48,030 bases of DNA from an uncultured Lachnospiraceae bacterium (GTDB taxonomy: Bacteria > Bacillota > Clostridia > Lachnospirales > Lachnospiraceae), in NCBI GenBank assembly GCA_902775485.1, contig CACYMJ010000002.1, positions 1 to 48,030 on the forward strand. Direction: 5' to 3'. How positions within the stretch are numbered: the stretch's first letter is position 1; the number at the start of each line of letters is the position of its first letter. The notes under the pieces are model-generated. The model did not search any database. It was given only the letters and a program-made list of their open reading frames with translations, and had not been told where the DNA came from. The translations under genes were made by a program, and so were the position numbers. Below, in pieces: positions 1 to 48,030 of the stretch.

Positions 1-148
1 CTCCTTGATTAGTTTTTTTCGTCGAAAACATTGTATCAAAGATTGATGGGTTACTCTCTTTATTTTATTTGTGAACCAACTAAAGGTTTACTCTATTCAG
101 TATTGTTTGAGCCTCAAATACAAGTATGCTTTAATACGTTATTCTTGT
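1..148. other. AT-rich stretch with no supported gene
   Basis: This stretch is clearly richer in A and T than the genes that follow. I see no reading frame with a ribosome site or a recognisable product. A 63-codon open frame crossing positions 71-262 runs through a terminator hairpin and a tRNA remnant, so it is not believed. The stretch is probably the old flank downstream of the tRNA-His locus, on the outer side of the island described below. Confidence 0.5.
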
Positions 149-181
149 AAAAAGCCCCTGCAAACGTTGTATTTACAGGGG
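149..181 (-). terminator. Intrinsic terminator, duplicated tRNA-His terminator
   Basis: On the minus strand CCCCTGTAAAT pairs with GTTTGCAGGGG (two G-U pairs) around a 5-nt loop and is followed by five T. It lies about 75 bp past the fructokinase stop, so it is positioned to end the sugar operon. It sits beside a tRNA-His 3'-end remnant exactly as a similar hairpin sits beside the intact tRNA-His at 8195-8225. It therefore looks like a tRNA terminator now used by the island operon. Confidence 0.7.
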
Positions 182-189
182 TTCTTCAA

Positions 190-208
190 AGGGTGGATAG
201 TGGGACTC
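190..208 (-). repeat. tRNA-His 3'-end remnant, island attachment repeat (distal end)
   Basis: AGGGTGGATAGTGGGACTC is identical to positions 8236-8254, which is the acceptor end and part of the T arm of the intact tRNA-His on the minus strand. Homology continues for four more bases with one mismatch and then stops, so only the 3' end of a tRNA is present. Both copies are in the same orientation. A short direct repeat of a tRNA 3' end is the usual footprint of a tRNA-targeting tyrosine-recombinase element. Confidence 0.75.
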
Positions 209-258
209 AAACAAAACAACCGTTTTTCGATATCCATCGTCATTAAGATCCTTTCGTT

Positions 259-1248
259 CTAACGCCTTGTTCTGATAAGCTCTTCTATCTCATCTTTCTC
301 CGGCATTACATAAAGCGCGCCTCTTCTGGTCGTTATAATGGATGCTGCCGCGTTCGCAAAGATCAGCATTTTCTCAAGATCGTCCGCAGTAAGATCATCA
401 AGCCCCTTTTGGCATATATCGTGAAGAATGCATCCGTTAAACGTATCGCCTGCGCCGGTCGTCTCGATCGTATCTTCCTGCAGGAACGGATCGGCACTTG
501 CCATCACGTAATCCGAAGACGAAGCATCCTTCCTGTAAAAAGCCATGCTGCCGTTCTTTCCGAGTGATACGGTCACAAGACGAGTCGGGTATCTGTTCAA
601 TATCCACTTAACACCGTCAGCATAGTCGTCCGTTCCGGTCAGCCATTGTATCTCATTATCGGATATCTTGAGGATATCACAATACTCGAGTCCTTTTAAT
701 ACCTGTTCTCTGGCCTCATCCATGCTGTCCCACAACGGCTCTCTTATATTCGGATCAAACGATATGAGCGCTTTTGCCGCCTTTGCCTGTTCAAGGGCAA
801 ACAGCGTTGCAGCCCTTACGACCGGATGAGTCATCGACAAAGTCCCGAAGTGAAATATCTTCGAATTCCTGATCATGTCCGCATCAACTTCATCTTTATC
901 AAGCATCATGTCCGCGCCCGGATTCCTGTAGAAGGAAAAATCACGGTCGCCGTCTTCAAATGTTTTGACAAAAGCAAGCGTCGTGCGAACGTCCTTGTCA
1001 ATAACAAGTCCTTTGGTGTCGATCCCGACCTCTTCAAGAACACTCTTTAATTCGTGGCCGAAAATATCATCGCCCACTTTTCCTATAAAACCGACTCTGT
1101 GGCCGAGCTTTTTAAGCATCGACAGAACATTACACGGAGCTCCTCCGGGGTTGGCTTCATACAGCACATTTCCCTGGCCGCTTCTTCCGTTATCTGTCAT
1201 ATCGATCAGCAGTTCTCCGAGAGCTGCCACATCGTATCCACGTTCCAT
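259..1248 (-). CDS. PfkB-family fructokinase
   Basis: Probable ATP-dependent fructokinase making fructose 6-phosphate in the cytoplasm. The chosen start gives 329 residues, the usual size for ScrK-type kinases. An early GELLIDM segment and the NPGGAPCNV motif are typical of fructokinases. The C-terminal PfkB signature GAGDTFNG contains the catalytic base Asp268. The start at 1248 is chosen because GGAGG lies 5 nt upstream; an in-frame ATG at 1272 would overlap the previous gene. The isomerase stop at 1250 is 1 nt before this start, so translation is probably coupled. As last gene of the sugar operon it would phosphorylate the ketose made by the isomerase. A kinase for another ketose, including sulfofructose, cannot be excluded. 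Confidence 0.85.
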   Translation of the reverse strand: MERGYDVAALGELLIDMTDNGRSGQGNVLYEANPGGAPCNVLSMLKKLGHRVGFIGKVGDDIFGHELKSVLEEVGIDTKGLVIDKDVRTTLAFVKTFEDGDRDFSFYRNPGADMMLDKDEVDADMIRNSKIFHFGTLSMTHPVVRAATLFALEQAKAAKALISFDPNIREPLWDSMDEAREQVLKGLEYCDILKISDNEIQWLTGTDDYADGVKWILNRYPTRLVTVSLGKNGSMAFYRKDASSSDYVMASADPFLQEDTIETTGAGDTFNGCILHDICQKGLDDLTADDLEKMLIFANAAASIITTRRGALYVMPEKDEIEELIRTRR

Positions 1249-1249
1249 T

Positions 1250-2515
1250 TCATCCTCCGTCCGCAAACGCATCCGTATACATTATATCTCTTTTTTTAAC
1301 TGCAATAGCAATAGAATATTCAGGTTTTTTTACATAAGGTATCAACATCGCCTGAAAAGCGTGATACAGATCTGGCTTCCCGGGCCAAACAGTCGCTATC
1401 ACATGATTTTCGCGATCGAGCTGATGAAACCATGACCCTTTTTCGTGATCGATAACGATCTCGTCCAGATATTTCATGAACATCGCGTAATCATCACAAT
1501 ACCTGTCTTTGCCGGTAATCCTGTAAAGAGTCGATGACGTGTTGATCGCTTCCGCAAGCGTCCAGTGCATCCTGTCATGTACAACAGGAGCCCCTTCCCA
1601 GTCGGTTGTATAGCACAGGCCCTCGGCACCGTCGCTATTCCACGCATCTTTTACGGCTCGATCATACAGCTTTTCCGCCGATTCAATATATTTCGCCGCC
1701 CGGTCATCGTCCCTGTCATATGTAGACAGCGCCCACTGAACTATCAGCCTTGCCCACTCTATACCGTGTCCCGGCGTTGCGCCAAAAGGCTTGAACTGAT
1801 CATCGGGCTTGTCCCTGTTAAGGTACAGGCATGGCTTCCAGTCGCTCGTAAAATGCTCTGGGATCCTCCAATGATTTTCACCTGCCCACTCGATGATGCG
1901 GTCTATTATACGGCCTGCGCGGACTCTGTATTTTTCATCGCAGGTAACATCCGCCGCCGCAAGAAACGCCTCAACCGAATGCATATTTGCGTTAACCCCG
2001 CGGTACTCGGACAGGACCATAAACTGCGTATCATATGTATCAGCCGAAAGCCCCTCCTTCTCATTCCAGAAAAAGCGGTCATACACATCAAGCGCATCCT
2101 CAAGAAGCTCCTGCGCTCCTGGCCTTTTGGCAAGAAGTGCCGAAGTCGCGGCAAGTATGACAAACGCATGTGCGTAGCACTGCTTTCCGGGAATTATGTC
2201 AGAAGATGTTATTCCCGCATACCAGCCGCCGTTTGCATCGTCGTGCAGCTCCCCCGTAAGACCTCTTATCGCCGCATCAGCAAGCTTATCACAACCGTTG
2301 ATCCCCAAAAGAGCGCCTATGCTGTACACATGAGCCATGCGCGAGGTGATCCACGTCTGTCTCGGCCTGTCTGTAAGCGGGGCGGCATCATCTCCGAGAT
2401 AGTACGAAGATCCGCCCGGGGCGGGAAAGTTTTTTCCGAATCGCAGAAGATCTTTTGCCTGCGACATCAGAAACTCCATGTTTGATTTGGTATCGATCAT
2501 GTATTTATCATTCAT
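1250..2515 (-). CDS. AGE-family aldose-ketose isomerase, YihS-like
   Basis: Cytoplasmic (alpha/alpha)6-barrel sugar isomerase of the N-acylglucosamine 2-epimerase superfamily, 421 residues from the chosen start (E. coli YihS is about 413). From memory it follows YihS along its length: TWITSRMAHVYS, EYRGVNANMHSVEAFL, FGATPGHGIEWARL and TTDWEGAPVV have close YihS counterparts. These include the barrel-lining Arg and the conserved histidines. YihS-type enzymes interconvert mannose, fructose and glucose, and sulfoquinovose with sulfofructose. With the fructokinase next door, mannose to fructose is the simplest role. Start at 2515 (MNDKYM) because upstream in-frame ATGs run into a hairpin and the binding-protein gene; its ribosome site (GAGTGAG) is weak. 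No sulfolactaldehyde-forming aldolase is nearby, which argues against sulfoglycolysis. Confidence 0.82.
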   Translation of the reverse strand: MNDKYMIDTKSNMEFLMSQAKDLLRFGKNFPAPGGSSYYLGDDAAPLTDRPRQTWITSRMAHVYSIGALLGINGCDKLADAAIRGLTGELHDDANGGWYAGITSSDIIPGKQCYAHAFVILAATSALLAKRPGAQELLEDALDVYDRFFWNEKEGLSADTYDTQFMVLSEYRGVNANMHSVEAFLAAADVTCDEKYRVRAGRIIDRIIEWAGENHWRIPEHFTSDWKPCLYLNRDKPDDQFKPFGATPGHGIEWARLIVQWALSTYDRDDDRAAKYIESAEKLYDRAVKDAWNSDGAEGLCYTTDWEGAPVVHDRMHWTLAEAINTSSTLYRITGKDRYCDDYAMFMKYLDEIVIDHEKGSWFHQLDRENHVIATVWPGKPDLYHAFQAMLIPYVKKPEYSIAIAVKKRDIMYTDAFADGG

Positions 2516-2542
2516 ATTCTCACTCGATCCGTCATTAATAAA

Positions 2543-2576
2543 TTTAGGTCCGACACGTGTTCGCATCGGACCTAAA
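2543..2576 (-). terminator. Intercistronic hairpin after the sugar-binding protein gene
   Basis: An 11-bp perfect inverted repeat (TTTAGGTCCGA with TCGGACCTAAA) around a 12-nt loop lies 12 bp after the binding-protein stop. On the minus strand it is followed by TTTATTAATG, a weak T tract. It probably allows partial termination or protects the 3' end of the transport mRNA, keeping the binding protein more abundant than the two enzymes downstream. Confidence 0.65.
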
Positions 2577-2588
2577 ACATAACAGTTA

Positions 2589-3752
2589 CTACTTAAGCAA
2601 TGCCATACGATCAGGATCGTCCGCAAATACCTCTTTCTCGTTGTCCTTTGTTACGACTACGGGATCAAGCTCATAGATGGGAACTTCGATCTTGCCGTTG
2701 TCAGTCTTAACATCCGTTGAAGGCATTCCGTTACCTGCCTGGAGAGAATTGATGATCTCTACAGTCTTGGCAACAAGATCCTTGGTGGGCTTTGCAACCG
2801 TACAATACTGCTTGCCCTGCCATACCCATTCAACTGATTCGTTTTCAGCATCAAGACCTGTTACTACAGGGTTGGGCTGTCCTGCATCTTCACATGATGT
2901 GATGATGGCTCTTGCAATACCATCGTTGGGAGAAAGAACACCGTCGATCTCCTTGTCTGAATAGTTACCTGCAAGAAGTGAATCCATACGCTTCTGAGCC
3001 TTGGAATTGTCCCAGTCCTCTGTTGCGCACTGCGTAAAATCAGTCTGTCCTGATACGATCACGATATTGCCTGCATCGATCTCAGGCTGAAGAACCGACA
3101 TAGCTCCGGTAAAGAAGTTGGGTGCATTCGGGTCTGCGGGGCCGCCGCCGAAAAGTTCTACATTGTAAGGAGCATCACCCTTTAATGCTTTAAGGCCGTC
3201 AAGAAGTGCCTGGCCCTGCATTACACCCGTACGTACGCTTCCGAACTGAACAACACCGTCAACCGCTTCCGTGTTCTCGATCAGTCTGTCGTAACCAATA
3301 ACGTATACACCTGCTGCCTTTGCCTTCTCAAGAACGCTGCCAAGCTGTGTTCCGTCGATAGGACCTACAACGATGACTTTTGCACCGTTTTCTATCATTG
3401 ACTCGATCTGTTGCTGCTGCTGAGGAACCTTCTGGTCTGCAGCCTGAACGATGGGGTTGTAACCTGCAGCCGAAAGCTGCTCTGCGAACATTGTCTCAGC
3501 TTCTTTCCAGTTCTGTGTTCCGAGCCAGGGAAGTGAGATACCGATCGTTGCACCGGCTTCAAAGCCTGCGCCTACTGCATCTGCTGATGCATCTGCTGAC
3601 GTATCCGCTGCCGCATCTGCTGTTTCTGTCTTTTCTTCAGTTGCTGCCGGAGCACTTGCCGGTGCTCCCTCACGTGATGATCCGCATGCCGTAAGAGCCG
3701 ACATTGCAAGGACTGCTGAAAGAACCAGCGTCATAACTCTTTTCTTTTGCAT
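2589..3752 (-). CDS. chvE: ChvE-like multiple-sugar ABC transporter substrate-binding lipoprotein
   Basis: Membrane-anchored extracytoplasmic sugar receptor, 387 residues. A signal peptide ends in the lipobox LTAC (Cys near residue 24), followed by an Ala/Glu/Thr-rich linker of about 45 residues. The peripla_BP type 1 fold follows, with ChvE hallmarks: repeated Gln (QQQQQIESMI), GPIDGTQL, and GYDRLIENTEAV matching the ChvE AYDRLI segment. Start at 3752 is fixed by AGGAGG 6 nt upstream; an in-frame ATG farther upstream would precede a poor leader. It is third in the transporter set after the ATPase and permease. ChvE relatives bind glucose, galactose, xylose, arabinose or mannose-type monosaccharides; the exact sugar is inferred only from the isomerase and kinase downstream. 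Confidence 0.9.
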   Translation of the reverse strand: MQKKRVMTLVLSAVLAMSALTACGSSREGAPASAPAATEEKTETADAAADTSADASADAVGAGFEAGATIGISLPWLGTQNWKEAETMFAEQLSAAGYNPIVQAADQKVPQQQQQIESMIENGAKVIVVGPIDGTQLGSVLEKAKAAGVYVIGYDRLIENTEAVDGVVQFGSVRTGVMQGQALLDGLKALKGDAPYNVELFGGGPADPNAPNFFTGAMSVLQPEIDAGNIVIVSGQTDFTQCATEDWDNSKAQKRMDSLLAGNYSDKEIDGVLSPNDGIARAIITSCEDAGQPNPVVTGLDAENESVEWVWQGKQYCTVAKPTKDLVAKTVEIINSLQAGNGMPSTDVKTDNGKIEVPIYELDPVVVTKDNEKEVFADDPDRMALLK

Positions 3753-3836
3753 AATAATCCTCCTAGATTTAAGCAATTGATGATAATACTTTTATTGGGA
3801 CCGAACCGGCAGCGCTACCCGTTCGGGTACCTCACA

Positions 3837-5027
3837 TTATTTGGACTTTGCCGAGCCGCGTCCGGATCTCTTGTTATAAACATCGAACGTGACCGCAAGA
3901 AGAAGCACGAGGCCTTTTATAACCTGAGTCTTATCCGCTCCGACTCCCATGAGCATCAGGCCGTTGTTAAGAACTGCCATGACCATACCACCGACCATTG
4001 TTGCAAGTATCGTTCCGACACCGCCTGATACCGCAGCTCCTCCGATGAATACCGATGCGATCGCATCCATCTCCCATGATGTTCCATCTGCGGGACCGGC
4101 TGCCGTTGATCTTCCCACAAAGAGAATACCGGCTACCGCTGACAGCATGGACATGTTCATCATGGTCAGGAAATATGTCTTGCTGACATTTACACCCGAC
4201 AATGCTGCAGCGCTCTTGTTACCGCCTACAGCGTATACATGGCGTCCGAACATGGTCTTCTGGGTGATGATATGGTACAGGATAACAAGTATCAGAAGGA
4301 TCACGCCGGGGATCGGGAATGATGTTCCGACACGTCCCGAGCCGAACAGCCATGTAAAGTATCCGATCACTGCCGAGATGATGGCGATCCTTACAATGAC
4401 AGTCCACAGCGGTGCTCTGTCACCCGAAAGGCTTGCCGACTGCCTGTACTTCTTCATTTCAAATACTATGAACACTATGATCCCGATCAGTCCGAGAAGG
4501 AGTGTTGAGTTGTTCATACCGGTAAATGCGGGACCCCACTCTGGAAGGTAACCTGCACCGAAAAATCTAAGTTCATCCGGAGCCGGAACAGAGATGGATC
4601 TTGATATCCAGATGACAGCTCCGCGAAACATCATCATGCTGCCAAGGGTAGTGATGAATCCGGGGATTCCGAGCTTTGCCAGGAAAAATCCGTTCCATGC
4701 GCCAGCAAGCGCTCCTATAACAAGTGCAACAAGAACCGCCACGTACCAGGGCATGTTAAGATCATGTGCCGCTTTGGCCATTACCATTCCGGCAAATCCC
4801 GCAACGCTTCCGACCGACAGATCGATCTGTCCTATGACTATTACCATGAGCATTCCGAGAGCCAGAACGAGAACGTATGCATTACCTGATAACAAGTTCT
4901 GGAAGTTGGATGATGTCAGCATCCTTCCGTCCGAGATGATGTTAAATACTATTATGAGTGCTGCGAGAGCCAGAACCATTGTGTACTGGCGCAGGTCTGC
5001 GCCGAGAATCTGTTTTATACGCTGCAT
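3837..5027 (-). CDS. gguB: Multiple-sugar ABC transporter permease, GguB/MmsB type
   Basis: Integral membrane permease of the ribose/xylose/ChvE class, 396 residues, with about ten hydrophobic segments. The BPD_transp_2 signature is clear in IVIGQIDLSVGSVAGFAG near residues 63-80. The long loop around residues 160-220 and the larger size distinguish the GguB/MmsB branch from RbsC (about 320 residues). It would pair with itself or a second copy in the membrane and with the double-domain ATPase encoded just upstream. Spacing to the ATPase gene is 59 bp and to the binding-protein gene 84 bp. An AAAGGG-type ribosome site precedes the start. Confidence 0.9.
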   Translation of the reverse strand: MQRIKQILGADLRQYTMVLALAALIIVFNIISDGRMLTSSNFQNLLSGNAYVLVLALGMLMVIVIGQIDLSVGSVAGFAGMVMAKAAHDLNMPWYVAVLVALVIGALAGAWNGFFLAKLGIPGFITTLGSMMMFRGAVIWISRSISVPAPDELRFFGAGYLPEWGPAFTGMNNSTLLLGLIGIIVFIVFEMKKYRQSASLSGDRAPLWTVIVRIAIISAVIGYFTWLFGSGRVGTSFPIPGVILLILVILYHIITQKTMFGRHVYAVGGNKSAAALSGVNVSKTYFLTMMNMSMLSAVAGILFVGRSTAAGPADGTSWEMDAIASVFIGGAAVSGGVGTILATMVGGMVMAVLNNGLMLMGVGADKTQVIKGLVLLLAVTFDVYNKRSGRGSAKSK

Positions 5028-5086
5028 TTTTTTATCCCTTTCTTCTGTGTATTAAGCAAACAGTCAGTCAACGGTATGTTCAGTCA

Positions 5087-6631
5087 TCACCCCGACGTAA
5101 CCGTCATTCTCTTCATAAGCGACTCCTGATCGGCCTCCGAGGCCATAAGTTCTCCGGTTATCGAACCTTCAAATATCGTGTATATCCGATCTACCACTCC
5201 GAGCAGTTCCGGAAGTTCCGAAGATACCATTATCACCGCCTTACCCTGTGCGGCGAGTTCATGTATGATCTTGTATATCTCGTACTTTGCTCCGACATCT
5301 ATTCCTCTGGTCGGCTCATCGAGGATCAGCACATCGGGTTCGGTGAACAGCCATTTTGACAGGACGACCTTCTGCTGATTTCCGCCCGATAATGTGTTGA
5401 CACCGACATCGACATTCGCACACTTCACACGAAGCGTCTTGCAGTATTCCTCCGCCTCAGAAAGCTCCATATCCGAATCAAGAAGCCCTCTTGACGTGAT
5501 CTTTTTCAGATCGGCTGATACGACTGTCTTGCGTATCGTATCAAGAAGATTGAGCCCGAGATTCTTACGGTCTTCCGGCACATATGCGATGCCGTTCTTA
5601 ATAGCCGCCTCCACTGAATTAAGTGTTACTTCCTTACCCTTGATCCTGATCTTTCCGCCTCGGTATATCCCATAGTTTTTTCCAAAGATCGATCTCATCA
5701 GTTCCGTTCTTCCGGCGCCCATAAGTCCGGCAAATCCAACGATCTCTCCCGCACGCACATAGAATGAGGAATTCTTGCAGACCATTCTGCCTTCAACTTC
5801 GGGATCCTCAACACACCAGTCGGACACTTCAAATATCACTTCACCCGGATTGGATTCATGCTCGGGATATCTGTTATCTATCGAACGGCCTACCATCGAG
5901 CGGATTATCTTGTTCTCATCAACGGCACCGGCAACCACTTCATAGCTGTCCACCGTATGCCCGTCTCTTATTACCGTGACTGCATCGGAAATCGCTGCGA
6001 TCTCATTCAGTTTATGTGAGATCATGATGCAGGTTATCCCGTTCTTCTTCAGACCTCTCATAAGATTTAACAGATTCGCCGAATCATCTTCGTTAAGTGC
6101 CGATGTCGGCTCATCAAGGATCAGGAGCTTGACGTTTTTCGAGAGCGCTTTTGCGATCTCCACAAGCTGCTGCTGTCCTACTCCGAGATGTTTGATCAGC
6201 GTGTCGGGATTAAGCGACAGCCCCACCTTGTCAAGAAGATCCACCGTACGTTTTCTCTCTTCGTTCCAGTCGATAAGGCCGTTTCTTGTTATCTCATTTC
6301 CCATGAAGATATTCTCCGTTATCGACAGTTCGGGGATCATCGTCAGTTCCTGATGGATTATCGCTATACCGGCCTGCTCCGATTCCTTAATGTTCTTAAA
6401 CTTTGCCTCTTTGTCGTCGAACAGTATCTTTCCATCATATGTTCCGTAAGGATATACTCCCGACAGAACCTTCATCAGGGTTGATTTTCCCGCACCGTTC
6501 TCGCCGCAGATCGAGTGGATCGAATCCCTGGCGACTGTAAGGGTAACATCATCAAGTGCCTTTACCCCGGGGAATTCCTTGGTTATGCCTCTCATTTCGA
6601 GGATCAAAGGATTCTCATTCATATCAGCCAT
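5087..6631 (-). CDS. gguA: Multiple-sugar ABC transporter ATPase, GguA/MmsA type
   Basis: Cytoplasmic ATPase with two ABC domains in one chain, 514 residues. Domain 1 has Walker A GENGAGKST (about residues 40-48), signature LGVGQQQLVEIAKAL and Walker B LLILDEPTSAL. Domain 2 has a degenerate Walker A (GLMGAGRTE), signature LSGGNQQKVVLSKWL and Walker B VLILDEPTRGIDVG. This asymmetric pair is normal for RbsA/GguA ATPases. It powers sugar uptake with the permease and ChvE-like receptor. AAGGAGG lies only 2 nt before the annotated ATG; the second ATG (MNENP, position 6622) would be 11 nt away, so the exact start is open. It begins 15 bp after the ROK gene. Confidence 0.92.
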   Translation of the reverse strand: MADMNENPLILEMRGITKEFPGVKALDDVTLTVARDSIHSICGENGAGKSTLMKVLSGVYPYGTYDGKILFDDKEAKFKNIKESEQAGIAIIHQELTMIPELSITENIFMGNEITRNGLIDWNEERKRTVDLLDKVGLSLNPDTLIKHLGVGQQQLVEIAKALSKNVKLLILDEPTSALNEDDSANLLNLMRGLKKNGITCIMISHKLNEIAAISDAVTVIRDGHTVDSYEVVAGAVDENKIIRSMVGRSIDNRYPEHESNPGEVIFEVSDWCVEDPEVEGRMVCKNSSFYVRAGEIVGFAGLMGAGRTELMRSIFGKNYGIYRGGKIRIKGKEVTLNSVEAAIKNGIAYVPEDRKNLGLNLLDTIRKTVVSADLKKITSRGLLDSDMELSEAEEYCKTLRVKCANVDVGVNTLSGGNQQKVVLSKWLFTEPDVLILDEPTRGIDVGAKYEIYKIIHELAAQGKAVIMVSSELPELLGVVDRIYTIFEGSITGELMASEADQESLMKRMTVTSG

Positions 6632-6646
6632 TTCCTCCTTACGTAT

Positions 6647-7864
6647 TTATTGAACTCTTACGGTCAAAAACTCACTCGGTCGTGATAATACCTTGTCCGT
6701 TGCTATCGCCGCCGCTCCGTAAAGCGTCGGGTCTATCTTCAGTTCGCTCATCTTGATCGTGACTTCTTCGAACAGCTCCGGTATCGCTCTCTCCCTGACC
6801 GTCTCTGTTATCACCGGCAGAAGTATGTCTCCCGCTTTCGACATCACGTCTCCGATCACTATGATGTCGGGATTGTATGAATTAATCAGGCTCACACATC
6901 CGTATGCGATATATTTGCCCACCTGCTTGAGCAGCTTTAATGCGTCGTGATCTCCTTCTCTTGCCGCGGAGAATATAAGCTCATATTCCTCGCTTCTCTT
7001 ATGCCTGCTCTTCTTAAACAGCTGGGGCAGCTCCTGCTTTGCTCTTTGCAGGAGCACCGGAGTCGAGGCAAAAAGCTCCAGACATCCGTAGTTTCCGCAC
7101 TCGCATCTCGGACCGTTTATATCAAGACTGATATGTCCGATCTCACTTGCCGCTCCCTGCTTGCCGAGAAGAAGACTGTCTTCGACGACGATGCCCGAAC
7201 CTACACCTTCTCCGACAAGCATGTATGCCAGAGAGTTGATCGGTTTGTCGTGGTTTCCGAACCACCACTCGGCCATGGCGCCGGCATTTGCATCCTGTTC
7301 TATGAACACCGGTTTGTTGAACTCATTTTCAAATTCGTCCACAAAGCTGATATCATGCCATGCCGAAGACAGCCTTGATATGATCGCTATCCGCCCGCGG
7401 TGCCTTAAGTACGGCCCCGGTACGGCCATTCCTATCGCCAGGACATTTTCATACTCGTCAAGAAGTTCATGGATATCCTTCTTCATATCCGTAAGTACTT
7501 CCCGCGGATCGTCGTTCATGTCGAATTCCTTCTCCCTCTGTTTGTAGAGCTTGCCGGAAATATCAAACACTGCGGCGGTGTATACGTATCTGGAAAACTT
7601 GACCGCGATAACAAGGTTGTTCTTTGTATTAAGCTTAAGTCCGATCGCTCTCCTGTTTCCGTTTCCTTTTATGATCCCGGACTCGGAAAGGACTCCCGAA
7701 TCGATAAGTGAAGCCGTGATCTTTGTTATCGATGCCTGCGTAAGGCCGGTCGCCTTGGCGAGTTCAGCTCTCGAACACACACCCTTCTGATGTATGAGCT
7801 TTACTATGTGGGAGCGGTGTGCTTCGTTCATATCGCTGTTGTTTACGATCGTGTTGTTCTCCAT
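6647..7864 (-). CDS. ROK-family transcriptional regulator
   Basis: Sugar-sensing repressor of the NagC/XylR class, 405 residues. An N-terminal winged helix-turn-helix (about residues 15-65, with SRAELAKATGLTQASITKI) precedes a ROK sugar-kinase-like domain. The ROK zinc site CECGNYGCLE is intact. The upstream DNA carries a strong promoter and three copies of an ATTAACA-like box overlapping the transcription start, so autorepression of the whole operon is likely, relieved by a sugar from this pathway. Start at 7864 is supported by AAGGAG 7 nt upstream. Being the first gene of the operon fits autoregulation. The effector is not readable from sequence. Confidence 0.9.
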   Translation of the reverse strand: MENNTIVNNSDMNEAHRSHIVKLIHQKGVCSRAELAKATGLTQASITKITASLIDSGVLSESGIIKGNGNRRAIGLKLNTKNNLVIAVKFSRYVYTAAVFDISGKLYKQREKEFDMNDDPREVLTDMKKDIHELLDEYENVLAIGMAVPGPYLRHRGRIAIISRLSSAWHDISFVDEFENEFNKPVFIEQDANAGAMAEWWFGNHDKPINSLAYMLVGEGVGSGIVVEDSLLLGKQGAASEIGHISLDINGPRCECGNYGCLELFASTPVLLQRAKQELPQLFKKSRHKRSEEYELIFSAAREGDHDALKLLKQVGKYIAYGCVSLINSYNPDIIVIGDVMSKAGDILLPVITETVRERAIPELFEEVTIKMSELKIDPTLYGAAAIATDKVLSRPSEFLTVRVQ

Positions 7865-7886
7865 ATACAGGCTCCTTGTTTACATT

Positions 7887-7956
7887 TGTTAATTTATTGC
7901 CGATGTTAATTGCTTAACTTTGTTAACATATTATTCCCGGATCATTTTCATGTCAA
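7887..7956 (-). promoter_or_regulatory. Promoter and repeated operator of the ROK sugar operon
   Basis: Minus-strand -35 TTGACA (7951-7956), exact 17-bp spacer, -10 TAATAT (7928-7933). Immediately downstream, GTTAACA (7921-7927), ATTAACA (7904-7910) and ATTAACA (7887-7893) recur with a strict 17-bp step. The first contains the palindrome GTTAAC, and GTTAA (7905-7909) and TTAAC (7914-7918) form an inverted repeat. The boxes cover the start site and leader, where a repressor would block transcription. Confidence 0.8.
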
Positions 7957-7986
7957 TATCCGAAATTCATTTTTATGATTATGCAC

Positions 7987-8025
7987 AAAAAAAGAACATC
8001 GGATTTGTAAAACCCGACGTTCTTT
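7987..8025 (-). terminator. Intrinsic terminator upstream of the sugar operon promoter
   Basis: On the minus strand a 12-bp stem (AAAGAACGTCGG with CCGATGTTCTTT, one G-U pair) around an 11-nt loop is followed by seven T. It lies between the tRNA/integrase side and the sugar promoter, so it would insulate the operon from tRNA read-through. Confidence 0.75.
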
Positions 8026-8196
8026 ATCTCTGCTATGTATGATGCTGGGATTAACAAGAAGGATATACAGCGTATGTCTGGTCATACTACCGCTGATATG
8101 ACACGTCATAACAACAAGTCTATTAAGACTTTGGAGGACGAAAAATCCGCCAAGTTCTGGGATAAAACAGTTGGATACACCTGTTTCAGGCAATAA
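8023..8196 (+). pseudogene. Tyrosine recombinase (integrase) C-terminal fragment
   Basis: An open frame of about 57 codons with no start reads SAMYDAGINKKDIQRMSGHTT and continues to a TAA at 8194-8196. The AGxxxKDIQ...GHTT pattern is the box II region of phage-type integrases, with the conserved His of GH. The position where the nucleophile Tyr is expected (MTRHNNKS) appears to be Asn, so the scrap is probably dead as well as truncated. Everything upstream is lost: a terminator hairpin directly abuts it. It ends 41 bp from the tRNA-His 3' end, the usual place for an island integrase gene. Confidence 0.75.
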
Positions 8197-8225
8197 AAAA
8201 CCCCGCAAATCATTGAAATTACGGG
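8195..8225 (-). terminator. tRNA-Arg/tRNA-His transcript terminator
   Basis: On the minus strand CCCGTAAT pairs with GATTTGCGGG across a short loop and is followed by six T. It lies 12 bp after the tRNA-His 3' end. The integrase scrap's stop codon lies at the end of its T tract. Confidence 0.7.
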
Positions 8226-8235
8226 ATTTCTTTAC

Positions 8236-8312
<77 letters not shown>

Positions 8313-8359
8313 ATATATTATGTTGGCAGAGGGAACCCTGCCTACACGTGGAGCCCCCC

Positions 8360-8471
8360 GTTCGACGAAGTCGAACTTAAATGGGCGACACTCCTTTTCC
8401 AACATCCGCTTCGCGGATGTCGCCGTGTCGTCAGGACTCCGTCACTTGCCTCGCAAGTGACACCTCACGAC
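8360..8471. repeat. Cluster of hairpins in the tRNA-Arg/tRNA-His spacer
   Basis: Three perfect inverted repeats with 3-nt loops lie in a row: GTTCGAC (8360-8366 with 8370-8376), ACATCCGC (8402-8409 with 8413-8420) and GTCACTTGC (8441-8449 with 8453-8461). Two are nested in longer pairings: CGACAC (8386-8391) with GTGTCG (8425-8430), and GTCGT (8427-8431) with ACGAC (8467-8471), which share bases and so are mutually exclusive. The 163-bp spacer is far longer than needed between two tRNAs. It may be a REP/MITE-like insertion or a structured processing signal. Confidence 0.6.
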
Positions 8472-8475
8472 ATAC

Positions 8476-8549
<74 letters not shown>

Positions 8550-8565
8550 AAAAACATCGCTGATA

Positions 8566-8594
8566 ATCATATCTCATTTAAATTATCACGTCAA
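8566..8594 (-). promoter_or_regulatory. Promoter of the tRNA-Arg/tRNA-His transcript
   Basis: Minus-strand -35 TTGACG (8589-8594), 17-bp spacer, -10 TATGAT (8566-8571). The predicted start is about 10 bp before tRNA-Arg, as is usual for stable RNA promoters. Confidence 0.8.
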
Positions 8595-8666
8595 GAATTA
8601 TATGTTTTTCTCTGCCGGATACAGTTATGACAGGCAGGGCATACAGCGATGTTTATTATGATAACA

Positions 8667-9701
8667 TCAATCAAGCTGACTGTAGAAACTGTCTATATTC
8701 TCTTCGGGCAGGGGTACAGGATCCCATCCGTAATCCTTGTATGCTTTTATCGGAAGATCATTTGCTGCAACATAGTTTGCGATTATCTGTGCACGTATCT
8801 TCTCGCATGCCTCTTCATCTGCCATGCTCTTTACATATTCATCATAATGCTTTCCGAATATCTTCTTGGCGGAAGCAGTGTTTCCGGAACCGTCCTCGAC
8901 GATATCCATTCCCGTAATCTCATATCCTTCGTCCGTGTTCTTTATATGTATGCATCCGGGATATGAACCGCCCGCTGCCGTCTCGAGAGTATCACCGTTA
9001 AGGTCGTATTTGTATATCCAAAAATTCCCCCACAGTTTCATGTCGTCACGGTCGGTATCATCCTCTGCCGTGATGATCGGGCATGGGATCGTCACCTGAC
9101 CGTCGGGATAGTCGGGCCCGAACTCATCCGCCAGATACTTGTAAAGCAGCGAGTAGAACAGCTCCGGTCCCGGATATTCATACGGGGGCAGTTCGGCCTT
9201 TGCGGTTTTATCCCCTTCTTCGGATGAAGTGCCTGCTCCTTCAAACTTCGAAAGCGGTGTGTAATCAAACCTTACGTATTTATCAGTCGTATCAGTGTTG
9301 CTGTCATACTCGTCTTCGCTTATGCTCTCGTAGTTTTCCTGATCATATGTTAAAAACCAGGGTTTTTCTTCATTCTCATAGGAATCGTATTTGTATCCGA
9401 ACTGGAATACCATCTCGGTAGAATTATTCTCAAGTACATATACGTCCATACCGTATGAACCTGCGCCGCCGGACCATTCGTTACACAGGAAACTGTTTTC
9501 ATAGTCATAATAACGGTCTCTTGCCGAACCCGATACAACGTGCGCCGGGCTGCGGTCCACCATCGTGTACACGTCATAGACAACGCCCTTGAATTCGCCG
9601 TCAGCCATGTCTCCGACAAACAGTTCGTCTATCCCGTCACAGTTTATGTCCTGATATGCATAACCGATGCTGTCAAGGCCGCCGTCTGAATGTATGTTCA
9701 T
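8667..9701 (-). CDS. C-terminal part of a split lipoprotein gene
   Basis: Extracytoplasmic protein portion of unknown function, 344 residues. It has no signal peptide of its own. Near the start it has a DINCDGIDELFVGD segment of the EF-hand/FG-GAP-like calcium-binding type found in many Lachnospiraceae lipoproteins; a second, weaker DLNGDTLETA follows near residue 230. The first 20 residues read as the natural continuation of the preceding gene, which ends in a short out-of-frame tail. Its ATG overlaps that gene's stop as ATGA. I therefore read 8667-10345 as one ancestral gene broken by a frameshift near 9715-9725. Coupled translation of two separate chains is the alternative. Confidence 0.6.
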   Translation of the reverse strand: MNIHSDGGLDSIGYAYQDINCDGIDELFVGDMADGEFKGVVYDVYTMVDRSPAHVVSGSARDRYYDYENSFLCNEWSGGAGSYGMDVYVLENNSTEMVFQFGYKYDSYENEEKPWFLTYDQENYESISEDEYDSNTDTTDKYVRFDYTPLSKFEGAGTSSEEGDKTAKAELPPYEYPGPELFYSLLYKYLADEFGPDYPDGQVTIPCPIITAEDDTDRDDMKLWGNFWIYKYDLNGDTLETAAGGSYPGCIHIKNTDEGYEITGMDIVEDGSGNTASAKKIFGKHYDEYVKSMADEEACEKIRAQIIANYVAANDLPIKAYKDYGWDPVPLPEENIDSFYSQLD

Positions 9702-10345
9702 GTAATTAAACTCCGGATATTCTCTGACTCAAGCTTATTGGCATCCCATTCCTCGTTTACGGCCTGCACGTATCTGGCAAGGACATCGCCATAGAGGTCC
9801 TCTCCCCTCATGCCGGCACCTTCTTCGTATGTGTATCCGTTTATGCCCTTAACGGATGCGATGATAGCGTCGGCCGCATCGTCAAGTTTTTTAAAGTCTG
9901 CAGGCATTTCCGCCAGATTATAGTCCCACTGGATCTCGGTTGCGCTGCCTCTTACGATATCGTATTCGTCACCTGATCCTCCGTTCATCTGACCGATCTT
10001 CACATAAGGTCCGCCCGCATATTCACGCGGTACCCCAACGGCCCATACAGACAGTTCCAGTCCACCGAATCCGGCTTCCTTCGACTCTTTGTGATATACA
10101 TCTATTCTGTCATGGCTCGTCTCAACCTCAACGACATCAACAATATCTTCCGGGATCGTTATCTCGAACATATCACTTGCAAAAACGTTATCCGGTTTGA
10201 CATCTTCCCCGGTCATTTCATCCGCCGGTTTTTCCCCGTTTACGGGTGCGGCGTTTTCAACGGGTGCAGGGATGCACCCCGCCAGCATCGGCACAGTCAG
10301 TATTCCAGCCATTACAAGGTAAAACAGTCTTTTCTTCATCTTCAA
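9698..10345 (-). CDS. N-terminal part of a split lipoprotein gene
   Basis: Exported lipoprotein portion, 215 residues. The signal peptide MKMKKRLFYLVMAGILTV leads to a lipobox LAGC at about residues 20-23, then an acidic linker and a beta-rich domain of unknown family. The end, KLESENIRSLIT, is in one frame, but the next frame upstream of the following ATG reads EYPEFNYMNIHSDGG without interruption, which suggests a 1-nt indel. The gene overlaps the CPBP protease stop by 4 nt (ATGA), so the two are translationally coupled. Function is unrecognised. Confidence 0.65.
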   Translation of the reverse strand: MKMKKRLFYLVMAGILTVPMLAGCIPAPVENAAPVNGEKPADEMTGEDVKPDNVFASDMFEITIPEDIVDVVEVETSHDRIDVYHKESKEAGFGGLELSVWAVGVPREYAGGPYVKIGQMNGGSGDEYDIVRGSATEIQWDYNLAEMPADFKKLDDAADAIIASVKGINGYTYEEGAGMRGEDLYGDVLARYVQAVNEEWDANKLESENIRSLIT

Positions 10346-11214
10346 TCCTCCCCTAAACTGTCTTTATTACGCTCCTGTTTCAAACTCACCTTTTTTGTCC
10401 ACAAAACCCAAATCAGGGCAAATGACATAAGCTGAGCGATCAAAACACGCACTATCATCATCTCATCTATCGACTCTTCGGTCAGCACGTGAAGCAGATT
10501 CGTAGCGATACAATTATTGAAAAAATGGTCGGCCATCCCGGCATACAGGCTGCCTGTCAGACGGTATAAAAGCCCCCATTTGATGCCCATCATCCCGGCA
10601 AGGATGATATAGCCTATGCCAAGGGCGATAAATGCTCCCACACCTATATCACCGTCTATAAGGTTGTGAAGAGGCGTCACGATATGCCATATCCCGAACA
10701 GGATCGCCTGCAGATACAGCGCATAGCTCTTCGGACGCGATATTTTCACGATCCGGTAAAACAGGCCACGAAACGTCCCTTCCTCCATTATCACGTTTAT
10801 TATGTTAAAGAAGATACAGACGATAATGAATCCGGCACCCTTTCGTATCTCAGAAGCGCCGGTCAGCGAAAATCCCGTCGTAAATACACCCAGTTCAATA
10901 TCATGCCCCTGTAATTTCAGTATCAGGATCTCAACAGAATATGCGAGTGCAAATGACACTAAAGCGAGCAGCAGACCTGTTCCGATGCACCTTGCGAAGT
11001 TCCTTCCGGTAAAACCTATATCCCGCCACTTCCATCCGAGAATCCGAAGCACGAAAAATATCACAAGAATGCCGAAGATCTTGTTGATAAAATTCTCTCC
11101 GGCGACAGTCTCATCCATTCGTACGGCAATGGCTTCAAATCCGTGAACCAGTATAAGAATCCCAAATATAATCCAGACGGCTGCGACAGGGTTTTTTCTG
11201 ATCTTATATTCCAT
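10342..11214 (-). CDS. CPBP family intramembrane metalloprotease
   Basis: Membrane protease of the CAAX protease/bacteriocin-processing (Abi) family, 290 residues with about eight hydrophobic segments. The catalytic motifs are present: EEGTFR with Glu144/Glu145 and Arg149, FGIWH with His177, and a third motif ADHFFNN near residue 230. Family members cleave peptides inside the membrane; some protect against the cell's own bacteriocins. It is the first gene of an operon with the lipoprotein gene and is divergent from the sensor kinase at 11370. The substrate is unknown. Confidence 0.85.
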   Translation of the reverse strand: MEYKIRKNPVAAVWIIFGILILVHGFEAIAVRMDETVAGENFINKIFGILVIFFVLRILGWKWRDIGFTGRNFARCIGTGLLLALVSFALAYSVEILILKLQGHDIELGVFTTGFSLTGASEIRKGAGFIIVCIFFNIINVIMEEGTFRGLFYRIVKISRPKSYALYLQAILFGIWHIVTPLHNLIDGDIGVGAFIALGIGYIILAGMMGIKWGLLYRLTGSLYAGMADHFFNNCIATNLLHVLTEESIDEMMIVRVLIAQLMSFALIWVLWTKKVSLKQERNKDSLGED

Positions 11215-11247
11215 AGATCCCGTAACTCCTTTACATTCTTATCATGT

Positions 11248-11253
11248 ATTATA
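11248..11253 (-). promoter_or_regulatory. Probable -10 element of the CPBP/lipoprotein operon
   Basis: A perfect TATAAT on the minus strand 34 bp before the start codon. No good -35 box is seen at 16-18 bp, so the promoter may need an activator. Confidence 0.45.
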
Positions 11254-11304
11254 CACTCAAAGACAATCAAACTGAAGAATAAAGAAAGAAACCGGGCATC
11301 CCGC

Positions 11305-11333
11305 TTGAAATGTCGGTGATGATACGTTACTAT
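11305..11333 (+). promoter_or_regulatory. Promoter of the hybrid sensor protein gene
   Basis: TTGAAA (11305-11310), 17-bp spacer, TACTAT (11328-11333), followed by a GGGAGGGG ribosome site before the TTG start codon. Confidence 0.55.
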
Positions 11334-11369
11334 AAAACATAAACTTCTTTCGGGAGGGGTAACTGTTTC

Positions 11370-12734
11370 TTGGCCTCAAAAAACAGACTGTCCACCAAGA
11401 TCATACTGATGGTGGAGTGCATACTGCTCATATCCAGCACCCTTTTTTGTACCGTTTCCATATACCGTGCAAGGGGTGCCATTCGTCAGGCAATCACGCA
11501 GCGTATGCTTGACATAGCAAACTGCGCCTCAGGGTCGGTTAACGGCGATGTACTCTCAGACCTTGAATCGGATGATATCGGAAGCGACAGATACAATAAA
11601 GTCTATAACTCGCTGACCGTCTTTCGTGATAACGTTGAGCTCGAATACGTATATGCACTTCGGCAGAAGGGAGAAAATGATTTTATCTTCATCATGGACA
11701 CCGACCCCGATTCTCCCGCATCATACGGAGATCCCGTGGAATACACCCCTGCCCTCGGCATGGCGGGACTTGGTACTGCTGCAGTCGATGATGAGGCCTA
11801 TTCCGATCAGTGGGGTACATTTTACAGCGCATACAGCCCTGTTTTTGATTCAAAAGGAAATGTTGCCGGTATCGTTGCCGCCGATTTTTCCGCCGAGTGG
11901 TTTGACGGGCAGCTGGCCGAACAGACCCGCTCCACCGTGATCTACTACATAATGATACTGCTTCTGTCGCTCCTTGTCGGCGCGATAATCTCACTTGTTA
12001 CCGTCAGGCCTTTTGTAAAGTTCCAGGGCGAGCTGTTTGAGGAAAAGGTCCGCGCCGAAACATCCGACAGGGCCAAAACGGAGTTTCTTGCCAGGATGTC
12101 GCACGAGATACGAACACCTATCAATGCGATACTCGGCATGAACGAGATGATACTGCGGCAGAACTCTGATACCGGGGACGCGCTTGAGAATGTACAGTCC
12201 TATGCCTCCCAGATAAAATCTTCGGGAAACACCCTGATGAAAATGGTCAATGAAATGCTCGATGAAAGCGGCCGGCTCTCCGAGGCCGATGTGGCCACTG
12301 TCAAGCCCGGATACCACGAGACTTTTCATGCACCTACGGCACGCATTCTTGCGGTTGATGATACAAAAACAAATCTGCTGGTCCTGCAGCATCTGCTCAA
12401 AAGGACCCAGATACATACAGACACAGCTTCATCGGGTGCCGAGTCCGTCGAAATGGCGCAAAAGACACGGTATGATGTTATCCTTATGGATCAGAGGATG
12501 CCTGAAATGGAAGGGACCGAAGCGCTGCACCTTATCCGCGCTACCAAGGGCGGTGCCAGCAGCGATTCTCCCGTGATATGTCTTACGGCCGATGCAGTGG
12601 CCGGTGCAAGGGAACATTACCTTGCGGAGGGATTCTCGGAATATATGGCCAAGCCCGTCAACAGTGAGACACTGGAAAAAATGATCCTCAAATTTCTCCC
12701 GGCAGAGAAAGTCGAGCATATAACCTCTGCTTAA
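11370..12734 (+). CDS. Hybrid sensor protein (sensor-DHp-receiver) lacking the ATPase domain
   Basis: Membrane two-component protein, 454 residues. A transmembrane segment (about 10-30), an extracytoplasmic Cache-like sensor, and a second membrane segment (about 190-212) precede a HisKA dimerisation helix with SHEIRTPINAILGM (phospho-acceptor His245). A receiver domain follows with acidic pair Asp330/Asp331, phospho-acceptor Asp374 and Lys428. Only about 25 residues separate the DHp helices (ending near 300) from the receiver (starting near 326). The HATPase_c domain, about 150 residues with N and G boxes, is missing. The protein cannot phosphorylate itself; it may be a phosphotransfer relay, a phosphatase or a decaying deletion product. 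The start is TTG, with GGGAGGGG about 10 nt upstream. Confidence 0.85.
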   Translation: MASKNRLSTKIILMVECILLISSTLFCTVSIYRARGAIRQAITQRMLDIANCASGSVNGDVLSDLESDDIGSDRYNKVYNSLTVFRDNVELEYVYALRQKGENDFIFIMDTDPDSPASYGDPVEYTPALGMAGLGTAAVDDEAYSDQWGTFYSAYSPVFDSKGNVAGIVAADFSAEWFDGQLAEQTRSTVIYYIMILLLSLLVGAIISLVTVRPFVKFQGELFEEKVRAETSDRAKTEFLARMSHEIRTPINAILGMNEMILRQNSDTGDALENVQSYASQIKSSGNTLMKMVNEMLDESGRLSEADVATVKPGYHETFHAPTARILAVDDTKTNLLVLQHLLKRTQIHTDTASSGAESVEMAQKTRYDVILMDQRMPEMEGTEALHLIRATKGGASSDSPVICLTADAVAGAREHYLAEGFSEYMAKPVNSETLEKMILKFLPAEKVEHITSA

Positions 12735-12967
12735 TCCCTTCTCAGAAGTGACATTATGACATCGTAGTTTTCGCTCTTATGCGGAAACGTACAATCCTTA
12801 CAGCTTTTTATGGTCCTCCCGGACCTTTCGATCATCTCGTAGTTTCCCGGACAATCGCGGTTATACAGGGGACAATAGCAGAACAGGCAGTTAATATCCG
12901 AGTCACTCTCATGACACGGATAGAACTCACAGTCTTTATTTGCAAAGAACCTGCTCGAGTTGTCCAT
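12731..12967 (-). CDS. Small cysteine-rich (zinc-ribbon-like) protein
   Basis: A 78-residue protein of the cysteine-rich small domain family (PF04071, from memory). Cysteines occur as CEFYPC near residues 13-18, CLFCYC near 28-33, DCPGN near 39, CKDC near 56-59, followed by FPHKSENYD, a highly typical ending. A metal-binding role is likely; the biological role is unknown. CAGGAG lies 6 nt before the start. It is last in a bioY-SDR operon. Its stop overlaps the stop of the convergent sensor gene by sharing the palindrome TTAA. Confidence 0.8.
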   Translation of the reverse strand: MDNSSRFFANKDCEFYPCHESDSDINCLFCYCPLYNRDCPGNYEMIERSGRTIKSCKDCTFPHKSENYDVIMSLLRRD

Positions 12968-13017
12968 TCTGCACTCCTGTGTTATCCCCTGTTTTTATAA
13001 CCGGTTATTTTTCAAAA

Positions 13018-13794
13018 TCACATACAGGTATATCCGCCGTCCACCGGAAGAGCTATACCCGTTATATATGATGAATTCGGAGAAGCCAGGAATACGACAG
13101 CCGTATCAAGTTCTCCTTCGTTACCGTAACGTTCAAGAGGTATCATCGTCTTGGCATTCTGCTGGAAGAAGTCACTGTTGAGCGTATCTGTCGTAAGCGG
13201 TGTATAAAAATATCCGGGACAGATCGAATTGACCGTGATACTGTATTTACCCCACTCAGCCGCAAGCGCTCTTGTAAGATTTACAACACCGCCCTTTGCC
13301 GCATGATAAGGTGCGGATCCGGCTATCTTGTTTCCTACAAGGCCGTACATTGATGCGATATTTATGATTCGTCCGTACTTTGCCGGAATCATTGCCTGGT
13401 TCGCAACGGCACGCGCAAACTTGAACGTACCGAACAGATCCACATCGAATTCCTTCTGGAACTGCTCATCCGTGATGTTTTCAGCATGGTCCACAGCGCC
13501 CGTTCCCGCATTGTTTACAAGGATATCTACACGTCCGAAAAGGTCCATTACCTTCTTTACCGTCTCTTCGATCTCGTCGGTCTTCGTGATGTCGCACTTT
13601 ATCGGCATCGTCTCGACTCCGTGCTCTTTTTCGATGTCTTTGCATACCTGCTCGAGCATATCCATCCTTCGTGCAATGGCTACGATCTTGCAGCCCTGGT
13701 TTGCCAGGGCATTGGCCATCTGGACACCCAGTCCCGAAGAACATCCCGTTACTATCGCAACATTTCCCGTGATCTCAAAAATTCTCTTAAACAT
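13018..13794 (-). CDS. Short-chain dehydrogenase/reductase (SDR)
   Basis: Cytoplasmic NAD(P)H oxidoreductase, 258 residues, a classical SDR. The cofactor motif TGCSSGLG lies near residues 17-24, NNAG near 93-96, the catalytic Ser in NIASMYG, and the catalytic YHAAK Tyr/Lys pair. The sequence style (ARRMDMLEQV, ITVNSICPGYFYTPL, DGGYT) resembles gluconate 5-dehydrogenase and 3-oxoacyl-ACP reductase-like SDRs; the substrate cannot be set. It lies 28 bp after bioY and 50 bp before the Cys-rich gene, so the three are probably co-transcribed. Confidence 0.88.
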   Translation of the reverse strand: MFKRIFEITGNVAIVTGCSSGLGVQMANALANQGCKIVAIARRMDMLEQVCKDIEKEHGVETMPIKCDITKTDEIEETVKKVMDLFGRVDILVNNAGTGAVDHAENITDEQFQKEFDVDLFGTFKFARAVANQAMIPAKYGRIINIASMYGLVGNKIAGSAPYHAAKGGVVNLTRALAAEWGKYSITVNSICPGYFYTPLTTDTLNSDFFQQNAKTMIPLERYGNEGELDTAVVFLASPNSSYITGIALPVDGGYTCM

Positions 13795-13822
13795 ACTCTT
13801 ACCCGCCTTTTCTGATCTTTGC

Positions 13823-14380
13823 CTATAACAGATTTGCCTTCTTCATCGCCCTTTTAAGCGTATCTCCGAGTATACCGGACAGTATCCATTTTGCTATGCC
13901 TGTCGGAATAAACGGAAGCACGCAAGCAGTAAACGCAGCTGCAAACGTTGAAGAAGCCGCAAAAACAAACCATATTGTACCTATAACATAATTGATCACT
14001 ACACCCGCAAGAAGTCCAAGCCAGTAAACAGGACTCTTCAGGCCCTTATCGCTGACAAGTCCCGACAAAAATGCCATGATCGGAAATGAGAGAATAAAAC
14101 CGCCCGTGATGCCGAATACCATACCTGCACCGCCTCCCATATTGGCAAGTACCGGAACTCCGATGATGGCAAGAAGCACATACAGAACCGTAGATATCGT
14201 TCCTCTTTTTGCCCCGAGGACAATCCCCGCAAGCGGTACCGCAAGTGTCTGGAGCGTAAGGGGTACTCCCGCCGGCAGCGGTATTGATATCTGGGCCATG
14301 ACTGCGATTATCGCCGTAAATATCGCGATATAGCATATGTCTCTTACATAACCCGCAGAACGAACCGATGTTTTTTCCAT
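13823..14380 (-). CDS. bioY: BioY, biotin ECF transporter substrate-binding component
   Basis: Six-helix membrane protein of 185 residues that captures biotin for an ECF transporter; the shared EcfA/EcfT parts are not in this window. Family motifs are clear: an N-terminal AxxAQISIPLPAGVPLTLQTLAV block and the glycine-rich GGGAGMVFGITGGFILSFP segment. GGAGGT lies 9 nt before the ATG but sits inside a hairpin arm, suggesting translational or transcriptional control. There are no biotin synthesis genes nearby, so the cell may scavenge biotin. Confidence 0.92.
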   Translation of the reverse strand: MEKTSVRSAGYVRDICYIAIFTAIIAVMAQISIPLPAGVPLTLQTLAVPLAGIVLGAKRGTISTVLYVLLAIIGVPVLANMGGGAGMVFGITGGFILSFPIMAFLSGLVSDKGLKSPVYWLGLLAGVVINYVIGTIWFVFAASSTFAAAFTACVLPFIPTGIAKWILSGILGDTLKRAMKKANLL

Positions 14381-14384
14381 AATA

Positions 14385-14426
14385 AAAAGACCTCCGTTTT
14401 ACATGATAAATATTCGGCGGTCTTTT
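14385..14426 (-). promoter_or_regulatory. Leader hairpin covering the bioY ribosome-binding site
   Basis: On the minus strand AAAAGACCGCCG pairs with CGGAGGTCTTTT (11 of 12 positions) around an 18-nt loop. The 3' arm contains the bioY Shine-Dalgarno GGAGGT, and TTTTTATT follows. It could act as an intrinsic terminator, as a ribosome-site mask, or both. Confidence 0.6.
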
Positions 14427-14509
14427 CAAATAATTGGGAAGATCGGCCGACATGAACAATAATAAGCCTGTTTCTCCCCGAATGCAACCTGCATCTTGTT
14501 CATCTGCCG

Positions 14510-14538
14510 ACATAAACTGACAACGTTCTAAAACTCAA
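14510..14538 (-). promoter_or_regulatory. Putative bioY operon promoter
   Basis: Minus-strand TTGAGT (14533-14538), 17-bp spacer, TTATGT (14510-14515). Between it and bioY lie GCCGACAT twice as a direct repeat (14446-14453, 14506-14513), and ATGAACAA (14452-14459) facing TTGTTCAT (14496-14503). These may be regulator sites. Confidence 0.4.
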
Positions 14539-14616
14539 CTTTTTTAATGAAGAGTTCATTTGGTGTTTATGCATTTTTGCGGTTTATTCCTCTTTTTCCG
14601 GACACTGCTAACGTGG

Positions 14617-14622
14617 TATACT
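14617..14622 (+). promoter_or_regulatory. Extended -10 promoter of the HAD-MATE operon
   Basis: TGGTATACT gives an extended -10 (TGnTATACT) about 40 bp before the HAD gene. The -35 position holds only TTTTCC, as is common for extended -10 promoters. Confidence 0.5.
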
Positions 14623-14663
14623 TATCAAATAAATCCGGAGTTTTACATTAAGGGAGATCTCTT

Positions 14664-15182
14664 ATGAAGCAACAGGAAAAAATGCGGGTATCCTTCGATC
14701 TTGATGAAGTTCTGTTTGTATCGCCCGATACGCACAAGACCGAAGCTGCGCTGCGCTTTCCGTTCAATAAGATATACAAAGAAAGGCTCCGTCTCGGAAC
14801 GTGCGAAGTTATAAAGACGCTGCAGAAAATGGGGTATGAAGTCTGGGTATACACCTCTTCGTTCAGGTCGGAGTCATATATAAAGCATCTGTTTTTGCTC
14901 TACGGTGTAAGATTCGACGGTATCGTAAACGGTCACAGGCACTTAAAGGAAGTGCAGGGTAACCAAAAACAGATCCTGCCCCAAAAGATGCCGAGCAAAT
15001 ACAGGATCTCCCTTCACATCGATGACGAAAGCGTGATCTGCACTCTCGGGAGGGAATACGGATTTGACACTTATCAGCTCGATGCGCAGGATGATGACTG
15101 GAAGGAAAAGGTCATAGACCGCGCGGAAGCGATCCGCAAACGTATGAAAGCCCAACAGGAGCTGGCCAATAAAACATCATGA
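14664..15182 (+). CDS. HAD-superfamily hydrolase-like protein
   Basis: Small cytoplasmic protein, 172 residues, with the HAD motif I FDLDEVLF (Asp12 and Asp14), a motif II-like VYTSS near residue 71, and a motif IV-like IDDESV near 125. No obvious cap domain is present, so the substrate would be a macromolecule or a small phosphate ester. A basic, Gln-rich C-terminal tail follows. AGGGAGA precedes the start. Its stop overlaps the MATE start (ATGA), giving translational coupling. The precise reaction is unknown. Confidence 0.75.
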   Translation: MKQQEKMRVSFDLDEVLFVSPDTHKTEAALRFPFNKIYKERLRLGTCEVIKTLQKMGYEVWVYTSSFRSESYIKHLFLLYGVRFDGIVNGHRHLKEVQGNQKQILPQKMPSKYRISLHIDDESVICTLGREYGFDTYQLDAQDDDWKEKVIDRAEAIRKRMKAQQELANKTS

Positions 15183-16540
15183 ACAGGAAAAAAGCGATAG
15201 CGATCGATGAGAATACACCGCTTCTGATACTGGCAGGTCCGATGTTTCTGGAGCTGTTTCTAAACACCATGCTCAACAACGTCGATACCCTTATGCTCAG
15301 TCACTACGATGAGTATGCTGTAGGCGCGGTCGGAAATGCCAACACCATCATGTTCATGATGAACATACTGTTCAATGTCATAGCAACGGCCACAAGCGTT
15401 GTCGTCGCACAGTATCTCGGTGCAAAACGGTTTGACAAGATGAACATGATCTATACTCTTGCGGTATCGGTAAATCTTGTCATAGGCCTGGCACTGAGTG
15501 CCCTCTTCTGCCTGGCGAATCCGTTTATCATGAATTTTCTTCATGTTTCGCCGCAGATGCGCCCCTACTCCATGATCTACATATACATAGTCGGCGGCGG
15601 CGGATTTTTAAACGCCGTGTTCAATGTCATGCTCCAGATCATGCGCTGTAACGGCTACACAAAGATCGGCATGTGGGTAACGTTTGCTATAAACATCATC
15701 AACATCGGCGGAAACTGGATCTTCCTCTACGGACCGCTCGGACATCTTAACATGGGAGTTGCCGGTGTCGCGATATCGACAGTTGCTGCACGGACCATTG
15801 CGGTAGCGGTGCTTATCGCATTCTTCTATATGACCGGAACCGGCCGCTTTTCGCTGCGGCTTTTAAACCCATTCCCGGGAAAGCTCCTCGGCAAGATGAT
15901 AAAGATAGGACTTCCCTCGGGCGGCGAGAATCTTACCTATAACCTGTATCAGACAACGCTTCTGTCATTTGTGAACGCAATGGGAAATGACTCGGTAAAC
16001 GCCAGATCGTATTGTAACTCACTGATCGCTTTTGCGATGATATTCTCAAACGCGGCAGCAATGTCTACCCAGATAATCACGGGGCATCTTGTCGGTGCCG
16101 GAAAACCGGATGCCGCATACAAAAGGGTGTTCAAAACCCTCCGCACTTCGATGCCGATAACGATAGCACTGGCTGCGGCAAATGCGCTGCTGTGCCGTTA
16201 TACGCTGCGGTTTTTTACGGAAAATGCAAACATCATCGCCCTCGGACAGGCGATAATGATCGCGGATATATTTGTTGAGACAGGCCGTTGTCTTAACATG
16301 ACGTTCGTCAATTCTCTTAAGGCAGCCGGTGCCTATGTTTTTCCCCTTATAATGGGAATACTGTGCAACTGGGGTCTCGGCCTTACCACCGGATACACAC
16401 TCGGTGTCGTACTGGGCATGGGAGTCGCGGGTATATACGCAGGTACGGCAACCGACGAGTGCATCCGTGGTCTGATCGTCATGTATTACTGGTATAAAAA
16501 GAAGTGGCTCGGAAAATCTGTGGTAGAGCAAAAAGGCTGA
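15179..16540 (+). CDS. MATE family efflux transporter
   Basis: Integral membrane antiporter of 453 residues with about twelve hydrophobic helices in two six-helix halves. Family features are the early GPMFLELFLNTMLNNVDTLM segment, the AVGAVGNAN motif, and a second-half SGGENLTYNLYQTTL. Substrates of this family include cationic drugs and metabolites, driven by Na+ or H+; the specificity is not readable. It is coupled to the upstream HAD gene by a 4-nt overlap and is convergent with gltD, only 7 bp apart, with no clear terminator between them. Confidence 0.9.
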   Translation: MNRKKAIAIDENTPLLILAGPMFLELFLNTMLNNVDTLMLSHYDEYAVGAVGNANTIMFMMNILFNVIATATSVVVAQYLGAKRFDKMNMIYTLAVSVNLVIGLALSALFCLANPFIMNFLHVSPQMRPYSMIYIYIVGGGGFLNAVFNVMLQIMRCNGYTKIGMWVTFAINIINIGGNWIFLYGPLGHLNMGVAGVAISTVAARTIAVAVLIAFFYMTGTGRFSLRLLNPFPGKLLGKMIKIGLPSGGENLTYNLYQTTLLSFVNAMGNDSVNARSYCNSLIAFAMIFSNAAAMSTQIITGHLVGAGKPDAAYKRVFKTLRTSMPITIALAAANALLCRYTLRFFTENANIIALGQAIMIADIFVETGRCLNMTFVNSLKAAGAYVFPLIMGILCNWGLGLTTGYTLGVVLGMGVAGIYAGTATDECIRGLIVMYYWYKKKWLGKSVVEQKG

Positions 16541-16547
16541 TGACGCT

Positions 16548-18050
16548 CTAATTGGTATATCCCATCAGCGACTCATCAACAGCGGCAGCGGCAGCTCTTC
16601 CCTCGGCGATGGCCCATACGACAAGTGACTGGCCGCGATGCATGTCACCTGCCGTAAATATCCTGTCATTGCCTGTTTTGTACTCACCGTCCGGCGTGGC
16701 AACATTTCCGCGGGCACTGACATCTACGGCAAAAGCGTTTGTCACGTACTCTTCGCTTCCGAGAAATCCTGCCGCGATCAGTACGATATCGGCATCTATA
16801 ACTTCCTCGCTTCCCTTTACGTGTTCGAACGATAACCGGCCATCCTTTCCGATTTTTCTCTCAAGCTTTACGGTGCGTACCGCACTTAAGTTTTTACCGT
16901 CTTCAGATACAAATTCCGTAACCGTTGTCGAATATATCCTCGGATCATGTCCGAAACATTCGATCGCCTCTTCCTGACCGTAATCGGTCTTGAGTACCTT
17001 CGGCCACTCCGGCCACGGATTGGAATCTGCCCGCTCTTCGGGTGCGGGAGGCATCATCTCGATCTGTATGACATCTTTTGCGCCGAGTCTTATGCTCGTT
17101 CCGACGCAGTCATTGCCCGTATCGCCTCCGCCTATCACGACTACCTTTTTACCCTTCAGGCTCCCGAATGAATAATCCCTGGCCTTAATGACCTTTTCGT
17201 AGTCATAATCAGTGTCCATGACGCGTTTGCTTACCTCCCGAAGAAACGGAACGGCAAACATTATCCCGTTAAGATCACGTCCGGGAGCGTCTATGTCTCT
17301 CGGCTTTGATGCACCGCAGCATAACACGATGCGGTCATACTGCTGCAAAAGCTCGTCCGGTGAAATATCGCATCCGACATTTACATTGCACCTGAATTCG
17401 ATCCCTGACTGCTTCATTATATCTATGCGCCTGTCAACTATCCTCTTATCAAGCTTCATGTTCGGGATTCCGTAGCGCAGCAGTCCTCCCGGCCTGTCCG
17501 ACCTCTCATAAACGGTCACCTTATGCCCCCTGAAATTAAGGTACTGCGCGCAGGCCAGCCCCGACGGTCCGCTTCCTATGACCGCAACACTCTTATCCGT
17601 GCGCACGGAAGGCTCAGCATGTGAGACAAGTCCGTTTTCAAATGCATATTCGATGATATCCTTTTCGTTGTCCCGTGTTGTCACGGCCTCTGATATACAT
17701 CCGCATGTACATGCCTTCTCGCAAAGTGCCGGACATACCCTTCCCGTAAACTCCGGGAACGGATGGGTCTTTGAGAGCCTCCTGTATGCCTGTTCGTAAT
17801 TTGCCCGATAAACGAGTTCATTGGTCTCCGGGACAAGATTATGAAGCGGACAGCCCGATGCCATCCCCGCTATCATCACTCCGGCCTGGCAAAACGGTAC
17901 GCCGCATGCCATGCACCTAGCCGCCTGCTGCTGCCTCTCTTTTTGCGGCAGCGGAATATGAAACTCGTCAAATCCCTTTATCCTCTCACGAACGCCGACC
18001 GCTTCAGGCTCACATCTGTTATATTCGATAAATCCCGTTGCTTTTCCCAT
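16548..18050 (-). CDS. gltD: Glutamate synthase small subunit (NADPH)
   Basis: Supplies electrons from NADPH to the large subunit for glutamate formation from glutamine and 2-oxoglutarate. It has 500 residues. The N-terminal Fe-S region has CMACGVPFC, GCPLHN and CPALCEKACTC, giving the two 4Fe-4S clusters. The FAD site is VAVIGSGPSGLACAQYL near residue 155 and the NADPH site VVVIGGGDTGNDCVG near 310. The C-terminal FTAGDMHRGQSLVVWAI closes the FAD domain. It begins 3 bp after gltB. Annotation is standard. Confidence 0.96.
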   Translation of the reverse strand: MGKATGFIEYNRCEPEAVGVRERIKGFDEFHIPLPQKERQQQAARCMACGVPFCQAGVMIAGMASGCPLHNLVPETNELVYRANYEQAYRRLSKTHPFPEFTGRVCPALCEKACTCGCISEAVTTRDNEKDIIEYAFENGLVSHAEPSVRTDKSVAVIGSGPSGLACAQYLNFRGHKVTVYERSDRPGGLLRYGIPNMKLDKRIVDRRIDIMKQSGIEFRCNVNVGCDISPDELLQQYDRIVLCCGASKPRDIDAPGRDLNGIMFAVPFLREVSKRVMDTDYDYEKVIKARDYSFGSLKGKKVVVIGGGDTGNDCVGTSIRLGAKDVIQIEMMPPAPEERADSNPWPEWPKVLKTDYGQEEAIECFGHDPRIYSTTVTEFVSEDGKNLSAVRTVKLERKIGKDGRLSFEHVKGSEEVIDADIVLIAAGFLGSEEYVTNAFAVDVSARGNVATPDGEYKTGNDRIFTAGDMHRGQSLVVWAIAEGRAAAAAVDESLMGYTN

Positions 18051-18053
18051 GAT

Positions 18054-21000
18054 CTACACCCCCGCCGTAATGATTCTTTTGTATTCTTCCGGGATTATCT
18101 TCTTAAACTTCCCGATATATCCGTCAAAATCAGCAAGTATCGTTCCTGCTTTTTCGGAGCCCGTGTATTTTTTATGATCTTCGAGCATCTTTCTAATCTC
18201 ATTTACATCCGCCTCTTCTTCAACGTTCTCCATAAGAACGAGTTCCTTGTTGAGGTTTCTGTACAAAGTGTTATGCTCATCAAGCACATAAGCGATACCG
18301 CCGCTCATGCCCGCCGCGAAGTTCTTGCCGACACTTCCGAGGATGAGCGCAACGCCGCCCGTCATATATTCGCAGCCGTGCTCCCCGACACCTTCCACTA
18401 CACTCTTTGCTCCGGAATTTCGTACGCAGTATCTCTCGCCTGCTCTTCCGGCGATGTAAGCCTCTCCGCTCGTTGCACCATACAGCGCAACATTGCCTAT
18501 GATGATATTGTTCTCGGCATCATATGCTGCCCCCTTCGGAGCCCTGATGATAAGCTTTCCGCCGGAGAGCCCCTTTCCGAAGTAATCATTTGCATCTCCG
18601 GTAAGGATCACAGTCTCGCCCTTTGGCATGAAAGCGCCGAAGCTCTGACCGCCCGCTCCCTTTGTGACGATCCTGACCGCGTCGTCCCTCAGTCCGTTAT
18701 GATGGTACCTGGTTATATATGATCCGATCATTGTTCCGAAAGCCCTGTCGGTATTTGCAACATCACATTTAACATCGACCGCGGCGCCTTCTTCGATCGC
18801 TTTTTTGATACCGCCCTTTCCGGAGAGTATCTTATGATCACGGCGGGCCTCAAGAGCAAAATCGTATGCCCTCTTTTCGTCATATGAGCACTTAAGCTGA
18901 GTTCCCGATGAGAGCATCCTGCCAAGGTCAAGCTTTGCGGCATGTCCCGTAAGATTCTCTTTTACCCTGATAAGATCATATCTTCCGACAAGCTCGTCAA
19001 CGCTCCTGACCCCGAGCTTTGCCATGTACTCTCTAAGCTGTCTTGCGATAAAGATCATGAACCTCTCGACATATTCGGGTTTTCCGGTAAAGTTCTTTCT
19101 AAGCTCGGGATTCTGTGTCGCTATTCCCATCGGACACGTATCGAGATTGCAGACACGCATCATCACGCATCCGAGTGTGACAAGCGGAGCAGTAGCGAAT
19201 CCGAACTCTTCCGCGCCGAGGATCGCCGCTATCGCAACATCCCTTCCGCTCATGAGCTTTCCGTCCGTCTCGACTACAACATTGTCCCGAAGTCCGTTCA
19301 TCTGCAGGGTCTGATGGGTCTCAGCAAGCCCGAGCTCCCACGGCAGTCCGGCATTGTGTATCGAACTGATCGGTGCGGCACCCGTTCCGCCGTCATAACC
19401 AGAAATAAGAACAACCTGCGCACCCGCTTTTGCAACACCGGCTGCGATCGTGCCGACACCCGCTTCCGATACGAGCTTGACCGAGATACGTGCATCACTG
19501 TTGGAACATTTCAGATCATATATGAGCTGAGCCAGATCCTCGATCGAATATATGTCGTGATGAGGCGGAGGCGATATAAGGCTGACGCCAGGTGTTGAGT
19601 GTCTGGTTTTTGCGATCCACGGATATACCTTTTTGCCCGGAAGATGGCCGCCTTCACCGGGTTTTGCACCCTGTGCCATTTTGATCTGTATCTCCCTGGC
19701 ACTCATGAGATATCTGCTCGTTACACCGAATCTTCCCGATGCCACCTGTTTTATCGCGGAACTCTGGTCATGATCGCTTCCGGCGCTTTCAAGACGCTCG
19801 TCACTTTCTCCGCCCTCGCCGCTGTTTGATTTTCCGCCGAGGTGATTCATGGCAACGGCAAGTGCCGTATGTGCCTCTTCGGAGATCGAACCGTATGACA
19901 TGGCCCCGGTCTTGAACCGTCGTACTATCTTCTCCTCGCTTTCAACTTCCGACAGGTCTATGCCTTTTTCGGGATAGTTAAATTCAAGTATGCTCCTGAT
20001 ATACCCGGAAGACTCACCATCCACCATGTCCGTATACTTTTTGAACTTCTCGTAATCATCGGTGCGTGTCGCACTCTGAAGCATATGGATCGTCTGCGGA
20101 TTGTATCTGTGAAGTTCTCCGCCGCTTCGTGCCTTATGAAAACCGAGCGAATCTACGCTTAAGTCAACGTCGAGTCCGAGCGGATCGAATGCCCTTGAAT
20201 GCTGCAAGTCGGCTGCTTTTGCTATATCCCCGATATCAATGCCGCCGATCCTTGATACGGTACCCGCAAAATACCTGTCTATGACAGACTGCGCTATACC
20301 GACTGCCTCGAATATCCGGCTGCCCTGATATGACTGGATCGTGGAGATCCCCATCTTTGACGCTGTCTTTACTATGCCGCCAAGTACCGCCTTGTCGTAA
20401 TCCGAGACGGCCGCATAATAATCCTTGACCAGCATCCCGTCTTTGATGAGTTGTCTGATCGTGGCGTGCGCAACATACGGATTGACAGCACATGCACCGA
20501 ATCCCAGAAGTGTTGCGAAATGGTGGACGTCTCTGGGCTCTCCGACCTCGAGGATAAGTGACATCGCCATGCATTTTCTGGTCGACACGAGATAATTGTG
20601 CACAGCCGATACGCACAGCAGTGACGGGATCGCCACATGATTTTCATCCACTCCCCGGTCGGATAAGATCAGTATGCTCGCACCCTTCTTATATGCCCTG
20701 TCAACTTCAACGAACAGATTGGACAATGCCTTATCAAGCGGTGTTCCCTTGTAATAGAGCATCGATACCTTGGCAACACTAAGACCCGGTTTTGAAAGAT
20801 GCTCGATCTTCATAAGATCAAGATCCGACAGTATGGGATTGTTTATCTTGAGCACATTGCAGTTAGATGCGCTATCTGACAGAAGATCGCCGTTTCTGCC
20901 CGCATACACGCATGTAGCCGTAACAATCTTTTCTCTTACCGCATCTATTGGCGGATTGGTCACCTGGGCGAACAGCTGCTTGAAGTAATCAAACAAAGGT

Positions 21001-22505
21001 CTGTACTGCTTTGACAGCACTGCAAGCGGAGTATCAACTCCCATCGAGCCGATCTGTTCGGCCCCGGTAAGCGCCATCGTATATATACGCTCGTTGCAGT
21101 CCTCATACGTATATCCGTATGCCCTCTGCAGTCTTTCAAGGCTCTCTCCCCCGATCGAAGGCACTGCTTCGTTCGGTATCTTCAGCTCGGACAGTCTGAC
21201 AAGGTTTGAATCAAGCCATTCACCATACGGCTCCCTCATGGCGTATCTGTCCTTGATCTCACGGTCCGTATATATCTTTCCCGCTTTCGTATCCGCAAGT
21301 ATCATCTTGCCCGGATACAGGCAGCCCTTTTCGGTTATCTTTGATTCATCGATATCAAGTACTCCCACCTCCGAAGACAGGATCAGCCTTCCGTCATCAA
21401 TCACATAGTAGCGCGAAGGGCGCAGTCCGTTCCTGTCAAGGATCGCCGCCATACAGTCGCCGTCCGAGAGCATTATCGATGCGGGGCCGTCCCACGGCTC
21501 CATCATTGTCGCATAGTACTGGTAGAAATCCCTCTCTTCGATCGAGAGCGTGTCATTGTTCTCCCATGGTTCGGGAACAAGGATCATTGCCGCGAGCGCC
21601 GGCTCCATACCGCCCATGATCATAAACTCAAGCGCGTTATCAAGCATTGCCGAATCCGATCCTTCACGTGATATCACGGGAAGTACCTTACTCAGTTCCT
21701 CATCCGTAAAACAGCTCGTCCGGATCGTCTCCTCGCGTGCGACCATCTTGTCAACATTTCCGCGGATCGTATTGATCTCACCGTTATGTACGATGAACCT
21801 GTTGGGATGTGCGCGAAGCCAGCTCGGATTCGTGTTCGTCGAAAATCTGGAATGCACCATCGCCAGCGCCGACTCATAGTCCTTATCGTTAAGATCATCA
21901 AAAAAAGTGCGGAGCTGCCCCACAAGGAACATACCCTTATATACTATCGTTCTGCACGAAAGGGATGCCACGTATGCGGTGTCCGTCGAATGCTCGAACA
22001 CACGTCTTACTACATACAGCTTTCTGTCAAAATCAATATCTTCCTTTGCATCCTTCGGGCGGGCGATAAATGCCTGATATATCGCCGGACATGTGGCAAG
22101 TGCACGGTCTCCGAGAACATCCCTGTTTACCGGTACGCATCTCCATCCGAGAAAATCGAGGCCTTCCTTTTTCGTTATGATCTCAAACATCTTCATGGCC
22201 TGCTTTCTGGCCAGTTCATCCTGCAAAAAGAACAGCATGCCGACACCATAAGACCTTGCGCCCTTAAGTGTTATGCCTTCCTTTTTACATGCCTTAACAA
22301 AAAAAGCATGGGGTATCTGAGTCATTATCCCGACTCCGTCACCGGTCCTGCCGTCGGCATCCCTGCCGGCCCTGTGCTCGAGATTTTCTACAATTGAGAG
22401 CGCATCGCTGACTATATCATGGCTTGCCTTTCCGTATATGTTTATTATCGATCCGACTCCGCAGTTATCATGTTCAAACTGCGGCTCATACAAAGTCTCT
22501 GTCAT
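18054..22505 (-). CDS. gltB: Glutamate synthase large subunit
   Basis: GOGAT alpha subunit, 1483 residues, cytoplasmic. A 14-residue propeptide precedes the Ntn nucleophile Cys15 (NCGVGSI) of the glutaminase domain. The central domain and the FMN-binding synthase domain (from about residue 780, with [13 protein letters not shown] and [10 protein letters not shown]) follow. The 3Fe-4S cysteines C1113, C1119 and C1124 have the standard CX5CX4C spacing. The GXGXG helix domain ends the protein. The start is supported by AAAGGAG 6 nt upstream. It overlaps pyrG by 4 nt (ATGA), an unusual coupling of GOGAT to CTP synthase. Confidence 0.97.
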
Positions 22506-24130
22506 GTGTTACTCCTTTCTTCGGAAATACTCTTTGACCTTTCAAGTGCCGCCTTTATGAGTCCGGCAAAGAGAGGATGCGGCATATCCGGTCTTGACTT
22601 GAATTCCGGATGCGCCTGCGTTGCAACAAAATAAGGATGATCCTTAAGCTCTATCATCTCGACGATCCTGCCGTCGGGTGAGAGCCCCGATAATACCATC
22701 CCGTTCTTTTCCAGTATTTCCCTGTAATCGTTGTTGACTTCATACCTGTGACGGTGGCGTTCGCTGATCCGGTTCGTGCCGTAGAGTCCGAATGTCCTCG
22801 TGCCTTCCGACAGAACGCACGGATACGCGCCAAGCCGGAGCGTACCCCCGATATCCTCGAGGTTTTCCTTCTCCGGCAGTATGTGTATAACAGGATTTTT
22901 TGTGTCCGGCTCAAGTTCGGAAGATGCGGCATCGCTTATACCGCAGACATTTCTGGCAAATTCGACGATCGCAAGCTGCATACCGAGACATATCCCGAGA
23001 TAAGGTATACCGTTTATCCTTGCAAACCGTGCAGCTTCTATCTTGCCGTTTGTTCCCCTGCTTCCGAAGCCTCCCGGAACTATCATGCCGTCAACACCCG
23101 AAAAAACATCACCGGCACCGGCGCGTGTTACATCCTCGGCATCGACAAAGCGCACCTCTACTTCCGTAAGATTTGCTATCCCGCCGTGTTTAAGAGCTTC
23201 TACAACGCTCAGATATGCATCATGAAGCGCAACATATTTTCCCACTATGGCTATGGTCACTTTATTCTGCGGATTTTCAAAATCCTCAGTCAGCTTTCTC
23301 CATGCCTTAAGATCCGGCTCCGGGCAGAGTATCCCGAGACTGTCGCATACCCTCTGGGCAAGATGCTCTTCCTCAAGCATCAGCGGGACCTCGTAAAGCG
23401 ATCTTGCGTCCAGATTCTGAAGAACGTTTTCCTTCCTGACATTGCAGAAAAGAGCGATCTTCTCCCGCATGCTCTCATCGATCGGAAGATCCGATCTGCA
23501 TACGATGACATCCGGCCACAGACCCATGCTCTGCAAGGTCTTGACGCTCATCTGGGTAGGCTTGGTCTTGAGCTCGCCCGAAGCCTTCAAATATGGGATA
23601 AGAGTAACATGTATGATAACGGAATTATTTCTTCCGATATCAACCTGAAATTGCCTTATAGCCTCCAAAAAAGGCTGGCTTTCGATATCACCGACGGTTC
23701 CACCGATCTCTATGATCGAGATCGTGATGTCATCCGAAGGTTTTTCCTTATGAAATCTTGCCTTGATCTCATTCGTTATGTGCGGGATCACCTGAACGGT
23801 GCCTCCGCCGTAGTCTCCGTGGCGTTCCTTATTCAGGACCGTCTGGTAGATCTTTCCCGTTGTAACATTTGAGTTACGATCGAGTGATTCGTTTATGAAC
23901 CTTTCATAATGTCCGAGATCGAGATCCGTCTCGGTACCGTCATCGGTAACGAACACCTCGCCGTGCTGGATCGGGTTCATCGTTCCCGGATCAACGTTTA
24001 TGTACGGATCGAACTTCTGCATGGTGACGCGGTAGCCCCTGGCCTTAAGGAGCCGCCCGAGAGATGCTGCGGTGATCCCTTTTCCAAGCCCCGATACTAC
24101 GCCGCCTGTAACAAAAACATATTTGACCAT
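22502..24130 (-). CDS. pyrG: CTP synthase
   Basis: Makes CTP from UTP, ATP and glutamine. It has 542 residues, a standard length. The N-terminal synthase domain opens with [17 protein letters not shown] and contains the [13 protein letters not shown] segment. The C-terminal class I glutaminase domain has GGFGSRG and the nucleophile Cys in YLGICLGMQ, with the His/Glu pair in AHPEF. It starts 7 bp after asnB and overlaps gltB. Placement inside a nitrogen-assimilation operon puts another glutamine consumer under common control. Confidence 0.97.
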
Positions 24131-24137
24131 ATCCGCC

Positions 24138-25718
24138 TCACTCTCCGCTCGCGCCGTAGTTGGCGAGCACTCTTGCAGACGGATCGTTAACGTTACAGCC
24201 TTCCCATTGTCTGTTGGGCATCCAGAAATCGATTATCATGTGAGCCTGCCCGGGATAAAAACTCTCAAACAGTTCACGGTACAGGAGCGACTCCTTGGTA
24301 AACGGAGTTGCATATGTGTATTTTTTCCGCAGTTTCTCATACTCTGCATCAGAGTATTTTGTTTCGGCATATTCCTTCAGATAGTCGACCATTGAGTGGC
24401 CGACGGCATCGGAAAACGCGGCTTTTTCGCGCATGAGTATGTCTTCGGGAAGATAATCCCCGGCAAATGCATGACGCAGAAGATATTTTCCCTTGTTGTA
24501 TTTATTGAGCTTCATCTCAGGATCTATGCTCATGACATATCTGGCAAAATCAAGATCCCCGAACGGAACCCTTGCCTCAAGCGAATTGACGGATATACAT
24601 CTGTCTGCACGAAGGACATCGTACATATACAGCTCCCGTATGCGCTTTTCGGCCTCTTTCTGAAACTCTGCGGCCGACGGTGCAAAATCGGTATATTTAT
24701 AACCGAACAGTTCGTCAGAGATCTCTCCCGTCAGAATGACCCTGACATCCGTTTTCTCATGTATAGCCTTGCAGCACAGATACATTCCGATGGAAGCCCT
24801 GATCGTCGTGATGTCATATGTTCCGAGAAGGTGCACGACATCCGGAAGGGCCGCCAATACATCATCCTTTGTTATGATCACTTCCGTATGATCCGCGCCG
24901 ATATAATCCGCCACTTCCTTTGCATACTTAAGGTCGATGGCATCGGTACTCATACCTATCGCGAACGTCCTGATCGGTTTTTTCAGTATCCGCGAAGACA
25001 CGGCACATACAAGCGACGAATCAAGTCCGCCCGATAACAGGAAACCTACCGGAGCATCCGCATCCAGTCTCTTCCTTATTCCCTCTACAAGTTTGTCATG
25101 TATGTTCCTGCATACGGTTTCGATATCATCCTTAACGAATGCATCCACCTTTGCCGGATCGGCATAACAGGTGAACTTTCCGTCGGCATAATAGTGTCCG
25201 GGCGGGAACGGATATATCTTTTGAACGAGTCCGACAAGGTTCTTGGCCTCGCTTGCGAACACGATCCCGTCATCAGTCGTAAATCCGTAGAAAAGCGGTC
25301 TGATACCGATCGGATCCCTTGCCGCTATAAGCTGTTTTTTTCCGGCATCATAGATAATGCACGCAAATTCCGCGTCAAGAAGTGCGAACATATCCGTTTT
25401 GTACAGCTCGTACATCGGCAGCAGTATCTCGCAGTCACTGTCGCTTTTGAACGTATACCCTTTTGATATCAGCTCCTCCTTAAGCTTCCTGAAACCGTAG
25501 ATCTCACCGTTGCATACGAGCATGTTTTGTCCGTGTTCAAACGGCTGCATGCCCTCCTCGGTAAGTCCCATTATCGACAGTCTCTCAAAGCCCAGCAGCG
25601 CTCCGTCCGCTTTTGCAAACCTTTGCATGTCCGGGCCCCTTGAGACCGTCCTGTCGAAGAAAGGTTTCAGGTCTTTCTCCGTAAGCTTTCTGCCCAAATA
25701 TCCCATTATTGAGCACAT
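24138..25718 (-). CDS. asnB: Asparagine synthase (glutamine-hydrolysing)
   Basis: Forms asparagine from aspartate, ATP and glutamine. It has 526 residues. The nucleophile Cys2 follows directly after Met (MCSIMGYLG), as in the Ntn glutaminase family. The glutaminase domain spans about 1-190. The synthetase domain has the PP-loop SGGLDSSL near residues 230-237 and the [11 protein letters not shown] segment. GGAGG lies about 10 nt before the start. It is 84 bp downstream of the Amt-PII gene and 7 bp before pyrG. Confidence 0.96.
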
Positions 25719-25761
25719 GTTACTCTTTCCTCCCTGTTTATGATTATTTATAAACCGTTCA

Positions 25762-25795
25762 AACGCCGCCCGGGCTGACCCGGATGCTGCGCATT
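25762..25795 (-). terminator. Hairpin between amt-glnK and asnB
   Basis: An inverted repeat with a CCGGG/CCCGG core (25770-25774 with 25779-25783) and AACGC/GCATT outer arms lies between the two genes. No T tract follows, so it is more likely an RNA processing or pausing element than a full terminator. Confidence 0.4.
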
Positions 25796-25802
25796 CCGGT
25801 CA

Positions 25803-27557
25803 TTACTCGACGTCCTGAAGCGCGTCGAAGTCTTCTTCTCCGGTCCTGATCTTTACGACCTTCTCGACAGGATATACAAATATCTTTCCGTCTCCGATGT
25901 GGCCTGTGTACAACGTCTTCTTGGCCGCATCTATAACCGCCTGTACAGGTATCTTTGAAACAACGACCTCGACCTTGACCTTGGGCAGGAGCGTTGCATC
26001 GACCTCAACTCCACGGTATCTCTCGCCGGCCCCCTTCTGGATGCCACATCCCATAACCTGGGTTACAGTCATTCCGGTAACACCCAGATCGTTCATTGCC
26101 TTACGAAGTGCATCATATCTTGACAGCCTTGCAATGATAACGACCTTGCTGATGCCCGTATCCGGGAATGCGTTTACAACCTTGACGGCCGCATCCTTCT
26201 TCGCCTCGCTCGCACTCTCGTATTCATCGGATCCGAGGCTTGTGTTCTCGTTCACATCCATCATCATGGTGTTGGCAACATCCATGATCGCAAATCCGGC
26301 ATATGCGCTTGTCAGTCCGTGCTCGGTAGCATCAAGACCGGTGATCTCCTCTTCCTCTGATACACGAAGTCCGTTGATCTTTTTGATAAGTGTGTAGGTT
26401 ATGATGATCGTAACAACTGTCCATCCGATCGTAACGAGCATACCGCCGAGCTGTTTACCAAACTGGTATAATCCGCCGCCGTAGAACAGGCCTTCTCTTA
26501 TTCCGGCAAGAGCAAATCCCGGAGCCGTATCGGTTGCAAACAGGCCGACTGCAAGTGTTCCCCATATTCCGTTAAACATATGTACCGCAACGGCACCGAC
26601 CGGATCGTCAACGTGTATAACGTTATCGCAGAACCATACACCGAACACTACGAGAAGACCGGCAACGGCACCTATTATCGCCGACCCCGTACAGTCCGTT
26701 ACATCACAGGGAGCCGTGATCGCAACAAGACCTGCAAGGGATGCGTTCAAGCACATCGACACATCGGGTTTGCCGTATTTGATCCATGTGAAGATCATGC
26801 ACACAACAGTTGCAACCGCGGGAGCGACCGTTGTTGTTAAGAATACCGATCCGAGAGTCGGAACATCGGTTGCGGCCGCGCCGTTGAATCCGTACCATCC
26901 GAGCCAGAGGATGAATACGCCGAGAGCTGCTATGACAAGGTTATGTCCGGGGAAAGCATTTACTTTTGTTACCTTTCCGTCCTTGTCCTTAACGAACTTT
27001 CCGATACGGGGACCGAGCATCCATGCACCGATCAGGGCACATATACCGCCGACCATGTGAATACAGTTTGAACCCGCATAATCGTGGAATCCCCACTGTG
27101 CCAGGAATCCTCCTCCCCATGTCCAGTGTGCCTCTATCGGGTATATAAGGGCCGAAATGACTGCCGAGTATATGCAGTATGATGAAAACTTGGTCCTCTC
27201 AGCCATGGACCCGGACACGATCGTTGCGGTCGTCGCACAGAATACCAGGTTGAATACGAATCCCGAATAATCAAATCCGCCGTAATTTGTCAGAACATCG
27301 AATGAGAACTTTCCGGCAAAACCTCCGAGCATGTTCTCACCGAGCATCAGAGAAGCACCGCAGATGAACCACATGACCGTACCTATACAGAAGTCCATAA
27401 GGTTCTTCATTATGATGTTTCCCGAGTTTTTTGCCCTGGTAAAGCCCGCTTCACACATTGCAAAACCGGCCTGCATCCAGAACACGAGTGCTGCGCCTAT
27501 CAAAAACCAGACGCCGTAGACCTCACTGTTTATAGCTTCCAGAATTTCTTTTGTCAT
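25803..27557 (-). CDS. amt: Ammonium transporter fused to a PII (GlnK) domain
   Basis: Membrane ammonium channel with its own PII regulator attached, 584 residues. The Amt part (about 1-400) has eleven expected helices and the twin histidines His167 (CIHMVGG) and His326 (VHMFNG). A linker of about 70 residues leads to a PII domain (about 470-584). The domain retains the T-loop with Tyr514 (GERYRG), the site uridylylated in many PII proteins, and the signature TGHIGDGKIFVYPV. Normally GlnK is a separate trimer that plugs Amt; the fusion would tether it. GAGGAG precedes the start. It follows glnN by 115 bp, which holds a palindrome and a family hairpin. Confidence 0.93.
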   Translation of the reverse strand: MTKEILEAINSEVYGVWFLIGAALVFWMQAGFAMCEAGFTRAKNSGNIIMKNLMDFCIGTVMWFICGASLMLGENMLGGFAGKFSFDVLTNYGGFDYSGFVFNLVFCATTATIVSGSMAERTKFSSYCIYSAVISALIYPIEAHWTWGGGFLAQWGFHDYAGSNCIHMVGGICALIGAWMLGPRIGKFVKDKDGKVTKVNAFPGHNLVIAALGVFILWLGWYGFNGAAATDVPTLGSVFLTTTVAPAVATVVCMIFTWIKYGKPDVSMCLNASLAGLVAITAPCDVTDCTGSAIIGAVAGLLVVFGVWFCDNVIHVDDPVGAVAVHMFNGIWGTLAVGLFATDTAPGFALAGIREGLFYGGGLYQFGKQLGGMLVTIGWTVVTIIITYTLIKKINGLRVSEEEEITGLDATEHGLTSAYAGFAIMDVANTMMMDVNENTSLGSDEYESASEAKKDAAVKVVNAFPDTGISKVVIIARLSRYDALRKAMNDLGVTGMTVTQVMGCGIQKGAGERYRGVEVDATLLPKVKVEVVVSKIPVQAVIDAAKKTLYTGHIGDGKIFVYPVEKVVKIRTGEEDFDALQDVE

Positions 27558-27610
27558 AATCTCATCTCCTCATTTTGTGTATCCGGACCCGTTTGACCCG
27601 GTATACCAAG

Positions 27611-27642
27611 AAAGGCACCCTTCCCGCAGGAAGAGCGCCTTT
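27611..27642 (-). promoter_or_regulatory. Nitrogen-leader hairpin before amt (family member 1)
   Basis: On the minus strand AAAGGCGCTCTTCC pairs over 14 positions with GGAAGGGTGCCTTT through G-U pairs, with loop TGCG. It is preceded by GAGC, giving the shared GCAAAGGCGC start. No T tract follows. A perfect palindrome GGGGATATCCCC lies at 27654-27665, between glnN and the hairpin. Confidence 0.75.
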
Positions 27643-27672
27643 GCTCAGTTTATGGGGATATCCCCCGGTTAT

Positions 27673-29772
27673 TTAAACGTAGAACAGTATCTGCTCGTAT
27701 GTCGGATAAGGAAGATATCCTTCGGGGATCAGGGGCTCCGCCTGATCGGCCCACTCTCTGACCTTACCCATATCGTCGACTATCACGTCATGATAGAACT
27801 TCGCCTGGTCTATATCTTCCGGCATGCCCTCCGCCTTCTTTGTATCCGCATCGAGCTTTTCTGCCGCCTTTATCACTTCTTCATACAGGCCGGCAAGCTT
27901 TTCGATTAGCTGCTTTTGTGATGATACCGCTGCATCGATACCGGCTTCCTTCTTGGAGATCACCGATGCCGTAAGATCATCAATGTAATCCATAAGAGCG
28001 GGTGCAAACTGTTTGCGGATCATATCAAGCAGTGTAAGAGCCTCGATATGTATCGTCTTGGTGTAATTCTCGATCCTGATCTCATATCTTGACTGCATCT
28101 CGGTCTCCGAATAGATATGATGTTTGATGAACATCCTCTTATTCTTTTCGGCGATCAGTGCGGGCATTGCATCGGGTGTGGATCTCAGATTATACAGGCC
28201 CCTCTTTTCGGCTTCCGCTACCCATTCATCCGTATATCCGTTTCCGTTGAATATGACTCTCTTATGCGCCACTATCGTCTCTTTAACAAGAGCATGCACC
28301 GCTTCATCCATCTTCTCTTTCGGAACATCCTTAAGCTTCTCATAAAAGAGGCTTAAGGATTCGGCAACCGCGGTGTTGAGCATGATGTTCGGTCCCGCTA
28401 TCGAAAGTGAAGATCCGAGCGATCTGAACTCGAACTTGTTACCGGTAAATGCAAACGGTGACGTACGGTTCCTGTCGGTCGTGTCCTTCGCAAAATGCGG
28501 AAGAACCTTTGCCCCGGTCTCTATCGTTACCTTCTCGGCATTGCTGAAGTACTCATCCTTCTCGATCGCCTCTATAACGGCATTTAACTCATCGCCGAGG
28601 AACATCGATATGATCGCCGGAGGCGCCTCATTTGCTCCGAGTCTGTGATCGTTTCCTGCACTTGCGACCGACAGTCTTAAAAGATCCGCATAATCGTCAA
28701 CTGCCTGAATGACCGCTGACAGGAACAGCAGGAACTGCGTATTCTCGCCCGGGGTCTTGCCGGGATTTAACAGGTTTTCGCCCGTATTGGTCGTAAGCGA
28801 CCAGTTGTTGTGCTTACCCGAACCGTTGATTCCGGCAAAAGGTTTTTCATGCAGAAGGCACGCATAACCGTGCTTTTCGGCCACCCTCTTCATTATCTCC
28901 ATTGTCAGCTGGTTGTGATCGACCGCAACGTTTGTCGTGTCAAACACGGGAGCCAGTTCGTGCTGGCACGGAGCCACTTCGTTATGCTTCGTCTTTGCGG
29001 GGATGCCGAGTTTCCACAGTTCCTCGTCAAGATCATGCATAAATGCCGCTACTCTTGTACGCAGGTTTCCGAAGTAATGATCGTCCATCTCCTGTCCCTT
29101 TGGTGCCGGGGCTCCGAGAAGCGTCCTGCCTGTAAATATCAGATCCTTTCTCTTTTTGTAATCCTCAAGATCGATGAGGAAGTATTCCTGCTCCGGTCCG
29201 ACTGTTGTCAGGACATTTGTGACATCATCCTTGCCGAGGAGCTTTAATACCTTGACTGCTTCGTGGCTGATCGCATCCATCGAGCGAAGGAGCGGTGTCT
29301 TTTTATCAAGTGCCTCTCCGCTGTATGAGCAGAACGCTGTCGGAATATAAAGTGTTCCGTCCTTAATGAACGCGGGGCTTGTCGGATCCCATGCGGTATA
29401 TCCTCTTGCCTCGAACGTTGCCCGGATGCCTCCCGAAGGAAAACTTGACGCATCCGGCTCGCCCTTTACGAGTTCCTTTCCGGAGAAGTCCATGATCACT
29501 TCGCCTTTATCTACCGGGCATATGAAGCTGTCATGTTTTTCCGCCGTGTATCCGGTCATGGGCTGGAACCAGTGAGTGAAATGCGTTGCCCCGTTCTCTA
29601 CGGCCCACTCCTTCATTGCAACCGCAACGGCATTTGCTACATCAAGTTCCAGGTGTGTATTATTGTCTATGGTCTTCCTCAGTGCTTTGTACATGTCCTT
29701 GGGAAGCTTGTCTCTCATGATCTTGTCGGTAAACACATTCTTACCGAATAACTCAGGGATGTTTTTGTCCAT
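27673..29772 (-). CDS. glnN: Glutamine synthetase type III
   Basis: ATP-dependent ammonia assimilation into glutamine. From the chosen start it has 699 residues, the size of GSIII (GS I is about 450). The opening MDKNIPELFGKNVF, the HFTHWFQPMTG block, PEQEYFLID, GSGKHNNWS and the NDHRLGANEAPP motif mark the class. Start at 29772 is fixed by AAGGAGG 8 nt upstream; 22 extra in-frame codons upstream run through a leader hairpin and are not used. A strong promoter lies in the 3' end of lysR and two leader hairpins precede the gene. It is first of the glnN-amt-asnB-pyrG-gltB-gltD series. Confidence 0.96.
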   Translation of the reverse strand: MDKNIPELFGKNVFTDKIMRDKLPKDMYKALRKTIDNNTHLELDVANAVAVAMKEWAVENGATHFTHWFQPMTGYTAEKHDSFICPVDKGEVIMDFSGKELVKGEPDASSFPSGGIRATFEARGYTAWDPTSPAFIKDGTLYIPTAFCSYSGEALDKKTPLLRSMDAISHEAVKVLKLLGKDDVTNVLTTVGPEQEYFLIDLEDYKKRKDLIFTGRTLLGAPAPKGQEMDDHYFGNLRTRVAAFMHDLDEELWKLGIPAKTKHNEVAPCQHELAPVFDTTNVAVDHNQLTMEIMKRVAEKHGYACLLHEKPFAGINGSGKHNNWSLTTNTGENLLNPGKTPGENTQFLLFLSAVIQAVDDYADLLRLSVASAGNDHRLGANEAPPAIISMFLGDELNAVIEAIEKDEYFSNAEKVTIETGAKVLPHFAKDTTDRNRTSPFAFTGNKFEFRSLGSSLSIAGPNIMLNTAVAESLSLFYEKLKDVPKEKMDEAVHALVKETIVAHKRVIFNGNGYTDEWVAEAEKRGLYNLRSTPDAMPALIAEKNKRMFIKHHIYSETEMQSRYEIRIENYTKTIHIEALTLLDMIRKQFAPALMDYIDDLTASVISKKEAGIDAAVSSQKQLIEKLAGLYEEVIKAAEKLDADTKKAEGMPEDIDQAKFYHDVIVDDMGKVREWADQAEPLIPEGYLPYPTYEQILFYV

Positions 29773-29815
29773 AACTGTCTCCTCCTTTTTTTGAGCTTTA
29801 AGATCCCGTAATGCA

Positions 29816-29857
29816 AAAGGCGCATCCACCGTGTGCACGAACGGTTAATGCGCCTTT
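29816..29857 (-). promoter_or_regulatory. Nitrogen-leader hairpin before glnN (family member 2)
   Basis: On the minus strand AAAGGCGCAT pairs perfectly with ATGCGCCTTT. After a 2-nt mismatch, ACCG pairs with CGGT around a 10-nt loop. The flanking base context gives the common GCAAAGGCGC. TTTGCATT follows. Confidence 0.75.
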
Positions 29858-29875
29858 GCATTCAGAAAACAAAAG

Positions 29876-29903
29876 AGGCACTTCGGTCGAAACCAAAGCG
29901 CCT
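29876..29903 (-). promoter_or_regulatory. Nitrogen-leader hairpin before glnN (family member 3)
   Basis: On the minus strand AGGCGCTTTGGT pairs over 12 positions with ACCGAAGTGCCT, loop TTCG, followed by CTTTTGTTTT, a terminator-like tail. The common GCAAAGGCGC begins it, about 10 nt after the predicted transcription start. Confidence 0.75.
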
Positions 29904-29922
29904 TTGCTCTTTATGTTCAAAA

Positions 29923-29951
29923 AATATATACCTGTTACGCTTTGCTGTCAA
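29923..29951 (-). promoter_or_regulatory. glnN promoter
   Basis: Minus-strand TTGACA (29946-29951), 17-bp spacer, TATATT (29923-29928). The -35 box and part of the spacer lie inside the last codons of lysR. The predicted start near 29916 leaves a leader of about 140 nt that holds both hairpins. Confidence 0.75.
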
Positions 29952-30828
29952 TACCCTTTTTTGTAAATTCGATAAATTTATCCGCAACGGGTGATAGCGG
30001 ATGGTTGTCGGGGTATATCAGAACATAGCTTGCCATATGAACGGGATGGGTTATCTTTTTTATCAGGACATTCTCGCCATGTATCAGATCGCCCGCTGCG
30101 GCAGGATAGATCGCAACCCCCACATTCTGCTCGCACAGTTCATATGCGATCGTTGCATTTGAAATGCGTGCCTTTATCCTCGGAGTGATACCAAGCGGTG
30201 AAAACCAGTCGCTGATCTCCTGCAGCCTCGAACCCCTTGAAGGAATGATCAGATCCTGATCGGCAAGCATCTCAAGCTTAACGGTATCACCCTTTATCTT
30301 CGCCATCGGATGTTCGGATGAGAACATCGCTATCCACGGTTCCTTGTATATGACCTCGCTGTGCAGTCCCGCCGGATCATAAGGCTCCATTATTATGGCC
30401 AGATCCGCCAGGCCGTTTCTGACTCTCTGTGTTACCTCATCGGAGTTACCGTTCCAAATGCTGTACTGCACAAGCGGATAATGCTTCGAAAATGCCGAGA
30501 TGTACGATGCCGTAAGACGGGGAGCCTTACCCTCAACCTCCGCTATATATACGGTTCCGCGAAGGCCCGTGTGCATCTCCCTTATATCCTCTACCGAACG
30601 GTCCGCAAGTGCGACTATACGGTTTGCATACGATCTGAACCTTATACCTTCCTCGGTAAGTCTGAGATTATGATGTTCACGTATGAAAAGCGCCGTTCCG
30701 ACCTCTTCCTCAAGATCCCGTATCTGCCGGCTTAAGGGAGGCTGTGCTATCATAAGCTTTTCGGCGGCTTTTGTAATGTTCATTTCATCGCATACAGCGA
30801 GAAAATACCGAAGGTGTCGCAGTTCCAT
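29935..30828 (-). CDS. LysR-family transcriptional regulator
   Basis: DNA-binding regulator of 297 residues. The N-terminal winged helix-turn-helix (MELRHLRYFLAVCDEMN, then KAAEKLMIAQPPLSRQI) is textbook LysR, and a two-lobe periplasmic-binding-type effector domain follows. GGAGGAGAAGG precedes the start. It lies 30 bp after carB and directly upstream of the glnN promoter. B. subtilis GltC, a LysR protein, controls gltAB, so regulation of this nitrogen block is a reasonable guess, but the effector domain shows no special GltC likeness that I can recognise. Confidence 0.9.
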   Translation of the reverse strand: MELRHLRYFLAVCDEMNITKAAEKLMIAQPPLSRQIRDLEEEVGTALFIREHHNLRLTEEGIRFRSYANRIVALADRSVEDIREMHTGLRGTVYIAEVEGKAPRLTASYISAFSKHYPLVQYSIWNGNSDEVTQRVRNGLADLAIIMEPYDPAGLHSEVIYKEPWIAMFSSEHPMAKIKGDTVKLEMLADQDLIIPSRGSRLQEISDWFSPLGITPRIKARISNATIAYELCEQNVGVAIYPAAAGDLIHGENVLIKKITHPVHMASYVLIYPDNHPLSPVADKFIEFTKKGIDSKA

Positions 30829-30858
30829 TTACCTTCTCCTCCTGTACCTATTTTACCA

Positions 30859-33800
30859 TCAAAAGATCGTTGATACACGTATTGTCTGCTCCTCGAGAAC
30901 ATCAAGAAGAACACGTACCGTATCGAGCGATGTGAATATCGTAACATTGTTCTCTATCGCGCACCTGCGGATCGCCGCACCGTCCACATAGTGTACGCCC
31001 GACAGAACGGCCCTGCTGTTTATGACATACGCAACATTTCCCGATCTTATGGCATCAAGTATCTCTTCGCTGCCCTCGGACAGTTTCTTCCTGATACGCG
31101 TCTTAACGCCGTAATTGTTCAGGTATTCGCCTGTCAGGCTCGTTGCCTCGATATTAAATCCCATATCGTAAAACCGCTTGATAAGCGGCATTCCCTCAAG
31201 TTTGTCCTCATCCGCGAGTGACACGATAACGGTACCGTAATTTTTCAGTTTTATGCCCGATGCCACAAGTGCTTTATACATCGCGCGATGAAGCTTGTCA
31301 TCATAACCGATCGCTTCGCCTGTTGATTTCATCTCCGGAGACAGGTACGAGTCCATACCCTTGAGCTTGGAAAACGAGAATGCAGGAACCTTGACGCACC
31401 AGCGTTTCCTCTCCTCGGGATAGATCGTAAATATCCCCTGCTCTTTAAGCGTCGTTCCGAGTATGCATTTCGTTGCGATATCCGCAAGGGAATATCCGGT
31501 CGCTTTTGACAGGAACGGAACGGTTCTCGACGACCTCGGATTGACCTCGATTATATAGACCTTCTCCTCGTCATCGACGATGAACTGGATATTGAACAGT
31601 CCCGTTATCCCTATCCCCACGCCGAGCTTTTTCGTATATTCGAGTATCGTTCCCTTGACCTTATCCGAAAGCGAAAACGGGGGATATACGCTTATCGAGT
31701 CTCCGGAATGAACGCCGGTACGCTCGACAAGTTCCATGATGCCGGGTACGAAAACGTCCACTCCGTCGCAGACGGCATCAACTTCTACCTCTTTACCTTT
31801 TATGTATTTGTCGACGAGAACGGGCTTGTCTTCATCGATCTCTACCGCGTTTTTCAGATAATGTCTCATCTCTTCTTCCTTGGACACTATCTGCATGGCT
31901 CTTCCTCCAAGCACAAAGCTCGGCCGTACAAGTACGGGATATCCGATCCCGGCTGCCGCAGCTACTCCGTCCTCGACATTTGTAACGGCAACCCCTTGTG
32001 GCTGCGGAATGGAAAGCTTGCCCAGAACCTTTTCAAACGCGTCCCTGTTTTCGGCACGTTCTATCGCTTCACAACCGGTACCGATTATCTTCACCCCGTA
32101 TTCGAGGAGAGGTTCGGCAAGGTTGATCGCGGTCTGTCCGCCGAGTATGGCGATCACGCCCTCCGGTTTTTCCATTTCGATTATATTGACAACATCCTCT
32201 GTACAAAGCGGCTCAAAATACAGCTTGTCGCTCGTTGTGTAATCTGTTGAAACGGTTTCGGGATTATTGTTGATTATTATCGCCTCAAAGCCCATCTCTT
32301 TGATCGTTTTGACCGCATGTACCGTCGAATAGTCAAACTCGACCCCCTGGCCAATACGTATGGGGCCCGATCCGAGAACGATGATCTTCCTGTTGCCTGT
32401 GATCTTCGATTCATTCTCCTGTTCATACGTCGAATAGAAATACGGAACATATGATTCGAATTCCGAAGCGCACGTATCGATCATCTTATATACGGGCATG
32501 ATCCCGTTCGCTTTTCTCATGTCGAAGATCTCATGTGCACTTTTACCCCACAACACTCCTATCTGTCTGTCGGAAAATCCCATGCGTTTTGCCTCACAGA
32601 GGATGCCGGCATCATCACGCCTGGCGGTAAGCTTTCTTTCCATTTCGATGATATTTGCAAAAACATTCAGGAAAAACCGGTCGATCCCGGTCCTGGCGAA
32701 TATATCATCAACGGGCACGTCAAGTCTTAACAGCTGCGCTATCGCATATATCCTGTCATCGCGTCCCGTGCCTATATACTCCATAAGCTCTTCGACGCTG
32801 CTGTTATCAAACTTATCGATGTGGAGATGGAACGCCCCTACTTCAAGGCTCCTGACGGCCTTAAGAAGGCTCTCCTCAAGCGTTCGTCCGACGCTCATGA
32901 CCTCTCCGGTCGCCTTCATCTGAGTACCGAGACTGTTGTTTGCATCGGAAAACTTGTCAAACGGGAATCGCGGCATCTTGGTCACGACATAGTCCATCGA
33001 CGGCTCAAACGAAGCTGCCGTATTGGCAAGCCCGATCTCTTCAAGATACATGCCGACCGCAATCTTTGCGCTGACCCTTGCTATCGGATAACCGCTTGCT
33101 TTGGATGCGAGCGCCGATGATCTTGAGACTCTCGGATTGACCTCGATAAGATAATAGTCAAACGAATCCGGATCGAGCGCAAACTGTACGTTGCACCCTC
33201 CTTCTATCTTCAGTGCACGGATTATCTTAAGAGCCGAACTTCTCAGCATCTGATAGTCCTTGTTGGTCAGTGTCTGCGACGGACATACGACTATGGAATC
33301 CCCTGTATGTATCCCGACCGGATCGATGTTTTCCATGTTGCATATCGTGATCGCCGTATCGTTTGCATCCCTTATGACCTCGTACTCGATCTCCTTGTAT
33401 CCCTTTACGCTCTTTTCCACAAGGACCTGTCCCACGGGGGAAAGCGCGAGTGCGTTTTTCATTATCTGCCTGAACTCATCCTCGTTATCGGCAAATCCGC
33501 CGCCTGTTCCGCCAAGCGTAAACGCAGGACGAAGGACAAGGGGATATCCTATCTTTGCTGCGGCCTCAAGTCCCTCCTCCATGGACTGGGCGATCATCGA
33601 CGGAAGAACGGGCTCCCCTATACTTTCACACAGTTCCTTGAACCGTTCCCTGTCCTCGGCCATCTCGATGCTGTCCGTACCTGTTCCGAGGAGCGTGGCG
33701 GAGCATTCTTCAAGCACTCCCTTTTTCTCAAGTGCCATCGCAAGATTCAATCCGGTCTGTCCTCCGATACCGGCAAGTATCGCGTCCGGCCGCTCCATGC

Positions 33801-34035
33801 GTATGATCTTTGCCACGAACTCAAGCGTCAGCGGTTCCATGTAAACCTTGTCCGCTATAACTTCGTCGGTCATTATGGTGGCGGGATTGGAATTGCACAG
33901 GACGACTTCATATCCTTCCTCGCGAAGCGCCAGACACGCCTGTGTCCCCGCATAATCAAATTCTGCCGCCTGTCCTATGACTATAGGCCCCGAGCCTATG
34001 ACAAGTATCTTCTTAATGTCCTCTCTCTTAGGCAT
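30859..34035 (-). CDS. carB: Carbamoyl-phosphate synthase large subunit
   Basis: Makes carbamoyl phosphate from bicarbonate, ATP and ammonia delivered by CarA. It has 1058 residues, near the usual 1070. Two homologous ATP-grasp halves begin with [17 protein letters not shown] (about residue 14) and [17 protein letters not shown] (about 555). The C-terminal MGS-like allosteric domain occupies roughly the last 130 residues. It starts 3 bp after carA. It serves both arginine and pyrimidine synthesis; no arg or pyr pathway genes other than pyrG are nearby, so nitrogen status is the shared theme. Confidence 0.97.
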
Positions 34036-34038
34036 TTC

Positions 34039-35130
34039 CTACCTCCGTCCGATGATCTCAAAAAATCTGTCAAAAAGATATGCGCTGTCACACGGGCCGG
34101 GCGCGCTTTCCGGGTGATACTGTACCGAGAACAGATCATCCCTTTCGCACTCAACGCCTTCGATCGTGTTATCGAGCAGATTTATATGAGTTACGCTAAG
34201 ATCCGTATCCCCGATACTTTCGGGAACCACGGCATATGAATGGTTCTGCGAGGTTATCTCTATCTTTCCGGTCTTTATGTTTTTAACCGGATGGTTTCCT
34301 CCGCGGTGTCCGAACTTCAGCTTGTATGTTGTGGCTCCGTAAGCAAGACTTATCATCTGGTGTCCTAAGCATATGCCGAATATCGGGATCCTGCCCTTAA
34401 GATTTCTTATCGTCTCTATCGTAGGAACACAGTCCTCGGGATTTCCGGGACCGTTTGATATGAACACTCCGGCTGTGTCGTATTTCATTATTGTCTCGTG
34501 ATCCGTATCCCACGGGAACACGACAAGAGGATACCCGCTTTTTGCAAGCATCTTCAGAATATTGCCCTTGATCCCGCAGTCTATTACGGCTATGCACTTA
34601 TGCTTACCGGGATCCTCTCCGGGGATCGTGTATATGCTTTTAGTCGATGCCCTCTTTACCTGATCGGTTGCCGGCACCGTTTTTTTCAGTCTTTCAAGTG
34701 CTTCGTCATCATCGGTCTCCGATGATGTTATAAGTGCCCTCATGCTTCCCATGGTGCGGATATGCCTTGTCAGCATCCTCGTATCGACTCCCGCGATGCC
34801 GGTGATGCCGTGGGCTTTCATCGTATTTTCAAGCGTATCCTCACACCTGAAATTCGAGGGGCTGTTGCAGTGATTTCTTACGATGAGTCCCGATATGCCG
34901 AACACTTCCGATTCAAAATCATCGGAACATATACCGTAATTTCCTATGAGCGGATATGTCATTACCACTGCCTGATCGGTATATGACGGATCGGATATGA
35001 TCTCCTGATATCCGGCCATCGAAGTATTGAAAACAAGCTCCACCATTTTCTCATCGCTGCTTCCGAATCCGGATCCCCTGTAAACGCTTCCGTCTTCAAG
35101 GACCAGCTTTCTGTCGAATCGATCTTCCAT
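34039..35130 (-). CDS. carA: Carbamoyl-phosphate synthase small subunit
   Basis: Glutaminase subunit that channels ammonia to CarB, 363 residues. The N-terminal CPSase_sm domain (RKLVLEDGSVYRG, FNTSMAGYQEIISDPSY) is followed by a class I glutaminase with the nucleophile Cys in FGICLGHQ and the catalytic pair in QYHPESAPGP. It follows purF by 30 bp and precedes carB by 3 bp, so it is in the same transcript. Confidence 0.97.
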   Translation of the reverse strand: MEDRFDRKLVLEDGSVYRGSGFGSSDEKMVELVFNTSMAGYQEIISDPSYTDQAVVMTYPLIGNYGICSDDFESEVFGISGLIVRNHCNSPSNFRCEDTLENTMKAHGITGIAGVDTRMLTRHIRTMGSMRALITSSETDDDEALERLKKTVPATDQVKRASTKSIYTIPGEDPGKHKCIAVIDCGIKGNILKMLAKSGYPLVVFPWDTDHETIMKYDTAGVFISNGPGNPEDCVPTIETIRNLKGRIPIFGICLGHQMISLAYGATTYKLKFGHRGGNHPVKNIKTGKIEITSQNHSYAVVPESIGDTDLSVTHINLLDNTIEGVECERDDLFSVQYHPESAPGPCDSAYLFDRFFEIIGRR

Positions 35131-35160
35131 GTTCTCTCTCCCATCAAATGCGCATATCTC

Positions 35161-36540
35161 TTAATCCTTCACGGGATACTCTCCGTCAAAGCATGCCTTG
35201 CAAAGAGGCAGGTGACGTGTCATCTCATCAAGGTCATCTATGCTCAGATACTCAAGCGAATCGGCTCCGATACGCTGCCGGATCTCCTCCGTTGTCATAG
35301 CGTTTGCAATGAGCTGCGAATTGTCCGGAACATCTGTACCGTAGTAACACGGGTACAAAAAAGGAGGAGATGAAATGCGGACGTGGACTTCAAGTGCCCC
35401 GAACTTTTTCATCTCCTTTATAAGGTTTGCAAGAGTCGTGCCGCGAACGATCGAGTCATCTATCAGCACAACACGTTTACCCCTGACAACATCTTCTATG
35501 ACGCGCAGTTTGATCATGACCGCACTCGTCCGCTCTTCCTGCGTCGGTTTTATAAAAGTCCTCCCGACATAACTGCTCCTGGCGAACGCATTTTTAAACG
35601 GAATGTTGGACTGTTCGGCATACCCTGCCGCTGCGGTAAGGCCCGAGTCGGGAACACCCGTCACCACATCCGCACTGACGGGAAATCTCCTTGCGAGGGA
35701 TCTTCCGCCTTCCATTCGTGCCTGATATACGCTCAGTCCGTCTATCCTCGAATCAAGACGTGCAAAGTATATATATTCAAATACGCAGTGAGCCTCTTTT
35801 TCAACACTGTTTATCCGTTTTGAAGTGATCCCTTCCCCGGTGATTAGGACCATTTCCCCGGGAGATACATCCCTTACATAATCGGCTCCGATCGCATGAA
35901 GTGCGGTACTTTCAGACGCGCACACGTATTTATCACCGGTCTTTCCGAGACACAGCGGTTTTAATCCCCATGGGTCACGGATACATATGAGCTTTTTGGG
36001 ACTTAGGATAAGAAGTGCATATCCGCCCTTAAGCATCCGGGCAACATTTTCCGCTGCCTCTTCGATCGAAGATGTATGCATCCGCTCTTCGGCTATCTTA
36101 TAGGCGATCACCTCGGAATCGGCATTTCCCGAAAATACGGCACCCTCCGCTTCAAGTTCAGCCCTGATGCGGTCAATGTTTATTATGTTTCCGTTGTGCG
36201 CAAGAGCGACAGTGCCTTTTGCGTAGTTTATGAACACCGGCTGCGCGTTCTCTTTTGTACTGCCTCCCGCTGTTGAATACCTGACGTGGCCTATTCCGAT
36301 ATTTCCCTTCAGTCTTTCAAGAACATCATTGCAAAACACCTCGCTCACAAGCCCCATATCCTTATGAGCGCTGATATTGCCTATCGGACCGCACGTATCG
36401 CAAACAGCCATACCCGCGCTTTCCTGGCCCCTGTGCTGCAGGGCGGTCAGGCCGTAGTAAATGTATCTCGATACATTTACGCTGTCCGGGCAGTATATCC
36501 CGAACACCCCGCATTCCTCGTGAATTCTCTCATCCGTCAT
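35161..36540 (-). CDS. purF: Amidophosphoribosyltransferase (first step of purine synthesis)
   Basis: Transfers glutamine ammonia to PRPP. From the chosen ATG it has 459 residues, with a nine-residue propeptide before the Ntn nucleophile Cys10 (EECGVFG), close to the short propeptide of B. subtilis PurF. The PRPP loop is VVLIDDSIVRGTT. Four cysteines match the Fe-S type: one in HCVFEYIYFARLDS, one in PPFLYPCYYG and two in CKACFDGEYP. Start at 36540 is preferred because GGTGG/GGAAG lies upstream; a GTG at 36555 would have no ribosome site. It heads the purF-carA-carB-lysR series and is separated from other pur genes, which are absent here. Confidence 0.96.
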   Translation of the reverse strand: MTDERIHEECGVFGIYCPDSVNVSRYIYYGLTALQHRGQESAGMAVCDTCGPIGNISAHKDMGLVSEVFCNDVLERLKGNIGIGHVRYSTAGGSTKENAQPVFINYAKGTVALAHNGNIINIDRIRAELEAEGAVFSGNADSEVIAYKIAEERMHTSSIEEAAENVARMLKGGYALLILSPKKLICIRDPWGLKPLCLGKTGDKYVCASESTALHAIGADYVRDVSPGEMVLITGEGITSKRINSVEKEAHCVFEYIYFARLDSRIDGLSVYQARMEGGRSLARRFPVSADVVTGVPDSGLTAAAGYAEQSNIPFKNAFARSSYVGRTFIKPTQEERTSAVMIKLRVIEDVVRGKRVVLIDDSIVRGTTLANLIKEMKKFGALEVHVRISSPPFLYPCYYGTDVPDNSQLIANAMTTEEIRQRIGADSLEYLSIDDLDEMTRHLPLCKACFDGEYPVKD

Positions 36541-36577
36541 GATCTTATCTTCCACCGGTCAACAAGTGCAAAAAAAG

Positions 36578-36605
36578 AGACGCCCCGGTCATTACCGAAG
36601 CGCCT
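36578..36605 (-). terminator. Leader terminator hairpin before purF (family member 4)
   Basis: On the minus strand AGGCGCTTCGGT pairs over 12 positions with ACCGGGGCGTCT (G-U pairs included), loop AATG, followed by CTCTTTTTTT. It shares the GCAAAGGCGC start. It could end the GH31 transcript, but a promoter lies between GH31 and the hairpin, so it is also a leader terminator for purF. Confidence 0.8.
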
Positions 36606-36622
36606 TTGCTTTCCTCAGACAG

Positions 36623-36649
36623 TTTATACCACCTTTATATCGTTGTCAA
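36623..36649 (-). promoter_or_regulatory. Probable purF promoter
   Basis: Minus-strand TTGACA (36644-36649) and TATAAA (36623-36628) with a short 15-bp spacer, and TG one base before the -10 (extended -10). TAAACT at a 17-bp spacing is the alternative -10. The predicted start is only about 10-15 nt before the hairpin. Confidence 0.6.
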
Positions 36650-36664
36650 ATATGATCATACCGC

Positions 36665-38644
36665 CTAGGAGCAGATCTCAAATACAGGGATAACTCCAAG
36701 CGGGGCATCGGCACATATCGTGCACCCTCCGTCATATATGCCCCCGTCATTTTGTTCCTTCCACCGCACGCCCGAAGGCAGATATACGCTTCTTGATACG
36801 GCCCCGGCCGAAAGGATCGGAGCCACAAGATATCTGTCTCCGAACATATACTCATCCTCGATCTCCCAGGCCATAGGATCATCCGGGAATTCATAGAACA
36901 GCGTTCTCATTACCGGCGTTCCGTTTTCATGGGCCTGCCGCATCAGTCCTCTGATATAATCCCTCATGGATTCACGGATCGAAATGTACTTTTTGCAGAT
37001 TTCAAACACTTCCTCGCCGTAGCTCCAGATCTCATTTGCCGCTCCGGAACAGCACCCGGCACCGCCTGTTGTTCCAAGCTGAGGCTGCCTGGGCTCGCGG
37101 TCTCCGTGAAGCCTCATGACCGGACAGTACGTTCCCCATTCAAACCATCTGACAAACAGTTCACGAAATGCCGGATCATCGGGATTACCTCCGTGAAATC
37201 CGCCGATGTCCGTAGTCCACCAGCTTATCCCCGCAAGTCCCATATTAAGTCCCGCAACGAGCTGGTTTCTCATGCTTTCAAAACTGGATGCGATATCACC
37301 CGACCAGACAAGCGCTCCGTATTTCTGGCTTCCGGCCCATGCACACCTTACCAGATTGACGATGTCTTCCTGTCCCTGATCTTTCATTCCTTCATAAAAA
37401 GCCCTGGCATAATCGGAAGGATATATGTTTCCGATCATCAGATCAGTCCCGAGATGATACCGGTAGTTGTCAAAATCATATGCCGAATACTCCGGTTCGG
37501 CCTCATCCAGCCAGAATATCCTGACACCGAGATCGTAATAGTTCTGTTTTACCGTCTCCCACAGATATTTTCTCGCCTCGGGATTTGTAACATCCAGATG
37601 TATGGTTGAGCCCTGAAAATCGAGTCCGACCCTGAAGCCTCTTTCCGTACGGACAAGATAGCCCATCTCCAGCATATGCTCATAGTTCTCGCTTTCGCGG
37701 TCTACAGTCGGCCATATGGAGACCATAAGCTTTATGCCCATGGATTCCAGTTCTTCTATCATTGACTTGGGATCGGGCCAGTATACCGGATCGAACTTCC
37801 ACTCTCCCTGCCTGGGCCAGTGAAAAAAATCAACAACTATGACATCGAGCGGGATACCGAGCTCATGGTATTTTTCGGCCACATCCATCAGTTCATCCTG
37901 AGTGCGGTAACGAAGCTTGCACTGCCAGAATCCGAGTCCGTACTCCGGCATCATCGGCACGGTTCCGGTCACTTTCGCATATGAACTCTCTATCTGTGCC
38001 GGATTGTCGCCTGCAACGACCCAGTAGTCCATAGCCTTTGTACTGTATGCTTCAAAGGAGGTGATGTTTTTTCCGAAAACGCATCTTCCTATCGCGGGAT
38101 TGTTCCATAAAATGCCGTATCCGAGTGAAGATATCGCAAACGGAACACTCGCCTGCGAATTCCTGTGGGCCAGTTCAAGATCCGTTCCCTTAAGATCAAG
38201 ATATTTCTGCTGATACTGTCCCATACCGTATATCTTCTCATCGGGATCTAATGACTCAAACCGAACGGTAAGATGATAATCTCCGCCGATGCACGGCTTG
38301 AACTGTCTGGCCTCGATCTCTATGGCGCTGCAGAGCGGGTCCGTGACATCCCTGCGGTTTCTTGCATACTCTTCAAGAAGCTTCTTTCCGTCCCTGTTAT
38401 ATATAGTTATCTTCCCGGCATTTGACAGTCTGAGGGTGATGTTTCCGTTTTCAAGCGAAGCACCGTCAGCATCACAATGCACAGTCCCGGAAGGAGACTG
38501 CGGGATCGTCAGGGCCCAGTCATCATCCGGCATTTCGGCACATTTTGTTGCGCGTATCCTTACGGCTCCCTCTCCCCACGATTCTATCCACAGTATTTCA
38601 GAATCATACCGGAAGATCAGCCTGGTACCTTGAGCAGTTATCAT
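36665..38644 (-). CDS. GH31 family glycosidase, alpha-xylosidase-like
   Basis: Intracellular glycoside hydrolase, 659 residues, no signal peptide. It has an N-terminal galactose-mutarotase-like beta domain and a (beta/alpha)8 barrel. The GH31 nucleophile is Asp380 in FWLDEAEPEYS and the acid/base is Asp450 in WSGDIASSF, followed by GLAGISWWTTDIGGFHGG. The WLDEAEPE form resembles alpha-xylosidase-type GH31 enzymes more than alpha-glucosidases, but specificity is a guess. GGAGGAGAGG precedes the start. It is 16 bp after the GH127 gene, in the same operon as the binding protein. Confidence 0.88.
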   Translation of the reverse strand: MITAQGTRLIFRYDSEILWIESWGEGAVRIRATKCAEMPDDDWALTIPQSPSGTVHCDADGASLENGNITLRLSNAGKITIYNRDGKKLLEEYARNRRDVTDPLCSAIEIEARQFKPCIGGDYHLTVRFESLDPDEKIYGMGQYQQKYLDLKGTDLELAHRNSQASVPFAISSLGYGILWNNPAIGRCVFGKNITSFEAYSTKAMDYWVVAGDNPAQIESSYAKVTGTVPMMPEYGLGFWQCKLRYRTQDELMDVAEKYHELGIPLDVIVVDFFHWPRQGEWKFDPVYWPDPKSMIEELESMGIKLMVSIWPTVDRESENYEHMLEMGYLVRTERGFRVGLDFQGSTIHLDVTNPEARKYLWETVKQNYYDLGVRIFWLDEAEPEYSAYDFDNYRYHLGTDLMIGNIYPSDYARAFYEGMKDQGQEDIVNLVRCAWAGSQKYGALVWSGDIASSFESMRNQLVAGLNMGLAGISWWTTDIGGFHGGNPDDPAFRELFVRWFEWGTYCPVMRLHGDREPRQPQLGTTGGAGCCSGAANEIWSYGEEVFEICKKYISIRESMRDYIRGLMRQAHENGTPVMRTLFYEFPDDPMAWEIEDEYMFGDRYLVAPILSAGAVSRSVYLPSGVRWKEQNDGGIYDGGCTICADAPLGVIPVFEICS

Positions 38645-38660
38645 ATCCTCTCCTCCGCTT

Positions 38661-40607
38661 TCAGATCTCGTTTATCCACACACGCATCTCATTCTCTCCC
38701 CTGTTTGCCCACGCATAATAGGGGATCAGTCTGATCTTCTGTGAAGATCTCTGCGGCCTGTCTGTCAGATACAGTTCCTTTGCACCGTCTTTAACAAGAC
38801 GTATCCCTTCGGCTTCGATCGTCCCGACGCCTTCAAGAAGATCCTCCTGCCACTTATGATCAAGGAAAGAATTGGGGGACAGTCCCAGAAGATGCAGATC
38901 CTCACCGTTGTCAACGCTCTCCGCACAGTAAATGAACGGGCCGCGGCCAATGGCAACCTTTCCTGTATTTTCCGATACCTTCGGATTTGAGTACCATCTT
39001 TTCGGGATGATCTCCAGTTCAAGCCCGATGGTGTGCTTTCCCTTCGTAACATCAATGCACCAGTATCCGTTCTCTGTCGCTATATCCGTTTTGGTCCCGT
39101 CAATACTTCCCGTATACTTGTCGGTCCATGAAGGTATCCTTATCTTAAGCTTAACAGACGCATCATTGTTGTTTTCGATATCAAAGGATATCTTCGGATC
39201 CTTCGGATAATCACAGTTTTGAATGACAGTGATGTTCTTATCATCATCCTCATATTTAAATTCGGATCTGATGAACAGATTTACCAGTATCTCATCATTT
39301 CTGACCGTATATATATACCTGTCAAGTGAGGCGATCAGTCTGGCAAGGTTAGGCGGACAGCATGCACATCCGAGCCACTGCGGCCTGACGGTCTTAACAT
39401 GACTCTTGCCGGGATCATTCGCCGATTTTTGCGGTACCGCTTCAAGCGGATTGACATAGAAGAAATGTCTGCCGTCGAGTGCCATTCCGGATATCACGGT
39501 ATTGTATAATGCTCTTTCCATGACATCGGCATACTCTGCCACGGCTTCGATGCGAAGCATCTGCCTTGCAAAAAACATAAGGCCTATGGACGCACAGGTT
39601 TCACAGTACATCGTATCATTCGGCAGATCGTAATCGAGCGTGAAAGCCTCTCCCGTGACCGTAGAACCGATGCCTCCGGTTATATACATCCTCTTATCAA
39701 CGATATTTCTCCATATCTTCCTGCACGTATCCGCCAGTCTCTCATCACCTGTCGTTGCAGCAAGATCGGCAAGTGCGGTGCTCATATACACAAGTCTTAC
39801 CGCATGTCCCTCCGCCGTATCCTGTTCCAAAACAGGACGATGCATCTGGAAATATTTCAGTGGAAATCTGTATACGCCTTCAAGTAAGGCATCTTTATTA
39901 TCTTCTCTTAACTGTCTGATAAAAAACCCGGGATCCTTACCCCTTTCCATCAGGAAAAACGAAGCGGTATCCATATATTCTTTTTTACCGGTCAGGTGAT
40001 ACAGTCTCATCAGTCCGATCTCTATCTCCTCATGACCGTCCACTCCCTTTATCTGACCTTCCCGCTCACCAAATGTTTGACATATATGATCGGCAAGCTT
40101 TGTTGCGATCGCAAGAGCATCAGGGCTTCCGGTCGCCTGATGATAGGCTGTCGCAGCTTCTATGAAATGACCTGCACAATACAGCTCATGACTCTCGCCC
40201 AGACGCCTGTATTTACGGTCAGGTTCCATTATGGAGAAGTAGGTGTTCAGGTATCCGTCCTCCTCCTGCGCATCCTTTATAAGGTCAAATACCTCATCCG
40301 CAGTCTTTTTAAGATCATCATCCCATTCATAGCAAAGGGAGTATGAGACCGCTTCAAGCCATTTATAAACGTCACTGTCCTGGAACACCCATCCGTAATG
40401 CTCCCCTTTTGCCCTTTTGGCAGCTATGCGGAAATTCTCCATGGCATGGCTTTTTTCATTGGGAATCGATGCATCATCCCTTTCCCTCTCGATACTGATG
40501 TCCGCTTTATCATTAAGCACATCCCACTGATAGGGGATCATCTCGTTTTTTACGAGTTTCCTGTATCTGTTCCAAAAACTGTCGGATATCCTGGCTTCGT
40601 GTTTCAT
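38661..40607 (-). CDS. GH127 beta-L-arabinofuranosidase
   Basis: Intracellular retaining glycosidase that releases L-arabinose from beta-L-arabinofuranosides (HypBA1 family), 648 residues, no signal peptide. The catalytic zinc site is intact: Glu336 and Cys338 in YCETCASIG, and Cys416/Cys417 in WLGCACCPPN. These align within two positions of the HypBA1 residues as I remember them, where the second-site cysteine acts as nucleophile. An (alpha/alpha)6 barrel is followed by beta-sandwich parts. Substrates would be arabino-oligosaccharides from plant glycoproteins or pectin, brought in by the ABC transporter encoded upstream. Confidence 0.9.
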   Translation of the reverse strand: MKHEARISDSFWNRYRKLVKNEMIPYQWDVLNDKADISIERERDDASIPNEKSHAMENFRIAAKRAKGEHYGWVFQDSDVYKWLEAVSYSLCYEWDDDLKKTADEVFDLIKDAQEEDGYLNTYFSIMEPDRKYRRLGESHELYCAGHFIEAATAYHQATGSPDALAIATKLADHICQTFGEREGQIKGVDGHEEIEIGLMRLYHLTGKKEYMDTASFFLMERGKDPGFFIRQLREDNKDALLEGVYRFPLKYFQMHRPVLEQDTAEGHAVRLVYMSTALADLAATTGDERLADTCRKIWRNIVDKRMYITGGIGSTVTGEAFTLDYDLPNDTMYCETCASIGLMFFARQMLRIEAVAEYADVMERALYNTVISGMALDGRHFFYVNPLEAVPQKSANDPGKSHVKTVRPQWLGCACCPPNLARLIASLDRYIYTVRNDEILVNLFIRSEFKYEDDDKNITVIQNCDYPKDPKISFDIENNNDASVKLKIRIPSWTDKYTGSIDGTKTDIATENGYWCIDVTKGKHTIGLELEIIPKRWYSNPKVSENTGKVAIGRGPFIYCAESVDNGEDLHLLGLSPNSFLDHKWQEDLLEGVGTIEAEGIRLVKDGAKELYLTDRPQRSSQKIRLIPYYAWANRGENEMRVWINEI

Positions 40608-40633
40608 TGGTAATCCTTTCCTTCTGACTTAAA

Positions 40634-40662
40634 AATAGGGCAGAGATCGTCTCTGCCCTATT
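40634..40662 (-). terminator. Hairpin after the sugar-binding protein gene
   Basis: A 13-bp perfect stem (AATAGGGCAGAGA with TCTCTGCCCTATT), loop of 3 nt, followed by five T on the minus strand. It is a strong intrinsic terminator, probably leaky, so the binding protein is made in excess over GH127 and GH31. Confidence 0.8.
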
Positions 40663-40675
40663 ATATCGAAAATCG

Positions 40676-41980
40676 TTACTTTCCGAGTATAGAATCTATT
40701 GTTGCCTGTGCTTCTGCCGCGGCTGCTGCAGCATCACTCTCACCGGTGATGACCTTATTGAAGGCAAGTGAGATCGCATCAGAGATGTCAGGCCACTCAG
40801 GAAGAGGTCCTCTTGCATTTGCATACTGCATCTCGTCTACAAATACCTGGTAAACAGCATCACCCTTGAACTGATCCTTTGCGATCGTCGAATCGGATGA
40901 GATGTAACCCATATGATCCATCATGTAAAGGCATGTATCTTTGGATGTTGCGTACTGAAGGAAAGCGATCGCTCCCTCTTCGTTTCCGCCTGCGATGACA
41001 GCATAGTTCTCACCGCCGAGTCCCGATGCCTGCTGCTTATCCTGAGGTATGGGAGCTACATTCCACTTCATATCAGGAACTTCGGATCTCATTGTAGGGA
41101 TCTGCCATGTTCCGTTGATCATCATTGCAAGGTTGCCGGAGATGAACTGGTTCATCGTATCACCCTGCGTCCAGTTTATTGCTTCCTTGGGGAACGCACC
41201 TGCATCTACGAGGCTCTTTTCAAACTCGAGTGCCTTGATACCGCCTTCAGAATCGATCTCGTATGATGTCTGGCCTGTTGACCATACCCAGGGAAGGAAG
41301 TTGAATGTACCTTCTTCGTTCTGAAGTGCGCAGTGAGCGAATCCGTATACATTACCCTTTGTTGTCTTCGTTGCAACATCAAGCAGCTCATCCCATGTCT
41401 TGGGAACTTCGCAGCCTGCCTCCGCAAGCATGTCTTCGTTATAGAAAAGAACCAGATCGTTGCTTCCGAACGGAACACCGTACAGTCTTCCGTCAAGCGT
41501 ACATGAATTAACGGGTCCGGGATAGTATGTGCTTACATCAAATCTGTCCGTAATGTCTGCGAAAATACCCATTGCTGCGTATGAAGCATGATCGGGATTG
41601 TCAAGGATCACGATGTCGGGAAGTTCTCCGGCCGATGCTCCGACAGAGAGCTGTTTCTTGAAATCGGCAAAGGGAACATATTTTGCCTGAACGGTGATCT
41701 TATCCTGCTGACCGTTGAATTCCTGGATGATATGGTCGAGTGCTTCCTGGTGTCCGGGTGTCTCCCAGTAATACCAGATCGTAACATCCCCCGATGCATC
41801 ATCTGAAGCAGGTGCAGCTTCCGTATCAGCACTTTCCGTTGCCTGGGGTGCTTCCGCTGTCTCTTCCGTAGCTTCGCTCTGTGCTGCCGGTGCAGGTGCT
41901 GCTGCTGTTGCGCCGCATCCTGCCAGCACGGATGCGAGCATCATTGCACTGACAAGTGTTGCCAAAACTTTCTTTTTCAT
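40676..41980 (-). CDS. Family 1 sugar ABC transporter substrate-binding lipoprotein
   Basis: Cell-surface receptor for oligosaccharides, 434 residues. The signal peptide ends in the lipobox VLAGC (Cys near residue 22). An Ala/Glu/Thr-rich linker of about 50 residues leads into the MalE-like fold (SBP_bac_1), with DVTIWYYWETPGHQEALDHI and FISGNLAMMINGTW typical of the family. A good AAGGAGG precedes the start. It is separated from its permeases by the sensor kinase gene and has its own activator-type upstream region, with the repeat at 42063-42083 located 83 bp before the start. Confidence 0.92.
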   Translation of the reverse strand: MKKKVLATLVSAMMLASVLAGCGATAAAPAPAAQSEATEETAEAPQATESADTEAAPASDDASGDVTIWYYWETPGHQEALDHIIQEFNGQQDKITVQAKYVPFADFKKQLSVGASAGELPDIVILDNPDHASYAAMGIFADITDRFDVSTYYPGPVNSCTLDGRLYGVPFGSNDLVLFYNEDMLAEAGCEVPKTWDELLDVATKTTKGNVYGFAHCALQNEEGTFNFLPWVWSTGQTSYEIDSEGGIKALEFEKSLVDAGAFPKEAINWTQGDTMNQFISGNLAMMINGTWQIPTMRSEVPDMKWNVAPIPQDKQQASGLGGENYAVIAGGNEEGAIAFLQYATSKDTCLYMMDHMGYISSDSTIAKDQFKGDAVYQVFVDEMQYANARGPLPEWPDISDAISLAFNKVITGESDAAAAAAEAQATIDSILGK

Positions 41981-42062
41981 AAATACCTCCTTAAGTAAGA
42001 GCGGTTTTCTTTACGTGTACATTATCTGTCTGTTGTGGCAAACAGAAAACTCAAGAAAACTT

Positions 42063-42083
42063 AAAAAGGGGGAATAATCTAAT
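42063..42083 (-). promoter_or_regulatory. Probable response-regulator site before the binding-protein gene
   Basis: Minus-strand ATTAGATTATTCCCCC plus five T, identical over 21 bp to 45780-45800. It lies 83 bp before the binding-protein start. A -10-like GATAAT follows about 50 bp downstream and the -35 position is poor, as expected for an activated promoter. Confidence 0.75.
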
Positions 42084-43851
42084 CTGATTTGATCCTGTAC
42101 GGGATGTTGATGATTATCCTCGTTCCTCTCGGCTCGCCTTTTTCCACTCGCAGTCTTCCTTCTTTTTTGTAATACATCTCAAGTCTCGTGGCGGCATTTC
42201 TCATCCCTATCCCCGATCCTGATTCTTCATAGATGCCGCGGTTGATCTTATCGATAAGTTCATCATCCATACCCGGACCGTTATCCTCTATGAGTATCTC
42301 TATGGTATCTTTATTCTTTTCTATATGAAACTTAAGTGCCGCATCATTTTCACCTTTATTATCAAGTCCGTGGACGATCGCATTTTCCACAAACGGCTGA
42401 AGCAAAAGCTTATGGATCAGTGCCTCCTGAACATCCGGTGCAACAAATATGGAACATGAAAAACGGTTTTTCATTCTGAACTGCTGAAGGTAGATATACT
42501 TTTTCATCCACTCAGCTTCTTCCCTGACATGAACCTCGGCGTTACTGTTTACTATGGCATATCGCAGTATTGTCGCAAGCGAGCTGATGGCATTGCTGAT
42601 ATCATATTCGTCCCTGTCGATCGCCATCCAGTTTATCGTATCAAGAGTGTTGTACAGAAAATGCGGATTGATCTGCGCCTCAAGCGCCACGATCTGTGCC
42701 TCCTGCTGTCTTACTATAGCATCATTGAGCTTTTCCAAAGTGTCATTAAATCCGTCTGCGATCCTTTCTATCTCAAGCGGCATATCCTCATCCTTGGCTA
42801 TACGGACCGACAGATCTCCTCCCCGGGTCTGGGACATGCCGTCAACTATCTGGCCGACCGAAGTGATAAGATTTTTTGACATGCGTGAAGACAGAAATAC
42901 CGCAACCACTATTACACCGGTACCAAGCAGAAGTATCAGCCAGAGCTGCCTCTGCTGGGAAGTCACGAGTCCGCTCATATCGGTAACGTTTACGATATCC
43001 CAGCCAAGCTTTTCATCATGGATCACATACGTACCAAACGACGAAGGAGAAGCTCCGGCATACCCCGTATAGTATGAAGCATAATCATCACGTCTGGTCT
43101 CAATACCCGCTGTCATATCGGTGATAACTTCCCCTATCCGGGCCGTATCCGTTCCGAACGATATTATCCTTCCGTCCCCATCAACAAGAAAGTTGAACAC
43201 TTCTTCACCGGAAACGGAACCTGTGCATACGCTTTGCAGAAGTTCCTCGTCAATACTGAGGATCGCTATACCGCACTCTCTGTCCAGATTCCTGTAATCG
43301 ATGATCCTGTGTGCGATATGCAGAAGATAGTAATCCTTCTGTGCAAAGTTCGTTCCGAACTCCGTCGGATATATATGCATATCGTAATCCTTTATAACAT
43401 CATCGTATAATCCTTCGATCCCAAGGCTGAACCCGTCCATCCACGAACTTTTATATGTCGCGGGAGCTATCTGTTCATACGTTACGATGCTGCCCTTTGG
43501 AGTGATGACCGAGATGGATCTGATATAGTCCTTGGAATACAGCAGACCGCTTAATGCTCTTCTCATCTGGTTGACGGTCACGGCCTCGTCAACACCGTTA
43601 TCAAGATCTCCTATCCACCTGACCATGTCATCGTCCGTATATATCTGATACAGAAGATCCTCATAAGACTCAAGGGATATGTTCAGATTATTGTCAAGCT
43701 GTCCGAGACTGCTTCCGGACATGATCCTCATGTTCTCCTTAAGAGTGCTTGAAATATTGATAAGAGAGAACAGTTCGATGAGCAGGATGGGAATGATGGA
43801 TGTCAGGATGAAAGTACGGATCAGCCTGTTTTTTATACTGGTTTTTTTCAT
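42079..43851 (-). CDS. YesM/LytS-type sensor histidine kinase
   Basis: Membrane sensor kinase, 590 residues. A first membrane helix (about 12-34), a large Cache-type extracytoplasmic domain, a second helix (about 300-322) and a HAMP domain precede the His_kinase domain. The phospho-acceptor is His397 in QINPHFLYNTL. The HATPase_c N box (FVENAIVHGLDNKG) and G boxes (DNGPGMDD, GSGIGMRNAATRL) are intact. It pairs with the AraC-type response regulator at 45803-47326. AAGGAAG precedes the start. An upstream terminator hairpin and cre-like promoter suggest that it is expressed separately from the permeases. Confidence 0.92.
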   Translation of the reverse strand: MKKTSIKNRLIRTFILTSIIPILLIELFSLINISSTLKENMRIMSGSSLGQLDNNLNISLESYEDLLYQIYTDDDMVRWIGDLDNGVDEAVTVNQMRRALSGLLYSKDYIRSISVITPKGSIVTYEQIAPATYKSSWMDGFSLGIEGLYDDVIKDYDMHIYPTEFGTNFAQKDYYLLHIAHRIIDYRNLDRECGIAILSIDEELLQSVCTGSVSGEEVFNFLVDGDGRIISFGTDTARIGEVITDMTAGIETRRDDYASYYTGYAGASPSSFGTYVIHDEKLGWDIVNVTDMSGLVTSQQRQLWLILLLGTGVIVVAVFLSSRMSKNLITSVGQIVDGMSQTRGGDLSVRIAKDEDMPLEIERIADGFNDTLEKLNDAIVRQQEAQIVALEAQINPHFLYNTLDTINWMAIDRDEYDISNAISSLATILRYAIVNSNAEVHVREEAEWMKKYIYLQQFRMKNRFSCSIFVAPDVQEALIHKLLLQPFVENAIVHGLDNKGENDAALKFHIEKNKDTIEILIEDNGPGMDDELIDKINRGIYEESGSGIGMRNAATRLEMYYKKEGRLRVEKGEPRGTRIIINIPYRIKSD

Positions 43852-43880
43852 TTGGCATCTTCCTTAATATAGTGAGAAAA

Positions 43881-43915
43881 ATGATCAGGAGATATCATCT
43901 GCATCTCCTGATCAT
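43881..43915 (-). terminator. Terminator between permease and sensor kinase genes
   Basis: A 13-bp perfect stem (ATGATCAGGAGAT with ATCTCCTGATCAT) and 9-nt loop, followed on the minus strand by TTTTTCTC. It starts at the predicted transcription start of the promoter at 43917-43945. Confidence 0.75.
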
Positions 43916-43916
43916 A

Positions 43917-43945
43917 ATAATAGTACCGTATATAAGCGCTTTCAA
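43917..43945 (-). promoter_or_regulatory. Promoter with overlapping cre-like site before the sensor kinase
   Basis: Minus-strand TTGAAA (43940-43945), 17-bp spacer, TATTAT (43917-43922). The -35 region reads TGAAAGCGCTTATA, which matches the CcpA cre consensus TGNNARCGNWWWCA except for one base. Glucose repression is plausible. Confidence 0.6.
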
Positions 43946-43953
43946 TAAAAATC

Positions 43954-44799
43954 CTATCCTTTGACGGCTCCGTTTGTCATACCGCTTATGATGTATTTCT
44001 GCATGAATATGAATATGAGCGTTACGGGTATGATGGCAACTATTGCAAACGCCGTAAGGTAACTCCATTTTGTACCGTACTGGCCCATGAAATTAAATAT
44101 TCCGGCAGTTATCGGCCTCTTTTCCTGATCGAGGATGAACGTCATGCCGTATGCCAGGTCACCCCACGCATACAGGAATGAGAAGATCGCACACACTACA
44201 ACTCCGGGTTTTGCCACGGGTATCAGTATCCGAAGAAATGCCGACATCCTTGTGCAGCCGTCAATATATGCCGCCTCTTCAAGGGCTTTAGGAATGGATG
44301 CAAAATAATTCTTAAGGATCAATACGGAAAAAGGTATGCCTATCGTTGCATCGGCCAGTATGGCAGCCCCCCAGGTGTTATACATCTTCATGTTACGAAA
44401 CATTATAAACATCGGAGTCAGAAGAACCGATACCGGAAGCATCTGTGTGACCAGAAAACCAAGCAGCATTGCCTTTCGTCCCACGAATCTGTAACGGGCT
44501 ATCGCATAGGAAGCGGGTACGGCAAGAACTACAGCGATCAGCATCGCTCCCGAAGAGATCATGAAGCTGTTGAAAAACGACTTGAACATGTTAAAATCGC
44601 CCGTCTCTATCTGTGCGGCATATGATCTGGTGTTCAGAACATGAGGATACCACGTGGGCGGTATCTGGAATATCTCCTTCTCCGTCTTTAATGAAGTGAT
44701 AAGCGTCCAGAACAGAGGGAACAACAGTATCACAAGCACAAGGATCGATATGGCACAAAGCACTATATTCATTTTTCCGGTTATTTTTTTCTCGTCCAT
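43954..44799 (-). CDS. Sugar ABC transporter permease (MalG-like)
   Basis: Membrane permease, 281 residues with six hydrophobic helices. The EAA loop EEAAYIDGCTRMSAFLRILIPVAKPG near residues 188-213 marks the family. The N terminus with FPLFWTLITSLKTEKEIF and the C-terminal QKYIISGMTNGAVKG are typical of MalG/AraQ-type proteins. It overlaps the upstream permease by one base (TGATG). No dedicated ATPase gene is present, so a shared ATPase such as MsmK may energise it. Confidence 0.92.
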   Translation of the reverse strand: MDEKKITGKMNIVLCAISILVLVILLFPLFWTLITSLKTEKEIFQIPPTWYPHVLNTRSYAAQIETGDFNMFKSFFNSFMISSGAMLIAVVLAVPASYAIARYRFVGRKAMLLGFLVTQMLPVSVLLTPMFIMFRNMKMYNTWGAAILADATIGIPFSVLILKNYFASIPKALEEAAYIDGCTRMSAFLRILIPVAKPGVVVCAIFSFLYAWGDLAYGMTFILDQEKRPITAGIFNFMGQYGTKWSYLTAFAIVAIIPVTLIFIFMQKYIISGMTNGAVKG

Positions 44800-45698
44800 C
44801 AGTCTTCCTCCCCCTGCATTGTGATCTTCAGATATAACATGCCGACAAGCAGCAATATCAGAAACAGAACATTTGCAACGGAAGATCCCTTGCTGTACTG
44901 GAACATGTCAAACGACAGCTTGTATGAATACGTCGAAAGCAGGTGCGTGGAATTGACCGGGCCTCCTTCAGTCATGACATAGACAAGGTCATACACCTTG
45001 AAAGTGTATATGAATCCGAGGACCAGTACCGACTCTATCGTCGGGCGCAGGAGCGGCAGCGTGATCCTTGTCAGTCTCTGCCATGCGTTTGCGCCGTCAA
45101 CGGCCGCGCTCTCATACAGTTCCTGCGGTATGGTCGTAAGACCGGTCGATATGAGTATGGTATTGAACGGGATACCTATCCATATATTTGCAACAATCAC
45201 TGCGATCATCGCCGTACCGGGAGTTGTCAGCCACTCGATGTTCTCCTTTATGATACCGGCCGTCCTGAGTATAAAGTTGATGACACCGACATCGGTTGAA
45301 AACATGAACTTGAACATCAGAGCCGTAACCGTCATGGGCATCATCCACGGGATCATCGTAATGCCCCTTACGGTCTTGGAGAAAGTGAAGTTTTTTGAAA
45401 ACAGAAGTGCCAGCACAAAACCTATCAGGAACTGGAACACAAGGCATGCGACGGTAAATGTCAGCGTATTTCCCATTGCCTTTATAAACATGCCGTCCTT
45501 GAAGATCGCGATATAGTTATCAAGACCGATGAACTTTTTCTGTCCGTTCACCAGATTCCTGACCGTTACATTTTGCGTGCTGAGGATTATATTGCTGATG
45601 ATGGGATATCCCACGAAGAACATCATATAGGCAAATGCCGGCAGAATGTACAGCAGTCCTATATTGTCATATCTGAAAAAACTCTTGATACGTTTCAT
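44799..45698 (-). CDS. Sugar ABC transporter permease (MalF/UgpA-like)
   Basis: Membrane permease, 299 residues with six hydrophobic helices. It starts with a short cytoplasmic N terminus and YILPAFAYMMFFVGYP. The EAA loop YESAAVDGANAWQRLTRITLPLLRP is clear near residues 193-217. It forms the heteromeric channel with the permease encoded downstream. AGGGGG precedes the start. The 21-bp repeat at 45780-45800 lies 82 bp upstream of it. Confidence 0.92.
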   Translation of the reverse strand: MKRIKSFFRYDNIGLLYILPAFAYMMFFVGYPIISNIILSTQNVTVRNLVNGQKKFIGLDNYIAIFKDGMFIKAMGNTLTFTVACLVFQFLIGFVLALLFSKNFTFSKTVRGITMIPWMMPMTVTALMFKFMFSTDVGVINFILRTAGIIKENIEWLTTPGTAMIAVIVANIWIGIPFNTILISTGLTTIPQELYESAAVDGANAWQRLTRITLPLLRPTIESVLVLGFIYTFKVYDLVYVMTEGGPVNSTHLLSTYSYKLSFDMFQYSKGSSVANVLFLILLLVGMLYLKITMQGEED

Positions 45699-45779
45699 GA
45701 TTCCCCCTGTTTATGTGACAGTTTTCGTTTCATACACATTCTATGAGATAGCGGCCAATAAAAAAATATGACAAATCTA

Positions 45780-45800
45780 AAAAAGGGGGAATAATCTAAT
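45780..45800 (-). promoter_or_regulatory. Probable response-regulator site before the permease genes
   Basis: Identical over 21 bp to 42063-42083 and 82 bp before the first permease start. A -10-like TAGAAT follows about 50 bp downstream with no good -35 box. It begins just after the stop of the response-regulator gene. Confidence 0.75.
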
Positions 45801-45802
45801 GC

Positions 45803-47326
45803 CTATTTGAATGCTTTTCTGTAATCCGCAGGCAGCTGGCCGGTAGTGTCCCTGAACACCTTGCTGAAATACTTGGGATCGGAGTATCCCACCCTGTCGG
45901 CTATCTCGTACAGCTTCAGAGATGTCCCGATAAGAAGCTCCTTTGCCTTCTGGATCCTGAAGTTCTTGATATACGTACTGAATGTAACACCGGTTTCCTT
46001 GTGAAAAAGAGTCCCCAGGTACTCCGGCGTGATATCCAGTCTCGATGCGATCTCATCAAGCGTAATACCGGTATGATAGAACTCGCTGATCATGCTTTTG
46101 GCCCGGCGTACCGTCAGATTGTCAGAGCCTGTCCCCTCTTCCTTCTGTTCAAGCGTATCGGCGATCATATCGCAGACATCCGCAAGCTCCCTGCGGATCC
46201 TTGCATTCATGATACGCTCCAGCAGTTTTTGCTGGCTGATCCCGGCTGCACCCCGGTTTCCGATACCCTTTGCGGTCTCGATCACGGCCCATATGAAGCG
46301 GACATAACTTTCCTTTATCTCATGAGGGTCATAGACCTTACCATCCCTGAAATAGTCCAGGAAACGGCCAAGCAGTTCTCTTTCCCTGTCGTGATCCGAA
46401 GCACAGATCGCGGATTTCATTTTTGCCTCAAGTTCCTGGGGATATACACACATTGAAGTCTGAACCTGGGTGATCTTCGGATATGATATGAGAACGCTGT
46501 CCTCAAACGAAAGATTCCAGTCCATATACGGCAGCAGCCGGTCAAGGCCGCTTTTGATCTGCGTCAGTGAATCAACTACCGTAAAACCTATGGCGGCGTT
46601 ATCTGTAAAGGAATTAAGCAGCTGGTACTGGACCCATCTCTCAAAATCGGATGTATCCCGGCAATTATAGACGATCGATATGACCGATCTGAGATATTCG
46701 ATATCAAGAGTACAATAACCTATACCCTCGTACAATGACAGCGAATGCGACAGCGAGGATTTGCCGGTGGCGGCATCGGAACCATACTGATCTCCCATAT
46801 ATGCAACTATGAGAACAAACTGCTGCTCAGCCGGAACATTATGGTTATTGAACATGTAGCTCTTGGTATCTTCGTCAACCTGAAGTCTTCCCCCGATTAT
46901 CTCACGCATGATCTGATCCAGAGTTCCGACCTTATCGGGCTTTCTCCGGTTATCCTCCATGATCCTGAGCTTGATGTGCTCAAGAGCATTGGTGAATTCG
47001 CTCAGGTTTACGGGCTTGAGCAGGTACTCGGTCACACCCAGTTTCATTGCACCCCTGGCATATTCAAACTCGGAGTATGCACTTATGACTATCGCCTTTG
47101 ACATGATGCCTTCATCATAAACGGCTTCGAGCATTTTAAGTCCGTCCATTTTGGGCATCTGTACATCCGTGATGATAAGATCGGGACGCAGCTGTCTGCA
47201 CATATTCAGTCCTTCAAGACCGTCGGCTGCGACCCCGACGATCTCATACTCACTGTCTATCTTATGAAGGAGCTTTTCTATACCTTCGCTTATCCTTATC
47301 TCATCTTCCACTATCAGTACACGCAT
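45803..47326 (-). CDS. AraC-type response regulator (YesN-like)
   Basis: Transcription factor of a two-component pair, 507 residues. The receiver domain (about 1-120) has MRVLIVEDE and the phospho-acceptor Asp54 in LIITDVQMP, with the lysine in EYLLKPV. A long middle region of about 250 residues is typical of YesN proteins. The C-terminal AraC helix-turn-helix pair has ITLDEIASRLDITPEYLGTL and YEIADRVGYSDPKYFSKVF. The start at 47326 is chosen over a TTG at 47347 because GGGAGAAG lies 5 nt upstream. It probably binds the two 21-bp repeats to activate the permease and binding-protein promoters. Confidence 0.93.
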   Translation of the reverse strand: MRVLIVEDEIRISEGIEKLLHKIDSEYEIVGVAADGLEGLNMCRQLRPDLIITDVQMPKMDGLKMLEAVYDEGIMSKAIVISAYSEFEYARGAMKLGVTEYLLKPVNLSEFTNALEHIKLRIMEDNRRKPDKVGTLDQIMREIIGGRLQVDEDTKSYMFNNHNVPAEQQFVLIVAYMGDQYGSDAATGKSSLSHSLSLYEGIGYCTLDIEYLRSVISIVYNCRDTSDFERWVQYQLLNSFTDNAAIGFTVVDSLTQIKSGLDRLLPYMDWNLSFEDSVLISYPKITQVQTSMCVYPQELEAKMKSAICASDHDRERELLGRFLDYFRDGKVYDPHEIKESYVRFIWAVIETAKGIGNRGAAGISQQKLLERIMNARIRRELADVCDMIADTLEQKEEGTGSDNLTVRRAKSMISEFYHTGITLDEIASRLDITPEYLGTLFHKETGVTFSTYIKNFRIQKAKELLIGTSLKLYEIADRVGYSDPKYFSKVFRDTTGQLPADYRKAFK

Positions 47327-47367
47327 ATGATCTTCTCCCGCAATCAAATCAGTCTCTTACGGACATA

Positions 47368-48030
47368 TTATAACCTGCTTCTCATTTCCGAAAGTCTGTC
47401 GAGTGCCGCAACAAGTGTTTCATCCTTCTTCGCAAAGTGAAGCCTGACAAGATGATTTATATCCTCTCTGAAAAAGCTTGATCCGGGAACCGCCCCGACT
47501 CCGACCTTCTCCGCCATTTTCTCGCAAAAATCAAGATCGCTCTCATAACCGAATTCGGAAATATCCAGCATCACATAGTAAGCGCCCTGCGGATCGGTAT
47601 GGGCTATCCCCAGGTCATCAAGGCCTTTCATGAACAGATCCCTTTTCCAGGTATATGTTTCCTTTAACCGGTCGTAATAATCCTGTCCGAACTTCAGAGC
47701 AGGTATGACCGCTTCCTGCAGCGGTGCCGCCGCTCCGACGGTAAGAAAATCGTGGACTTTCTTGATCCTGTCAGTTACAGCTTCAGGGGCGATCGTATAG
47801 CCCAGTCTCCAACCCGTTATGGAGTATGTCTTGGACAGTGATGAACAGCATATGGTCCTCTGCCTCATTCCGGGAAGCGTGGAAATATATACATGCTCAT
47901 ACGGTGCATATACTATATGCTCATACACTTCATCCGTTATAACATACGCATCGTATTTTATCGCAAGATCGGCTATTATCTGTAGTTCATCACGCGTAAA
48001 CACTTTGCCGCACGGGTTTGAGGGATTGCA
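47368..48030 (-). CDS. Class I/II aminotransferase, 5' end beyond the window
   Basis: PLP-dependent aminotransferase, C-terminal 220 residues only; the frame is open to the last base, which encodes CNPSNPCGKVF, so the gene continues outside. The NPSNPxG motif, the DEVYEHIVY segment and the PLP lysine in SSLSKTYSITGWRLGY are class I aminotransferase features (aspartate or aromatic type). Substrate cannot be set. It is 41 bp upstream of the response regulator, and a TATAAT overlapping its stop (47367-47372) may be the -10 of that gene. Confidence 0.9.
   Translation of the reverse strand, partial: CNPSNPCGKVFTRDELQIIADLAIKYDAYVITDEVYEHIVYAPYEHVYISTLPGMRQRTICCSSLSKTYSITGWRLGYTIAPEAVTDRIKKVHDFLTVGAAAPLQEAVIPALKFGQDYYDRLKETYTWKRDLFMKGLDDLGIAHTDPQGAYYVMLDISEFGYESDLDFCEKMAEKVGVGAVPGSSFFREDINHLVRLHFAKKDETLVAALDRLSEMRSRL

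Follow-up and report, generated by a model that had tools for sequence, protein, structure and literature searches.

The hairpins ahead of purF, glnN and amt in a contig of an uncultured Lachnospiraceae bacterium are most likely an RNA on/off switch, read by an ANTAR-type protein, for the transcription of nitrogen-assimilation genes. From the sequence we consider it highly probable that they form a two-fold attenuator that is controlled by the genome's ANTAR protein, here named NitR, through a single hexaloop. The kind of switch is known; the apparent one-loop architecture, lacking the upstream hexaloop (P1), is new. In the published model an ANTAR dimer must visit two hexaloops in succession to overcome a terminator. 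The present leaders, apparently natural examples with one loop only a few bases past the transcription start, would therefore provide a direct test of that model. Within Lachnospiraceae and gut bacteria related to them, they also constitute a candidate master switch of nitrogen assimilation.

Repeat and gene context

The window analyzed is the whole stretch of 48,030 nt, and the features located below all lie on its minus strand. The exact decamer GCAAAGGCGC occurs four times in the window versus 0.08 expected (at least four copies in 0 of 100 shuffles), at 27635–27644, 29850–29859, 29898–29907, and 36600–36609, with purF downstream of one copy, glnN of two, and amt of one; with up to one mismatch there are 10 matches versus 2.34 expected. 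The first-pass annotation had four hairpins opening with this repeat, sharing an invariant 5′ arm and differing in their 3′ arms. The hairpins exist and their 3′ arms are as it wrote them, but they start 2 nt (amt, second glnN) or 4 nt (first glnN, purF) inside the decamer, and the 5′ arm is invariant among exact matches only, as the glnA and purA leaders of the same genome alter the stem (GAC/GTC, GGC/GCC) while retaining A1 and G4 of the loop. Given these stem changes and a mild genome-wide enrichment (nine copies in 2.33 Mb versus six for the reversed control, in a genome 84% complete), bare GCAAAGGCGC was dropped as a motif; five of the nine copies fall in leaders and four within reading frames. 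The loose pattern GCAANGNNGC, taken on its own, did not discriminate (264 matches versus 296 in the control) and was likewise rejected.

The purF leader carries a sigma70-type promoter (TTGACA-17-TAAACT, 36621–36649, promoter scan), and 10 nt past it begins the stem of a hexaloop hairpin, AGC[AAAGGC]GCT (36599–36610, loop 36607–36602, fold and motif scan), which has its 5′ arm in common with an intrinsic terminator of 12 pairs with a tetraloop and T tail (36578–36605; fold, terminator scan, and model matches). The gene itself, encoding amidophosphoribosyltransferase, spans 35161–36555 with a likely ATG at 36540 (Pfam, open reading frame). Closely spaced behind it are reading frames that we take from their sequences to be carA (34039–35130) and carB (30859–34035) and a lysR-type gene (29935–30828; open reading frame, Pfam LysR), and by this spacing the three (29935–35130) probably belong to the purF operon.

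The glnN leader has its own sigma70-type promoter (TTGACA-17-TATATT, 29923–29951, promoter scan), followed 14 nt past the −10 box by a first hexaloop hairpin, AGC[AAAGGC]GCT (29897–29908, loop 29905–29900, fold and motif scan), and a terminator of 12 pairs with a UUCG loop and T tail (29876–29903; fold, terminator scan). The purF and glnN promoters (36649–36621 and 29951–29923) are the two best promoter matches in 27500–36800, and the 12-pair terminators behind them (36605–36578 and 29903–29876) bear out the earlier remark that two members have T runs behind strong promoters. A second glnN hexaloop hairpin, TGC[AAAGGC]GCA (29849–29860, loop 29857–29852, fold and motif scan), has its outer pair changed on both sides and is accompanied by a terminator-like hairpin (29812–29860, fold); a second unit also occurs in the nearest relative (L014). 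Downstream lies glnN, a type III glutamine synthetase (27673–29772, Pfam GSIII_N).

The glnN–amt gap holds a hexaloop hairpin, AGC[AAAGGC]GCT (27634–27645, loop 27642–27637, fold and motif scan), and a terminator-like hairpin with a weak T tail (27611–27642), supported by its fold and by a match (E 5.6e-4) to R1, a model with terminator pairs only. The terminator and promoter scan of 27500–36800 did not pick up the second glnN and amt hairpins and found no strong promoter ahead of the latter, which would govern read-through within the operon. The amt gene, fused to a PII (GlnB) domain (25803–27557, Pfam), is closely followed by asnB (24138–25718; open reading frame, Pfam), a reading frame presumed from its sequence to be pyrG (22502–24130), and gltB (18054–22505; open reading frame, Pfam), so that these genes (18054–25718) are probably part of the amt operon.

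Hexaloop hairpin and overlapping terminator

The repeat region folds into a small hairpin, NNC[AAAGGC]GNN, and at all four window sites its six-base loop carries A1 and G4, a pair of letters that marks ANTAR-protein targets (PMC3369931, PMC8934654). The hairpin overlaps the 5′ arm of the terminator, and therefore either it or the terminator can form, not both at once; computed fold energies for the window hairpins are −18.7 to −27.0 kcal/mol for the terminators versus −2.3 to −5.2 kcal/mol for the hexaloop hairpins. The annotation had suggested that the 5′ arm is read by a protein or by an alternative RNA pairing, and both seem to be true, the alternative hairpin bearing a protein-recognition loop of a known type. 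Its proposal of attenuation of nitrogen genes appears to be the best explanation of the hairpins, but it recognized no described RNA family and overlooked the A1/G4 hexaloop; the RNA is a P1-less relative of described ANTAR targets.

Seven A1/G4 hexaloop sites were found in the genome itself (purF, glnN twice, amt, gdhA, purA, and glnA). Comparison with relatives used 79 of 80 glnN loci, L033 having been omitted with 2 nt upstream only. When the best six-base-loop hairpin 10–20 nt past the −10 box was chosen blind to its letters, 52 of the 61 glnN leaders from relatives carried A1/G4, and among hairpins in which a terminator begins inside the loop the pair was present in 55/59 before glnN versus 49/75 elsewhere in the same loci. 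A first scan left 26 of 79 glnN leaders without an A1/G4 hexaloop composite; the L030 leader has A at loop position 4. The three-pair hexaloop stem forms in 57 of the 58 loci retrieved with R1 or the model R2 (one row per locus, from 75 matches), and in 17 of them the next pair is C-G, a form missing from the R1 training rows. In the terminator alignment 96.1% of cells are paired and 10 of 13 pairs have changed on both sides. Alignment A2 comprises four leaders from this genome and 39 of 53 distinct leaders from relatives, the rest being left out as redundant or irregular, and its stem pairing is partly built in because the selecting script required A1/G4 and the stem; the second glnN hairpin is absent from both alignments.

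From these computed helices, their overlap, and the letter-blind counts, we infer that the hairpins act as transcription attenuators, each able to adopt either of two mutually exclusive folds. By default the leader would form the intrinsic terminator and transcription would stop approximately 45 nt after its start, and the first portion of the terminator's 5′ arm could instead pair as NNC[A1 N N G4 N N]GNN, a short alternative hairpin. NitR would most likely contact the loop by A1 and G4, stabilize the hexaloop hairpin, and block termination, jointly turning on glnN, amt-PII, purF-carAB, gdhA, purA, and the glnA operon to which its gene belongs.

Missing first hexaloop

The hexaloop hairpin would stand at the extreme 5′ end of the RNA and consequently without an upstream P1. 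It usually starts 11 nt past the −10 box, which leaves no space for an upstream hexaloop; of 54 leaders, which had been selected for A1/G4 out of 61, 52 have a stem start 7–17 nt past that box. A promoter pattern occupies the expected place of P1 in 61 of 79 glnN leaders, the other 18 having no promoter by the pattern used. With P1 defined as a second hexaloop upstream across a linker of 5–12 nt (2–25 in Actinobacteria) and hexameric loops scanned, candidates were present at 2 of 103 sites versus 3.9 expected from shuffles, and a relaxed scan found them at 2/141 at glnN loci versus 3/6 at eut loci; in a small positive control, the strict scan recovered P1 at 2/2 eut loci.

These results bear on the alternative that the leaders are classical dual-hexaloop ANTAR targets in which P1 was overlooked, either because the RNA starts further upstream or because the P1 loop is irregular. 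The described targets are dual (PMC3369931, PMC8164766) and EutV requires P1 (PMC3369931), and a short GGGGATATCCCC hairpin, its loop lacking A1/G4, lies upstream in the amt leader. Against this, the promoter stands where P1 should be, the spacing is tight, and candidate hexameric loops do not exceed their frequency in shuffles under a scan that does recover P1 at eut loci, and we consider an overlooked P1 improbable. The nitrogen leaders thus seem, by sequence, to function with a single recognition loop, whereas the studied ANTAR targets require two. One loop may not suffice, since deletion of the first of the two hexaloops abolishes EutV induction (PMC3369931). According to PMC8934654, there may be sites with a single hexaloop, and not all stem-loops in Mycobacterium are dual. 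Titles and abstract openings among the literature matches listed, from outside subscription journals, described no P1-less ANTAR attenuator.

NitR and its co-occurrence with the leaders

The genome has a single ANTAR gene (PF03861, 59.2 bits, cut-off 27.3), that of NitR, directly behind glnA, and among relatives 29 of 30 ANTAR loci included glnA. The arrangement resembles that of Clostridium saccharobutylicum, in which nitR lies behind the glutamine synthetase gene glnA. The ANTAR domain of NitR was assigned by Pfam, and its AlphaFold2 model (mean pLDDT 90.7, pTM 0.67) had Rv1626 and EutV with RNA as top Foldseek matches. In the receiver, the place expected for a EutV-type phospho-acceptor Asp, put by the model at the end of strand 3, holds Cys in 23, Ser in three, Thr in one, and Gly in one of 28 sequences, and Asp in none. 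By an alignment with an inferred numbering offset of 2, the equivalents of the EutV contacts Lys149 and Glu160 are kept in 28/28 and that of Lys147 in 7/28, including this NitR, with Arg142 and Lys143 variable, and the equivalent of Tyr164, which stacks on G4, is Tyr only in this NitR and His in 24/28.

Among 150 genomes of the family, R1 matches (E ≤ 1e-3) were computed in 65 of 131 ANTAR-positive versus 0 of 19 ANTAR-negative genomes, and 26 of these 65 had a match no more than 30 kb from the ANTAR gene; 41 of the 131 had no R1 match at E ≤ 0.01. In 14 of 20 glnA-ANTAR operons the script found no composite ahead of glnA. Class-wide, R2 matched (E ≤ 1e-3) in 9 of 96 ANTAR-negative genomes, counts that are loose because R2 also scores plain or palindromic terminators on both strands. 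A NitR profile matched 4 of 11 ANTAR-negative genomes with model matches, mainly over the receiver part, and of the four matches the two inspected were OmpR-like and CheY-like. The G188/L211 genome, rated 96% complete, has a full AGC[AAAGGC]GCT leader ahead of a GSIII-like frame and yielded no ANTAR gene, including by the profile search.

The association of leaders with the ANTAR gene also counts against protein-free control, in which a trans-acting small RNA would base-pair with the 5′ arm or the leader would act as a glutamine riboswitch. An invariant 5′ arm could suit a base-pairing partner, and known glutamine riboswitches stand ahead of nitrogen genes. However, loop letters outside positions 1 and 4 differ from genome to genome (103 sites carry 20 different hexamers), though a partner RNA could co-vary, the RNA ahead of the terminator is probably too short for a ligand pocket, and no Rfam family scored above threshold in the window save two tRNAs elsewhere, with chance-level matches only in 27560–29960. 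We therefore regard protein-free control as very unlikely. That the hairpins are constitutive terminators sharing sequence by chance, or a scattered repeat, is scarcely credible even though two of the four are textbook terminators and bare GCAAAGGCGC also lies in coding sequence (4/9), because an unregulated strong terminator separating a promoter from its gene would be costly and terminators need neither loop letters nor a second helix, yet A1/G4 is favored letter-blind. There is equally little to commend the idea that short terminated leaders sequester the ANTAR protein as decoys instead of being its targets: such leaders could be abundant, and single hexaloops have been proposed for sequestration in the EutX/EutV system (PMC8934654), but terminated RNA would leave little loop, since the stronger terminator takes up the hexaloop stem. 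Decoy action and attenuation by NitR are mutually compatible.

Comparison with known systems and regulon

The closest parallel to the attenuator proposed for NitR is EutV of Enterococcus faecalis, whose eutP, eutG, eutS, and eutA leaders share the A1/G4 hexaloop over the terminator 5′ arm, an ANTAR protein, and antitermination logic (PMC3369931, PMC8934654). Those leaders contain P1 and P2, joined by a 5–12 nt linker, and need both, whereas here only the P2 equivalent is seen, at the predicted 5′ end, and EutV is phosphorylated by a kinase, whereas NitR has Cys at the expected phospho-Asp (23/28). The AmiR (amiE) and NasR (nasF) leaders likewise serve nitrogen-related ANTAR antitermination, and AmiR receives its signal via a partner protein, a further possible likeness, but both have a P1 that is reported to be essential for antitermination, unlike here (PMC3369936). 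In 2012, nitrogen regulons under ANTAR control were predicted, for example in Desulfotomaculum, with similar genes (PII, ammonium transporters, glutamine and glutamate synthases), from a dual-hairpin model that would miss the present leaders (PMC3369931). A broader reading, which we hold to be doubtful, is that P1-less 5′-terminal ANTAR attenuators run nitrogen assimilation class-wide, have been missed by two-hexaloop search models, and are read by a non-phosphorylated ANTAR protein set by the neighboring glutamine synthetase, such that feedback-inhibited GlnA would report glutamine to the switch.

The covariance search that the annotation had recommended placed its best matches mostly ahead of nitrogen and glutamine genes, with a model trained mainly on glnN leaders. 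The 32 downstream proteins computed from model matches comprised 18 GSIII, four Amt, two purF, two gltB, one each of asnB, carA, gdhA, and purA, and two others. The signal would be nitrogen or glutamine. The purF, purA, and carAB genes fit poorly with a plain scheme in which low nitrogen switches genes on. Three R2 matches in the genome itself were left uncounted: C4:57910 (E 0.018), with a weak drawable hexaloop and no promoter seen ahead of a histidine-kinase-like frame, and C9:66312 and C26:42828, with no A1/G4 hexaloop. The leaders occur in dozens of species, mostly from gut and rumen.

Repeated leader hairpins in the window

The window has four exact copies of the decamer GCAAAGGCGC, always on the minus strand (27635-27644, 29850-29859, 29898-29907, and 36600-36609), where dinucleotide shuffles give an expectation of 0.08. 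The genes downstream, all on the minus strand and identified with Pfam, are purF (35161-36555), glnN (27673-29772), which has two copies in front of it, and amt fused to a PII domain (25803-27557). The PII (GlnB) domain is placed by Pfam at the C-terminus of the amt product, which may tie ammonium transport to the sensing of nitrogen. The first-pass annotation had placed two of the hairpins behind strong promoters, and when 27500-36800 was scanned, the two top-scoring promoter matches (11/12 and 10/12) did lie immediately ahead of the first hairpin of glnN and that of purF, which were also the longest terminators of that scan, at 12 pairs each. The other two, the second of glnN and that of amt, fold too but were not among the terminators of the scan; the amt hairpin lies in the glnN-amt gap, lacks a promoter, and has a weak T tail. 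The two units before glnN are probable attenuators in tandem (29812-29908, minus strand); the nearest relative (L014) shares this pair, and a second unit is also seen in loci L022, L028, and L029.

Two mutually exclusive folds

Read as AGC[AAAGGC]GCT, with the loop in brackets, the invariant part makes a hairpin of its own, with at least three pairs and a six-base loop in which the first base is A and the fourth G (A1/G4); the second glnN copy, TGC[AAAGGC]GCA, has its outer pair altered on both sides. Because this hexaloop hairpin draws on bases of the terminator 5' arm, the two folds exclude one another. Folded alone, the hexaloop hairpin has an energy of -2.3 to -5.2 kcal/mol, weak beside the -18.7 to -27.0 kcal/mol of the terminator; such a gap is expected where the weaker fold prevails only with the help of a protein. 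A terminator-overlapping hexaloop with A1 and G4 is the target of ANTAR antitermination proteins described in PMC3369931 and PMC8934654.

In an alignment of 43 leaders (A2), 96.1% of terminator cells were paired, a level reached in 0 of 500 shuffles, and both-sided changes were seen at 10 of the 13 pairs. The corresponding values for the hexaloop stem (97.7%; 3 of 4 pairs) are inflated, since the leaders were pre-picked for such a stem. In a second alignment of 42 leaders that included those of glnA and purA (A5), 20 cells changed on both sides versus 5.0 in shuffles, and 3 pairs were affected in this way, no more than in shuffles (335 of 500 reached 3). A fairer test of the stem used the 58 loci found with R1, a covariance model of the terminator pairs only, or with the looser R2: the three-pair stem forms in 57 (the exception is L200), and the fourth position has 33 A-U pairs and 17 C-G pairs, the latter absent there from A2. 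The letter profile of the model still favours hexaloop stems, and A1 and G4 are present in 58/58 matches, so this test bears on the pairing and not on the loop letters.

An invariant 5' arm with a drifting, G-U-tolerant partner had been noted in the first-pass annotation. When the A2 leaders fold into the terminator, loop position 4 and the closing G of the hairpin each face C in 36 leaders and U in 7, with no double change, and the partners of loop positions 3, 5, and 6 include double changes. The choice of rows for G4 explains part of this at position 4, but not at the closing G. A protein that fixes A1 and G4 on the hexaloop fold would leave C or U partners without double changes on the terminator fold, which would account for the invariant arm and its wobbling partners.

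Conservation before glnN

Using the glnN protein as query, we took the 80 top-scoring loci out of at least 592 in named genomes, most of them Lachnospiraceae; many of these relatives are metagenome-assembled, and the counts that follow are inflated by kinship. Among these best 80, a first script found both folds together (the composite) in 53 of the 79 loci having upstream sequence, and a sigma70-type promoter was assignable in 61 of the 79. When the best six-base-loop hairpin 10-20 nt past the -10 box was picked blind to its letters, it carried A1 and G4 in 52 of these 61. Among the exceptions, L030 has A at loop position 4, the A1/G4 hairpin of L041 and L045 sits further downstream, and no A1/G4 hairpin was found in L059, L063, L072, L077, L081, and L086. 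On both strands of the same best 80 loci, of the hairpins with a terminator beginning inside the loop, 55 of the 59 before glnN carried A1/G4, as did 49 of the 75 at other places. Across 103 A1/G4 composites (100 distinct), for which the script demanded Watson-Crick pairing and not variety of pairs, the loop is closed by C-G in 97, the second pair is mostly G-C (78) or A-U (20), and every Watson-Crick form occurs at the third. In five Butyrivibrio loci (L062, L064, L067, L073, and L074) no attenuator was found directly before glnN; same-strand GAC[AARGGC]GTC composites lie 1.8-3.9 kb upstream, so the controlled unit may be a longer operon.

An ANTAR protein as candidate reader

One ANTAR gene was found in the same assembly (PF03861, 59.2 bits, cut-off 27.3); it encodes 178 residues (NitR). 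Immediately ahead of it is a gene for a type I-like glutamine synthetase, and an aminotransferase gene follows. Among relatives, 29 of 30 ANTAR loci contain glnA, the remaining one being cut by a contig end, and the neighbouring GlnA would be the obvious candidate partner of NitR. An AlphaFold2 model (28-row alignment, mean pLDDT 90.7, pTM 0.67) predicts a receiver-like domain, a long helix, and a helical bundle, for which the top Foldseek matches were Rv1626 and EutV with RNA. In the alignment of GlnA-linked ANTAR proteins, equivalents of EutV Lys149 and Glu160 are present in 28/28 and of Lys147 in 7/28, and the positions of Arg142 and Lys143 are variable. The position of EutV Tyr164, which stacks on G4, holds Tyr in NitR (A4 alignment, residue 151) and His in 24/28, perhaps in relation to the reading of one loop; an invariant Tyr lies two residues further on. 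Cys stands in 23/28 at the end of strand 3, where receivers bear the phospho-acceptor Asp, and NitR is therefore probably not switched by a kinase.

ANTAR genes were present in 131 of 150 genomes sampled from the family, and R1 matches at E<=0.01 in 92, comprising 90/131 genomes with an ANTAR gene versus 2/19 without. At E<=1e-3 the counts were 65/131 versus 0/19 (Fisher 8e-6, ignoring kinship), and in 26 of the 65 genomes a match lay no more than 30 kb from the ANTAR gene. Across 196 genomes sampled from the class, R2 matched 57/100 with and 9/96 without an ANTAR gene. One of these nine, G188, has a convincing leader, a full AGC[AAAGGC]GCT unit before a GSIII-like frame (L211, G188:C37:3662-3715), and no ANTAR gene was found in it, a NitR profile search included; the contig that bears it may be missing, the protein may have been lost, or the exception may be real. 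The script gave an A1/G4 hexaloop in 28 of 29 opened class-search loci (L189-L217); in L210 it took a chance hairpin, and the model places AGC[AATGGT]GCT.

Genes behind the probable attenuators

Seven putative attenuator sites were found in the assembly, before purF, glnN (twice), amt, gdhA (contig C44), purA (GGC[AAAGGG]GCC, C4:59305), and the glnA-ANTAR operon (GAC[AAAGGC]GTC, C4:49096, E 0.0065). The spacing of the genes suggests two operons, purF-carA-carB-lysR and glnN-amt-asnB-pyrG-gltB, carA, carB, and pyrG being our presumed identifications, and 18.0-36.6 kb of the window would thus be one attenuator-controlled block. The first-pass annotation had called for a covariance-model search to learn which genes follow the motif, and these proved to be mostly nitrogen and glutamine genes. 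The 32 downstream proteins scanned (3 from this assembly and 29 from the best match of each relative) comprised 18 GSIII, a number favoured by a model trained mainly on glnN leaders, 4 ammonium transporters, 2 each of purF and gltB, and one each of asnB, carA, gdhA, and purA. The misfits were a histidine kinase behind a further, uncounted site in this assembly (C4:57910) and an FAD oxidoreductase (L124). Four class-level sites (L198, L202, L204, and L214) precede a frame starting MSK..P.GY.., which we take to be AsnA (aspartate-ammonia ligase). We infer both a nitrogen signal and the direction of control; a simple response to low nitrogen is hard to square with purF, purA, and carAB.

Apparent absence of a first hexaloop

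Described ANTAR targets have two hexaloop hairpins, and the leaders here appear to lack the first (P1). In 52 of 54 glnN leaders from the best 80 of at least 592 loci, the stem starts 7-17 nt past the predicted -10 box (mode 11). Transcription usually starts 6-8 nt past this box, so the predicted starts lie only a few bases ahead of the hairpin, versus the at least 12 nt that P1 would need. Searched for as an A1/G4 hexaloop with a linker of 0-25 nt, P1 was found at 2 of 103 sites with Watson-Crick stems (3.9 in shuffled sequence) and at 10 of 103 with G-U allowed (8.7 shuffled). In a small positive control of five eut loci of the same class, P1 was present at 2/2 strict composites, with linkers of 10 and 11, and a relaxed scan found it at 3/6 versus 2/141 at glnN loci. 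In PMC3369931, removal of P1 abolished induction by EutV, whose leaders have linkers of 5-12 nt. ANTAR targets are treated as dual in PMC8164766, and in PMC8934654 the binding unit is redefined as one hexaloop, with antitermination still requiring both. The dual-hexaloop leaders at ethanolamine-utilisation loci lie at 14796 and 10202 in L231 (genome G338) and at 9066 in L233 (genome G203).
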